From the NCBI RefSeq assembly GCF_041381155.1, contig NC_091144.1:12967544-13031543 (forward strand): DNA of 64,000 nt. Reading direction: 5' to 3'. Each line of letters begins with the position of its first letter. Positions within the stretch are counted from its first letter, which is position 1. Both the position numbers and the translations under genes were made by a program. Source of the DNA: Argopecten irradians. Lineage: Eukaryota > Mollusca > Bivalvia > Pectinida > Pectinidae. Under the pieces are notes generated by a model, which was given only the letters and a program-made list of their open reading frames with translations, was not told where the DNA came from and searched no databases. Of the stretch, positions 1 to 64,000 are shown piece by piece.

Positions 1-127
1 TAAATTGTACACTGAAAACATAATAAAATAATGTACAATGATTGTTACGTTCAACACTTCAGTTTTATATTCTTTCGACAGCAGTATTCAGTGAATTCCT
101 TAGTTCAGTTCTCTGTTCTAACCAGTT

Positions 128-2962
128 TTATTCATTTCTTTCATCACTGTGATCAATATCGTCATCATCACATCTCTCTGAGGGAGGAACATTTAGACAT
201 GTGATGCCCTTACATTGTCCGCGCGCTGGAGTACACAGGAGGCCATTTTTGCAACAGGTGCATACCTTTTTTTGCATTTTCCACTACAGTTGCACCTGAT
301 AATAGTGAAGAGCTTCTCCGGTGCAGCAGATTGAGTCATCCGGATTGGATGTAGACCATCAGAAGATTTTGTCCAACCCCAATGTTCTGGATTAAGGTCA
401 TGTCCCTGCCAAACATGCACCTGGTGATAAGCCCGATAACTGTGCAGGATGGCAGCATCGTTGGTCGGCGGAAGTTTCTCTGGTGGGACGAAACCAGTAG
501 ATGTTGCTACCATCTGCTGGAACTCCACAACCCGCGCATCCGTTAGACTTTCTGTTGCTGAGGTGCCATAGATAACTAGCATAGCGTCTATTCTCGCTTT
601 CGCAATTTGGTCCTTTGAAGCTGATGGAGAGACAAAAGCGGATGCCGAGTGTTGTAGTTCTTCATATTTTGTACATACTGTCGCTTTGCCTACTCCATAG
701 GGTCGCGAAGTGGTATCACAACAACTGAAGGCGTGAAGGAACAGAAGGGAATCTGTAAGAAGAGGATTGAGTTTTTTCTTCAGGATAGTGATACAGATCG
801 TCTGTTTTGTCGTAATCATGTGCAAATTTTCACTTTCGTCAGAAGCATCTGCGTGATACACCAACAGCACGTCGGTATCATCGGCGATGACGGCGGTTGG
901 CTTCGGTGTCGCAAACAAACATGCTACTTAACATATTTTATAGTCTGCATCACCTATCGCGTGTTGAAATACCAGCATCGTTTAGGTATTCTGCGAGGAG
1001 GTTGATGAAGGCTTGTTTGTTAGCCTCGTTTGCGAGGAATGCTTTCTTGCTCATGGTAAGTCGCGTCTCGGGGGATACTGAAACGGGAGCGCCAATGTCA
1101 TTCCCTTTCCGTCGACGGTGGACCTCATCTTTAGTGCTGGGACCGTGGTATCCATCGAATACAACACAGGCATTTGTATAGCTGTCTCGAACATACCGGG
1201 TGTACATAGCACAGATCTCCTCATAGGTAGAGTTCTTTGGCCACGAGAACTTGTGCAGCAATCCACCTCCGTCAAGGACAAACTGTAAGCTCATGTCGAT
1301 CATATCCAGGGTAATGCATGACGGTGCCAGTTTGAGAAGATGGTGTAAAAGTACATCTGTTTGTCGAAGAGAGAGGGAGGGAATGAACACATCTCATATT
1401 TGAAGAGTTCCGGGAGTTCCGTTCATAGCCGTGATGAGGAGACGCTGATACAGATGTTGAAGCTCTATTCTATGTCTATTCTCTCACCAGATGCTGTTTT
1501 TACATGGATAGCAGAAGCCAATGTTTTCACTTGATTCTTTTGGGAAAATGTGTACTCTGCGACCGAATGTCCGACCATGGAATGCAGGATCTGATCACCA
1601 ACGCGTTTAGCATCGGCTGCATTGACCGATTCATTTCCAACCAACCCAGTGGAAAGGCTTTCAAGTTTGTCTGTTTGTTTACTAAATGGCTTCCGTTTAA
1701 CGAACATCTCCAGCAACTTCTGTATGTCAGACCTATCGCGTCCAATTCGCGTTTTCGATAAATCACGATGTCCATCCCCTTTATTCACAGAGATTCCTAC
1801 TATCTCGAAGATTGATTGACTGACCTCAGCGCATACCGGTCTGGAGAGTACTTTCAGTGAAGCCACGACCGTTTATGGCCGCTTGACCGATTGATGCACA
1901 CTTCAGATCGGCTGTTTTACTCTTGATTATTGTCTGTAGACGTAGACGAACCGACAGAGGCATGATGGCTAGGTTGTGATACAAAGACTTCATATCCGAA
2001 GCAGCCGGATAGACGTCCTTATGTTTGTCAGCATTTTTAATGTCATTCCGTATGTAGTTGCCTACAATTTTTATAAGCTCGTCTATATCATCTGAATCGT
2101 TTTTCATCTTAGTGTGTGCATCTTGAATGATCTGCTTCAAGTTCGAGTTGAGCGTCACGATGAGTGGCCTCTGCTTTGATGATGTGATGGAAACTCTGTC
2201 ACCATAATGTGCGTACAGTTGGCGTTGGAGTGACTTCCTGGAACACACTTCACCATCACCAGACATTTCCATTATCTCATAAAGTTCATCTAATGTTACT
2301 GTTTCATCATCATTGTTTTCAAGATATTCTATTACATGTACAAATGCTGATTGCTTTTCTTCGTTAAATATTCCGCTAGGACATCCTCTCTTGTTTGGTG
2401 GTTCCTCTTTAACAAATTGGGAATCCAAATGACGCGATGTCATGAATAACTGGAAGCATCTTCGATGGTATATAGCTTCTTCTGTCGGTAAGTCGTGGAT
2501 ACAAGAAAGTCTATCTTTAACCTGCTTTGCCCACAGCGTTCCAGTAACGTTTTCTGTACGTTTAACACCATCACATGACTGAACTCATATTCAGCGTGTT
2601 TAGGACAACGTCTAGTCTTTTCCTTATCTACATATTTGCCACAAAGATAGCAGTCAGTTCCGAATGAAAATGGTGTAACCTCCGATCGAAGTTTTTTTGC
2701 CGAATACTGGAGTTCATCTTGATGTTTTCTTTTCTGTCCGTACCGTTTGGGATTGGTATGCTTTTTCCGACATTCAGTATACATGTACGCTTATTTTTTT
2801 GATTTCATCAAAGACATGAATTAGCAAAGGTGATTCCGGATTTAGTTCGTTATATTTTTCGGTGTATTAATTGATTGTCGCGAGACCTTTTCGTCCAACA
2901 GATTGAAAGTCTCCGTCAGATATCACTTCACCACACAGTATACAAGTAGGTTGTGGCGACAT
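128..2962 (-). pseudogene. Broken copy of a multi-copy invertebrate gene family with Cys-rich ends and a PIN/FEN-like core
   Basis: I recognise the family from bivalve and cnidarian genomes, where it is multi-copy and of unknown function. Reading leftward, the first Met lies at 2962 and opens MSPQPTCILCGEV, a Cys-x2-Cys motif. A second Cys motif (CYLCGKYVD, RRCPKH) follows near 2650. The middle part holds a conserved GDGHRDLSKTRIGRDRSDI stretch near 1760 and FKYEMCSFPPSL near 1390. The last third has DEVHRRRKGND, then VIADDTDVLLVYHA near 880 and HAFSCCDTTSRPYGVGK near 700. The D-D-x-D and CDTTS motifs recall PIN/FEN-type nucleases; that is inference from motif shape. The C-terminus is again Cys-rich (CKNGLLCTPARGQC) and ends at 128-130. 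The coding potential lies in about six open stretches in different frames with no clear splice signals between them, so I call a decayed, apparently intronless copy. A mobile or retroposed origin is possible. Confidence 0.6.
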
Positions 2963-5900
2963 AATTACTCATTTATAATTATGAAATGAGGATAAATCAA
3001 CAATTATATGGTTTGTGCATACATGAATATTTCATACTTAGCTTTTCATGATGAAACAAGGCTGCAAAACGAAGAGAGATAACTGCTAAAATACCGAATG
3101 GCTAGAATCTAGTAAAACAATACGCCGAAAGTGGAATATTTTGATGTTGATATTGAGCCTAACCGCTTCAATTGATTTCTTATCACTCTATTATTGTTAC
3201 CAAACGATCCGCCATCACCAATTCCATCAAAACTGATACCTCAAACATATCTATAGGCCGCTTACTTCCAAAATTATGAGCATACCAAAAGTTGATCAGA
3301 CTTAACGGCGGCCATCTTGGATTTGTGTCGAAAACGAGGCATTGCCATGCAGGGATTCGAGTAGACTTTTTTCTGTGGTTAGATGAACATTTACATTAAC
3401 TAAATCAGTTGAGAAACCTTTGTTACAATTTTTGTCCAACCCCTTATGGGGGAAAAAATTAATTGCCTAGCCTAATAAAACAAAGAATCATTTCATAGTT
3501 TAGAAGTTGTAAACCAGAAAATAATCGACCGGGAAATAATACGTTATTATTCTTCGACAGCTGTATGGCTATTTAATTTCTGTTTAAGATAAGTTGGTTA
3601 ATCCGTATTATGCGTATGTGTGCATGTCTGTATATATTCTGTATCTAGATTGTGGTTGGTTATTACAAATACATAAAAAAATGAATAGACGTTATATACA
3701 ATCTTTAAAAAAAACACTTGCGGTGCATTGTTGATTACACGATATAACAATTGACTAAGGGTTTACATGCATTGTTCGTAAGTTACATTATACAATAATG
3801 GCCCTCTGTGGAGCGATACATTTAGAATTGTCTCCCCGGAAAGGCTTCGCCCTCGAGAAAATAACTCTTTCCAGGGAGTCAATTCTAGATGTATTCCGAC
3901 CGGAGGATTTGAGGGCGAAGGGCATTGTGTAGTGTTGCGTGTACATTATTTTTTAATTGAGGTTCTAGGTAGATAAAAGAATCAATACATTCCTATAGGG
4001 GCGATAGTTGTACAAGGTATGTCGTTAAATGGAAAAGTAGAGTAAAGCGTGACTCGTCTGACTAAACAAAATCGTCAGTGAATGGGTTTAAATGATATTC
4101 GATCTAGGTAATAGGTACAGTGTATTGGTGTCCTGGCCATGCCGGATCATTTAAGGGATCAGGTGGCATTCATCGTGATTTCAAGGGCAATGATCACCTT
4201 AGCGATTGTATTTATAGACATGATAAGCAGATAGTTATTGCAGACGATATGTAAATGAACGTAGCGTTTTGTCACGACTATACAATGAAACATAATATCG
4301 CAATAATACAAACAATATATCTTACCATTTAAGAATATTTAATAGACAACACTATATTTGTTTCTTTTTACTACTGTTTGATTACATTTTTACAATTGTG
4401 TTTGCATTTGTAAACAGAATACATTTTAATGCTGTGGTTGACTTTAACACTAGGGTTAATGGTGGTGTAGTTGAACTTTCATAAAGTTATGTTGCGAATG
4501 AGGATAAGTGTTCAGGGTTATTTTCTGATATTGTAGACATATTACTATAGAAAAAATGATGTTGTATTGACATGTGATATAGAATGTCGCTGGTTAAGCA
4601 GCCACACAAAGAACAGCCACGGTTTCCAGGTAACGGCTACACACATATTATATACTTTGTATAAAAGTTTGAAGGGGGAAGGTGTAGCACAGTGTTTAAA
4701 TCACGAGGAATAAATGGAGTACTACACGATTTTTAAAAATGGCTTTCCAAATATAACAGGGTTTTAATACAAGCCTGTGTAGTTAGTCTACTTGATAAAT
4801 ATCTGCACATATGGATCAAGGGGATTTAAAAATATATCACAAAATGTAATATTTAGGAATCATAAATAAAGTATTAATTCTAGTAGCACGTTATGTTTTT
4901 TCAGTGTTAAGTAGCTGTTTTATATGAGTAACTGTTTCATACAACCATCTTGGGAAATTTTATGATTTTTGTTCATGATAAAACCTTTTATCACATTGGT
5001 AAAAACGACAAAAGCTTCTATTTGTAAAATGTTTTTATCATAAAAACTTTCGGATACTGTTGAAATTGCGCTTTCTGTTATGTGGCGTTGATAGATAAAT
5101 AATAGTTATATTAAAAGAAACGTATATTTATTATTTTTTATAATCGAAGAATAATTGCTAATTCAAATATTCGGTTTCCAAAGCAATAAACAAGTTCTGA
5201 GATATTTCGATTCATGTTTGAATTCCTTTGCAATTTTTTTAGTGCTTTAAAATTAATACATTGTAAACTTGTTTTTCTTATGTCTTATGTATGTCTAGAG
5301 ATGGGAACATATCTGAAGATATCATTTTACAATTATCAATAATACTATCACAATGAAAAATTAAGTTGTAGACCACACATTGACTTCATGGTCTGACCGT
5401 ATGTACACATTTTATTGCATTGCAGCTTGGAATGGTCATTTTAGAGTCCACCAGTTACAAGGTATGTGTTAAATGAATATGGAGTACTAATTATGATGAT
5501 GTCATGATCATTCCATTATTGTGTATGTATTAATTTGATACCTTTAGTGTGATTTTTATATATTTTTAAACATGGTTAAGGTTTAATAAACCGTCGTTTT
5601 ATACAAGATGTCTTATAAGATGGCCATTTTCAATTCACACATTTGTGTCGAGTTTTATGTGGAGCATGCATAAATAATGATTTTGGCAGTTCAGCTCTAA
5701 TTTGTACTTGTAAATTACAACCTATGCATTTTAAGTATTGCAGTTGGTACATTTTGATGGTAAAAAACCTATTAAAAACTCATCCAGATACGTTAATATT
5801 AACTATACGGTACATGTAATTTTAAATGTAATACTCTAAAATCTGGGGGTTTCTCCTCTCTAGAAATCCCTACTTTATACTTTAGCGCTGTCCTTTTATC

Positions 5901-7120
5901 TAAAAAACTAAAATATTTTCTATTTTTCAAAATCGTTTCTATTTTTTAACTCGTGAGTTTCAAGATCTATAAGGCATGGTTGAAATGGACAGTTCAGCAC
6001 ATATTGAAATCGCTAGAAAAATGATGTTCAAATGGATACAAGTAGTTGTTTCATGATGTGCGAGGTCTTTTGTATAAATATATGTATTATGGACTGATCT
6101 TTGCCAGGAAATACCTACTTTAAAACAATTTCTCATTATTTCCATTTCTATATATCACTGTGCTACACGTGTCGTTTGTTCATGCTGTGTTGTTTAAAAT
6201 GTTTAAAAATGAATAAAGAATAAATAGAGATAATAAAATTAAAATAAAAAAACAACAATTTTACCATAACAAATCATTATTGTCTTCCCTTATGACATAA
6301 TTAACAAGAGCAACACATTTGATTGTCTTTGGAATATTTATTCCCCTAATCGGTCATAATCTTTAAATAGTAGAAAATTATTCTTATTTCTTTTACCCTA
6401 GAAGTCTCTAACACACTTTCGTTGAGGTAAAATAGTTCTTTCTCTCGTAATTCATAGCCACCGCTGTGAGAAATGTCTATGTCAATCCCTAGGGAGACAG
6501 ATAGCGCGCGGTAACCCTTAAAACAGGATATCACCAATCCATGCAGATTAACAATGGCATACATTATCGAAATTGTCATCAATTTCGATGTGTTTTCGAT
6601 TGAGTCTTGATCATGACGTGGAACAAATAGGTCGCCGTTATGCTTTATCTATAGGAGGAAAATCATAATTCTCCTAGCAAGTCTCGGGTAGGACGTTCAT
6701 GAATTGCTTTACGGATCGTAATGTTTCTGTCAAGGCGGAGAAATATATTATTAATCACACAAAACAATTATGACGTCACGACAACAATACCATGATAACA
6801 ATACCAGAACGTTACGGATTTACTGTGCAGATCTTTCTTTCGACAATGCATCACGTCAACATTAGCAAACACTTCTTTTATTTCAGAAGTAAATACATTG
6901 CATAGTGTAGGAATAAAGTCCAAGTATTCCTAGCCTTGGGGTGAGATAACGGTATGTTTGGTAACACTCGACACCCCTGTCTCATCCTCAACAGAGTGGT
7001 ATGTTTTATATCCTTCATGTTTCTTATTTATAATCCATTAATCTTGGATAAATGGGGTAACTTTGCATTCACTTACCTCGGTTCGCCTTAACTTATAAAC
7101 AATATTAGTTGCTATGGAAA
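2963..7120. other. Noncoding stretch between the broken gene and the galactosyltransferase gene
   Basis: AT-rich DNA with no open frame resembling a known protein. It holds one palindromic element (3790-3938, listed separately). The segment next to 7120 would be the 3' UTR of the minus-strand galactosyltransferase; a possible polyadenylation signal on that strand (AATAAA read leftward) is at 6877-6882. Nothing else could be supported. Confidence 0.5.
3790..3938. mobile_element. Short palindromic MITE-like element
   Basis: The left part (GAGCGATACATTTAGAATTG) and the right part (CAATTCTAGATGTATTCC) are imperfect reverse complements, and the outer ends GGCCCTC and GAGGGCGAAGGG also pair. Total length is about 150 bp, with no coding capacity. 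This fits a foldback MITE; no clear target duplication was seen. Confidence 0.5.
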
Positions 7121-7360
7121 TTATCTTTGTGAAGCATCCCTTTGTTTCCGAACCATTTGAGGAAACGTTCTCCCATGCACAGCTTGCATTTTGTGAACAT
7201 TTTGTATGAAATCCTTAAATCGTTTTTGACGATTAAGAGACTTTTGCTGTTTAGCGTACGGTTCTTGTGCATAATGTGTAAGGTCATTCTTAATAAGTGA
7301 TTTCTTATCCTGTTCTGTTTTATGATGAGTAAGTGTTTGTTTATCTTGTTCTGGTTCATG
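7121..7360 (-). CDS. Candidate unique C-terminal tail after the galactosyltransferase repeat array
   Basis: In the frame that reads EPEQDKQTLTQH in the repeats, the sequence leaves the array at about 7320 and stays open through unique codons (KTEQDKKSLIKNDL, then QKRFKDFIQNVHKMQAV, ending RKQRDASQR) to a TAA at 7121-7123. An open unique tail in the same frame as the repeats is what a coding array should show. As assembled it is not joined in frame to the upstream exon, because several units between 7370 and 8700 carry length changes that are not multiples of three. It is basic and Gln/Lys rich with no recognised domain. It may be the true end of the protein in an intact allele, or the open frame may be chance. 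Confidence 0.4.
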   Translation of the reverse strand, partial: HEPEQDKQTLTHHKTEQDKKSLIKNDLTHYAQEPYAKQQKSLNRQKRFKDFIQNVHKMQAVHGRTFPQMVRKQRDASQR

Positions 7361-9178
7361 TTGAGTAAGTGTTTTTTGTCTTGTTCTGGTTCATGTTGGT
7401 AATGTGTTTTTGTTTGTTCATGTTGGTAAGTGTTTGTTTGTCTTGTTCTGGTTCATGTGAGTAAGTGTTTGTTTATCTTGTTCTGGTTCATGTTGAGTAA
7501 GTGTTTGTTTATCTTGTTCTGGTTCATGTTGAGTAAGTGTTTGTTTATCTTGTTCTGGTTCATGTTGAGTAAGTGTTTGTTTTATCTTGTTCTGGTTCAT
7601 GTAGAGTAAGTGTTTGTTTATCTTGTTCTGGTTCATGTTGAGTAAGTGTTTGTTTATCTTGTTCTGGTTCATGTTGAGTAAGTGTTTGTTTATCTTGTTC
7701 TGGTTCATGTTGAGTAAGTGTTTGTTTATCTTGTTCTGGTTCATGTTGAGTAAGTGTTTGTTTATCTTGTTCTGGTTCATGTTGAGTAAGTGTTTGTTTA
7801 TCTTGTTCTGGTTCATGTTGAGTAAGTGTTTGTTTATCTTGTTCTGGTTCATGTTGAGTAAGTGTTTGTTTATCTTGTTCTGTTTTATGTTGAGTAAGTG
7901 TTTGTTTATCTTGTTCTGGTTCATGTTGAGTAAGTGTTTGTTTATCTTGTTCTGGTTCATGTTGAGTAAGTGTTTGTTTATCTTGTTCTGGTTCATGTTG
8001 AGTAAGTGTTTGTTTATCTTGTTCTGGTTCATGTTGAGTAAGTGTTTGTTTATCTTGTTCTGTTTTATGTTGAGTAAGTGTTTGTTTATCTTGTTTTGGT
8101 TCGTGTTGTTCTGGTTCATGTTGAGTAAGTGTTTGTTTATCTTGTTCTGGTTCATGTTGAGTAAGTGTTTGTTTATCTTGTTCTGGTTCATGTTGAGTAA
8201 GTGTTTGTTTATCTTGTTCTGGTTCATGTTGAGTAAGTGTTTGTTTATCTTGTTCTGTTTTATGTTGAGTAAGTGTTTGTTTATCTTGTTCTGGTTCATG
8301 TTGAGTAAGTGTTTGTTTATCTTGTTCTGGTTCATGTTGAGTAAGTGTTTGTTTATCTTGTTCTGGTTCATGTTGAGTAAGTGTTTGTTTATCTTGTTCT
8401 GGTTCATGTTGAGTAAGTGTTTGTTTAATATCTTGTTCTGGTTCATGTTGAGTAAGTGTTTGTTTTATTCTTGTTTGTTATGTGGTAGTGTAGTGTTTGT
8501 TTATCTTGTTCTGGTTCATGTTGAGTAAGTGTTTGTTTATCTTGTTCTGTTCATTTGAGTAAGGTTTGTTATGTTGAGTAAGTGTTTGTTTATCTTGTTC
8601 TGGTTCATGTTGAGTAAGTGTTTGTTTATCTTGTTCTGTTTCATGTTGAGTAAGTGTTTGTTTATCTTGTTCTGTTTATGTTGAGTAAGTGTTTGTTTAT
8701 CTTGTTCTGGTTCATGTTGAGTAAGTGTTTGTTTGTCTTGTTCTTGTTCGTTTTGAGTAAGTGTTTGTTTATCTTGTTCTGGTTCATGTTGAGTAAGTGT
8801 TTGTTTATCTTGTTCTGGTTCATGTTGAGTAAGTGTTTGTTTATCTTGTTCTGGTTCATGTTGAGTAAGTGTTTGTTTATCTTGTTCTGGTTCATGTTGA
8901 GTAAGTGTTTGTTTATCTTGTTCTGGTTCATGTTGAGTAAGTGTTTGTTTATCTTGTTCTGTTTCATGTTGAGTAAGTGTTTGTTTATCTTGTTCTGGTT
9001 CATGTTGAGTAAGTGTTTGTTTATCTTGTTCTGGTTCATGTTGGGTAAGTGTTTGTTTATCTTGTTCTGGTTCATGTTGAGCAAGTGTTTGTTTATCTTG
9101 TTCTGTTTTATCTTGGGTATGTGTTTGTTTATCTTGCTCGTTTTGAGTAAGAGTTTGTTTATCTTGTTCTGTTTTTAT
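7316..9178 (-). repeat. 36-bp tandem array, coding in the galactosyltransferase last exon
   Basis: About 50 units of 36 bp. On the minus strand a unit reads EPEQDKQTLTQH in the gene's frame. Because 36 is a multiple of three, a second minus frame (NMNQNKINKHLL) and a plus frame (MFILFWFMLSKCL) also stay open. Most units are identical or differ by one or two bases (GGTTCATG against GTTTTATG or GTTTCATG). Units of unusual length cluster at 7360-7590 and 8420-8690. From 8690 to 9178 the array is cleanly in the exon's frame. High identity between units implies recent homogenisation and likely copy-number polymorphism. Confidence 0.9.
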
Positions 9179-12100
9179 TTTTGTATCTGCATGTGCCTCT
9201 GCGTCGATCTGTTGTACCGGAATAGGTAAAACGTGGTCTCGATTAAACTGTGTGTGTTTTGAAGACTTTTCATCTACACCAGCTATCTTCATATTTTTAG
9301 CCCGTAATGTATCGATGAGGGTTTGAATTTTTTGTTTATGGCCATTCATGCCAAAATTTTGCATCACGGGTTCATTTTGGGCAGACTTAAGCTTTTCCTC
9401 TTTGGGCTGGTTTTCCAGGAAAGGATTTGAACCATGCTTTACATGTCTTTTCCAGGCTGGATTTGCTTTTTTGATTTTCTGATGTGACATGAAATTCCAG
9501 ATATCCTGTCTATTACTGTGTTCTTTAGTCTGATTTTCCATTCGGTACTCTTTTTGAATAGGATACCTTTTTTGACTTGGTGGCGTCTGTTGATTGCTAT
9601 ACGTTTGATTGTGTGCCTGCTCGTGAGGTTCCTGTATTCCTCTCGGGATAACCTCAAGAGTTGGCGCGTCACGTTCCACCAACCTTGTTTGGTTATTTGT
9701 TATACTTTCGTTTTCCGAAGACTGAACTACTAATGGTAATACCACTGGCTCGGCCGACTTCATAGGAAAGAGACGAGTTAAAATTCCAGACACGACCTTC
9801 ATGGAAACAGAAGAGGAATTCAGACTTCGGAATTCTTTTGTAATTGCAGTTATTATGTCATCACCTAACGTATATTTACCTAAGAGATATTTAGCTTTAT
9901 CTATAACTATTTCCTCTAATGCAGGATCTATCGAGTCACTGGACTTGTCACTAGCGCTTGTCCATGGTTGGTACATCCATTCGTCCTGATTTATGTTCGC
10001 CAGTACATATGTGTAGAGGGGTCGTCGTTGTACCTGTAGTGACTCATATTTTATCGTATTCAATCCGTCCTCCTTCCAACGACTTAGAGCGCCCTCCAGT
10101 AGACGTTGTCTAAAAAACACAATATATGGGCAATTAGAAGGAGGATATACCGTTTCGAACCATAGAACCCATTCAGAAGTTGTTTTTTTTTTTAAATAAG
10201 GCGATGAATATTTATTTATTAATGTATTTGTTTTATCAATACACGATATCGTTACTAGTATTTCCTTAGTCATTGTACTTTCAGAGAGTAAATAAATATT
10301 GTTTTCTTTGTTTTCATACTTAATCTGGCATTCTATTTGACCAATACTTTTCTTCATACCACTATAACAAAAATTAAAATATCGTGACGTCACAATAGAG
10401 ACATTGACGTTGCGTATTGATTCGGAAAAAGAACCCCTTGAACAATCACTGGAATGGTAGATTTCAACATACTTTATTGTATCAAACAGATTATAAAATC
10501 AGTTATGAGCATTGATGTCATTATTTTTTTTAATTTCATCGAGGTATGCTACGAGGATTACACAGTGTGCAAACCATCTTTTTCCATACTCCGATGAAAT
10601 AAAAAAAAAGTAATATCAATGCTTAAAAGGGTATCTGTTATGATAATAAAAATGACTAAAATTACCTGTTGTTATTTAAGTTTGAATCTGCTACATGTTT
10701 CAACATACGATAGGAGCTAACATCCGGTGTGTATCTCGTGATGGATATCCCCAGATTTCTTATTCTGATAAAACAATGGTCATACAGGTAAGTTACAGCG
10801 TCAACTTACTCATTCATTTATGCTAACAAAAAAGTTCATAAATTGAAAAATAGCTTAGTAGTTAAGTTTTAGCAAATGGATTTCAGATAGTTTACCACAA
10901 TCAATTGTTTATTAAGTATGGCGATTGGGGTGATAAATTTTCCGTTATCCTCACATATGTTTTTAATTGCATCAGATCAGTATCAGTATAAAAGATTAAA
11001 CGTGTATACCGTCTATACAAATCGTCATCCTCGCCGCCCCAGCCAAAGAATTTGTTTGAATAGCCGTTCACTAGTGTAAATTGATCTTCGCTCATTGCTG
11101 TTACGCCTCCAAAAAGACCCACATATGGAAGTCTAAAACAACATTAAACAATGTAACCTCCTGTGGAAACATTAGTGAGTCTAGAAATGCATGAATTATA
11201 TATTGATTTGCGGATGGATTCATCACTTTTTCAATCAATATACGAACATGCAACGAAACGTAATTATTACTGTACAAATATTTCCGATTAATAAATATCT
11301 AGGGCATCCTTAGCAGATACATGAATCCATAAATGATCGTTATATTTGTATATACATTACTACTCCGTATCATCTTAATGAGTGGTCTTATAAAACAGGT
11401 GGTCTTTATACAGAGGTGATTGCTACGACAGGTTTGACAGTATCACAACTGAGGTTAGACATTGGATATTGTTTATAATATGAATGCGCGATGACTGTTG
11501 TTGTACGCCTTTTACTGAAGGAGTATATCTGGGATTTCTTTTCGCAATTAAACAATCCCCAAACTATTTAAAGCCATGTACCCAATCACTGATGTCATAT
11601 GGCCTGTTTAAACACGGTCAGTGATTTTGGCGAAATTGGGAAAATCTACGAAAAACCAATGATCCAATATTGGCTTGTGGAAGGTTAAGCATATACAAAA
11701 TACAAACTCTTATATGTAGGGCGCACAACATATAAATCAGCTATCGTATTACTCACTCATAACCAAACTTGTCGATGGCAACAGACATGTGTCTGGGATT
11801 CTCAGGACAGGAGTACACGTTATTATCATTTTCCGGGATCATGTCCACATCATGAAAGATAAAGCACTTATAGCCCCGTTTTCTAGCTTCCAGAAACCCT
11901 ATATTCATGCATAGGGCTCTATTAAAGTCGATTTGTGGCGCCTGGTGTTGTTTGAAATGAACAAAAATGGGAGCATACGTATGAGAAACAAGTTGATATT
12001 GGTAAACTCAGATAAAATACAGTTTTAGCAATATGAAAGGTATAAAGTGCATATTCAATAGACATCGGTCTGTTTAACTAATGGATATATCATATTGTTT

Positions 12101-14475
12101 TAGACGTAAAATAATTAAATGATAAGTAAAGATGTTTGAGTATGATCATATGTTCTTTTTAGTGGAAATATACTGTACAGAAAGGTACACTTGAAATGAC
12201 TTACATATAAAATTATAAAACCAAGTGTTTTTCATTCTTTAAAAATAGATATTTCAATGAAACACGTTCGTTTACTTCAGAAGAATGAGGTGATGATGGT
12301 AAATTTTAACATCTAAAGCCCGACATTTTTATTTTTGTTTTGTTTTTGATATTCTGCTTAATGAAAATTTAAATTTTATTACTTACCAATTCCACAACAA
12401 AAATTTGATACTCAAGTTGCTGTCTCTGAAGAAAGGGGTGAAGATTATATAACAATATCCGGAGATGCTGTTTCCGGTTCCGGTACGGAATAACAATGGC
12501 GACCTTGTGACGAGGCTTACATGTTGATGGTTTATAGGCTCCTCCATCTTGTACAAAATAGAGTTTTCTCTTTAATGTTTTTTCATCGTATTCTGTTTTG
12601 TCGATATTGTATTTGCCCGCTGAAACAGTTGTAACCTAATGATACAAATCATTTTAAGATCTAACACTACATTTATCTAAATAAATTTCTTAAATCTTAC
12701 TGGGTTTTACAAACTGATTTTTAAACACAGGTTTAAGTGATCTTCTAATTCCAAAGAATAATGCCAATAAGTATTAAGCTTAATTGTAATAACATTTTCT
12801 ACCACAATAGGCGATGTTATTCTACTCTCAGGGTATCAGATAAACGATGCAGCTGTTGATAAACAATTTATTTATACCACATGTGGTATAAACTCTGTAC
12901 GCATTCTGATTGGTTGACACAGTGAACTTTGACCAAACAACTTATTTCTCAGTGCAATGTCGTCTTTTGTCAACGTCATCAATAAACGAGTGACGTCACG
13001 CTGGAATGTATGTTATGATCGCCATAAAATTGCTGTTGCAAAACGTACAGAATGCGTCGAGGTCGTTGCATGTGTTAAAAACGTGACGTTTTTATGTGAA
13101 GTAATAATCTGTGTAACTCGTTTTGACGGAAAAGTATTTTAATACTGGTGAGTTTGGTAGAGTAAGTTAGTCTGAAACGGACTTGAACTTGATAACAATG
13201 TCTTGGTAATTATTTGACGGGAAGTAAACGGACGGCTCTGCCGTGCGCACGTTTTTATAATCCGACAAGAGTGTTGTTATATCTTAAGTAACCTTGAAAA
13301 AAAATAACTTTGATAATACAACTATGTTAAATGAGAAATACTTCATCATAGATGTCTGTTTTTTATATGAATAGATTCTTTATCAAAATATGGCTTTTGA
13401 AAATTAATTAGTGCCCGTTTGCTGATGAATCACTACATCTTATTTGCATATCTTGGCAAACACACCTTACCTAATCCTTGTCGTATTTCTATCGGCTAAA
13501 AACGGATATCATTGTGGTAGAAACAGGTCACATGACTCATGGTTATTGGATATGGAATTTATTCCACACTCGTAAGTTATTTTTAAAAGTTACAAAAGAC
13601 ACTCGCTAAAGCTAGTGTCTTTTGTGACTTTTAAAAAAATAACAATAAATTCTATATCCAACATTCACTCGTTGTGTACCCTCTATATACACTATAAATA
13701 TTGAAATCAAAATGTTATACCAATAAACAACTAACAACAAAGTGTGGATAGAGGAAAGCTCGATATATAGAAACATCATAAGCGTCGATCTTACTATCCA
13801 TTTACACATTAGCATTAAAGTCCCATTATGTTTTAGGGATTAATTATCGTCATAGTATCAAACTTGGCTCAATGGTAGACTATATATCCTTATGAAAATA
13901 CCCGTTAGTATAGATGCCTAACGTATACACGAGGTATTTTTATGTACGAGATTCAATCCGTTCTAGTTTAAGAATTCTTTACCTATTGATTAACAACGTA
14001 ATTATCCTCATTAGAAAGAAACCAAATAAAGTACGTTTCATAAGGAATTCTAATGAAAATCTTTTTGTGAAAACATAATGGGATATTCAGATATTGACAC
14101 AAAATTAATATTTTGATAAACTTTACTCAGATACGGCGGGACCAGTGGACATTTTGGTATGCTGATGTTTGCCTTCATCGACTTTGCGAGGGAGTACACA
14201 TTCTCATCCTGTGATGAAGGTTGGCTGTGAAGAAGGGATGTTTTCGTATTTATACCAGACACAGCTCGGGGTTTTCCGCTCAATGCGTAGCGCCAATCCG
14301 TTCGATGTACGTTATTTTTCGCTTGTAATCTGTATGTATAGTATACACTGACAAACAGTAACAGGGTTAGTTGCACTACAGTAATAGCGAAAAACAGTTT
14401 CCGAGGTAACGACGATTCTCGAAAATTTCTGGAACAGCGTTGAAGAGTATTGACATAGAAGTCTTTCATATACAT
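8537..14475 (-). CDS. B4GALT: Beta-1,4-galactosyltransferase family enzyme with a long repeat-bearing C-terminal extension
   Basis: A type II Golgi enzyme expected to move galactose (or GalNAc, as in some invertebrate members) from the UDP sugar to terminal GlcNAc. Exons by GT/AG and phase: 14475-14127, 12619-12387, 11941-11757, 11132-11010, 10764-10666, and 10109 to a stop at 8537. Exon 1 encodes a short cytosolic end, one membrane segment (about residues 27-49) and stem, ending CPLVPPYL. Exon 2 has RHKVAIVIPYRNR. Exon 3 has FNRALCMNIGF and the metal-binding DVD in FHDVDMIPEND. Exon 4 has LPYVGLFGGV and GWGGEDDDLYRR. Exon 5 has the metal-site His (MLKHVADSN). Exon 6 completes the fold (RWKEDGLNTIKYESL, PLYTYVLANI) near residue 370. 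All catalytic motifs look intact. Unlike family members of about 350-400 residues, exon 6 continues through a ~270-residue polar linker into the 36-bp repeats, about 850 residues in all as assembled. A Met two codons into exon 1 could be the start instead. Confidence 0.88.
10505..10624. repeat. Long hairpin in galactosyltransferase intron 5
   Basis: The left arm (GCATTGATGTCATTATT through TTTCATCGAGGTATG) and the right arm (CATACTCCGATGAAAT through TAATATCAATGC) pair over about 40 bp around a ~36-bp loop, inside the intron between exons 5 and 6. It could be a tiny foldback element or a transcribed hairpin. It has no protein-coding role. Confidence 0.5.
12799..13686. mobile_element. Dispersed repeat copy 1: CTACCACAAT-ended element plus attached palindrome
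   Basis: A segment with inverted ends CTACCACAAT (12799) and ATTGTGGTAG (13511-13520) is followed at once by a ~150-bp palindrome (GGAATTTATTCCACACTCG, then inverted ATAAATTC and GGATATAG). The same two-part arrangement recurs at 36400-37237 with clear similarity throughout, so the composite moves or is copied as a unit. It sits in intron 1 of the galactosyltransferase. No transposase is visible, so it is non-autonomous. Confidence 0.65.
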
Positions 14476-15408
14476 CTCATCCGTACATTATTTCTTCACA
14501 TGAAACACAAGGGTCGAACCTGCAAAATATAATATTTAAACCAATGTTATCATTCGGTATATGTTCTCAAAGGTTTTATTTTATAATCCTTACAATATTA
14601 TAATATACCCAATGTGTAATAAACATCAACAATATCAATTTTTTACTAATTGATATGTATTCCCACATTTGCTACCAGGGCAATTCAGGATTAAAACATA
14701 TGATTATATTTGGCTTCTGTGAATATTGTTTCTCTCGCCACTTATTGTTAACTTTGAGTTATGGCACTCGTGTCCTTAAAAGCTTTCTCATGCATTTTGA
14801 TTGATTTTTTTTAAATATTAAAAAAAAAAGATATGTACCTCGTCTAAAGCAAATATCATTGACAACAACAGTACCAATTGTATTTGTAACAGAAATAGAT
14901 AAGACAACCGACTGTTCATAAAGACAGGCCTACCGATTGTCAATACTCTATTATAATTCGTCATTAAATATTGCGTAAATGAAATATTAAGTAAGTTCTG
15001 TTATTTTATCAATATGTCCAACTTGACGCATGCTTTGCCTTTCCCAATGATGATTTTGTCAAAGGGGAGTTGCAATATGGCATTTGATGTTGAAGTGTAT
15101 AGATTGCTGTGTCTTTAAAACAATAATATATATGTATACAGCAATATGTCGTGACAAATAAGCTATTTCTGGTAATCGGAGAATTTTCATTTTGTAATTA
15201 GTTGGCCCCGACTAGTAACCCGGTTTGGTCGCACAGTTATCCCCACATGTATTTCCCAAAGTACACGTACACCATATTGTAACCTGTCACTCTATATAAA
15301 CACATATTGATTATTTTGACTGTTTTTCTAAATAAAGATTGCACAATGTTTCTATCCTTTTTTCTACCGTTAACAGAGTTCAGTTAAAGGTAAATAATAT
15401 GAATACTG
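14476..15408. other. Upstream region of the galactosyltransferase, no gene seen
   Basis: AT-rich. It should contain the 5' UTR and promoter of the minus-strand gene that starts at 14475, but I could not identify a TATA box, initiator or 5' UTR splice site with confidence. Confidence 0.4.
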
Positions 15409-15733
15409 CAATCTAATTAAAATTAGACTTGTAATTCTGCTCCACTACGATACTCTACGTTACGCTCCAATACAAAATCTAACGATGCCCCGTTCGAGGT
15501 CACCTCAGCATGACCTCTGGCCTAGAATTGGAACATCTCGGGACGTACTATTAACCGTTTACACTTCCGAATGAATCAACCACACCGAAGATTCCGTAGG
15601 CGACACGCTGATTGGCTAACCATAGGGGTCATGCTGAGGTGACCCCGAACGGGGCATCGTTAGATCTTGTATTGGAGCGTAACGTAGAGTATCGTAGTGG
15701 AGCGGAATTACAAGTCTAATTTTAATTAGATTG
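15409..15733. mobile_element. Mutator-like foldback MITE with 10-bp target duplication
   Basis: Ends are CAATCTAATT and AATTAGATTG, the start of terminal inverted repeats of about 105 bp that include ACGATACTCTACGTTACGCTCCAA and the matching right arm. The 10-mer ATGAATACTG lies directly outside both ends (15399-15408 and 15734-15743). Long inverted repeats with a 9-10-bp duplication are typical of Mutator-like elements. There is no internal coding sequence. Arms match closely, so the insertion looks fairly young. Confidence 0.72.
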
Positions 15734-15954
15734 ATGAATACTGAGAACCGTCCGGAATACCATTGGTGTTTGCGTAGTACCACTTGAGTCCAGTTCCCAT
15801 TGACAACCCTTTGGTATCTGTACTATAGGTAGGCGTGCAGATTATAATTATAAACTCTTACTGTTTAACTAACAGCTACGATGTTTGAAAAGAAATGCTA
15901 AATATGCATAGGTCTGTAAACTAATACGCCACTTGTATTTACATCGGTTCAGAT

Positions 15955-16670
15955 TAATACGAAGACAAATATATGTATTATAACAAAATATGAAGACAAA
16001 TATCAGTATTCTAACAAATATGAAGACAAATATCTGTATTCGAACAAAATACGAAGACAATTATCTGTATTCTAACAAAATACGAAGACAAATATCTGTA
16101 TTCTAACAAAATACGAAGACAAATATCTGTATTCTAACAAAATACGAAGACAAATATCTGTATTATAAAAAATACGAAGACAAATATATGTATTCCAACA
16201 AAATATGAAGACAAATATCTGTATTCTAACAAAAGACGACGACAAATATCTGTATTCTAACAAAATACGAAGACAAATACCTGTATTCTAACAAAATACG
16301 AAGACAAATATCTGTATTCTAACAAAAGACGAAGACAAATATCTGTATTCTAATAAAAGACGAAGACAAATATCTGTATTCTAACAAAAGACGAAGACAA
16401 ATATCTGTATTCTAACAAAATACGAAGACAAATATCTGTATTATAAAAAATACGAAGACAAATATATGTATTCCAACAAAATATGAAGACAAATATCTGT
16501 AATCTAGCAAAATATGAAGACAAATATCTGTATTATAACAAAATACGAAGACAAATATCTGTGTTCTAATAAAAGACGAAGACAAATATCTGTATTCTAA
16601 CAAAAGACGAAGACAAATATCTGCATTCGAACAAAATATGAAGACAAATATCTGTATTCCAGCAAAATAG
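15955..16670 (+). repeat. 31-bp minisatellite, left arm
   Basis: About 23 units of 31 bp, consensus GACAAATATCTGTATTCTAA followed by CAAAATACGAA. Variants are mainly TACGAAG against GACGAAG, and TCTAAC against TATAAA. Open frames through it are a product of the repeat. Confidence 0.85.
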
Positions 16671-17094
16671 CATAGAAAGAAATCATATTAATCTTATATC
16701 CACTGAACGTTTTAAATCCGAAGTAATGAATACAGAGTTTTTACGACGGCAGAATTATCACGTGGGTTGTGGTGTGTGAAATACTATCCGCAGATTCTTT
16801 ATTTTTTGGTTGGATATTATTCCATCGTGCACCGCGAACTAACTATTATTAAAGGCACAGAGGTAAATAAACTATGTCGAACAGTAGACATGGACAATGT
16901 GGCGATGAATCATTAGAACAGTTAATCCTAAGGGAGAGAGACTAAAGAACCAAGCACAAGTATGATAGTGTTAATATGCTATAAATACTCCTCTTCAATG
17001 GGAATAACAGGGGAAATATCATCGAATAAATAATACTAAAGCATAATTAATTATTCAAAATATACATCGATTTTAGGATTTCCCCAAAGGGGCT

Positions 17095-18260
17095 GTTGTA
17101 TAGGCGGATAGGATTATATGTAATGGTTGACAAATCAAAACAAAATATAGCCCTTTGTAGATTACAACCTACGTTCACTACCTATCTTGGTAGCAGATAT
17201 TATGATTTATTATATGACTGGTGCTTTTGCTGTATTTTGATTGGTCAATACGTTTCTCAGAAGTATTCATCAACTGCGATATCAACCCCGAAATCGGCGG
17301 CAAAAAGCACGCGAGGTTACTGGACACAGTCCAGATACCTCTCGCGAGTCCAGTAACCTGTGTCAAAAATAGATCGAGGAAAACTCCCTTGAAATGTGAC
17401 GTCATAATCACTTTTGACGTCAAGTCGTACCCAAATATAGCGCAACAGTAGTTTCCCTCATTCAATGACGTCGGGATAATCTATTGTGACGTCAATATTA
17501 TAGTCGGCAACATATATGGCGGAAGGCAGCAAGTTTACTGCGATCAACGGTGACAACTGCAAACTTCAATTTATGGAAAACGTTCAAGAATGCCAGACGG
17601 GCTGCAGTTGATACAATATTCCAGTTCTACCAGTCTAAACCGTTAGCAAGAAGCATTTGGATATTTACCATATACTACATGTAATTGCTTTTGTAAACAG
17701 AAAGTTTGCAAATATCATCTTGTTTTTTTGTAGATTTTATAGTTTTTTGAAGAGCCGGGTTAATATCATGTAAGTTTCATATAATAAAACAGTTATCGAC
17801 CTATTTTCAGGTGGATACGGTGAGTTATCAACCCTCGAAAATGATATAACCCTCGGCCTCCGGCCTCGGGATATATCACTTACTCGGGTTGATAACTCAC
17901 CGTATCCACCTGAAAATAGGTCGATAATTGTATAATATCACATATTGATATATTGGCCCTATAGTTGTTGTGTATGTAAAGTTCATTATGTATTCAAAGT
18001 TCTTACAAAAGCAGGACGAAATGTGACATTATTTAGTTTAGTTGTCGTTGAACAAGAGGTAATAATATTACGTGTCGGTGTAAACAATGATAGATCAATG
18101 TCCAGGTCAGAAACTGCAATGGAAGAATCTCCGAGAAGATCGCCATAATCAAAATAATATCGATTATACTTTGATCAAATACAGACAGTTCTATATCACC
18201 AGACATAGTACAGTTAACAAATATACTTACGTTGATCCTCAGTAGTCATGTCACAAACTT
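17095..18260. repeat. Dispersed repeat, copy A, interrupted by a palindromic MITE
   Basis: Blocks near 17130-17215 (GCCCTTTGTAGATTACAACC), 17940-17995 (GGCCCTATAGTTGTTGTGTA) and 18195-18260 (ACAGTTAACAAATATACTTA) reappear in the same order, closer together, at 26318-26590. Between the first two blocks copy A carries extra DNA, including a hairpin near 17312-17362 (GGTTACTGGAC and its complement) and the palindrome at 17776-17942. No protein function was recognised. Confidence 0.5.
17776..17942. mobile_element. Near-perfect palindromic MITE with GGCC apex
   Basis: The arm TTATCGACCTATTTTCAGGT (17793 on) is matched by ACCTGAAAATAGGTCGATAA (up to about 17927), with GGATACGGTGAGTTATCAACC pairing inside. 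The apex is CTCGGCCTCCGGCCTCGG. It resembles the palindromes at 41083 and 46848 in size and plan. Non-coding. Confidence 0.7.
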
Positions 18261-18929
18261 GTCAACATGTTTCCAGCGATCTAGCTTTACTAGAAAGTGT
18301 CGAGCATACCTAACTCTTACACTGTTCACAGCTGATTTCTACCTGAAACCATTCCACGCGATGTTCAGTACTACCTCAGATGTTAATTCAAGCGTTATTG
18401 CCAGCCGTGTAGTGCCCATTATTAACATAGCGGGATTTAAACCTGCTAAAGCTATTCAGTTGTACAAGTAATTGTTGATTCAGCGCAAATCTTACCAAAA
18501 CAAAACAAAAATAAAAAAAAAACTAGGCCATTTCATTCCGTGGTGACTAGTACCAATGACTGTGTAATTACATGGTGTATCTGCCGTGGTTAAAGTACGA
18601 GTTGGGTCTTGTCACCTGTCTTTGTAATTCTATAGCTACTCGGCCATGAACCGGTTTGATTTTCCAATAGTATTATCATTTGTGTTATCGTGTTGACAAA
18701 ACGGCATGTATTGATAAATATCATCGCATAGTTTTAATTTGTTCGCTTGTTTTAAAACGTTATGTGTTGAACCATATTCAGAAACCGAGATGCTATATGG
18801 CTGTTCCGTTTATTGAACTTGGGGACGATAACACTAGCACAAGCTGGAAATTCAAAAGATATACATATATACTTTTGAATTTAAATGATCGTAATTGAAA
18901 CATAAGTAATAAACTGACATTGATATGAA

Positions 18930-19150
18930 TCCCATCCGTCAGAAAGATAAATTTTCATGGCACCCTAATTATATTATATATATAACGGGCGCAATTCTAT
19001 TTATCTTCCATCCGGATGAGCTTCATATCAATTGTATGTCCAATCTGGTAAATGGAAATCGGATTATCGGAGAAAAAAAACTTGATCGAACTCCGACCGG
19101 CTAGTTATAAAGCTTATAACCACTACGCCATCCGACCACTTAGCTTCTGG
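18930..19150 (-). mobile_element. tRNA-derived SINE
   Basis: On the minus strand, starting near 19145, there is an A-box-like TGGCGTAGTGG and about 40 bases on a B-box-like GGAGTTCGATC, the internal promoter layout of tRNA-derived SINEs. A T-rich stretch follows, then a body containing an inverted pair (ATCCGGATGGAAGATAAAT near 19010 and its counterpart near 18945). It lies in the core of the large inverted structure. A true tRNA gene is unlikely because no acceptor stem closes. Confidence 0.5.
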
Positions 19151-19917
19151 ACGTTCTATAGTTTAACATCCGATAGTGTCTGTTGTGTGTGAACCTACAT
19201 TACAGATAAAGCATATGGGATACCGTATGGTATCCGCGCGACTCTCATGAGTCATATTTTTAATGCTTAATGAAAGTATTAGAGCAAAACTGTCTATAAG
19301 GATAGACGCTACTATATTATTAAATAGAACACAGGTACAAAAACCATCATCGTTGGCCAATAGACCGCTATACGGTTCACATCCCACTGACAAAGATCAC
19401 AGCCACTGCGTACACCGATCCATATACCGCAAACAACTCCCGATTAAATTACATTGTATTCCGCATTCAGATTCATATACCATAAAATTTCACTATATTT
19501 TTGATGAAATATATTTGCTGTATTATATATATTTATTCGATGATATTTCCCCTGTTATTCCCGTTGAAGAGGAGTATTTATAGCATATTAACACTATCAT
19601 ACATGTGTTCGGTTCTTTAGTCCCTCTCCCTTAGGATTAACTGTTCTACTGATTCATCGCCACATTGTCCATGTCTACTGTTCGACATAGTTTATTTACC
19701 TCTGTGCCTTTAATAATAGTTAGTTCGCGGTGCACGATGTAATAATATCCAACCAAAAAATAAAAAATCTGCAGATAGTTTTTCACACACCACAACCAAC
19801 GTGATAATTCTGCCGTCGTGAAAACTCTGTATTCATCACTGGATATCATGCCATTGAAAAATTAAAATTTAAAACGTTCAGTGGATATAAGATTAATATG
19901 ATTTCTTTCTATGCTAT

Positions 19918-20358
19918 TTTGCTTGAATACAGATATTTGTCTTCGTCTTTTGTTAGAATACAGATATTTGTCTTCGTATTTTGTTAGAATACAGATATTT
20001 GTCTTCGTATTTTGTTAGAATACAGATATTTGTCTTCGTATTTTGTTAGAATACAAATATTTGTCTTCGTGTTTTGTTAGAATACAGATATTTGTCTTCG
20101 TATTTTGTTAGAATACAGATATTTGTCTTCGTATTTTGTTAGAATACAGATATTTGTCTTCATATTTTGTTAGAATACTGATATTTGTCTTCGTATTTTG
20201 TTAGAATACAGATAATTGTCTTCATAATTTGTTCGAATACAGATATTTGTCTTCGTCTTTTGTTAGAATACAGATATTTGTCTTCATATTTTGCTAGATT
20301 ACAGATATTTGTCTTCGTATTTTGTTAGAACACAGATATTTGTTAGAATACAGATATT
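19918..20358 (-). repeat. 31-bp minisatellite, right arm (inverted)
   Basis: About 14 units of the same 31-bp repeat as at 15955-16670, on the opposite strand (CAGATATTTGTCTTCGTATT and so on). The arrays differ in copy number while the unique arm sequence stays alike, as expected for independent expansion after the inversion formed. Confidence 0.85.
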
Positions 20359-20365
20359 TGTTACG

Positions 20366-20558
20366 CTTCAATACAAGTATTGAAGCGTAACGTAGAGTAT
20401 CGCAGTGGGAGCGGAATTACAAGTCTAATTTTAACTATTGAAGCGTAACGTAGAGTATCGTAGTGGGAGCGGAATTACAAGTCTTATTTTAAGTATTGAA
20501 GCGTAAAGTAGAGTATCGTAGTGGGAGCGGAATTACAAGTCTAATTTTGATTAGATTG
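20366..20558 (+). repeat. Three tandem copies of the Mutator-like MITE right end
   Basis: TATTGAAGCGTAACGTAGAG...GGAGCGGAATTACAAGTC is repeated three times at about 64-bp steps. The last copy ends in TTAGATTG like the right terminus of the element at 15409-15733. Terminus-only tandem copies suggest aberrant transposition or slippage at the border of the large inverted structure. Confidence 0.7.
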
Positions 20559-21061
20559 AAAATGTTCAGTGCAGAAGAATAATGAAAAACAGATAAAAAG
20601 CAAAAGCCTTAATAAAACAAATTCATGAATACGTTCAGTTCGAAATGCCAAAAAATGTATTCAAAACTGAAAACGAAATACTAAGATTTATAGTATTTGA
20701 AGTACATGTATAAATCATTGAAAATGAACAAACTCAGACTCTAAAAGAGCAATACATGTAGTGTCTGTATTAACAATGACTTTGGCATTGATTGGCGGAA
20801 ATCTTAGAGTAAAAATAAGAAAATACAAAATCGAACGGTATAGAAATGGAAAACTTTAAATAGGAGTCTAGTCATAAAAGAAGTAGAATATATCGCGAAC
20901 GAATCACAGTTACAAAAATCAGTAACAACATAGGACTGAAAGGTATATTTGGTGGTCAAACATATTAGACAGGAACATCAAGAACAGATTATCGAACTGC
21001 GTTAAATCTCAAATATGTTAAGGTCGAATCAACCATGTTCAAAACTGGAGAAATCCGGGTT
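20559..21061. other. Spacer, no feature seen
   Basis: AT-rich single-copy-looking DNA between the MITE-end copies and the 60-bp satellite. No gene or repeat structure recognised. Confidence 0.4.
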
Positions 21062-24000
21062 GCAGATGTTAACTGATGGTCTAAGGAGGAATAAAATGGT
21101 GTTCCATTGGGTCCTAGTCCCGACAATAATTGTATTGTATATCAGCATTAAGATTTTCAAGGTGTTAAATAACTTGGGCCACTAGTCCCGACAATGATGT
21201 TGAATATCAATGTTAAGATTTTCTTGGTGTACCATTGGGTTCTAGTCAATTATATTGTACACCGATGTTAAGTATTTCTTGGTGTTCCAGTGGGTCCTAG
21301 TCCTGACAATAACGGTGTTAGTATATCAATGTTAAGATAGCTTTGGTGTCCAATTGGGTCCTAATGAATGATATTGTATATCAGTGTTAAGATTGTATTG
21401 TTTTCCAGAGGGTCCTAGTCCTAAAAATGATATTTTATATCAATATTAAGTATGTATTTGTGTTCCAGTGGGTCCTAGTCCTGAAAATGATATTTTATAT
21501 CAATATTAAGTATGTATTTGTAATCCAGTGGGTCCTAGTCCTGACAACGATTTTGTACATCAGTGTTAAGTAAGTATTTGTGTTCCAGTGGGTCCTCGTT
21601 CTGAAAATGATGTTGTATATCAATATTAAGTATTTCTTTGTGTTCCAGTGGGTCCTCGTTCTGAAAATGATGTTGTATATCAGTGTTAAGTAAGTATTTG
21701 TGTTCCAGTGGGTCCTCGTTCTGTAAATGATGTTGTATATCAATATTAAGTATTTCTTTGTGTTCCAGTGGGTACTAGTCCTGACAATGATGTTGTATAT
21801 CAGTGTTAAGTATTTCTTAGTGTTCCAGTGGGCACTAGTCCTGACAATGATATTGTACATCAGTGTTAAGTATTTCTTAGTGTTCCAGTGGGCACTAGTC
21901 CTGACAATGATGTTGTTTATCAGTGTTAAGTATTTCTTAGTGTTCCAGTGGGCACTAGTCCTGACAATGATGTTGTATATCAATGTTAAGTATTTCTTAG
22001 TGTTCCAGTGGGTCCTAGTCCTGACAATGATGTTGTATATCAGTGTTAAGTATTTCTTAGTGTTCCAGTGGGCACTAGTCCTGACAATGATGTTGTATAT
22101 CAGTGTTAAGTATTTCTTAGTGTTCCAGTGGGTCCGAGTCCTGTCAATGATGTTGTACATCAATGTTAAGTATTTCTTAGTGTTCCAGTGGGCACTAGTC
22201 CTGACAATGATATTGTATATCAGTGTTAAATATTTCTTAGTGTTCCAGTGGGTCACTAGTCCTGACAATGATATTGTATATCAGTGTTAAGTATTTCTTA
22301 GTGTTCCAGTGGGTCCTAGTCCTGACAATGATATTGTATATCAGTGTTAAGTATTTCTTAGTGTTCCAGTGGGCACTAGTCCTGACAATGATGTTGTATA
22401 TCAGTGTTAAGTATTTCTTAGTGTTCCAGTGGGTCCTAGTCCTGACAATGATGTTGTATATCAGTGTTAAGTATTTCTTAGTGTTCCAGTGGGTCCTCGT
22501 CCTGACAATGATGTTGTATATCAGTGTTAAGTATTTCTTAGTGTTCCAGTGGGCACTAGTCCTGACAATGATATTTTATATCAGTGTTAAGTATTTTCTT
22601 AGTGTTTCAGTGGGCACTAGTCCTGAAACAATGATATTGTACATCAGTGTTAAGTATTTCTTTAGTGTTCCAGTGGGTCCGAGTCCTGACAATGATGTTG
22701 TATATCAGTGTTAAGTATTTCTTAGTGTTCCAGTGGGCACTAGTCCTGACAATGATGTTGTCATCAGTGTTAAGTATTTCTTAGTGTTCCAGTGGGTCCG
22801 AGTCCTGACAATGATGTTGTATATCAGTGTTAAGTATTTCTTTGTGTTCCAGTGGGTACTAGTCCTGACAATGATGTTGTATATCAGTGTTAAGTATTTC
22901 TTAGTGTTCCAGTGGGCACTAGTCCTGACAATGATATTGTATATCAGTGTTAAGTATTTCTTAGTGTTCCAGTGGGCACTAGTCCTGACAATGATGTTGT
23001 ATATCAGTGTTAAGTATTTCTTAGTGTTCCAGTGGGTCCTAGTCCTGACAATGATGTTGTATATCAGTGTTAAGTATTTCTTAGTGTTCCAGTGGGTCCT
23101 CGTCCTGACAATGATGTTGTATATCAGTGTTAAGTATTTCTTAGTGTTCCAGTGGGTCCGAGTCCTGACAATGATGTTGTATATTAGTGTTAAGTATTTC
23201 TTAGTGTTCCAGTGGGTCCTCGTCCTGACAATGATGTTGTATATCAGTGTTAAGTATTTCTTAGTGTTCCAGTGGGTCCTCGTCCTGACAATGATGTTGT
23301 ATATCAGTGTTAAGTATTTCTTAGTGTTCCAGTGGGTCCTCGTCCTGACAATGATGTTGTATATCAGTGTTAAGTATTTCTTGTGTTCCAGTGGGTCCTG
23401 TCCTGACAATGATGTTGTTATCAGTTAAGTATTTCTTAGTGTTCCAGTGGGACTAGTCCTGACAATGATGTTGTATATCAGTGTTAAGTATTTCTTAGTG
23501 TTCCAGTGGGCACTAGTCCTGACAATGATGTTGTATATCAGTGTTAAGTATTTCTTAGTGTTCCAGTGGGCACTAGTCCTGACAATGATGTTGTATATCA
23601 GTGTTTAAGTATTTCTTAGTGTTCCAGTGGGCACTAGTCCTGACAATGTAATCATGTTGTATTTCTTAGTGTTCCAGTGGGCCGTCCTGACAATGATGTT
23701 GTATATCAGTGTTAAGTATTTCTTAGTGTTCCAGTGGGCACTAGTCCTGACAATGATGTTGTATATCAGTGTTAAGTATTTCTTAGTGTTCCAGTGGGCA
23801 CTAGTCCTGACAATGATGTTGTATATCAGTGTTAAGTATTTCTTAGTGTTCCAGTGGGTCCGAGTCCTGACAATGATGTTGTATATCAGTGTTAAGTATT
23901 TCTTTGTGTTCCAGTGGGTACTAGTCCTGACAATGATGTTGTATATCAGTGTTAAGTATTTCTTAGTGTTCCAGTGGGTCCTCGTCCTGACAATGATGTT

Positions 24001-26060
24001 GTATATCAGTGTTAAGTATTTCTTAGTGTTCCAGTGGGTCCGAGTCCTGACAATGATATTGTATATCAGTGTTAAGTATTTCTTAGTGTTCCAGTGGGTC
24101 TAGTCCTGACAATGATGTTGTATATCAGTGTTAAGTATTTCTTAGTGTTCCAGTGGGTACTATCCTGACAAATGATGTTGTATATCAGTGTTTAAGTATT
24201 TCTTAGTGTTCCAGTGGGCACTAGTCCTGACAATGATGTTGTATATCAGTGTTAAGTATTTCTTTGTGTTCCAGTGGGTCCTCGTCCTGACAATGATGTT
24301 GTATATCAGTGTTAAGTATTTCTTTGTGTTCCAGTGGGTCCTAGTCCTGACAATGATGTTGTATATCAGTGTTAAGTATTTCTTAGTGTTCCAGTGGGTC
24401 CTCGTCCTGACAATGATGTTGTATATCAGTGTTAAGTATTTCTTTGTGTTCCAGTGGGTCCTAGTCCTTACAATGATGTTGTATATCAGTGTTAAGTATT
24501 TCTTAGTGTTCCAGTGGGTCCTAGTCCTGACAATGATGTTGTATATCAGTGTTAAGTATTTCTTAGTGTTCCAGTGGGCACTAGTCCTGACAATGATGTT
24601 GTATATCAGTGTTAAGTATTTCTTAGTGTTCCAGTGGGCACTAGTCCTGACAATGATGTTGTATATCAGTGTTAAGTATTTCTTAGTGTTGTTCCAGTCG
24701 TGGGTCACAGTCCTGACAATGATGTTGTATATCAGTGTTAAGTATTTCTTAGTGTTCCAGTGTTCCAAGTTGTCAGTGGTCTTGTGTTCCAGTCCTGACA
24801 ATGATGTTGTATATCAGTGTTAAGTATTTCTTTGTGTTCCAGTGGGTCCTAGTCCTGACAATGATGTTGTATATCAGTGTTAAGTATTTCTTAGTGTTCC
24901 AGTGGGTACTAGTCCTGACAATGATGTTGTATATCAGTGTTAAGTATTTCTTAGTGTTCCAGTGGGTACTAGTCCTGACAATGATGTTGTATATCAGTGT
25001 TAAGTATTTCTTAGTGTTCCAGTGGGCACTAGTCCTGACAATGATGTTGTATATCAGTGTTAAGTATTTCTTAGTGTTCCAGTGGGTCCTCGTCCTGACA
25101 ATGATGTTGTATATCAGTGTTAAGTATTTCTTTGTGTTCCAGTGGGTCCGAGTCCTGACAATGATGTTGTATATCAGTGTTAAGTATTTCTTAGTGTTCC
25201 AGTGGGCACTAGTCCTGACAATGATGTTGTATATCAGTGTTAAGTATTTCTTAGTGTTCCAGTGGGGCACTAGTCCTGACAATGATGTTGTATATCAGTG
25301 TTAAGTATTTCTTAGTGTTCCAGTGGGTCCTCGTCCTGACAATGATGTTGTATATCAGTGTTAAGTATTTCTTTGTGTTCCAGTGGGTCCGAGTCCTGAC
25401 AATGATGTTGTATATCAGTGTTAAGTATTTCTTAGTGTTCCAGTGGGCACTAGTCCTGACAATGATGTTGTATATCAGTGTTAAGTATTTCTTAGTGTTC
25501 CAGTGGGTACTAGTCCTGACAATGATGTTGTATATCAGTGTTAAGTATTTCTTAGTGTTCCAGTGGGTACTAGTCCTGACAATGATGTTGTATATCAGTG
25601 TTAAGTATTTCTTTGTGTTCCAGTGGGTCCTAGTCCTGACAATGATGTTGTATATCAGTGTTAAGTATTTCTTTGTGTTCCAGTGGGTCCTAGTCCTGAC
25701 AATGATGTTGTATATCAGTGTTAAGTATTTCTTTGTGTTCCAGTGGGTACTAGTCCTGACAATGATGTTGTATATCAGTGTTAAGTATTTCTTTGTGTTC
25801 CAGTGGGTACTAGTCCTGACAATGATGTTGTTATCAGTGTTAAGTATTTCGTGTTAGTGGGACTAGTCCTGACAATGATGTTGTATATCAGTGTTAAGTA
25901 TTCTTTGTGTTTCAGTGGGTACTAGTCCTGACAATGATGATGTTGTATATCATGATGTTTATCAGTAAGTACTTCTTTGTGTTCCAGTGGATCCTAGTCC
26001 TGACAATGATATTTTATATCTATGATTGATTTTCGCGGTATTCCATTGGGTCCTAGTCCT
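21062..26060. repeat. 60-bp satellite array of about 80 units
   Basis: The unit reads GTTCCAGTGGGCACTAGTCC, then TGACAATGATGTTGTATATC, then AGTGTTAAGTATTTCTTAGT. Units at both ends (21062-21780 and after 25850) are diverged while the centre is nearly uniform, the usual result of unequal exchange. The main variable site follows GTGGG (TCCT, CACT, TACT, TCCG). The second is TTAGTG against TTTGTG. Because 60 is a multiple of three, long frames stay open on both strands (for example MMLYISVKYFLVFQW per unit). That simultaneous openness argues for a satellite and against a protein. Confidence 0.93.
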
Positions 26061-26204
26061 AACAATGGTATTATATATTAACTTTTTCCTGGGTTTCAAA
26101 TGATATATAAGTTGCACAGCAAAATAGAACCTATATGCCGAAGCACAGTTCAGAATGAGAAAACAGCTTTAAGATGAAGCATATCGAAGCAAGGATATAG
26201 CTGT

Positions 26205-26800
26205 CAAAAGCATGGCAATGTTGATTACTTGAGGTCACAATGTACTATAGCGAATATGTAACGGGTCATTAACTTGTAACACGTAATTATCTTGATAACT
26301 TCAGCATTCAATATATAGTTGACAAAAACACCCAAAAAAACAATAGTCCTTTGGAAATTGCAAGTTACGTTTACTACACCTTATCAAGTTACGGAGATAA
26401 TGATGTATGACATATTAATATATTTGCCCTATAGTTGTTGTGTAAGCAAAGTGCATTTACACTGGTTCCATTATTTAGTCAAAGACCGTTCTATACTTCA
26501 CACATGAAAGCATAATACATTGTACAGTTGACAAATATACTCACGTTGTATCCGCAGTATTTCGATCACAAACTTGTTTACGTTTTAGACGTCACAATAA
26601 ACTTTGATTATAAGTCTCGAACTTCATACCGTGTGCACCGTCACTATAAGCGTAACAACAAGAGAGAACCTATGTACTATATGGAACGGTGGTGTTATTT
26701 GAGGCCACAATGCACTACATTGGAGAAAGCGAATATGTAACGGGTCATTAATCATGTAAAAAGTCATTATCTTAGCTTAATATTCATAAAAACAATTCCG
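26205..26800. repeat. Dispersed repeat, copy B, with internal direct repeats
   Basis: The segment 26318-26590 matches blocks of copy A at 17095-18260. Around it, a block ending GAATATGTAACGGGTCATTA occurs at about 26205-26275 and again at 26690-26760, so the unit itself appears in part twice. Its place right after the satellite suggests the satellite expanded inside or beside this repeat family. Confidence 0.45.
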
Positions 26801-29800
26801 TGGTGTTATAGTCAATAAACTGCGTCACTGACTAGGGACGCTATATACATTTTTTATGTAGAATTACCAGAGAAGCTATTGGAAATCTATAGTTCTTTTC
26901 GAATAGTGACATTGCATTATCAAAAACCTTTGAGGTTTACTGTGATTATGAAGTCTGTTTTTCTATCAGTTTAAAATTTGATTTTATAATACAAACTCAT
27001 GCATACAATGTTATGACTTTTCATTTTTAAAATGTGTAAAGCTAGTGTGATATGGAATTGTACTGAATATCTTCTCATTATGTATAATGAGAAGATATTC
27101 AGCAAAATTTGCAGTAAAAATATAGTCCAGTAAAAATACGAAAAATAAAGGCCTAACCTCCAAATAATTGCAACAGAATTTGTTTTCTGCTTTTTGGGTT
27201 AGAGGATCTTAGAATTTTACCATGGAAAAAGTCGCCAAAAATCATATGTTCGGAAAGTCGTTTTTTCAACATCCGAAAAATAAGAAAATATATAGAAAGT
27301 ACACTTTTGACCACTTTTAAAGTACAATATCTGCTATTTTTGCAATACTTGAAATATGAAATCGAGTATATAGTAAGACAAACTTTAGGTACAAATAAGT
27401 TGAAATGATACAATAATTTCAGTCAATCCAAGAAATAAAGAAGGATGAAAACGGCTCAAAACCTTTTGAATTTAGCTAGCATTACCGTTTTTGTTGTTTT
27501 TAGATGCAAACACTTATAAAATCTTACCCTGAACTATATCAGTTTATGTTTAATGCCTTAAAGAATTACATTTTCTCTGATATTAATGCATGATCGATAA
27601 TGCATTAGCTAGAAAAAAAAACTAAATATTAACATGTCAAGTTGACTGTTCGTGCCAATTTGAAGTGTTTTTATACTTAGATTATTGGCAAAAAACCTAT
27701 TTTGGTAGTTAATATTTCGGAAAATAAAAAAGCAAATGGTTCCAAATATGTTATATCTTTTTTTCTATATTTTTTACTTGTTATTTTTATCATTTGTTGT
27801 AAAAACGGTTTAAATATGGACATCTTATTTAGAAGTAAAAACTTCCCATCACGTTATTTGGCTGAATACCAAAATATGTCTAAGTCCATAAATCTGCAAT
27901 ACAAAAATCTTAATTTTTCGAATATGCTTTATTCGTTTGTCATAAAATTTTGCCAGTAAATAAATCAGAACTGTGGTGATTTTCAGCTATAAAATTGAAC
28001 TTGAACTTTTATTTTATTCCTTTATCTCATTGAAAATTATATAACCCCCATCCAGTTCCATTATGTAAAAATGAAAAACTGACCTATGCAAATATTTGAT
28101 CAAAAAGAAACTTCAATCTCACTTTATAAAGAGTGCTCCATTATGGTGGTAATATCTGCCAAAGGATTTTGCAATCTGATTAGTCACAAAATAGATATTC
28201 ACATTTTTGACTTTTCAACTTAAGGACTTAGCCGATTAGAGAAGTTTAGTCAAATTGTCACTAAATGAGGATTTGATCGACCTCACGTCTTTTATTTTTG
28301 GGGATATCTTGATATAGTAGTCTCTTTTAGGTGAGTATAGCCTACATAGAATCTGAATTAATAACTATCTAAACACTTGAGACAGTACTAACTGAATAAT
28401 TCTTGAATGAAAAAGACATATTATTCAATTTGAACTTCAAAATGTCCTTGGAAAAGGCCAAAAGACCAACTTTGAGATACCATATTATCTCAGGTAGTGA
28501 AAGTAAAATGTTTTACTTTTAAAGTCTTTAATCAACAAGTTTTATTTAAAAAGATTCCACCAAAATGAGTATCAATGGTATTGTTGATAATAACAATTTT
28601 TTTATCTTAACAATCCAACAAAAGCATATTTGGTTGTTGCAAGGACATAATTATGCAATTTTCATGCTGTCATACTTTTTTCCTGTGTTGATTTCAACTT
28701 ATGTTTTTGGCAATCTGTGATGTCCTTAAAACGTTCTAGTATCTCATGATAACCATGTAAGTTTATATTTGGCTTCAAAGTTGGCAAATTATGCAAATAT
28801 CCCTATTTTTCTGATTTTTTGGGGGGTCACGAAAAACACTTTCCCAAGATTTTTATTTGTGGCGACTTTTTTTCTTGTATAAAACAAAGTCCGATCTGTA
28901 TAAAAAAACAAAGAAAATTTTATGTTGCAATTATTTTGGAGTAACACCCTATCTTTACTGGACTAATAGTACCAAAATTCGGGTAGCAAGTCACTCAGCA
29001 ATTTTTCTTTTACAAGATAATTTACTTTTATTAAATAAACTCATGAGAGGATACAATAATAATTGAACACGTGTAAACTTTTCAATTCTGTCGACATATT
29101 TAGTAGGCATCGTCATTGGCTCAATGATAATGCATTGACTCTTATCTTTCTAGTAGCTTGCATTATACATGCGAGGTGTGGGGCTCATAGGAGGTGTTGA
29201 AACAAAGTTACTCTGTAAGAGGATTCTACAAGTTGTAACGCGATGGTATATTTTGAATTTAGCCGGTATCCATTTGAATGTCTAAGGAAATGTAGAATAA
29301 TTAAGTATTGGCTACATACGTGGTCTCAAATATTCTTTTACATTTTAGTAATAGCATTATACTGCTTTAAGAGATTGACTATACGTTAAATCTGGTCTTT
29401 TTTCTATCGGTTTCGTGTTCAATAAAGCAAAGATTAGTTGGTCAGGGTCATTCGAGAGGTCATTTTGAATACTTATCAAAATGTACCTTATGCATTTTTC
29501 TGTATTAGCACATTTTAAATCATTTTGATATGCAATTCTACTTGGCCAAATATATATATCTCCTAAATATAGAATAGTTCTATCTAAATTTCGTCTATCC
29601 GCTCACTTTTGTTCCAGTTGCAATTTAGGTGTTGAACATGAATATCACTTTATCTAAATCTGTAGAAAGTATCATACTATATGAAAAAAATAGGTAAAAA
29701 TCTTTTTATTGGCGTAACATATCTATAAATGCAGAAGTTAATACAATTTTTATTTCATAAATTAGCAAACATATATGAGACCATGGAAATCCTATCGTTA

Positions 29801-30531
29801 TTTCAATGTAGCTATACTAGTATTGTGTCGCGATCTGAGCTCTGAGTTGTGTGTATCGTTCGTAGGTCCTTGTTTGAGGGCAACTGAAATATATCTTTGG
29901 TATGACAGTGTTATTGGTATTTATATTGTGAATGTGAAATGAAGACAATGTAATTTGCACAACTGCTGAACGAATTATATTAGAATGCTATATATATTTG
30001 TTAATGCTAAAGATGTTCTACTGCCGCAGAGCATAGAACGATACTCATCTTTTGAACAATAATTGGTGTTTAAGTATTATAGTGTACAAATAAGTTTAAT
30101 TAACACAAAAAAATGCTAAAAAAAGATATTTTATCTTGAAGTAACATAAGAAGCTCAAACTTTCAAATGGTGATGATATTGTGTAAAGTAAGTAACATTA
30201 GATATTGTAACTGAAGGAAAATACTAAATTCGTACGCTCCTAATTTTATTGAGAAAATCTTTAATTATTGAATGTTGACTGAATTATTTGTAATTAATGG
30301 CGGGTGATCATTTTCCTTAATTTGATATTACACTGATTAACCTCATCAAACTGTTATATTTGTATTTTATTCCCCTAAGGAACTTCCGTATCCGGCACGA
30401 CATTAAAATCTGACGTAGAAAAGTTTCTCCTCTCTTTGGTACAGGATGGAATGTAAACAAAACCATTTCCTTTCCGTACCACAAGAAATATCAATTTTAT
30501 AAATTCAATAAATATATGAGATGTCATTTTT
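26801..30531. other. AT-rich noncoding stretch
   Basis: No recognisable exon. It contains a perfect palindrome at 27063-27102 and, near 29110-29190, a weak tRNA-like segment (TTGGCTCAATGATAATGCATTGA, degenerate B box) that may be an old SINE head. The short open frames here have low-complexity AT-driven translations. Confidence 0.4.
27063..27102. repeat. Perfect 40-bp palindrome
   Basis: CTGAATATCTTCTCATTAT, a 2-base GT centre, then the exact reverse complement. Two 19-bp arms without a mismatch in unconstrained AT-rich DNA suggest recent origin or an excision or insertion scar. Confidence 0.85.
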
Positions 30532-31081
30532 AACAAGAGCTGTTTGAGAGCAGCAAAGCTCGCCTCTGGGCTTTGATTTAATGCAGGTTCCTTGTAATTT
30601 ACCAGTATTATAAAATATAGTTATGTTCTTATATAACTTAATTTTCAGACCATTGAGCTTCTTGAAATTATCAAAATTCATCACTCCCCCCCCTCCTTTA
30701 AGTGATTGTCCATACCCATCACAACTATCATAATTCAAAATCGTCTTAGAAATCAATGTCAGTTTTGACGGACAACAGTATTACAACTCTTGCACCATAC
30801 CTTAACCTGGCTATTTCGGCCCATTGGGGCTTTTGTAATTCTCAAAATCCAGCATTTGGCTCCTTCAAATTATTGTTCACACCCATATCAACAATTACAA
30901 TCCAAAAGGTTGTAGAAATCAATGTAAATTGCTACAGATAACAATTTTTCAACACTTACACTAAAACCTCAACACTTACACTAAAACCTCAACACTTACA
31001 CTAAAACCTAGTTTGAGCAAGGTACCTGTAGTTAGAAACAAAATTAAGAAGGTTTGAATGATTTTGGAGTTCAGTTAACCT
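30532..31081. mobile_element. Mollusc interspersed repeat starting AACAAGAG plus hairpin (type 1)
   Basis: It starts AACAAGAG and folds at once as GAGCTGTTTGAGAGCAGC...AAGCTC. The body (CCATTGGGGCTTTTGTAATT and neighbours) looks like a family I recognise from bivalve DNA. Near its end a 20-mer, CAACACTTACACTAAAACCT, occurs three times in tandem (about 30949-31008). Non-coding. Confidence 0.5.
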
Positions 31082-32300
31082 AACAAGAGATCCCAGAGGT
31101 ATCTTTGCGCCAATCAAAGATTGATCCATGTCTGACAAATGAAAGAGGGATCTTTTCTCTGCTTTTCGAACTTAAACTTCCTTTATCTGCTTTACAAACT
31201 TAAAAACTTCTTTTCTCTGGTTTTCAAACTTTAAATTATCAAAATCCAAGATGGTTACCTGGCGGTCATCTTGTTTACCGATCGGTCCCAAAACGCAATA
31301 TGGGCAACTAGGGCCCTAAGGGAACCTAATATGAAATTTACAACGATTCCTTCAGTACATTCTGAGAAATAGCGGCGGTAACAAACTTTAACTATCAATA
31401 TCCAAGACGGCTGCCTGACGGCCATCTTGTTAACTCATTGGTCCCAAAATGAAATATGCAAAACTGGGGCCCTATGGGGAACCTACATATGAAATTTGAA
31501 AGTGATCCTTTCAGTACTTTCTGAGAAATAGCGGTAACAAACAGCAACTATCAAAATCCAAGATGGCTGCCTAGTGGCCAACTTATTTACCGATCTATCC
31601 AAAAATCCACACGAGACTCTTAGGGCCCCTAGGGAACCTTTGAAAATTTGAGACAAATCCCTCTGTGCTTTCTGAGAAAAACTAGTAACAAACATCAACT
31701 GGCGGCCATATTTTTTTCGATCTGTCTGAACATCAGCATGACACTCCTAGGGCCCTAGGGGAATCTACATGTGAAATTTGAGATTGATTCTTTCAAAATT
31801 TTCTGAGAAATAGCTGTAACAAACATCAATTGCAAAATTCCAAGATGGCTGCCTGGCGCCCATATTGTTTTTCCGATCAGTTGCAAAATCAGCATGACAC
31901 TCCGAATGCCTAAGGAGAACCTACAAATGAAATTTGAGACACATCCCATCAGTCCTTTTTGAGAAATAGCGGTAACAAACATCAACTGTCAAAATCCATG
32001 AAGGCTGTCTGGCAGGCATATTGTTTTTATGATCAGTCTCAAAATCTGCATGATGTTCCTAGGGCTATATAAGGAAACCTACACATGAAATTTGAGACAG
32101 AGTCCTTCAGTACTTTCTGAGAAATAGTGGTAACAAACATCAACTGTCAAAATTCAAGATGCCTGCCCGGCAGCCATCTTGATTTTCCGATCAGTGTCAA
32201 AATCTGCATTACACTCCTAGAGCTTTAGGGAGGGGAACCAACATGTTTAATTTGAGAAAGATCTCTTCAGTACTTTCTGAGAAATAGCGGTAACTAGCAT
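31082..32300. mobile_element. Mollusc interspersed repeat starting AACAAGAG plus hairpin (type 2), about seven ~157-bp units
   Basis: It starts AACAAGAGATCCCAGAGG, which can pair AGATCC with GGTATCT. A unit of about 150-160 bp then repeats, marked by CTGAGAAATAGCGGTAAC at about 31365, 31522, 31803, 31960, 32118 and 32279 and by CCAAGATGGCTGCCTGGCGG. Units differ by 10-20%, so the array is not young. Open minus-strand stretches across it change frame and have no known homology. Confidence 0.6.
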
Positions 32301-35300
32301 TGTTTACATCTGATGATGGTTGGCTAAAAATAAGCGTTTAAAATATCAAATAGCGAGTGTGACTACCACAAGTGAGTTCGATTGAAAAAGCGAAAGAAAA
32401 TGATATGAAACGTTTAAACATTTAAACCATCATATAATCCATAATTGTCATAAAGAACATCACACATTCATCTTCTGTGTAAACATATAACGTTTATTTG
32501 AAGCATAATGAGACATACAATATATGACATAAAACGATTCCATATCTGTAAGTATACCTGAAAATATGACGGATTTCGGGCAGATCAAACAGTGAGTGTA
32601 ATGTACAGAAACAATTACTTTTCTGGTAAGTGGAGGAAACATCATGATACAAAACAACATTGAGCACTCATTAAAAGGAAAAGAAAGTCACTACTACCAA
32701 GATACAAGATAAATAAGAAAGCAATATGTCACCTGTCTAGATAAATAACTGAAAGCACATCATGATCTGTAGCACTTAACTGTGAGTACTGATGGCATAA
32801 AATTAAACAAAAGAGGATGAAGAATATCTACACGAATTCCCACATGGAACCTTGTCAATTCTTGTCACTTTTTTTTTCAAAAACAGGATTTAAAATTATA
32901 CCGAGTATATAGGACTAATTTCTTATCAATATGTACAACAAACAAATGAAAAATGTTAACTACATAATATATAAAACAAGCATCCATTGCATTTAGGTCA
33001 TGAAGTAACATTAACAGTTATTTTCTAGTTTACAAATTAATAATTTTGTCTACAGAATGTACAGTCAAACCTGTCTACAAACACCACCCAATGGACCAAA
33101 CTGGTTTTTATAGCGAAGAAGGCTTGATATATACCAAGGTCATAAAATTGAGTTGAAAGTGGCCATATTGGCACAATGCAAAAGTGGTCTTACTCAGCAG
33201 GTGGAATTATACACCGTCGATAAGACAGTTTGACTCAGCAGGTGGAATTATACACCGTCGATAAGACAGTTTGAGTGTACTTTGGTAATCAAAGAGGTTG
33301 GTAAAGCCAATAGTCTATAATGTCATCACAGAATGTGTATCATTCATGATCACTGATTTTAGAATTATGCAAACATCATATCATTATCATATAACGCAGT
33401 CTTAATAATTTGAAGACACATTTATTTGTTACTAGTAATTAGTCATTCAAACATGATCCTAATATATTACATCCAACCAATGGGTCTATGCATTTTTCAC
33501 ACTTGAAATAAAAGGCACTAATGTGAACATGTGTTTTCTAACGACTTCAGCGTATACTGTGTGGAATTATCTTACTGTAAAGATAAAACATTAGTGTAGT
33601 CATCATAGTTCGAGGCATTGTATGGATGATGTGGAATATAGAGCACAAATGAACATTAAAACTATGATGTATGAAACGGAATGTATGCCAATATACATTA
33701 CAACGAAACATCAATTCACAGATTAAATATATACATGTATGTACAATAACTAAAAACCAATCTTGGGCAATTTAAAAAAAAACCCAAAAAACCTATAAAT
33801 CTCCATATTACATTATATTATTGTGTATGTTACGATGTTTGCTCCGATATTGATCTCCGTCTTTGCATATTAAGTTAGCTCCCTTGAGGGCAGGTATCGA
33901 TTGTTACGTCATTATTTTGTGAGCGCAATTCAATTTGTTTCCTCCGAAACGTATGACGTTACGCTCGCAAACACATGACGTCACAATCAATACCTACCCG
34001 CAAGGGGAGATAACTCTGTAATATGCAAATACGGAATAGTTATATGTGCGCTTGCGAACACTCGGCATGGCTGCAATACATGTATATTACCTCTGCCGAT
34101 CGGAGACATCAAGAAAAAAACACATGAACTTTTATCAAAGAAATTTGTCATACCATGGAAGCATTACTTATTTCTGATAAAAGATTATAGAAATCCTCCT
34201 TATTACAAATAAATGTGAATAGACTATTAAATAATAAATGTCATTTTTGGTTTCCTTCAAGCAATACCAGGTGAAAAATAATATCAAGAAAATAAATTAT
34301 TACTCGCGTAACACGAGAGTCCCCTGGTCAGCTGACTTCGTTGACGATGGGGACATGACGTAATGTTTCAAAACTGTCTCTATGTTCTTTTCTGCTAACA
34401 TCATTGGAGTAACAGATATATGGTGTTATAATTGTCATCATTGCACACTACAGATACCAGTTCATGGTTAACTAGATTATAATTGTGTTATATAAAAACA
34501 TGTAAATCTACCCAGATTAATAGTATCAGATATTTCATAAATTAACATCATATGACTTTATGACTCTATATATGACTCTATATCTGTCCCAAAGGATGAC
34601 ACATTACTGAATGGTACCTTTACCTTAGATTTATGATGAATATATTAGTCTGGTTAAATAAATAATAATAAAGTACATTCAGAGAATCACGCAAATAATT
34701 TTAAATGCATGGTCGGTAACAAGTATGTAAAATTTGAGATAGAAATATCCCATACTTTTCTGGCATTTACTGAAATAGGCCCTGAAAAAAATTCTCAAAA
34801 GATGTTACCTTCTAAGGCATTGCATAATTCATGATATACAAAATAAAGCTATTTGTCTGGTCTAGAAACCCATATCGAACAATTTCATCATCACTTGAAT
34901 ATACATGTTTAGTTTAGTTCCTATATCTTTAGCAGTACCAAAAATGAGTAAATAAATTATCTACATATCACATTGTTTTACATATCAAACGTTTCTTTTT
35001 TACAATCATATATGTATATACAATGTAATTTACCATTAATACATGTTTTATATAAAACACAATTAAGGCAGTTTTCAGTTAGAGCAAAATATGGAGTTTA
35101 ATAGTTGACAGAAGCTGAAGACAAAATCCAAAGTAAAACTTATTGTAAGGCAGTAATGAACAATCTAATTAACATTAATTGTATAACAATTGTATATGTA
35201 CTGTTATTGACCAAGAGATCTAATAAGAGAGAGAGTGAGAGAGAGCAAGAGAGAGAAAGAGAGAGGAAGAAGGGAGAGAAAGAGAAACCATATTGTCCTG

Positions 35301-36399
35301 TTTTCAAAACTGACACTATCCTTAAAAATATCGATATCAAACCCCATATTCTAAAACTTGCGCTAAATTATTTCAAAAACTAAATATATTTATTCTACTT
35401 CAAAGATGGGGTAGTTTTTTTTAATTACTTTCTCATAAGATTATCACGTACATTCTAATCATTTCAGCATTTGTTACCAATTACTATCATGTTAAACTGC
35501 TTTGAATAATATTATTTTCCAAAAAATCTAGTTTATCATATCTTATTTGCATGCAAAAATAGGATTGGACGGATATCTTGTTGCATAATTCAGTGTGTTT
35601 AGTACTTTTATTAGTCATTATTACCGGTATGTTAAATATTGATCAAAACACTTACTTTACTAATAACCAACTTTCATTTGTGTATGTCCTTATTTCGCAA
35701 TTTTTTTGCGAACCAAGTAAATACACTAACTAAAATAAACATCATTGATGTATTAATTGAAAGTGATTTTCATTCAATTATTTTACTATGCATGAAAGTT
35801 AATCTTTACAAACTTGTATTTGAAATAGAATTGTAGAAGCCATGGAAGATAGTTTGTTTACAATAGGTTTAAATACAGTACATCATTTTTTTTATCAGTA
35901 CAATAGGTTTAAATACAGTACATCATTTTTTTTATCAGTACATGTACAGTATATTATGACCTGGCAAGAAAATGTTTGTATTAATTAAAAAAAGATATTA
36001 CCCTGTGCAAAACAATTTCATGAAACCATCATTGAAACAGCTTTGGCTGTCAATGAAAGTCTTGAACCGTAGAAATGCAAATTAAAAAATATAGTTGTTT
36101 AATGTCATGAACATTTTCGCAGAAAACAAAATACACATTTTATACAATTTTGTTCTGTATCTGTTATTGTGAATCAATACAACACCCCAGCCTGTGAGTG
36201 AATATAAAATGTCTATTGAAGCATGGAATACATAATAGTTCAGGTGTATGTGACAACCCAACTCTCTTCTCTTAGTTCTATTGATAAAGACAATAGGCTT
36301 CTAGTGTTGGCAATACACACACAAAGAAATTTGATGGTCAGTGGAACATGCCTAGATGTTAATTCATATCATGGCAATCAGAATGGTGCAACAATATTC
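32301..36399. other. Noncoding stretch with small repeats; may include a long 3' UTR
   Basis: No exon seen. It holds a MITE-like fragment at about 33060-33210 (starting CAGTCAAACCTGTCTACAAA), a 41-bp direct duplication at about 33193-33275 (CAGCAGGTGGAATTATACAC twice), a purine-rich GA tract at 35228-35290, and another 41-bp tandem pair at about 35858-35944 (CAATAGGTTTAAATACAGTA twice). A minus-strand AATAAA near 32481-32486 could end the 3' UTR of the gene whose stop is at 39649, but the distance (7 kb) makes this only a suggestion. Confidence 0.35.
33856..34036. mobile_element. 181-bp foldback MITE
   Basis: The left arm (TCCGTCTTTGCATATTAAGT, AGCTCCCTTGAGGGCAGGTA, TCGATTGTTACGTCAT) pairs with the right arm ending TAATATGCAAATACGGA. 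The inner parts (ATGACGTCACAATCAATACC, CGCAAGGGGAGATAACTC) match well. It carries the GGGGAGATAA motif seen in many mollusc repeats and in the RPL26 intron array here. Confidence 0.7.
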
Positions 36400-37237
36400 C
36401 TACCACAATAGGCGGTGTTATTCAACTCTCACGGTATCAAACAAATGGTGCAGCTGTTGATTAACAATTTGTTTATACTTCACGTGGTATATATAAACTA
36501 TAGATCTGTACACATTCTGATTGGCTGACATGGTGAACTTTGACCAAACTTCTATTTCTTGGTGTCACGTCATCATTTGTCAACATCATCAATAATGACG
36601 TCATACTATGTTGTGATCGCTGCTTTACATCCAAACTGGTGTTGAAAAGTGTATGCGTCGTGGTCGTTGTGTCAAATTGACATTATATTAATAATACATC
36701 TTGAAGGACAAGAATTTCACGGAGGAGTTTTGTAGATTTAACGTATATGAAACAAACTTGATCTTGATGCTAATGGCTTGATGATTATTTGCGGGAAATA
36801 GACGATGCCGTGTCATGCGAATGCTTTTACATTTATACATGTAGTCCGACATTGAGTTTTATTTTCTGGAAGCAACTATAAGGTTTTGAACTCAATAAGA
36901 CGTTAAATGAGTATTATTTAACCCTAAAGATATTTCCAATTAGGAGATTTTGATATCGATGGATTCTTTATCAAACGATGATTTTTGAATACTTAATTAG
37001 TGTCTTTTTGCTGATGAAAATATTACTACACCTTATTTGCATATTTCGGTAAAAACATCCTGCCGTATTTCTATCGGCTAAAAACAATTATGATTGTGGT
37101 AGAAACAGGTCACACTACTCATGGTTGTTGAATATTGAATTTATTCCAAAGCTCGTGTCTTTTGTAACTTTTAAAAAATAACTTACTCGTGTGGAATAAA
37201 TTCAATATTCAACAACCACTCATTGTGTGACCTCTAT
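36400..37237. mobile_element. Dispersed repeat copy 2: CTACCACAAT-ended element plus attached palindrome
   Basis: Same structure and order as 12799-13686: CTACCACAATA at 36400, ATTGTGGTAG ending at 37102, then a palindrome (TTGAATATTGAATTTATTCC and its complement) ending near 37237. Shared stretches include ATTCTGATTGGCTGACA and GAACTTTGACCAAAC. Differences spread along the whole length suggest both copies are moderately old. Confidence 0.65.
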
Positions 37238-39648
37238 TTATGCACTCAGTCAATTACTGCGGAAATTAAGTTAAAGAAGATTTTTTTATGCAATGATAAT
37301 TCATAAATAAGAGTAAAATTTCAGAACAGAAAATTGCTTATTGCAATTGCAATATTATAAAATTCAATCAAAAAGGTTAAGCAATACTTGAGTATTCAGT
37401 TACTTGCTATGAAAAGTAAAATTTCAGAACAGGAAAATTGTTGGAGATAATTGCCACTGGTATGTGTTACACAGTAGGTTTCCAGCCAGTGTACTTTATC
37501 TGAGATGAGCTAATTCTGATGGAAATATAGGGTTAACACTAAGAACTTGTATGATGGTTATCATATAGTTTTTTTTCATTGTAATTACAGCAATTTTGCA
37601 GAGAATAGCTTTTTGTAAAGTTTCATTCTTCTATTTCTAAAAAATAAAGATGTTTTGTGGTTTGTATATTGTCATAGACTTGAGCATGTCACAGAAACAG
37701 ATCTTGACCTTCAGATGTAGAGGATAATGTCATTGACAGGTACAAAAATCAAACAATGGTTACTATCTCCTTAACAACACATATTTACAAACATTATATG
37801 CATTACATGTTATCTTAAACAATTTTCCATGGCAACAAAGAACATCAAGAGATATCTAAAATATTGCATTTTCCTGTGTCGATGATATTTACAATGATAA
37901 TGGATACATGCATGGATCCACTTTTATTAAACATCAATTTCTCAATCTTATCTTTCTCATAGTCATTGCATTATTTGTCTTAGAGGATGTTTAACACAAG
38001 TGAATCAAGAAAACAAATAATTACATCATGTTTTATCACAATATATAATATGGTTTCATGATGAAACATAACACACAACATTTCTACCCAATTTCATTCT
38101 GAAACAGGTTTTTCTTATTTTCCAAAATGAACATAAAAATATGTGATTGCATTCAATACATCAACTTGACATAAAACACTTAGGTATATATACAAGATAT
38201 TATTTTATTCATTCGAAGGACAAAACATTTTCAGCTTTGACCAACATATTTCAACATCATCACATATAAAACTGTTCATTTAACTTAAGAAAAGAAATGT
38301 CATATAATTATATAACCTCTAATTTAAACTTTACTTCAGACTTTAAATAGTAGCCTGTTCTAACACTAGTGTTTACCTTCATTTAATCCATAACAATTTT
38401 ACACCGGTATTTGTACACCTCCAATGACCAAGGATAAGGATGATAAAAGGCAGAAAATCATCTTTTCATCCTTTCATCATGTTCTTTAATGAGACTAGAC
38501 TGATGAATGGCACTTTTCTTCAAAATGGATTCCATTTATACTTAATTAATACATTATTAAAATAACTTAAGATTTTGGAAATGTAACTCCATTTCATAGT
38601 ATAATCATTTAGTTAATGACTAAATACTATTGTTTTAACAAAAGGCCCAAATGTCCTGTAAGAACCATTTATTTCGATGTTCCATTTCTTACTAAAAACC
38701 AACAACTCTAAACTTCTACTGTGGAAGGAGGATTACAAATTATTTACCTCAGTCATAACAAATTTCATTCTAAATATATCTAAAAATGTTTTTAAATTTC
38801 ATAAAAATATTATCTGTATCCAACAGTTTGTACTAGTTTAAGTTGTAAAACATAAAGTGTAATTTTAAGCAATTATTGTAGAAATATATTTCTGTCAGTC
38901 AAAAACATTATGTAACAGTAACTGAATTCTATAATAGCTCCATGAAAAATATCATATAACGAAATGAACTCTGGTAATTCAAATGGTCAGATATTTCGAT
39001 AACGTAATTTTTGGAAACAAAAAAAGAAAAGATGAATAATATCTTAATCCTTTAAAAACGACTATTCTCATCATTAAAGAAATATTTATCTTTCATTGCT
39101 AAAGGGAGATAATCCAACGTTTGTAGATCCTCATCAATTTTAATTATCAATATATGTAATTGCTACAGCAGAATGCTGCATTCCTCACTTGGCAGATCAA
39201 TGCATATTTTTTTCAAATAAAACACATGAAGAAAAATATTAATGAGATCGCTGAACATTCTTTTAACAATATCATTTTTCTTCTCCAATAATATCCTGAA
39301 TATCACATAATTCTGTAGAAATTAAATTCAATTTGCATCATTAGTCTTAACTATAAGTAAATTTCCATATCAACAGTATCCATTAAGTAAGAACCCATGA
39401 AATCTTCTCTTCAATACAGTAATCATTTGATGAATTACATCTATTCTAATTAAGTCCAATCCCTTTTAGCAAGACTTATTGGCACTACATGTACATTATA
39501 GAAGAACTGTACTTCAAATATGTGTAGCTTTTAGTGATACTGGTATGTCACCTTATACCAACTTATGTCACAATGATAAACCTAAATCTTCTATCTTATG
39601 GAGTTCTGTAAACCTTAATCTCTCTATACCCACTTGTACCAAAGGAGT
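37238..39648. other. AT-rich stretch downstream of the Ly6-like gene, possible 3' UTR
   Basis: No gene or strong repeat. It directly follows the stop at 39649-39651 on the minus strand and so must include that gene's 3' UTR; the end could not be fixed. AAAGGGAGATAATCC at about 39101 is another instance of the mollusc GGGAGATAA motif. Confidence 0.4.
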
Positions 39649-42600
39649 CTAGGAGAGTAACATCTGGACGTCCTCGTCATCATCAGGTACACGATCAGCG
39701 GCCAGTCTGGTGTACGACAGTGTCAGCCTGTTGTTCTGTCTGTTCCGCCTCTTCACCTTCATGATCACGATGACGAGGAGAAGTGCGAGAAGTATCGCAA
39801 CAACTCCACTCGCGATCAGACCTCCAACAAACAGCCAGTCGACCTTCTTCTTCTGGTCCGGAACACCGGGTGGATAATGGTTTGTGCTGTTGATAGGGAC
39901 GACAGAACAGGCACTATTGGGGTCGTGTGTGTTCGGTTCATCGTATGGCTGCTCTGGCTTCACACAGTAGTCTCCCTTACAACAACATACTTCCTGTGTG
40001 TTGTTTGCACCAGTTGTGAACTATCACATAAAACAAAATATGTACATTTAGTATATTATCTTATTAGAAGACTTAACTTATTATAGGCAATAGACATACC
40101 CTATACTCTATACAATAAAGCACTCATTCTTTACACATAAAAATGTTTAATGCTTGATACCAACTTTTTTCAAAGTGTTGTCCTAGCTTGGTATATTACG
40201 TTTTTACAGTGTTGTTTTAACTTGGTACTTACATTTTTACAGTATTGTTTTGATTCGATACTTACATTTTTACAGTGATGTTTTGACTCGGTCCTTAAAT
40301 TTTTCCAGTGTTGTTTTTATGCCATGTATAGAATTTTACAGTCAGGTTTGACTCGGTACTTACATTTGTGACGTGTTGTTTTGACTCAGTACTTACAGTT
40401 TTACTGTGTGGTTTGACTCAGTACTTAAATTTTTCCAGTGTTGTTTTAATGCCGTACATACATGTAGATTTTCACAGTGTGGTTTGACTCGGTACTTACA
40501 TTTATAAAGTATTGTTTTAATTCGGTGCTTACATTTTTACAGTATTGTTTTGACTCGGTGCTTACATTTTTACAGTGTTGTTTTGACTCTGTACTTACAT
40601 TTTTACAGTATTGTTTTGACTCTGTACTTACATTTTTACAGTGTTGTTTTGACTCTGTACTTACGTTTTTACACTGCGGCTCTGACCCTGTGACATTGAC
40701 ACACCTGTTGTCAATATCACAGTTATACATCTGAGAGATGTTACCACTCTTTAGGTAGACAGTGCTCTTCATACATGCCACACCTTCAGCTGAACATTCC
40801 CTCTTGCAGCCTAAATTTATCAAAAACAAATTAATCTGATAAAATTGAGTCTAGAACTGTATGTGCCATAAGGTTATATTTTCAGAGAGAGATGCAGTGC
40901 AAGCAGGTTATTCTGAAATTGAGGTCAAATATGAAATGTAGGTCACAGTGATCTGTTTTTGGTATGCAACAAATCATCTCATCTAGACAGAGCAATTAAA
41001 CATACAAAGAATGAAATCCAAATGCCTCATAGTACAGGAGAGAAAGAAAATTTTTTTTTTTTAGCTGAAGTTAAATATTATACAAATATTTCATGGCCTA
41101 CTGTGCTCTAGTTCATAATATTTAACCTGAGGTGGTGGTAATCAACAAATGTTATATTGCACGAGGCCGAAGGCCGAGTGCAATATAATATTTGTTGATT
41201 ACCATCACCGAGGGGTAAATATTATGAACTAGAGCACAGTAACCCATGAAATATTTGTTTTATTACATAATCACCAGTTTTTCAGTTGAATATTATTATA
41301 AAATGAATACGACAATCACTTAACAAAATCATCAGCACCGTACCGTACGGAAAAGCTTCAAATCCTATTGAAGATTGACGTATAAACCACGTACGTCACG
41401 TTGTAACCCCGGTTTGGATGTTTTGTTGTCTTCTTTAACAATATTAGACCTGCATGCAGCCTTTTGATCTAATACATTCGCCGTGTCCGTCCTCTACTCG
41501 ATAAACGTCTACATGACGTGCTTGTTTCGAGATCTATAAAGCTAGCGCGAAATTGAACGTGAACCTTTGTGACGTCATAAAAAATAACTCACTGTTACGC
41601 GCGATTCCTCAGAGTTTTTCTACAAAACTAGACAATAACAGCGAGGTGTTCCTAAAGCCGTGCAATATAACATCTCGAACCGTGCAATATAACGTTTCCA
41701 TGGGAGCGTGCAATATAACTTCGAACCGTGCAATATAACAAGGTTTTATTGAACGGTCGGTGTAATAGTTGAAAATATTATATTTCTTCATATATAGATT
41801 GGTGTAAACAAAGTATGTAATAAATATAAAAATGTAAGTCATAATGACGTAGTTTTGGTACCTGCCGAACATTCTCACCTAAATGTGTGGATTCACAAGT
41901 ATGAAGTTCCAACGCCTTATAATGCATATATGATGATGCTGATGACACTTATCTACACTGTGTGCACACCTATATATAATTCTGTCTATTCTAACAATGT
42001 CTTCAATTTTACATACTGTAAATTAAATAATCGTATCAATTCCTCTAAATCAGGTGGTAATATATAAGCATGTATATCCCCATCAATATGTAACTAATGA
42101 TATAACATCCTAAAATATATACATTGTACAAGCTAACGGTAAAACATCCTAAAATATATACATTGTACCAGTTAACGGTATACCATCATAATATATATAC
42201 ATTGTACAAGCTAACGGTAAAACATCCTAAAATATATACATTGTACCAGTTAACGGTATACCATCATAATATATATACATTGTACAAGTTAACGGTATAA
42301 CATCATAATATATATATACATTGTACAAGTTAACGGTATAACATCATAATATATATACATTGTACAAGCCAACGGTAAAACATCCTAAAATATATATATA
42401 TATATACATTGTACAAGCTAACGGTAAAACATCCTAAAATATATATATATATATACATTGTACAAGTTAACGGTATAACATCATAATATATATACATTGT
42501 ACAAGTTAACGGTATATACATCATAATATATATACATTGTACTAGTTAACGGTAAAACATCATAATAATATATATACATTGTACAAGCTAACGGTAAAAC

Positions 42601-45600
42601 ATCATAATATATATATACATTGTACAAGTTAACGGTATAACATCATATATATATATATACATTGTACAAGTTAACGGTAAAACATCATAATATATATACA
42701 TTGTACAAGTTAACGGTATAACATCATAATATATATATACATTGTACTAGCTAACAGTATAACATCATAATATATATACATTGTACTAGCTAACAGTATA
42801 ACATCATCATATATATATATATACATTGTACAAGTTAACGGTATAACATCATAATATATATATATACATTGTACAAGTTAACGGTAAAACATCATAATAT
42901 ATATATACATTGTAGAAGTTAACGGTATCCATCATATATATATATATATATTGTACAAGTTAACGGTATAACATCATAATATATATATACATTGTACTAG
43001 CTAACAGTATAACATCATATATATATATACATTGTACTAGCTAACAGTATAACATCATAATATATATATACATTGTACTAGCTAACAGTATAACATCATA
43101 ATATATATATACATTGTACTAGCTAACAGTATAACATCATAATATATATATACATTGTACAAGCTAACGGTATACCATCATAATATATATACATTGTACA
43201 TTGTACAAGTTAACGGTATAACATCTAGCTAACGGTATAACATCATACCATATATATACATTGTACTAGCTAACGGTATAACATCATAATATATATATAC
43301 ATTGTACTAGCTAACAGTATAACATCATAATATATATATACATTGTACTAGCTAAAGGTATAACATCATACTATATATATACATTGTACTAGCTAACAGT
43401 ATAACATCATAATATATATATACATTGTACTAGCTAACAGTATAACATCATACTATATATATATACATTGTACTAGCTAACGGTATATAACATCATACTA
43501 TATATATACATTGTACTAGCTAACGGTATAACATCATAATATATATATACATTGTACTAGCTAACGGTATAACATCATAATATATATATATATACATTGT
43601 ACAAGCTAACGGTAAAACATCATAATATATATATATACATTGTACTAGCTAACGGTATAACATCATAATATATATACATTTATAGCTAACAGTATAACAT
43701 CATAATATATATACATTGTACTAGCTAACAGTATAACATCATAATATATATACATTGTACTAGCTAACAGTATAACATCATAATATATATATACATTGTA
43801 CTAGCTAACAGTATAACATCATAATATATATATACATTGTACAAGTTAACGGTATAACATCATAATATATATATACATTGTACTAGCTAACGGTATAACA
43901 TCATAAATATATATATACATTGTACTAGCTAACAGTATAACATCATAATATATATACATTGTACAAGTTAAAGGTATAACATCATAATATATATACATTG
44001 TACTAGCTAACAGTATAACATCATAATATATATATACATTGTACTAGCTAACAGTATAACATCATAATATATATATACATTGTACTAGCTAACAGTATAA
44101 CATAGCTAACGGAATAGCATCATAATATATATATACATTGTACTAGCTAACGGTATAACATCTAGCTAATGGTATAACATCCTACATAATACATATTGCA
44201 CTAAGTGGCACTGACCTTGCAGCTTCATGTTGTTGCCCTCTGAGGTTAGTTGGTAGCAGTGACTTCTGTTGTTTGTGACTGGGGCAGCCACTGGTTTGTT
44301 ACAGTTGTTTCCCTCACAACAATATATGGACACCTGACTCCCATTCATCTGGGCCTGAAACAATACCATCAAAGTAGCAATACAAGAACACTACAATGAA
44401 AGTGGAAACATTTTATTTCAAACAGATAATAAAAAAGACAAATTGGGACTATATCTGGACTCATATGAAATAAAAGTGATCCTACAATGTAACTACATTT
44501 ATGAAAAGTGTGATAAAATTTAAAGCAGTTATTCAATCTTTATTCCATTTAAAAATTTACATTCATGATCAGCACTTAACTCATTTATAGCAGTTACTTG
44601 AAGTTTAATTTATGTATTCACACATTCATGCTAGCTGCAATATTGTAGCTCAAAAGACTTTTTGACAGAAAATTGTTGTCTTTAGAGCTACAATTTGTGC
44701 CTATTACTGCTAATGGAGCAAAGTAATGATTATGCAAACCTTTATAAAACGTTTGTTTGCATTTTTATCGTACTTGTTTGATATCGCTTACCTACTAGGC
44801 AATAAAACTGAACCACATAAAATATCGAATTCTCATTGAGGCATTATTTTTTTACATAATATATATGAAGGTCTTTCTGAAGAGAATTTATACGGCAAGT
44901 CCATAAATTTTGAATTTGACGTCTTGTGAGCGGTACGGTGGGTATTAAGAATGGTAGTTATGTTTGTTTTGGACAAAAATAATATGTAAATGCATGTATA
45001 CGCATAAAATAATTGGAAACCTACAAAAAAGTATAGAAAACTATGCCCGAGTGATTTTCGGAGGCAGTGCTCCACTACGACACATAGGGACCAATTCGTA
45101 CCCGGCCGAAAAGTATAGTAGGCCGGGTACGTATATTCGTTCTAACATTCATGCATGTACAGTATTGAATGACTCTTTTAAAATCAGCATTCTTTTCCAT
45201 CAGTAAGTCAAATTTTCAGCTTCGTAAATTCTAGTACATTGTACATGCAATGTACAAGTTGTATAACAAACTGTCAAGCTTGGTATATACATGTACATGT
45301 AGTCAAATTGAAGCCTCTTTAAAGACCATTGTATGGACAAATGGTCTTAATAGCAAAGTGGAAACTTGGAAGCCAAAGAAAGTGATTAAGATAAGCACAT
45401 GGTCCTTGCAAATACATACAGACATGGCATCACCATACATGGTAGGTGGATTTTACTGTTGAATGAACAAAGTTTACAGTATTATCCCCCAAAGCACCTA
45501 GCTACCTTAATAACTTCATTCAGGGGTTTTCCATTGCAGACTCCATCAAAATCACATGATCTCCAGGTATCCACGGAGGTTTCAATAAAGTGTGGACGAA

Positions 45601-45887
45601 AACGAAGTGTGGTGTCATTGGTGAATGTCAAGCATCGCATCACTGGGGCAGGCGTTGTCACAGAGGGTGTTGTATTAGGAGCAGCTGTTGTTTCATTTGC
45701 AGGTGTTGTTGAGTCCCCAGTTGTGTTGTTTGCCAGGTCCTCGGTGTTGTTTGTCGATGTACTGGACACCATGTTTGGAGGGTGTGACTGACCAGTTAAG
45801 CAGGACTGGTTCATGCCTGGAGAGTTATCAGAGCTATGCCAACAGTAGACATCCCCAGTAGGTCGCGGCTGATCTGTGACTCCAGCA
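39649..45887 (-). CDS. Ly6/uPAR (LU) domain type I membrane glycoprotein, 5' exon missing
   Basis: Four exons by splice signals and phase: 45887-45506, 44354-44216, 40810-40665 and 40020-39649. The first seen exon starts mid-codon, so a signal-peptide exon lies further right and was not found. The order is a Cys pair (VYCWHSSDN, QSCLTGQ), a Thr/Asn-rich mucin-like linker with several N-x-S/T sites, then a first LU module ending in the signature CCEGNNCN across exons 1-2. A second LU module (HCYQLTSEG, GCKRECSAEGVACMKS, NCDIDNRCVNVTG) ends CCCKGDYC in the last exon. A short stalk, one membrane helix (WLFVGGLIASGVVAILLALL), a KVKRRNR stop-transfer and a cytosolic tail ending DDDEDVQMLLS follow. 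Most Ly6 proteins are GPI-anchored, so a true helix and acidic dileucine tail are notable. Ligand unknown. About 345 residues are visible. Confidence 0.78.
40190..40670 (-). repeat. 33-bp array that iterates the splice donor of the Ly6-like gene
   Basis: On the minus strand the exon ends QCKN at 40665 before GTAAGTAC. The 33-bp segment around this junction (CACTGTAAAAATGTAAGTAC...) is repeated about 14 times into the intron. The first five extra GTAAG donors would end the exon at 40632, 40599, 40566, 40533 and 40500, exactly 33 nt apart. The frame stays open across them, adding VSTESKQHCKN or VSTESKQYCKN per step, each creating an N-V-S glycosylation site and (in the first four) one Cys. Farther units are diverged and irregular. 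Confidence 0.85.
41083..41257. mobile_element. Near-perfect palindromic MITE with GGCC apex
   Basis: CAAATATTTCATGGCCTACT...GTGCTCTAGTTCATAATATT pairs with AATATTATGAACTAGAGCAC...CATGAAATATTTG. The apex is GAGGCCGAAGGCCGAG, flanked by GTTATATTGCAC and GTGCAATATAAT. It lies in an intron of the Ly6-like gene. Very similar plan to 17776-17942. Confidence 0.75.
41660..41739 (+). repeat. Four clustered copies of GTGCAATATAAC
   Basis: The 12-mer occurs at 41660, 41682, 41708 and 41728, spaced 20-26 bp, and a near copy in both orientations forms the inner stem of the palindrome at 41083-41257. Clustering of an exact 12-mer suggests a shared element origin or a protein-binding site array. Confidence 0.7.
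42070..44200. repeat. 39-41-bp satellite with embedded AT microsatellite, in a Ly6-like gene intron
   Basis: About 50 units of AACATCATAATATATATACA followed by TTGTACTAGCTAACGGTAT. Unit length changes through the (AT)n run, which varies from about 4 to 9 repeats. Units with AAGTTAACGG dominate the left half and TAGCTAACAG the right. The array begins within about 20 bp of the intron's 5' splice site (donor at 44215). Not coding. Confidence 0.9.
45045..45145 (+). repeat. Dispersed ~100-bp repeat, copy 1
   Basis: GCCCGAGTGATTTTCGGAGG through ACGTATATTCG, including the hairpin ACCCGGCC...GGCCGGGT. An inverted copy at roughly 88% identity ends the window (63892-64000). Non-coding. Confidence 0.65.
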
Positions 45888-47875
45888 CTGTACAATGATA
45901 ACAATTTCATACGGATTAGGCCAAATAATTAATATTGTGATTCCAGAAACACACTGTGAATATGATGGCTTGGTTTAGGAATACATGTATATCTAAGGCT
46001 CTTTTAGTTAATCTTTCTCTTCGTCTGATTTTTGTTGCAATGGAAAACCCAAATAAAATTTATCCAATCTTACAAAGACCATGGATCTGATTTTGAATGT
46101 ATTCTTGGTACGATATCTTATGACAAAATCGGTACTTAGTCTACCAATAATCCTACATGTAACTCTATGATTGATCTTTAAACCATCATAGACTGAAGTC
46201 TGCTTATATTAGACAATAAAATTGGGTAACCTTTTATGACATCTTGAATCTTGAGGAGCTGTTTTCGGGAAATTAAAAAGTATTATTATTGTTAAAAACT
46301 TTTTGCTTGATGACAAAACTAATAAAAAGATTTTTGGGGGTAAAGGCACTCATTTTGATAAGGTTGGTCTAGAGCTTTAATTGTTACCAGAAACATGAAG
46401 TTTTTAGACCCAGTTTAAACTAGTGATATTTTGTATGGCTATAAAACAACATTATTTCATGAAGGTTCAAATTTGTGTCTTGCCTTACAAAATCTCAGTA
46501 CCAAAATTCTCCAACTCTTGATATCTATGCAGTGCTCTTTTACAGTCAGGGGTTTCAATATCAGGCGGTACCCGGTACTTTTTGCCGGTTGAACCTGGCT
46601 GTGGTACCGCCTGATTTGGGCTAAATTACATTAGATAGCATACAGATGGTATAGAAAACTACCCCCTTAAATTGCAATGTACCACCTCTGCTGAAAGATA
46701 ATAAAATCCCTGTAAAGTGTTTACAATTACCTGTACAAATTGAAATTGCACATAATTTTTGAAGGAGGAATCAATGCCCGTATGTTTACATGTCTTCTAC
46801 ATGCATACCTATATGTACATACCTGGTATTTCACTTGATTTGTAACAATATTTAAGGAATAGATGTTTATTTTGTTGAGGTTATGAGGGTATAATGATGA
46901 TGGAGCACATGTAAATTATGTAACCCCGGCGAAGACGGGTTACATAAAATTTACACGAGCTCCATTATAATTATACCCTCATAACCTCAACAAAATAAAC
47001 ATCTACTCCTTATATTTACAGTTTTTCAAGTAAATGAATATCATTAATTCCTGCGGCAGTTGCATATTTTTTTCATTAAAATACACATATTTTTTCTCTC
47101 CCGTCATTGTCAACGAATTCGATTGAATAGCTGATTTGAATCGAGTCATTCATATGTTCCCGCTAAAAGTGGGGTCATGATCCCACGTTACTACGCCATC
47201 GACTATCACGTAACAACAGAATCGCCGCGCGTGTTGTACTAACATTATACACTGATAATGATAATACTAGAAAGCATGGTTATTGAGTTCATGGCCGTGC
47301 AAACTGTAAATATAAAAATATAAGATGATTTAAAAGCATCAAGCGTACACATACATCATTTAATAATTATTTTTTCTTTGTTTTCATACCAAATCTGGCT
47401 TTCTGATTGGGCCTTAATTTGGCCAATAGTGTTTTTTGTATAACACTGTAGAAGAACAGGTAAAATACACATTTAGTGGACCCTGAATAATCAGGACACC
47501 TTCGTTCCCAGTCTAAACCGTCCGGATTACAAGTTTTCCGGACTGTCGAATTCCGTGTTCTTAGTCAATGAAATTGTCACGTACGAGTTACTCCCCTTTA
47601 CATGAACCTTGTAATCGATGATACCTAGGCTTTTATGTAATATACATGTATTATAATAAATACTTTGTTTGTTATGATTCCTGTCGAGTGCCCCAAATAC
47701 AAATCAAAATCGGGTCTCCGATGTGAAAAATTACAGCGCTACCAAATAAGCCAAAGAAGTATGCTCCATCAGCTGAGTGACGCTATAGAGACTGTACATT
47801 TGTATTTAATACAATGTACTACGTATACATTGTATGTACCAACCACACCAGTCCACTCCTTTTACACCACTTAAT
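45888..47875. other. Region 5' of the visible Ly6-like exons, no exon recognised
   Basis: The missing first exon of the minus-strand Ly6-like gene should lie here or beyond. I could not identify a signal-peptide exon with a matching phase-2 donor. It contains the palindrome at 46848-47018 and a smaller inverted pair near 46573-46612 (CAGGCGGTACC and GGTACCGCCTG). Confidence 0.4.
46848..47018. mobile_element. Near-perfect palindromic MITE
   Basis: AGATGTTTATTTTGTTGAGG, TTATGAGGGTATAAT pairs with ATTATACCCTCATAACCTCA, ACAAAATAAACATCT. The apex is GTAACCCCGGCGAAGACGGG, near GTTAC. About 170 bp, the same build as 41083-41257 and 17776-17942 but with a different arm sequence. Confidence 0.75.
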
Positions 47876-48202
47876 AGACATGTTAACCCTACCCTGGCGG
47901 AAGTCTACCGCTTTTTTAGACTGATATTCCGCCTACCGCTTTAATATCCAAATATTCCGATTTCTGCAAAAACATCGTCTTCATTTTTTTTCTTCCGATT
48001 TCTGAATTTTTCAGTCGGTTGGGGCTGCCATGGTGGCTTCAAAATGCATACCAGACTGAGTAGGGGGACTGGCTTCATAATTAAGTAAACAAAGGAGGTG
48101 TGAACACTCCCTGACCAACACCCACTGGTGTTAATTAGCAGCCTGGGGCTAGTTCCACCTTGGCTTGGTGGTGTCACTTGCTTAGCCTATTTCACGTGTC
48201 TG

Positions 48203-49788
48203 AGTGTGCCTAACCACAGGGACTTGTAACGTAGGTTGTGAGAAAGTCTGTTGTGTATACATGTGTACTATAGGCCTATATACTATATAAAAGGACAAGG
48301 GAACCAACGGCTCGCTTGGAAGAGGTACACCTGCCTCTACAAAAGTCGCCGGTATTCCGTCAAACATGGATAAATATGTATATATTTAATACTTATATAT
48401 TCTTAAATAAATTTTCGATACGGAAAACACAACTTCAGACACGAAATAATATATTAACATACCTTTATTTCACTATGAACGCGGAAAATGCAGTCAGATT
48501 TCCTCACTGTCGTTTTGCCTGTCCAGTGAAATCTAGGTCAAAGGCACTCATATTCCCTTGTAACAAATTTTGTATGCATTCATTTCACTTTCTGGTGATA
48601 TTTTCCCATTGCAAATACAAATAGGCTATCTCCGATAACTCTTTCATTAATCCAATCCAACAACTAAGCGAGGAATCACACTTTTTTTATCCAGCACTCG
48701 ACTCTTGTTCGTATAATCCGCCATATTGTAATTGATGATGGGTACCTTTTTAGTGTACCCGCCCTTACCCGATACTGCACTGGAATTCTGTACCCATACT
48801 CTGTATAAATTAAGTTTCATGGTTAAGGTTTTTAGAAGTACCTATATTTGAAATACACATATCATTAATTGAAGAATCTAACTTAAGTCGAGACTCTAAT
48901 GTTTTTACTCAAGGACGTATATGAGAAGGATAAGTCACACTGGGTTTTGGGGAAGTCCAAGGCAGGCGCTTTTGTGTTTGTGCACTGACCGTGACGTTTG
49001 GCGACGACTAATTTTCCTTTGATATCCGCCGGCACAGCCTTTTGATGTAGCTTGCGGGTGCGAGGGTTACCGTCTTACTTTCTGAAGCGGTGCTGTCATT
49101 TCATGAGCTGTCGATTTTTTTTAAACGAAAATTTAAGACATATCCCTAAATATTCCGTCTTTAAAGCAAGTAATAAACGTCGTGAAATTTAATAAACTTT
49201 ACAATGGTGTTTCGTTTGACTCGATAAGACAAGTATTTGTTGAGAAAAACGGTTTTTATTCCCCGGTTCATAGGCGTCTCGCGTGGTGTTTAGTAATGTA
49301 AAGAGACAGACACGAATCCTTCTCACTTATAAATCCTTGGTTTTACTTTACCGTTACCACATTAATATTGTAGCTTTTAGTATACAGGCACTGTGTATAT
49401 GGGGTTTCCAGTTCGGGTCCGGGGTACACAATATCCACTCAAACGTGTTTAACCTAGATTTCAGTGGACAAGCAAAACGACAGTGAGGAAATCTGACTGC
49501 ATTTTCCGCGTTCATAGTGAAATAAAGGTATGTTAATATATTATTTCGTGTCTGAAGTTGTGTTTTCCGTATCGAAAATTTATTTAAGAATATATTAGTA
49601 TTAAATATATACATATTTATCCATGTTTGACGGAATACGGGCGACTTTTGTAGAGGCAGGTGTACCTCTTCCAAGCGAGCCGTTGGTTCCCTTGTCCTTT
49701 TATATAGTATATAGGCCTATAGTACACATGTATACACAACAGACTTTCTCACAACCTACGTTACAAGTCCCTGTGTGCCTAACGATGT
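48203..49788. repeat. ~335-bp inverted repeat pair around a 0.9-kb core
   Basis: The left arm 48203-48537 and right arm 49452-49788 are almost perfect complements: both read MEEVHLPLQKSPVFRQTWIN in opposite directions and include ACACAACAGACTTTCTCACA. Identity is about 97%. Each arm's open frame is carried only by the duplication. A palindromic insertion or inverted duplication nested in the 47876-50540 unit fits best. Confidence 0.8.
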
Positions 49789-50177
49789 GTATTACATAGG
49801 CCTACCGTAAGGAAACAATCATCTGGCCTTTCAATAAATTTTGTGCTTAAAACTAGTCAGCATCATTTCAAAAACAAACACTAGTTATAATTGAAATGAT
49901 TTACTCACGTTTTTAATGTGAAATAGGCATACAGTGTCTGCTGAAAATCATAAACTTTGCAATCGTAATGGCCGCCATTTTGGAATGAGGTGATTCTAAT
50001 AAAGGAGCCGGATTTGGAACGCCGGATTTTGGTATATTTTTTCAGGATATCACTAAAAAAAAAATTATTTATTTTTTCATGGTGCTTATTTCTCTAGAAT
50101 ATTGGTGTAAATTTTAGAAACAAATATTTGTATTTTTTCTTGCATAAATCAAAAGAAAATGAGTCCAGTATGTATTA

Positions 50178-50178
<1 letters not shown>

Positions 50179-50221
<43 letters not shown>
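50179..50221 (+). repeat. Poly(A) run of 43
   Basis: Uninterrupted A tract. It may be the tail of a plus-strand retroposed sequence, or simple slippage; the bases before it match nothing I recognise. Confidence 0.8.
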
Positions 50222-50223
<2 letters not shown>

Positions 50224-50693
50224 GACAAAATGTATAATTAAAAAAGGTGATAAATAGCATTGAAATAAAATTATACAATGTATTTTTTGGCATTTTTCAT
50301 CTTCTAAATTTAATATAAGCCTTAATTAAGATTTAAAAAATACAAAATGAGCCACCAATGCATGGCCTATGGTGATAATTAAAGTTAAATCATAATTTGT
50401 TAACAAAATATGTTTTTGTAATTATTTTGCATATTATTGATATTTATATCTCTGACGCGTCGCGAAAAATGCCACATGTAATGCTACCGCTTTTGAGTAA
50501 AAAATCTACCTCTTTTTGCTCACCAAAGGTTAACATGTCTGCAGTGCCTTAGAAAAAAAAACCCAGAATGGTGCCAAACCCTGACGTAAATGTGACCTCA
50601 ACATACAATTTACTTAAAAATTCACGGTCTCTTCTCTTTGCTTTAAGGATGGCAGATGTATACTATAGAAGAAATGTCGTAAATTTTCATTAA

Positions 50694-51190
50694 AACAAGA
50701 GGCCCATAGGCCTTAAAGTTCATCTGACTATTGGCACATACAATACAAATTAACACTTCAAAGAATAAAGTAGTGGCAACAATAAGGCAATACAAAAAAA
50801 CTCTTTTAATAGAAAAATTAAGGTTCTGATATATATGTATTTGAAATTGATGAATTACAGAATTAGGCCTTGAATGAAGGTCCCTTGATCCCCACCATGC
50901 TACTTTAATATTCAGTCTCTATAGGCCTCTTAATTATCTACAAGACAAATTTAAAGATTTTAGCCTATTTAATCCCTTGCCTGTGACTTTGAATAAAGTT
51001 CAAGGTCATTCATTTGATCAAACTTGGTAGCCATTCGTACCAGCATGCTCCAGGCCAAATATCAGTACCCTGGGCCTTTCGGTTATTGAGAAGAAATTGT
51101 TTGAAAGAAAAGCTTTTGCACAGCGCACCACGGCGGCCGATGCATGATGACAATAGGTCATCTTGACCCTTCGAATCAGATGACCTAAAA
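50694..51190. mobile_element. Mollusc interspersed repeat starting AACAAGAG plus hairpin (type 3)
   Basis: It starts AACAAGAGGCCCATAGGCC, with GGCC pairing across CATA. The right end is GGTCATCTTGACCCTTCG then AGATGACCTAAAAA. I recognise this body as a frequent bivalve repeat. Non-coding. Confidence 0.6.
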
Positions 51191-51408
51191 ATACGACATC
51201 TCATGAAACGACGCCCCGCTTAAGAAAGTAAGACATACAGTATTTTTAAAATTAATTCTTGTACCCGCAAGCTAGATCAAAGGTTGCGCTAGCGGACATC
51301 AAAGGAAAATCTGTCGTCGCTCAAAACATCACAGTCAGTGCACAAACACAAAGGCGCTCGTGACGTATTTGTCCAAATCCCAAAGTGACTTATCCTTCTC
51401 ATCTACAT

Positions 51409-52070
51409 ATTTTTGTACGCCCTTGTATTGACCGAAGTGGCTTTGACTTTTACTTCACTGAAAGTCTTTATGTTTCGATTGAGGTCAGGAAGATTAAAGG
51501 CGGTACTCCAACAATGTTTAGAGGTTTAGTACTACGAGATACTTTTAAATCATTACGTCCGGTCTAAATGCCTATCAAGAGTTTCTCATATATCAAGCAT
51601 CTAACGTTGTTCAATGTCTCTTGACAATGACTAAAGGGGGGATACTGTAAGAGTTAGGGTTCAGTTCACATTTATTTGAAATAAATTTAATAAGTTATGA
51701 CAGTCACATCTTTATGGACTTTATTAAGGAAAGTATTTGCTGATCTAGCTACTTACCTTAGTACACTATAAATGTGTATAATATGGATGAAAAATATCGA
51801 AACCACTAAAAGGTGCACGGATCGTCCTGCCATTCTTCCGTTTTTGTCGCTTATATCCCCAAAAATAATAATAATAATAATAATCAGAGTAATAACCTGT
51901 TGTTTCCTTTCCTTTATTTCCATGGTATTTTTTATTTTTTTAGATGAGACAACTTTATTTCATAAAAATAATGTTTCATTAGGTAAAACAAGAGGAAAAT
52001 ATTCAGAATAAAAATTAGTATTTTTTTGGAGCTTATCGATTTTGAGTTATTTCCCTTTACAGGAAGTGAA
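51409..52070. other. Region upstream of RPL26
   Basis: No gene. The block ACTCCAACAATGTTTAGAGG...CATTACGTCCGGTCTAA at about 51506-51567 recurs in altered form as a small palindrome at 52635-52710. An AAT microsatellite is at 51865-51881. The RPL26 core promoter should occupy the last 100 bases. Confidence 0.4.
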
Positions 52071-52102
52071 CTTTCTTTTTCCGGTCGGCCATCAACCTCC
52101 AG
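52060..52102 (+). promoter_or_regulatory. RPL26: RPL26 TOP-type start and noncoding exon 1
   Basis: A pyrimidine run CTTTCTTTTTCCGG (52071-52084) is followed by TCGGCCATCAACCTCCAG and a GTGCGA splice donor at 52103. A C/T-rich 5' terminal tract leading into a very short noncoding exon is the hallmark of animal ribosomal-protein genes and gives mTOR-controlled translation. An intron from 52103 to the acceptor at 54111-54113 would join it to the ATG exon. Placement is by pattern, without transcript evidence. Confidence 0.55.
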
Positions 52103-54113
52103 GTGCGACTGAATGAAACGGTTATTAAAATCTACATACATCCGCTTTATATTTGCACTAACATTTCAGTTAAACATCAGGAAAATACAATCGACTTATC
52201 CTTGTTCCATGGTCGATCCTGAATGCTTTCTAAATTACTTACATTGCGTTAATAGATTATTGTAAATGAACGTCATGTCAACATCACTACATGTATCTAG
52301 ATCCTATATTCATTGCATTAATGTTTGATGCAGGATTTAAACACTCCTGTTATAAGAACACTCTTCCGAGACACATTTATTTGTTACTTGCATTAGCAGA
52401 AAATATGCTTTTTGATTATTTTAATATTGCAAAGAAGTGCTTTTTGTTGTCAAACCTGATGCGTATTTATGAATGAATCGTTTACATGTATGGGTATTCT
52501 GTTAACATATCCTATGTGGTTTCCTTGAAACATAAAATCAGAAATTAAGTTAATCGTCAGTCAGGTTCGGTCGGGTTTACACTTTTTTCACATATGCATG
52601 GTTTCTGAATATAATACACAAGAACCCCCCCCCCCCTTACTCCAACAATGTTAGAGGTATAGCACGACGAGACACTTTTGATCATTACGTCGTGTCTAAC
52701 CTCTAACAATCGAGGCAGGATTCACACGGCGCAGAAATGGGCTCGATATAAATTCAAAATTTCAAGTTTTGTTCACACTAACCTTTTATAGCCTGAAAGA
52801 ATTATCCCAAATCATGTTAAATCCAAAATTCAAAACGTCACTATTGCACTGTTATACCGAATTTAGACATTTCTATACCCCCACCACTATTTGTAAGTCT
52901 ACCCGGTCACCATTTTTACTCAGTTGTTACAAATTACGGAATGGTGACGGAAAGTAAAAGTATCATTATCTATGAAATATTTTGCAGTATTTCGACTAAA
53001 ATGCATAAATTTATTTAAATATTTCCAGAATCAATCAGGACTAATAAAAAATACTTGTTTCCGTGCATATAAACAACCTTGGTTACCACTATTAATATTA
53101 TCTTTCCATTTGATACACCGTACTATAATTTGATAAACCGGAAGTGACGAAAATTTGAATAGGAATTAACCTAGATTATACAGCGATGCTATGGGTCAGC
53201 TCTTAAATGTGTGATTATTCCGTGGATTAATGTTATGTCATACCTATTATACCAGGATATGTTCATGGATAACTACTGATTCACGCTATACATGTTTTTT
53301 GACATTCTGGTAAGTTTTTCACTTGGTAATTAAGCGTCAAAGTTCCGCTCTAATTCGAGGGCGGAACTTGCGAAGACTCGTATAGGGTTCGGGCATTAGA
53401 TCTTGATATTGCACATCAGAAGTTTCTCAATATCGAGATATAATATTATTGGATTGGGGGGGGGGGTACCAGTTTAACTAATTGTTTACCCCCCCCCCCC
53501 CCCCCTTTGCTGCGTATGCTGGCCATAGTCATTAACAGAAATTTGGTAATAAACTAGTCTTATAAATTCAGAATATCTTTTTTTCTTTTCGGTTGTTGTA
53601 AAACAAAGTCACTATCGCTCTCTAATGGAAAATTTTTAAATTAACTCGTCCACTTTGAATTTTTAATCAAGTCACTTCTATCATAAAACAGGGTTTGCAC
53701 TTGTATGAATATTCTTTGCTATGTACAATTTTATGATTTATTTACTGTTAAAATATTTCCATGTACCAAGACTGGTGTGAAATATAGTTTTCACTTAGTG
53801 AACTTAGCGCATTTTGCTTCAAACACTATATGTATAATTATATATACCAATTGTGTATTAACAAACCCATACTCCAATTGGGGTATAATAATCTAATTTG
53901 CTTATAATAGTGGTTTTCACTAATCTGATAAAGGGAATAGTCCTGTATAGGAATAATGCAGTCCTGCATTAGAGTAATCATCACCTGATTAGAACCCGAT
54001 AAGATCAGAACTATGGATAAAGCATGAGATTACAAACAAAAAGAATTTAGGAAATAGTACAGTGTAACATAATGAAAATGTTTTAATAAAAATCCTAAAA
54101 AAAATTGTTGCAG
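52103..54113 (+). other. RPL26: RPL26 intron 1
   Basis: No coding content. It has a 12-C run at 52625-52636, a small palindrome at 52635-52710, and opposed homopolymers of 11 G (53456-53466) and 17 C (53489-53505) that can fold on each other. Confidence 0.5.
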
Positions 54114-54121
54114 GGCCAAGA

Positions 54122-57100
54122 ATGAAGTTTAACAAGATGGTCACCTCCTCCAGGAGGAAGAACAGGAAGCGCCATTTCAATGCTCCCTCTCATGTCAGGA
54201 GGAAGATCATGAGCACTCCACTATCTAAGGAACTTCGACAAAAGTACAATGTCAGAAGTATGCCTATCAGAAAGGATGATGAAGTACAGGTTGGCTTCTA
54301 CAATTATTTCTCATTTTCTTTTTGCATTATTCTGTAATAATTATATATTTTTTTTATTTTGGAATAATCATAATTCATTTTCTTCGAAAATTTAAGTTGT
54401 TAGGGCTTTAGTTTAGAATAGTAGAAATCTTTAGCTAAAGATAATTAAATTTTCTGCATTTTGCTTCATTTTCAAGTTTTTCTTACTTTCCGATCAAGAT
54501 TTGAATAAGAGAATTGTTGATGATATTCAATTCTTAGATGATTGTGATGATTTTTAAACAATTTGTTGGGTGAAACGGTTTACCCCAGTGTACTTGAACA
54601 TCAGTATAATTCCTTTCGGAAAATTATGTTTTAAACACAAATTTGTGTCTTATTTTAGGTTGTCCGTGGTAATCATAAAAGCCAGCAGATAGGCAAAATT
54701 GTCCAGGTGTACAGGAAGAAGTTTGTTGTACACATTGAAAGAATCCAGCGTGAGAAGGCCAACGGTGCCTCTGTCCATGTCGGAATCCACCCTTCAAAGG
54801 TAACATTCAGCTATAAACTGTCAAAGTTTAACAAGTGTCTGTAAACATTCCTCTTAAATGTTACAGAAATTGTAAAAGTTTAAATTTTCATATTTTCTGT
54901 ATATATTACCTATGGCTTTTAATCCCTACTCAAGCCCTCCAAACTTTATTCTGGAAGTTCAAGTTACGTTGACCTAACCGTTTCATTTTGAAAGTCTTTG
55001 AATGTCACATGATCACTATTGTCTGTTTCAATAACATTAATTTACCTGTATAGCCATATCCATTCAATGTAATATGCATTATATGAAATGCACTGTAGTG
55101 ATCACATGACTGTGAGGGACTTTCAAAATGTCTTCTCAAAGTAGCGACCAAACAAGAAATTGGTCATAAAACGAAATGGTTCTTTGTTTTGAATACATGT
55201 CACTAAATGCTGTGTAGGGAAAGAAAAATAATCGTCACTAGCAACATGTGAGGAACCACCGAACCAGTGCATTCAGGTCATTTCTGTAATAGGCCCTTAC
55301 AAGAAGGAGGTCAGTCGGTCTTGAATTTCCAGAATAACATCCAAACATATAGAGGAGGATTCCAATATCGGTTACCATGGCTTCAGAATACTAAATTCAA
55401 TATGTTGGGAACCATCACAGCTAGTCAAGACAACTTCAAAATTGTAAGACGCTCCTGAATTACGCAGATCAAACATGAAATTTTCAGAAACCAAAATACA
55501 TAATCATAACTGCTCTTAAAAATATCAACACATAATCATTTTCATTATGATTTGTAACATTTTTCAGAGAAAAGAATTCAGGAAGGCATTGCATTTGCTG
55601 TAATGGTTCATGTGTTCAAAACTAGAGTCGCTCAGATCCAGAACAGTTTGTGTTTTGAATGCAATGACAAAGATATAATAATAGCATTAAGTTTTGGATA
55701 TCTTCTGCTTTCTCAAGAAATGTTGAAATATTTGAGAAATACCAATATGATAAATTTGAGGAAATTTAAGAGCAATTTATTCACCTGTCATCTCTAAAAT
55801 CTCTCTTAACAATTAGTTTTGGTTTCTAAATTTACGATTACTCAGTTCTCTTATTGCATTTATGTAGTAAATAAGATTATTATGTCAAACTAGCTGCTTC
55901 AGTGTATCGATTCAATGTTTTATTTTGCTCATGTCATTGTCAAAGAACCCTTCTAAACATGATCATGAAATTTATGTTATGGTCATTTCCAACAAAGGGG
56001 AGATAAATCACTTTGATTCTGGGAGTCTGGTCCATCAATGACCTGACTAACTTACCGCTCAAAGTACATTTGAACTTGATGTTTTAAAGGTGCTCCACCG
56101 CAGACAAAGCATAAACAATATAATTTGTCATGTGGACAGTAATTGATGTTTGATTATGATTTATAAAATATGAAGTGTACTGTAAAGTACATGTAAGTGT
56201 CAGTGTAAAGTAAGTTACTTTTTGTTATTGAAAGGAACTACTGATTAGTCTGCTACTGTATTTAATGAGATTGACCTTTAATATTTCAGTGCTAGAAACT
56301 TGTGAAACTTTTTTAAAACTTATGTCTAAATTCATTATCAGAATATTGGTCTCTTATTATTCTCACAGTTACGATTGTTATGTGCCTTCTAACATGTAAA
56401 CTAAACAATGTTGTTTGTATCTATTATCTAGGCGGCCATTTTGATGTTGTGTTTTTTTCCAATGATATATCCTAACTATTGAATTATAATTTTCAAATTG
56501 GGAACAAGATTGCATGTTCATGTGTAAATACTAAACAGTGATGCAAATTTAACTGTGCTGAAATGAATTTCCAGAACTTTAAATAATACAATTTTCTGAA
56601 ACAATATAATGTGCAGACAATTTTCTGAAACAATATAATGTGCAGACTTATGAAACAATATAATGTGCAGACTTGAGAGTAAATTGACTTGACCCTCTGT
56701 GTTAGTATGGAGAGCTTAATGGCTAGTTTAAAGACATTTTATACCCTTCCAAATATGATTAAAGATTTATTTCATCTTTGACCATTTTCCAACAAAGGGG
56801 AGATAAATCACTTTGATTCTGGGAATCTGGTCCATCAATGACTTGATTAACTTACCGCTCAAAGTACACTTATGATATTTACACAAACTAAATGACAGCG
56901 TTAAATTATGCTATAAAATGCTGTGTCCCATCTCATGCTTTGATTTATCAGCATTTACATCTTACTGAGTGTACTGAGACATGTATGGAACGGCCAGACA
57001 GGATTCAAACACTAGCTGGATTCTGATCGCTGAGCTGCATGATTACAGATGATAAAGTTCAACCTAGCTCAGTACCACTAGTCTACACAGTGAAGCATTG

Positions 57101-59192
57101 CTAGTTTTTTGGTGAAAAAAAAGTGTTTGTTTTCTAAATATTACAATATTGAAAGGTGTCCAGATAACACAAAAACTGATCTAGGCTTTGATTTAGAAGA
57201 CCCTATGTTTGTCTTCAGTGTTGAATGTATTAACACCCTTCCAAATGTGATTAAAGATTTGTTTCATCTTTAACCATTTTCCAACAAAGGGGAGATAAAT
57301 CACTTTGATTCTGGGAATCTGGTCCATCAATGACCTGATTAACTTACCGCTCAAAGTACACTTATGATATATTAATTATACTGCTGTGTCCCATCTCGTG
57401 CTTTGATTTAATAGCATTTACATCTTACTTTAGTGTACTGAGAAATATATGACAAATGTAACGACTAGATCAGGATTCAAACACTAGCTGGATGCTGATT
57501 GCTCAACTGTTTGAGCTATATGCTCACAGATGATGAAGTCCAACCTAACTCATTATCACTAAACAGTGTGTTTTGGTAAGAAGAAGAAAAGTTTGTTTTC
57601 TAAATAATTTATGATTGATTATTGAAAGGTTCCCAGATAAAAACTGATCTAGGCTTTGATTTAGAAGACCCTATATTTGTCTTCAGGGTTGAATGTATTA
57701 ACACCCTTCAAAATGTGATTAAAGATTTGTTTCATCTTTAGTCATTTTTCCAACAAAGGGGAGATAAATTGCTTTGATTTTGGGAATCTGGTCCATCAAT
57801 GACTTGATTAACTTACCGCTCAAAGTACACTTATGATTTTCACACAAACTAAATGACAGTGTTATATAATTTATATTATGTCATAAAATGTCTCATCTTG
57901 TCATGCTTTGATTTGTAGAGTGCCAGGGCATTAACATCCTACTAGTGTACAAACTTATGTACTGAAGTGAATCAGAAAATGTCACAGCCATACCCAGATT
58001 AAAACATTAGCAATGATCAGATGTGCTCTACTGTTTGAGCTAGACCTAATCACAGATGACCCTCCTAACCAGTATCACTACACAGTAAAGCATTGTTAGT
58101 TTTGGGTGAAAAATTGTTTGTTTTCTAAAGATATCATTATTGAAAGGTGGTGATCTGCTGCCTGGACGAACAAACACACACCCTTCCAAATATGATCAAA
58201 GATTTATTTCATCTTTGACCATTTTTCAACAAAGGGGAGATAAATCACTTTGATTCTGGGAATCTGGTCCATCAATGACTTGATTAACTTACCGCTCAAA
58301 GTACACTTATGATATTTACACAAACTAAATGACAGCGTTCAATTATGCTATAAAATGCTGTGTCCCATCTCGTGCTTTGATTTATTAGCATTTACATCTT
58401 ATTGAGTGTACTGAGAAATGTATGTAACGGCAAGACCAGGATTCAAACACTAGCTGGACTCTGATTGCTGAGCTGCATGATTACAGATGATAAAGTTTAA
58501 CCTAGCTCAGTATGACTAGTCTACACAGTGAAGCATTGCTAGTTTTTTGGTTAAAAAAAGGTTTGTTTTCTAAATATTACATTATTGAAAGGTGTCCGGA
58601 TAACACAAAAACTGGTCTAGGCTTTGATTTAGAAGACCCTTTGTTTGTCTTCAGTGTTGAATGTATTAACACCCTTCCAAATGTGATTAAAGATTTGTTT
58701 CATCTTTAACCATTTTCCAACAAAGGGGAGATAAATCACTTTGATTCTGGGAATCTGGTCCATCAATGACTTGATTAACTTACCGCTCAAAGTACACTTA
58801 TGATACTAACATCTAACGGGGTTCTCGTTAAAAGCCGGCAAAAACAGACGTCTATTTCCTTGTTTACAACCGGCTATTTTTGTCAGAAATAAGTATTGGC
58901 CACCACGGGAGCCTGTGGCCCCCAACCACCTATTATTAATTTTCAGCCATCTATTAAAAAAACTTAAGCGAGAACCCAGTGAACTAACAACTTTGTTTTA
59001 TTTCTATTGATGTATTTTCATGATGAGATCATCATTATGATGTCTAAGACATTTTTTTTTCACTTGCAGATCCTTATTGTAAAGCTGAAAATTGACAAAG
59101 ATAGAAAGAGAATCCTTGAGCGCAAGGCCCGCTCCAGACAGGTGGCAGACAAGGGCAAACACACAGAAGAATCTATCATGGAAACTTCATAA
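54122..59192 (+). CDS. RPL26: 60S ribosomal protein L26
   Basis: Component of the large ribosomal subunit near the peptide exit tunnel (uL24 family, KOW domain). Three coding exons joined in phase 0: 54122-54289, 54659-54799 and 59070-59192. The protein starts [20 protein letters not shown], then [20 protein letters not shown]-like sequence ([20 protein letters not shown] here), the KOW core [26 protein letters not shown], and [18 protein letters not shown], ending EESIMETS. Total 143 residues against 145 in human, with high identity, so it is a functional-looking gene and not a processed copy (it has introns). A 5' UTR acceptor (TTGTTGCAG) precedes the ATG by eight bases. Intron 3 is 4.3 kb and full of repeats. 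Confidence 0.96.
54984..55130. mobile_element. Foldback MITE in RPL26 intron 3
   Basis: CATTTTGAAAGTCTTTGAAT...GTCACATGATCACTA is matched by TAGTGATCACATGACTGTGA...GGACTTTCAAAATG. Arms are about 38 bp around a ~70-bp loop. Non-coding. Confidence 0.6.
55990..56068 (+). repeat. Solo 79-bp conserved block in RPL26 intron 3
   Basis: CAACAAAGGGGAGATAAATC through CTTACCGCTCAAAGTACA, the same 79-bp block that opens each unit of the array at 56741-58800. Here it stands alone, 800 bp upstream, without the rest of the unit. Confidence 0.8.
56741..58800 (+). repeat. Tandem array of ~480-bp units in RPL26 intron 3
   Basis: The conserved 79-bp block recurs at 56790, 57282, 57751, 58227 and 58718 (steps 492, 469, 476, 491). 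Between blocks each unit carries, on the minus strand, a tRNA-like segment: B box GTTTGAATCC about 35 bases after an A box such as TAGCTCAAACAGTTGAGC (clearest near 57470-57530). It looks like a tRNA-derived SINE captured and amplified with its flank. Units differ by roughly 5-15%, and the 79-bp block varies least. Confidence 0.75.
58818..58977. mobile_element. 160-bp MITE in RPL26 intron 3
   Basis: Inverted ends GGGTTCTCGTTAA (58818) and TTAAGCGAGAACCC (to 58977), with the inner GCCGGCAAAAA and ACCGGCTATTTTTG also in inverted relation. It sits just before the last exon. Non-coding. Confidence 0.6.
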
Positions 59193-59211
59193 ATTATTTG
59201 TAGAAGCTGGA

Positions 59212-59217
59212 AATAAA
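59212..59217 (+). promoter_or_regulatory. RPL26: RPL26 polyadenylation signal
   Basis: AATAAA 20 bases after the stop codon, a position typical of the very short 3' UTRs of ribosomal-protein mRNAs. Cleavage would be expected about 15-25 bases further on. Confidence 0.6.
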
Positions 59218-61047
59218 TGGACAGGAGGACATCAATTTGTTGTTATGGTTTTAGCTCATCAACCTGCTTGCTGAAAGATACAAAACAGCTACCGTAAACA
59301 AATTTGTTTTTGAAGTCTAAACAACTTTTTGGGGGAGACTTCAATTTTGCGATATACAATTTAAAAGTCTTTGCAGCAATTTATTTTCATATAATCACCC
59401 TCAAAAGTAAGTTTGTTTACAGTAGTGTATAAAGTTTTGTCTTCATGGTTGAGGGAACTTCCCTTCCCAGTTATGAAAAAAAAAATACATAAAATCATAT
59501 TATTGACGAAAGAAATTGCACTTATGAGTATAGATTATTTCATTTTAATAGAATCCTGGGGTTAAGTGAATGCTTTAATAGAATTGCCCTAATTCACATT
59601 TGTAAAAGATTGAATCTTTCTTTTTCAGGAAAACTAAAAAAGGAAAAGCTTTAAAGAAACTTTTTTGGCTTTGGGGCAATTCTATTAAAACTTCCACTTA
59701 ACCCCAAGACTCTGTTTAAAGGGACAACTCAGTGAGGCTAATCTGTTACATAATCACGAAGCAAAATATGACATAAATGTATTGTTCTACAATCCTTATG
59801 AAACATGACAAGAAATAGTGACAAATTCAAATTCCAAATCGTTGATCAATACAATGAAACAGGTACAACATGTACGCTGTACCCTTGCCCGAGTCAAAGT
59901 CACGCACTTTAAGCAAAAGCAACACAATAGTACTGAGGAGTTGATGAAATTATTTTTAGACAAGAACATGCATCTAATAATGTTAAGACAACTGTAAGAG
60001 CGTTTTGAGAAGTTCTAGACAAAAAATTCTTTACAACACAGACAACGGTCAGGGTTCGGCACACAAGGTTATGTGTAATAGCGATTGAACAGTTCACACA
60101 CATTTGACTACAGTGGGCTTTTCTGACATATTACAGTTAAACCAACTAATCTAATTTCCATTAGAACTGGTTTGTATCCGAAATATATGCAAGTTTCAAT
60201 GTACTCTTAGATCAAATTGTGTCTTTAAACTCTGAGAAAATGTTATTAATTACCATTGATTACGATTACCCTATGATAAGAAAGCCATTCATGAAACACA
60301 ACAATCAATAAATATATGTTTTCAAAGTTGACAAGTTTTCTAAGTGCTGATTCAGCTATTCTGTGTCTTTATTGGCATTGAGCTTTCATCCGCTCAAAGA
60401 GCATGCAGCCAATAAGTACGGATACTTGTTGAAATATTGCACTATGTACATTTATTGGCTGCTTGTGTATCAAGAATCCTTACATAGATATTCAGAAAAA
60501 TAAAATCCGTCTTTGCTGACTACTTAAAGTGAATAGTCGGACAAAGAAAACCATTCTAAATGCGTTAATCGGCCTTCCAAAAGTTCTCGCATATTAATAC
60601 GACGGTCAAGTTCTGCTTAGTTTCCCAGTTCTGACCATTAAAGTAAAGAAAAGTTGAAAGCATAGAAAGCGAGGCTGCGTGGAAATGTAACCACGGACAT
60701 AGTGAGCCGGGAGGACGTTTTAGAATTTCAATACTTTAAATTAATTTCTTCGCACGCAGACAGATTTTGACGAGAAATTTTATTTTTCCATTTCATAAGA
60801 AATTATACTGGATACATTCACACCATTTTTACCGACTTGAGCCATCCTTGCCCGACTGTTCACTTTAATACTAAAATTTGCTATCACAGTGTACTGGGTG
60901 ACCTCTTTGATAAAACTTGAAGGACTGGAGATTTCTGCAAATGCTAAAGATTCCAAATCAGTATTGGTAAAACAACATTCGTATCTTGTTTAGATGAGTC
61001 CATTACTTGCCTTACAGAATAGGACTTGGAGCCTATAGACACCATTT
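59218..61047. other. Noncoding stretch after RPL26
   Basis: No gene recognised. It contains one palindromic element (59545-59720) and a small inverted pair GCAGCCAATAAGTAC / TTTATTGGCTGC near 60407-60465. Confidence 0.4.
59545..59720. mobile_element. Foldback MITE downstream of RPL26
   Basis: TTAATAGAATCCTGGGGTTA...TTTAATAGAATTGCCC pairs with GGGGCAATTCTATTAAAACT...ACTTAACCCCAAGACTCTG. About 175 bp, arms about 48 bp, non-coding. Confidence 0.65.
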
Positions 61048-61890
61048 TTAGGTCACCTGACCTTAGGTGATGGAGATCTATTGCGATAGTCTTGTCCGTT
61101 GTTGTGCAACGTCTGATAACATTTCCTTGTGAATGTGATAACTTTAGTAAAAATAAACTCTGCTTAATGAAACTTTGTGTTTAGACTAATATTGGAAAGA
61201 TCTTGGACGAGTTCGAAAATCAGCATGATTCAACTGTAATTTATGGAGTTCTGGCCTTTGCACTAATAATTATTATTCGACCTTGTGAATGCGATAACTT
61301 TAGACAATATGAACCAACCAAAATGAAACTGTAGACTAACATTGGAAAGATCTCAGAGGACTCTGAAAATCAGCTTGATTTGACAGTAATTTACGGAGTT
61401 ATTGCCCTTTGCACTAATAATTATTATTAGACCTTGTGAATGTGATAACTATAGTAAATATGAACCAAGCTTAATGAAACTTTGTATGTAGACAAGCATT
61501 GAAAAGATCTCAGATGAGTTTAAAAATCAGCTTGATTTGACGGTAATTTATGGAGTTATTGCATTTTGCACTAAAATTATTATTGGACCTTGTGAACGCA
61601 ATAACTTATAATTAAGTAAATATGCACCGAACATAATGAAACTTTGTATGTAGACTAACATTGGATAGATCTCGGACAAGTTCGAAAATGAACCAGATTT
61701 GATTTTAACTTACAGAGTTATTGCCCTTTGCAATAATAATAATAATTGAACCTTGTTAACACGATAACTTGAGTAAATATCAACCAAGCTTAATGAAATT
61801 TTGTATGTAGACTAATACTAGAAATATCTCGGACGAGTTAGAAGATAAGCTTAATATAACTCTACCTTATTTACAGAGTTATTAAAGGAC
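61048..61890. repeat. Mollusc repeat with hairpin head and five ~155-bp units
   Basis: The head TTAGGTCACCTGACCTTAGG...TGA folds on itself. A unit marked by CCTTGTGAATGTGATAAC then repeats at about 61125, 61280, 61432, 61588 and 61751. Units also share CTTAATGAAACTTTGTATGT and GGACGAGTTCGAAAATCAGC. I recognise this body as a common bivalve and gastropod repeat. Confidence 0.65.
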
Positions 61891-62770
61891 CGAGGTGAGC
61901 TTATGGGCTACCGTGGCATCGGGCAACAATCAACTTCTTCTCCATAACTGCTGGTAGGACTTCAACAAAATTTGAATGGTAGCATCGTTATGGGCTACTA
62001 ATTGAAAATTGTACAAATGATGGGGCTGAACCCCCCAGTGGCCTGAGGGGCGGGGTCAAAAGGGATCAATTTGGCTATTTCAATATAAACGACTTCTTCT
62101 CTGAAACTAAGCATTGGATAGCACCCATAATGCAATGGTAGCATCCTTATAGGGTGGTGATTCAAAATTGTACAAATGATGGGGCTGACCTCCTCAGGGG
62201 CCTGAGGGGCGGGGTCAAAAGGGGTCAATTTGGCTTTTTGCATATAAACGACTTCTTCTCTGCAAAAAAAGCATGGGATAGCACTCATAATGCAATGGTA
62301 GCATCCTTATAGGGTGGGGATTCAAAATAGTACAAATGATGTGGCTGACTCCCTGATGGGCGAGGTCAATTTGACTATTTCCATATAAATGACCTCTCTG
62401 AAACTAAACATGGGATAGCACCCATAATGTAATGGTAGAATCCGTATAATGTGGAGATTCAAAATTGTACAAATGATGCGGGGTCACAAAATTGTACCTG
62501 AGATGCGGGGTCACAAGGGGTCAATTTGACTATTTCCATATAAATGACTTCTTCTCTGCAACTAAGCATGGGGTAGCACTCATAATGCAATGGAAGCATC
62601 CTTATAGGGAGGGAATTCAAAATTGTGCAAATGATGGGGCGGGGTCAAAAGGGGTTAATTCGACTATTTCCTTATAAACGACTTCTCTGAAACTAAGCAT
62701 GGGGTAGCAACCATAATGCAATGGTAGCATCCTTATAGGGTGGGGATTCAAAATTCAAAAAGTCAGCAGC
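61891..62770. repeat. Second ~155-bp tandem family, about six units
   Basis: Units are marked by CAAATGATGGGGCTGA at about 62012, 62170, 62333 and 62628, by GGGGCGGGGTCAAAAGGGG, and by ATAAACGACTTCTTCTCTG. The array directly follows the 61048-61890 repeat and probably belongs to the same compound element. Short open frames (such as 61998-62288) are not conserved between units. Confidence 0.65.
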
Positions 62771-63891
62771 AAGATCCACTGAGGGTCCCGTTCTCAAATA
62801 CCTTGTATAAGGTCATATTGTACCAAATTTTATACTTGTTTCACAAAGTGCACGATTCGGTAAAAAAAAATGGGGCTTAAGCCACCGGGCTAAAGGGTTG
62901 TCATTAGAATGTCTCGATATTGACTTTAATTTACTGTAAAATTACTTGGGATCAAACATATAATAATCTTTTATTGACTGTTCTGGACCTTTCTTTGTGC
63001 ACTTAGGCTCAGATTTCGCGAACTTAAGTTTTTTTCCCTTATGTGACTTATGTTTAATGTTTTTGGAGTTTTTGACTTATGACTTGTTTCGAGAAAGCGG
63101 GGTCTAGTAGGTAGCAGGTGAGCGACTCTCCTGTTTGGTATAATTTAATTACTCACTTCGCGTTAAATATCAGTTATCAAGGCACTAAATGTAAGAGTGA
63201 TAGAAGATACCATTATGCATGCCTTTCTCTAAATTATTTCAAATACGTGACAAGGAATTTATCTTAAAAATGACCAAAAAAAAACCCAACAAAAAACAAA
63301 CCCTACAACAATGATGTAAGAATAGTTATGTGTACAGCTGATATCATGAAAAGTCTGGAGAGTCTACCGTTTTCGGAAATTGGGCATTCTGAATGCTGAA
63401 CCAAGGTTATTCATAAATTTATACATTTCCCTAAATGTTCCCTAGACTTCGCAGGACATAACCAAACTTAAGCCTGTGCGGACCCAGGAGAGAGGGACGA
63501 CAAAACACAAAGAAAAGGAATGACTCAGAAGGGTTCATTTTCCTGGCCATGGTCGGTGTTGTTTTCTTCAAATGGTAGAGCGCGAAGACTTCTAGATCGT
63601 CACCGGAAAGCATAAAGTAGGTACACATATATACATTGCCATTTTTAATATACATATATCGTGCGGCGCCATACACCAAAATTTACCGACGTCAAAATAT
63701 CCCAATTTACGTAATTAGCTAAATTTTAATTAACAATTTTCTATCTTAAGAGGATTAAATATTTTTTAAGCAAAATAAACCACCCTTTGAGTTATTTGAT
63801 AAATGGTATTGGCAGAGACTACATTGTAAATGTATATTATATCTTATAATTCTATGCAAATTACAATCTCAACGTCTTTGTTTAGTTTAGA
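62771..63891. other. Noncoding stretch near the window end
   Basis: No certain gene. A minus-strand open frame at 63431-63679 (MVYGAARYMYIKNGNVYMC...) has no recognised domain and could be an exon fragment or chance. The segment GGTGAGCGACTCTCCTGTTT at about 63117 resembles the AACAAGAG-type ends read in reverse. Confidence 0.35.
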
Positions 63892-64000
63892 ATGAATATA
63901 CGTACCAGGCCTACTATACCTTTCGGCTGAGTACGAATTGGTCCGGGGCTATGTGTCGTATTGGAGCACTGCCTCCGAAAATCACTCGGGCATAATTATC
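63892..64000 (-). repeat. Dispersed ~100-bp repeat, copy 2, cut by the window edge
   Basis: Inverted partner of 45045-45145: GAATATACGTACCAGGCCTA through AAAATCACTCGGGCATAA. It may extend past the end of the window. Confidence 0.65.

What the first reader, a model, noticed from the sequence alone, without database searches (positions are those of the whole stretch)
40446..40810. A 33-nt ladder of in-frame splice donors in a Ly6/uPAR-type receptor gene
The junction of exon 40810-40665 is tandemly repeated into the intron. Six GTAAG donors end the exon at 40665, 40632, 40599, 40566, 40533 and 40500, exactly 33 nt apart, and the frame is open across all six. Choosing a later donor would add 11 residues per step (VSTESKQHCKN type), each with an N-V-S sequon and mostly one extra Cys. 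A single gene could make a graded series of ectodomain lengths and glycan loads, varying further with repeat number. Sequence, spacing and frame are seen directly; that later donors are used is inference.
Basis: partly seen in the sequence, partly recalled or inferred. Interest (0 to 1): 0.8.

Follow-up and report, generated by a model that had tools for sequence, protein, structure and literature searches.

The report
Minisatellite copied from a splice junction
In an animal gene for a cell-surface protein, the end of one exon together with its splice signal has been copied about fifteen times into the intron; the first copies could in principle add 11-residue blocks to the protein, but the pattern looks like an ordinary repeat expansion and nothing yet shows that the extra splice sites are used.

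Summary
On the minus strand six GTAAG donors end the exon at 40665 to 40500, 33 nt apart, in one open frame that closes at 40448-40446. The array runs on to about 40163: 15 near-full units and four more GTAAG sites, all behind the stop. The exon fits a five-exon gene for a 371-residue membrane protein. Each unit resembles the exon's last 27 nt (20/27 for unit 1) plus GTAAGT, so donors, spacing and open frame can all follow from one tandem duplication across the junction. I find no sign of selection for the ladder: donor columns are no better conserved than the rest, and 4 of 7 changes among the in-frame units alter the protein; the numbers are small. Known kin are amphioxus 'mirages' and human ABCA7 and CBS repeats; in ABCA7 one extra unit appears in about 2% of transcripts. 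Most likely 40665 is the main donor with some in-frame leakage. Regulated graded use is untested and not excluded. Ly6/uPAR membership rests on cysteine pattern only.

The parts
51757..51833 (-). Exon A: start codon and signal-peptide-like segment (by eye)
   Evidence: Donor AAG|gtaagtagc, ends in phase 2
45506..45887 (-). Exon B: Thr/Asn-rich stalk and first part of Cys-rich domain 1
   Evidence: Acceptor ...ttgtacag, donor AAG|gtagctagg, phase 0 out
44216..44354 (-). Exon C: CCEGNNCN motif of domain 1 and start of domain 2
   Evidence: Acceptor ...gtttcag, donor AAG|gtcagtgcc, phase 1 out
40665..40810 (-). Exon D: middle part of Cys-rich domain 2, ends ...QCKN in phase 0
40665..40691 (-). 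Last 27 nt of exon D, the likely source of the repeat unit (20/27 identical to unit 1)
40163..40676 (-). 33-nt tandem array across the exon D donor: 15 near-full units, 10 GTAAG sites
40500..40664 (-). Five in-frame units, VSTESKQ(H/Y)CKN four times and VSTELKQYFIN; donors end the exon at 40665, 40632, 40599, 40566, 40533, 40500
40446..40448 (-). TAA that closes the frame behind the sixth donor; intron retention or any of the four distal donors gives a 320-residue product without the membrane helix
40230..40499 (-). Distal part of the array with indels, stop codons and a roughly 136-nt higher-order duplication (112 of 138 aligned columns identical)
39649..40020 (-). Exon E: CCCKGDYC motif, juxtamembrane stretch, membrane helix, short tail, stop
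   Evidence: Acceptor ...tatgtgatag, phase 0 in

Best explanation
A short tandem duplication once copied the last 27 nt of exon D together with the first 6 nt of its intron (GTAAGT). The resulting 33-nt unit then spread by slippage or unequal exchange to about 15 copies that fill most of the intron: a minisatellite born from a splice junction (a 'mirage' in the amphioxus literature). Every founding copy carried a donor because the copied segment held one, and the first copies read in frame because 27 nt of phase-0 coding sequence plus GTAAGT makes 33 nt. The original donor at 40665 most likely stays the main one, with some leakage to 40632 and perhaps beyond that adds 11 residues per step without a frameshift. 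Shown: anatomy, likeness of the exon tail to the unit, gene coherence, frame. Inferred: direction of copying, expansion mechanism, donor choice.
For: Unit = exon tail + donor: 20/27 identity to units 1 and 3, a likeness reached by 1 of 63,437 other places on the strand and 0 of 63,974 on the other. Shared intron position: domain 1 (exons B/C) and domain 2 (exons D/E) are both split in phase 0, 11 residues before CC, and no array was reported at the domain 1 junction (nearest 1325 nt away), which points to 40665 as the original donor. Ordinary minisatellite behaviour: units 1-2 and 3-4 are a 66-nt dimer copy (64/66), units 1 and 3 are identical, and a stop-bearing block of about 136 nt is duplicated in the distal part. 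No donor-specific conservation: donor columns 0.878, other columns 0.877 over the 15 near-full units, 2 partial rows left out. Of 7 distinct changes in the in-frame units 3 are silent and 4 alter the protein (P of 3 or more silent without constraint = 0.20). Repeat-rich setting: 24 arrays, merged by hand from the rows, cover 21.5% of the window. Parallels: amphioxus mirages judged not to disturb regular splicing; ABCA7 one-unit retention 2 +/- 1% (the value assigned by the order of a 'respectively').
Against: Donor 40665 is not stronger than its copies, so the donor sequence does not explain why it should win. [quoted passage not shown] In human duplicated genes 66% of intron modifications by boundary repeats have alternative transcripts that keep the repeat in the exon. 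The outer 18 nt of the exon tail alone match the unit at only 11/18: 91 of 200,000 shuffles in the fixed register, but 193 of 63,455 other places do as well. 3 silent of 7 is, if anything, above the 23% expected without constraint. No RNA, no second individual and no related species could be examined.
Confidence: 0.7

Rival explanations
1. A working splice ladder: the six in-frame donors are used in graded proportions, giving ectodomains with 0 to 5 extra 11-residue glycosylated blocks, varying also with repeat number between individuals.
For: Six in-frame donors, four of which pair with U1 about equally (-6.8 to -7.1 kcal/mol). Units 1-4 end in C-K-N, so for the first five donors a Cys keeps the same distance to the CCC motif (13 residues between them in the 371-residue form, positions 246 and 260); the fold might tolerate the insert (inference). 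In human ABCA7 one extra unit is retained at about 2%, and alternative transcripts with the repeat in the exon are common in another human set.
Against: No RNA data. No conservation beyond the array average. Each of 4 of the 5 added units brings one more Cys without an evident partner. An open frame is expected from the origin of the unit.
Confidence: 0.13
2. The repeats are plain exon: a distal in-frame donor such as 40500 is the constitutive one and the reader's first donor is not used.
For: Frame is open to 40500 and that donor pairs within 0.3 kcal/mol of 40665. Preference for the more distal of two duplicated sites is described for CBS 844ins68.
Against: Domain 1 has its junction at the place that corresponds to 40665, 11 residues before CC. 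Unit 5 has lost its Cys and carries K-to-I and S-to-L changes.
Confidence: 0.08
3. A switch to a soluble or destroyed product: use of the four distal donors, or retention of the intron, meets the stop at 40448 and gives a 320-residue protein without membrane helix, or a decayed mRNA.
For: All four distal donors and intron retention give the same 320-residue end; the distal donors pair with U1 at -6.8 to -7.3.
Against: The distal part has indels and a higher-order duplication and no sign of constraint was seen; no RNA data.
Confidence: 0.06
4. Assembly artefact: the array was expanded or mis-joined during assembly.
For: Only one assembled sequence was available; tandem repeats are error-prone.
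Against: Units differ in a structured way (dimer copy, distal higher-order copy), and of the ten pairs among the five in-frame units only one pair is identical.
Confidence: 0.03

Closest known systems
Amphioxus 'mirage' minisatellites (Adh3, globins BflGb6 and BflGb9, and similar PGBD5 repeats; passages of PMC3087553 and PMC3902484; Canestro 2002 not held)
   Same: Tandem repeats that span an exon-intron boundary, many units with splice signals, homogenised units and unhomogenised borders, length instability.
   Different: Units of 10 to about 160 bp; some lie at the acceptor side (BflGb6). The passages seen describe no in-frame donor ladder. Regular splicing reported as undisturbed.
Human CBS 31-bp VNTR, c.1444_1467+7(16_21) (passages of PMC2630376)
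   Same: Nearly the same anatomy: by its name the unit is 24 exon nt plus 7 intron nt, repeated 16-21 times across the junction, polymorphic.
   Different: 31 is not a multiple of 3, so an extra unit would shift the frame. Use of alternative donors there (Lievers 2001) is recalled, not read; that paper is not held.
Human ABCA7 intron 18 VNTR (passages of PMC5954066)
   Same: 25-bp repeat whose first GT is the exon 18 donor; the next unit's donor is used in 2 +/- 1% of transcripts.
   Different: As described the array begins at the GT and holds no exon sequence; the extra unit is out of frame; the length-dependent effect is skipping of exon 19.
Variable internal tandem repeats at exon-intron boundaries of human duplicated genes (passages of PMC2812944)
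   Same: Repeats at a boundary with alternative transcripts that keep the repeat in the exon.
   Different: Discussed as a route to new introns in recent paralogs, not as a ladder of donors.

Membership tests
Mirage-type (junction-spanning) minisatellite | Tandem repeat that spans an exon-intron boundary | tested here: met
   Array 40676-40163 covers the donor at 40665; the boundary itself is predicted, not seen in RNA
Mirage-type (junction-spanning) minisatellite | Unit contains exon sequence plus splice signal | tested here: met
   27-nt exon tail at 20/27 to unit 1, plus GTAAGT
Mirage-type (junction-spanning) minisatellite | Homogenised inner units, borders left out | tested here: inconclusive
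   Units 1 and 3 identical and dimer copy 64/66; last unit and exon tail diverged; but diverged units also lie inside the array, at 40461 and 40331
Mirage-type (junction-spanning) minisatellite | Regular splicing undisturbed | not testable with these tools
   No RNA data; no genome held for the window
Mirage-type (junction-spanning) minisatellite | Length polymorphism | not testable with these tools
   One sequence only
Ly6/uPAR (LU) domain protein | Profile match above cut-off | tested here: not met
   UPAR_LY6 8.3 bits against 24.8 and Activin_recp 11.4 against 20.9; domain 1 alone gave only ET module, 15.8 against 25; the full protein gave no LU match; one chance-level chain each in two PDB searches, E 2.3 and 0.12
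Ly6/uPAR (LU) domain protein | Ten conserved cysteines paired 1-5, 2-3, 4-6, 7-8, 9-10 (PMC6600238 passage) | tested here: inconclusive
   Domain 2 has 11 Cys between residues 186 and 267, domain 1 has 6 between 111 and 171; pairing unknown
Ly6/uPAR (LU) domain protein | Asn directly after the tenth Cys | tested here: inconclusive
   Domain 1 has ...CCEGNNCN; domain 2 has ...CCCKGDYCV
Ly6/uPAR (LU) domain protein | Two-exon domain with the intron at the tip of loop 2, generally flanked by phase-1 introns | tested here: not met
   In both domains a phase-0 intron lies 11 residues before CC; domain 1 is entered in phase 2; domain 2 is split by a second, phase-1 intron
Alternative 5' splice site ladder | Use of two or more of the donors in RNA | not testable with these tools
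   No transcripts available

The most novel reading that the evidence does not exclude
The array is a tunable coding accordion: because the founding unit was 33 nt and phase 0, germline or somatic changes in repeat number directly change how many in-frame donors compete. One receptor gene would then yield a population of ectodomains that differ by 11-residue blocks, each with a sequon and mostly a cysteine, placed in the last loop before the CCC motif of its membrane-proximal domain, while the distal stop-bearing donors feed a membrane-free form.
Probability: 0.1. Interest if true: 0.75.

Novelty: new member of a known kind. Interest (0 to 1): 0.34.

Why it matters
Repeats that carry a splice donor are natural tests of how the spliceosome chooses among many near-identical sites. 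Here the unit length keeps the frame, so leakage would be visible as protein, unlike the ABCA7 extra unit, which shifts the frame. It also shows how a minisatellite can be born from a splice junction and offer new coding sequence. If the extra donors are not used, it is one more harmless junction repeat.

Tried and rejected
Considered and dropped: (1) the open frame as evidence of function; it follows from the origin of the unit and is not improbable. (2) The 36-nt array at 7294-9171, which also carries GTAAGT on the plus strand, as a second donor ladder; it reads on the minus strand as a 12-residue repeat within a long open frame. (3) The 41-nt array of the same gene's third intron as a second junction repeat; as reported it starts 35 nt behind the exon C donor and does not include it. 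(4) Related copies: the protein search of viral contigs had 3 pattern matches and none confirmed, the repeat pattern none; no whole genome is held. A scan of six frames for CC-x(3-6)-C[NVD] gave 7 rows: 3 belong to this gene; the other 4 I set aside by eye as lacking a like domain. (5) Rfam: 0 matches at gathering scores. (6) A bacterial promoter and terminator scan has no bearing on an animal gene. (7) GTAAG occurs 147 times in the window against 119 expected from shuffles; 10 of these are this array. (8) The C. elegans minisatellite paper PMC4039745 (abstract and outline) concerns repeats near alternative splice regions, not repeated donors. (9) Structure prediction was not run: the protein is spliced, so it is not read letter for letter from the window as that tool requires.

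The library was searched ten times (one search found no paper). None of the titles and abstract starts listed showed an in-frame donor ladder of this kind; that covers only the open-licence library, those terms and the listed rows.

Full report
What was checked. The minus strand of 39700-42600 was read directly. A script lists every GTAAG between 40810 and 40100: the last exon base before each is 40665, 40632, 40599, 40566, 40533, 40500, then 40397, 40364, 40266 and 40233. The first six are spaced by 33 nt and the frame set by the exon is open across them; the first stop is TAA at 40448-40446. My first translation used the wrong frame. The finding's six donors and their frame are confirmed; the finding missed four further donors and the full length of the array, which a wraparound alignment to a typed consensus traces from 40676 to about 40163 as 15 near-full units (Tandem Repeats Finder reports 40196-40673).

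The gene. Five exons chain without a phase error: A 51833-51757, B 45887-45506, C 44354-44216, D 40810-40665, E 40020-39649, giving 371 residues. This is a prediction from sequence; no transcript was seen. By eye the product starts with a signal-like segment and has a Thr/Asn-rich stalk and two cysteine-rich stretches with CCEGNNCN and CCCKGDYC. A membrane helix near the C terminus gives the best Pfam match of the whole protein, below cut-off (VEGFR-2_TMD, 20.4 bits against 25). Both cysteine-rich stretches are split by a phase-0 intron exactly 11 residues before their CC. This shared intron position points to 40665 as the donor that corresponds to the repeat-free junction of domain 1.

Family. 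The cysteine spacing recalls LU (Ly6/uPAR) and activin-receptor domains, but no profile match passes its cut-off: UPAR_LY6 8.3 of 24.8 bits, Activin_recp 11.4 of 20.9, and domain 1 alone only ET module at 15.8 of 25. Two searches of solved chains gave one chance-level row each. The intron position differs from the tip of loop 2 given for LU genes (PMC6600238 passages). 'Looks like an LU-type receptor' is reasonable; 'is a Ly6/uPAR protein' is not established.

Origin of the unit. The last 27 nt of exon D match the last 27 nt of units 1 and 3 at 20 positions, unit 2 at 19, unit 4 at 18 and unit 5 at 14. Against the consensus of these five units the exon tail scores 19 of 27; 1 of 63,437 other 27-mers on this strand outside the array does as well or better (20), and 0 of 63,974 on the other. 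The outer 18 nt, beyond the obvious match, carry a weaker signal: 11 of 18, reached by 91 of 200,000 shuffles in the fixed register, but 193 of 63,455 other places in the window do as well. In protein terms TGSEPQCKN of the exon stands against TESKQHCKN of unit 1. So the unit looks like exon tail plus GTAAGT, and the frame comes with it. That the exon is the source and the intron the recipient is inferred from the junction of domain 1.

Turnover. Units 1 and 3 are identical, units 1-2 and 3-4 form a 66-nt dimer copy at 64 of 66, and a block of about 136 nt that holds a stop is duplicated in the distal part, 112 of 138 aligned columns. Over the 15 near-full units the six donor columns agree with the consensus at 0.878 and the other 27 at 0.877; two partial rows were left out. 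Seven distinct changes separate the five in-frame units from unit 1: three silent, four altering the protein, none a stop; with no constraint three or more silent of seven has probability 0.20 and no stop 0.65. These numbers are small and cannot exclude weak selection. A random 33-nt unit of this composition is open in a given frame 39% of the time.

Donor choice. U1 duplex energies, with a recalled U1 5' end, are -7.1 at 40665, -6.8 at 40632, 40599 and 40500, -4.3 at 40566 and 40533, and -6.8 to -7.3 at the four distal donors; the gene's other donors give -12.2, -6.2 and -7.6. A rough recalled weight matrix scores 40632, 40599 and 40500 slightly above 40665 (4.93 against 4.12 bits). Predicted products are 371, 382, 393, 404, 415 and 426 residues for the six donors and 320 residues for all four distal donors and for intron retention. 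Because units 1-4 end C-K-N, a cysteine stays at the same distance from the CCC motif for the first five donors, so the fold might tolerate added units; each of these units also adds a cysteine without an evident partner.

Known parallels. Amphioxus genes hold tandem repeats across exon-intron boundaries, called mirages; the authors judge that regular splicing is not disturbed and report length variation and, at Adh3, somatic instability (PMC3087553 passages; PMC3902484 passage). In human ABCA7 the first GT of a 25-bp repeat is the exon 18 donor, and one-unit retention is 2 +/- 1% of transcripts by the order of the sentence (PMC5954066 passages). In human CBS a 31-bp unit named c.1444_1467+7 is repeated 16-21 times, by its name 24 exon and 7 intron nt (PMC2630376 passages). 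[quoted passage not shown] The present array has the CBS VNTR anatomy with a unit length that keeps the frame.

Setting. The window is rich in tandem arrays: 24 arrays, merged by hand from the 46 rows, cover 13,764 of 64,000 bases, and a random point lies within 20 nt of an array edge 2.9% of the time. No genome is held for the window, so neither relatives nor other individuals could be examined, and the species is unknown; the L26 ribosomal protein gene on the plus strand matches the eukaryotic and archaeal L26 family.

Verdict. A real junction-born minisatellite with an intact in-frame ladder of donors that needs no selection to explain it. Most likely 40665 is the main donor. Graded use is a testable possibility at about one in eight.

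Noticed in passing
42094-44181: A 41-nt AT-rich array of about 48 copies in the third intron of the same gene begins 35 nt behind the exon C donor: a second array at the start of an intron, without the donor in it.
   Followed up: partly
7294-9171: 36-nt array of about 52 copies that reads on the minus strand as a repeat QHEPEQDKQTLT, continuous with a long open frame 8537-10498; the reading frame changes further along the array. The non-repeat part 9172-10498 has no Pfam match.
   Followed up: partly
15956-17032 and 19530-20343: Long inverted arms (311 nt at 96%, others from 88 to 96%, the 25 longest of 66 pairs seen) that contain 31-nt tandem repeats on both sides of about 2.5 kb, like a transposon with repeat-filled terminal inverted repeats.
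   Followed up: partly
48274-48624 (+) and 49354-49716 (-): Nearly the same open frame in opposite orientation on both sides of about 0.7 kb inside the first intron of the gene, an inverted-repeat element.
   Followed up: no
21182-26078: Nearly 5 kb of 60-nt repeats, open over long stretches on both strands.
   Followed up: no
54122-54799: Two exons of a ribosomal protein L26 gene on the plus strand (Pfam Ribosomal_L26, 103 bits), a divergent neighbour of the gene.
   Followed up: partly
193-2790: Consecutive minus-strand open frames, possibly of one broken or intron-containing gene; 3 of the 5 frames were scanned and none reached a Pfam cut-off.
   Followed up: no
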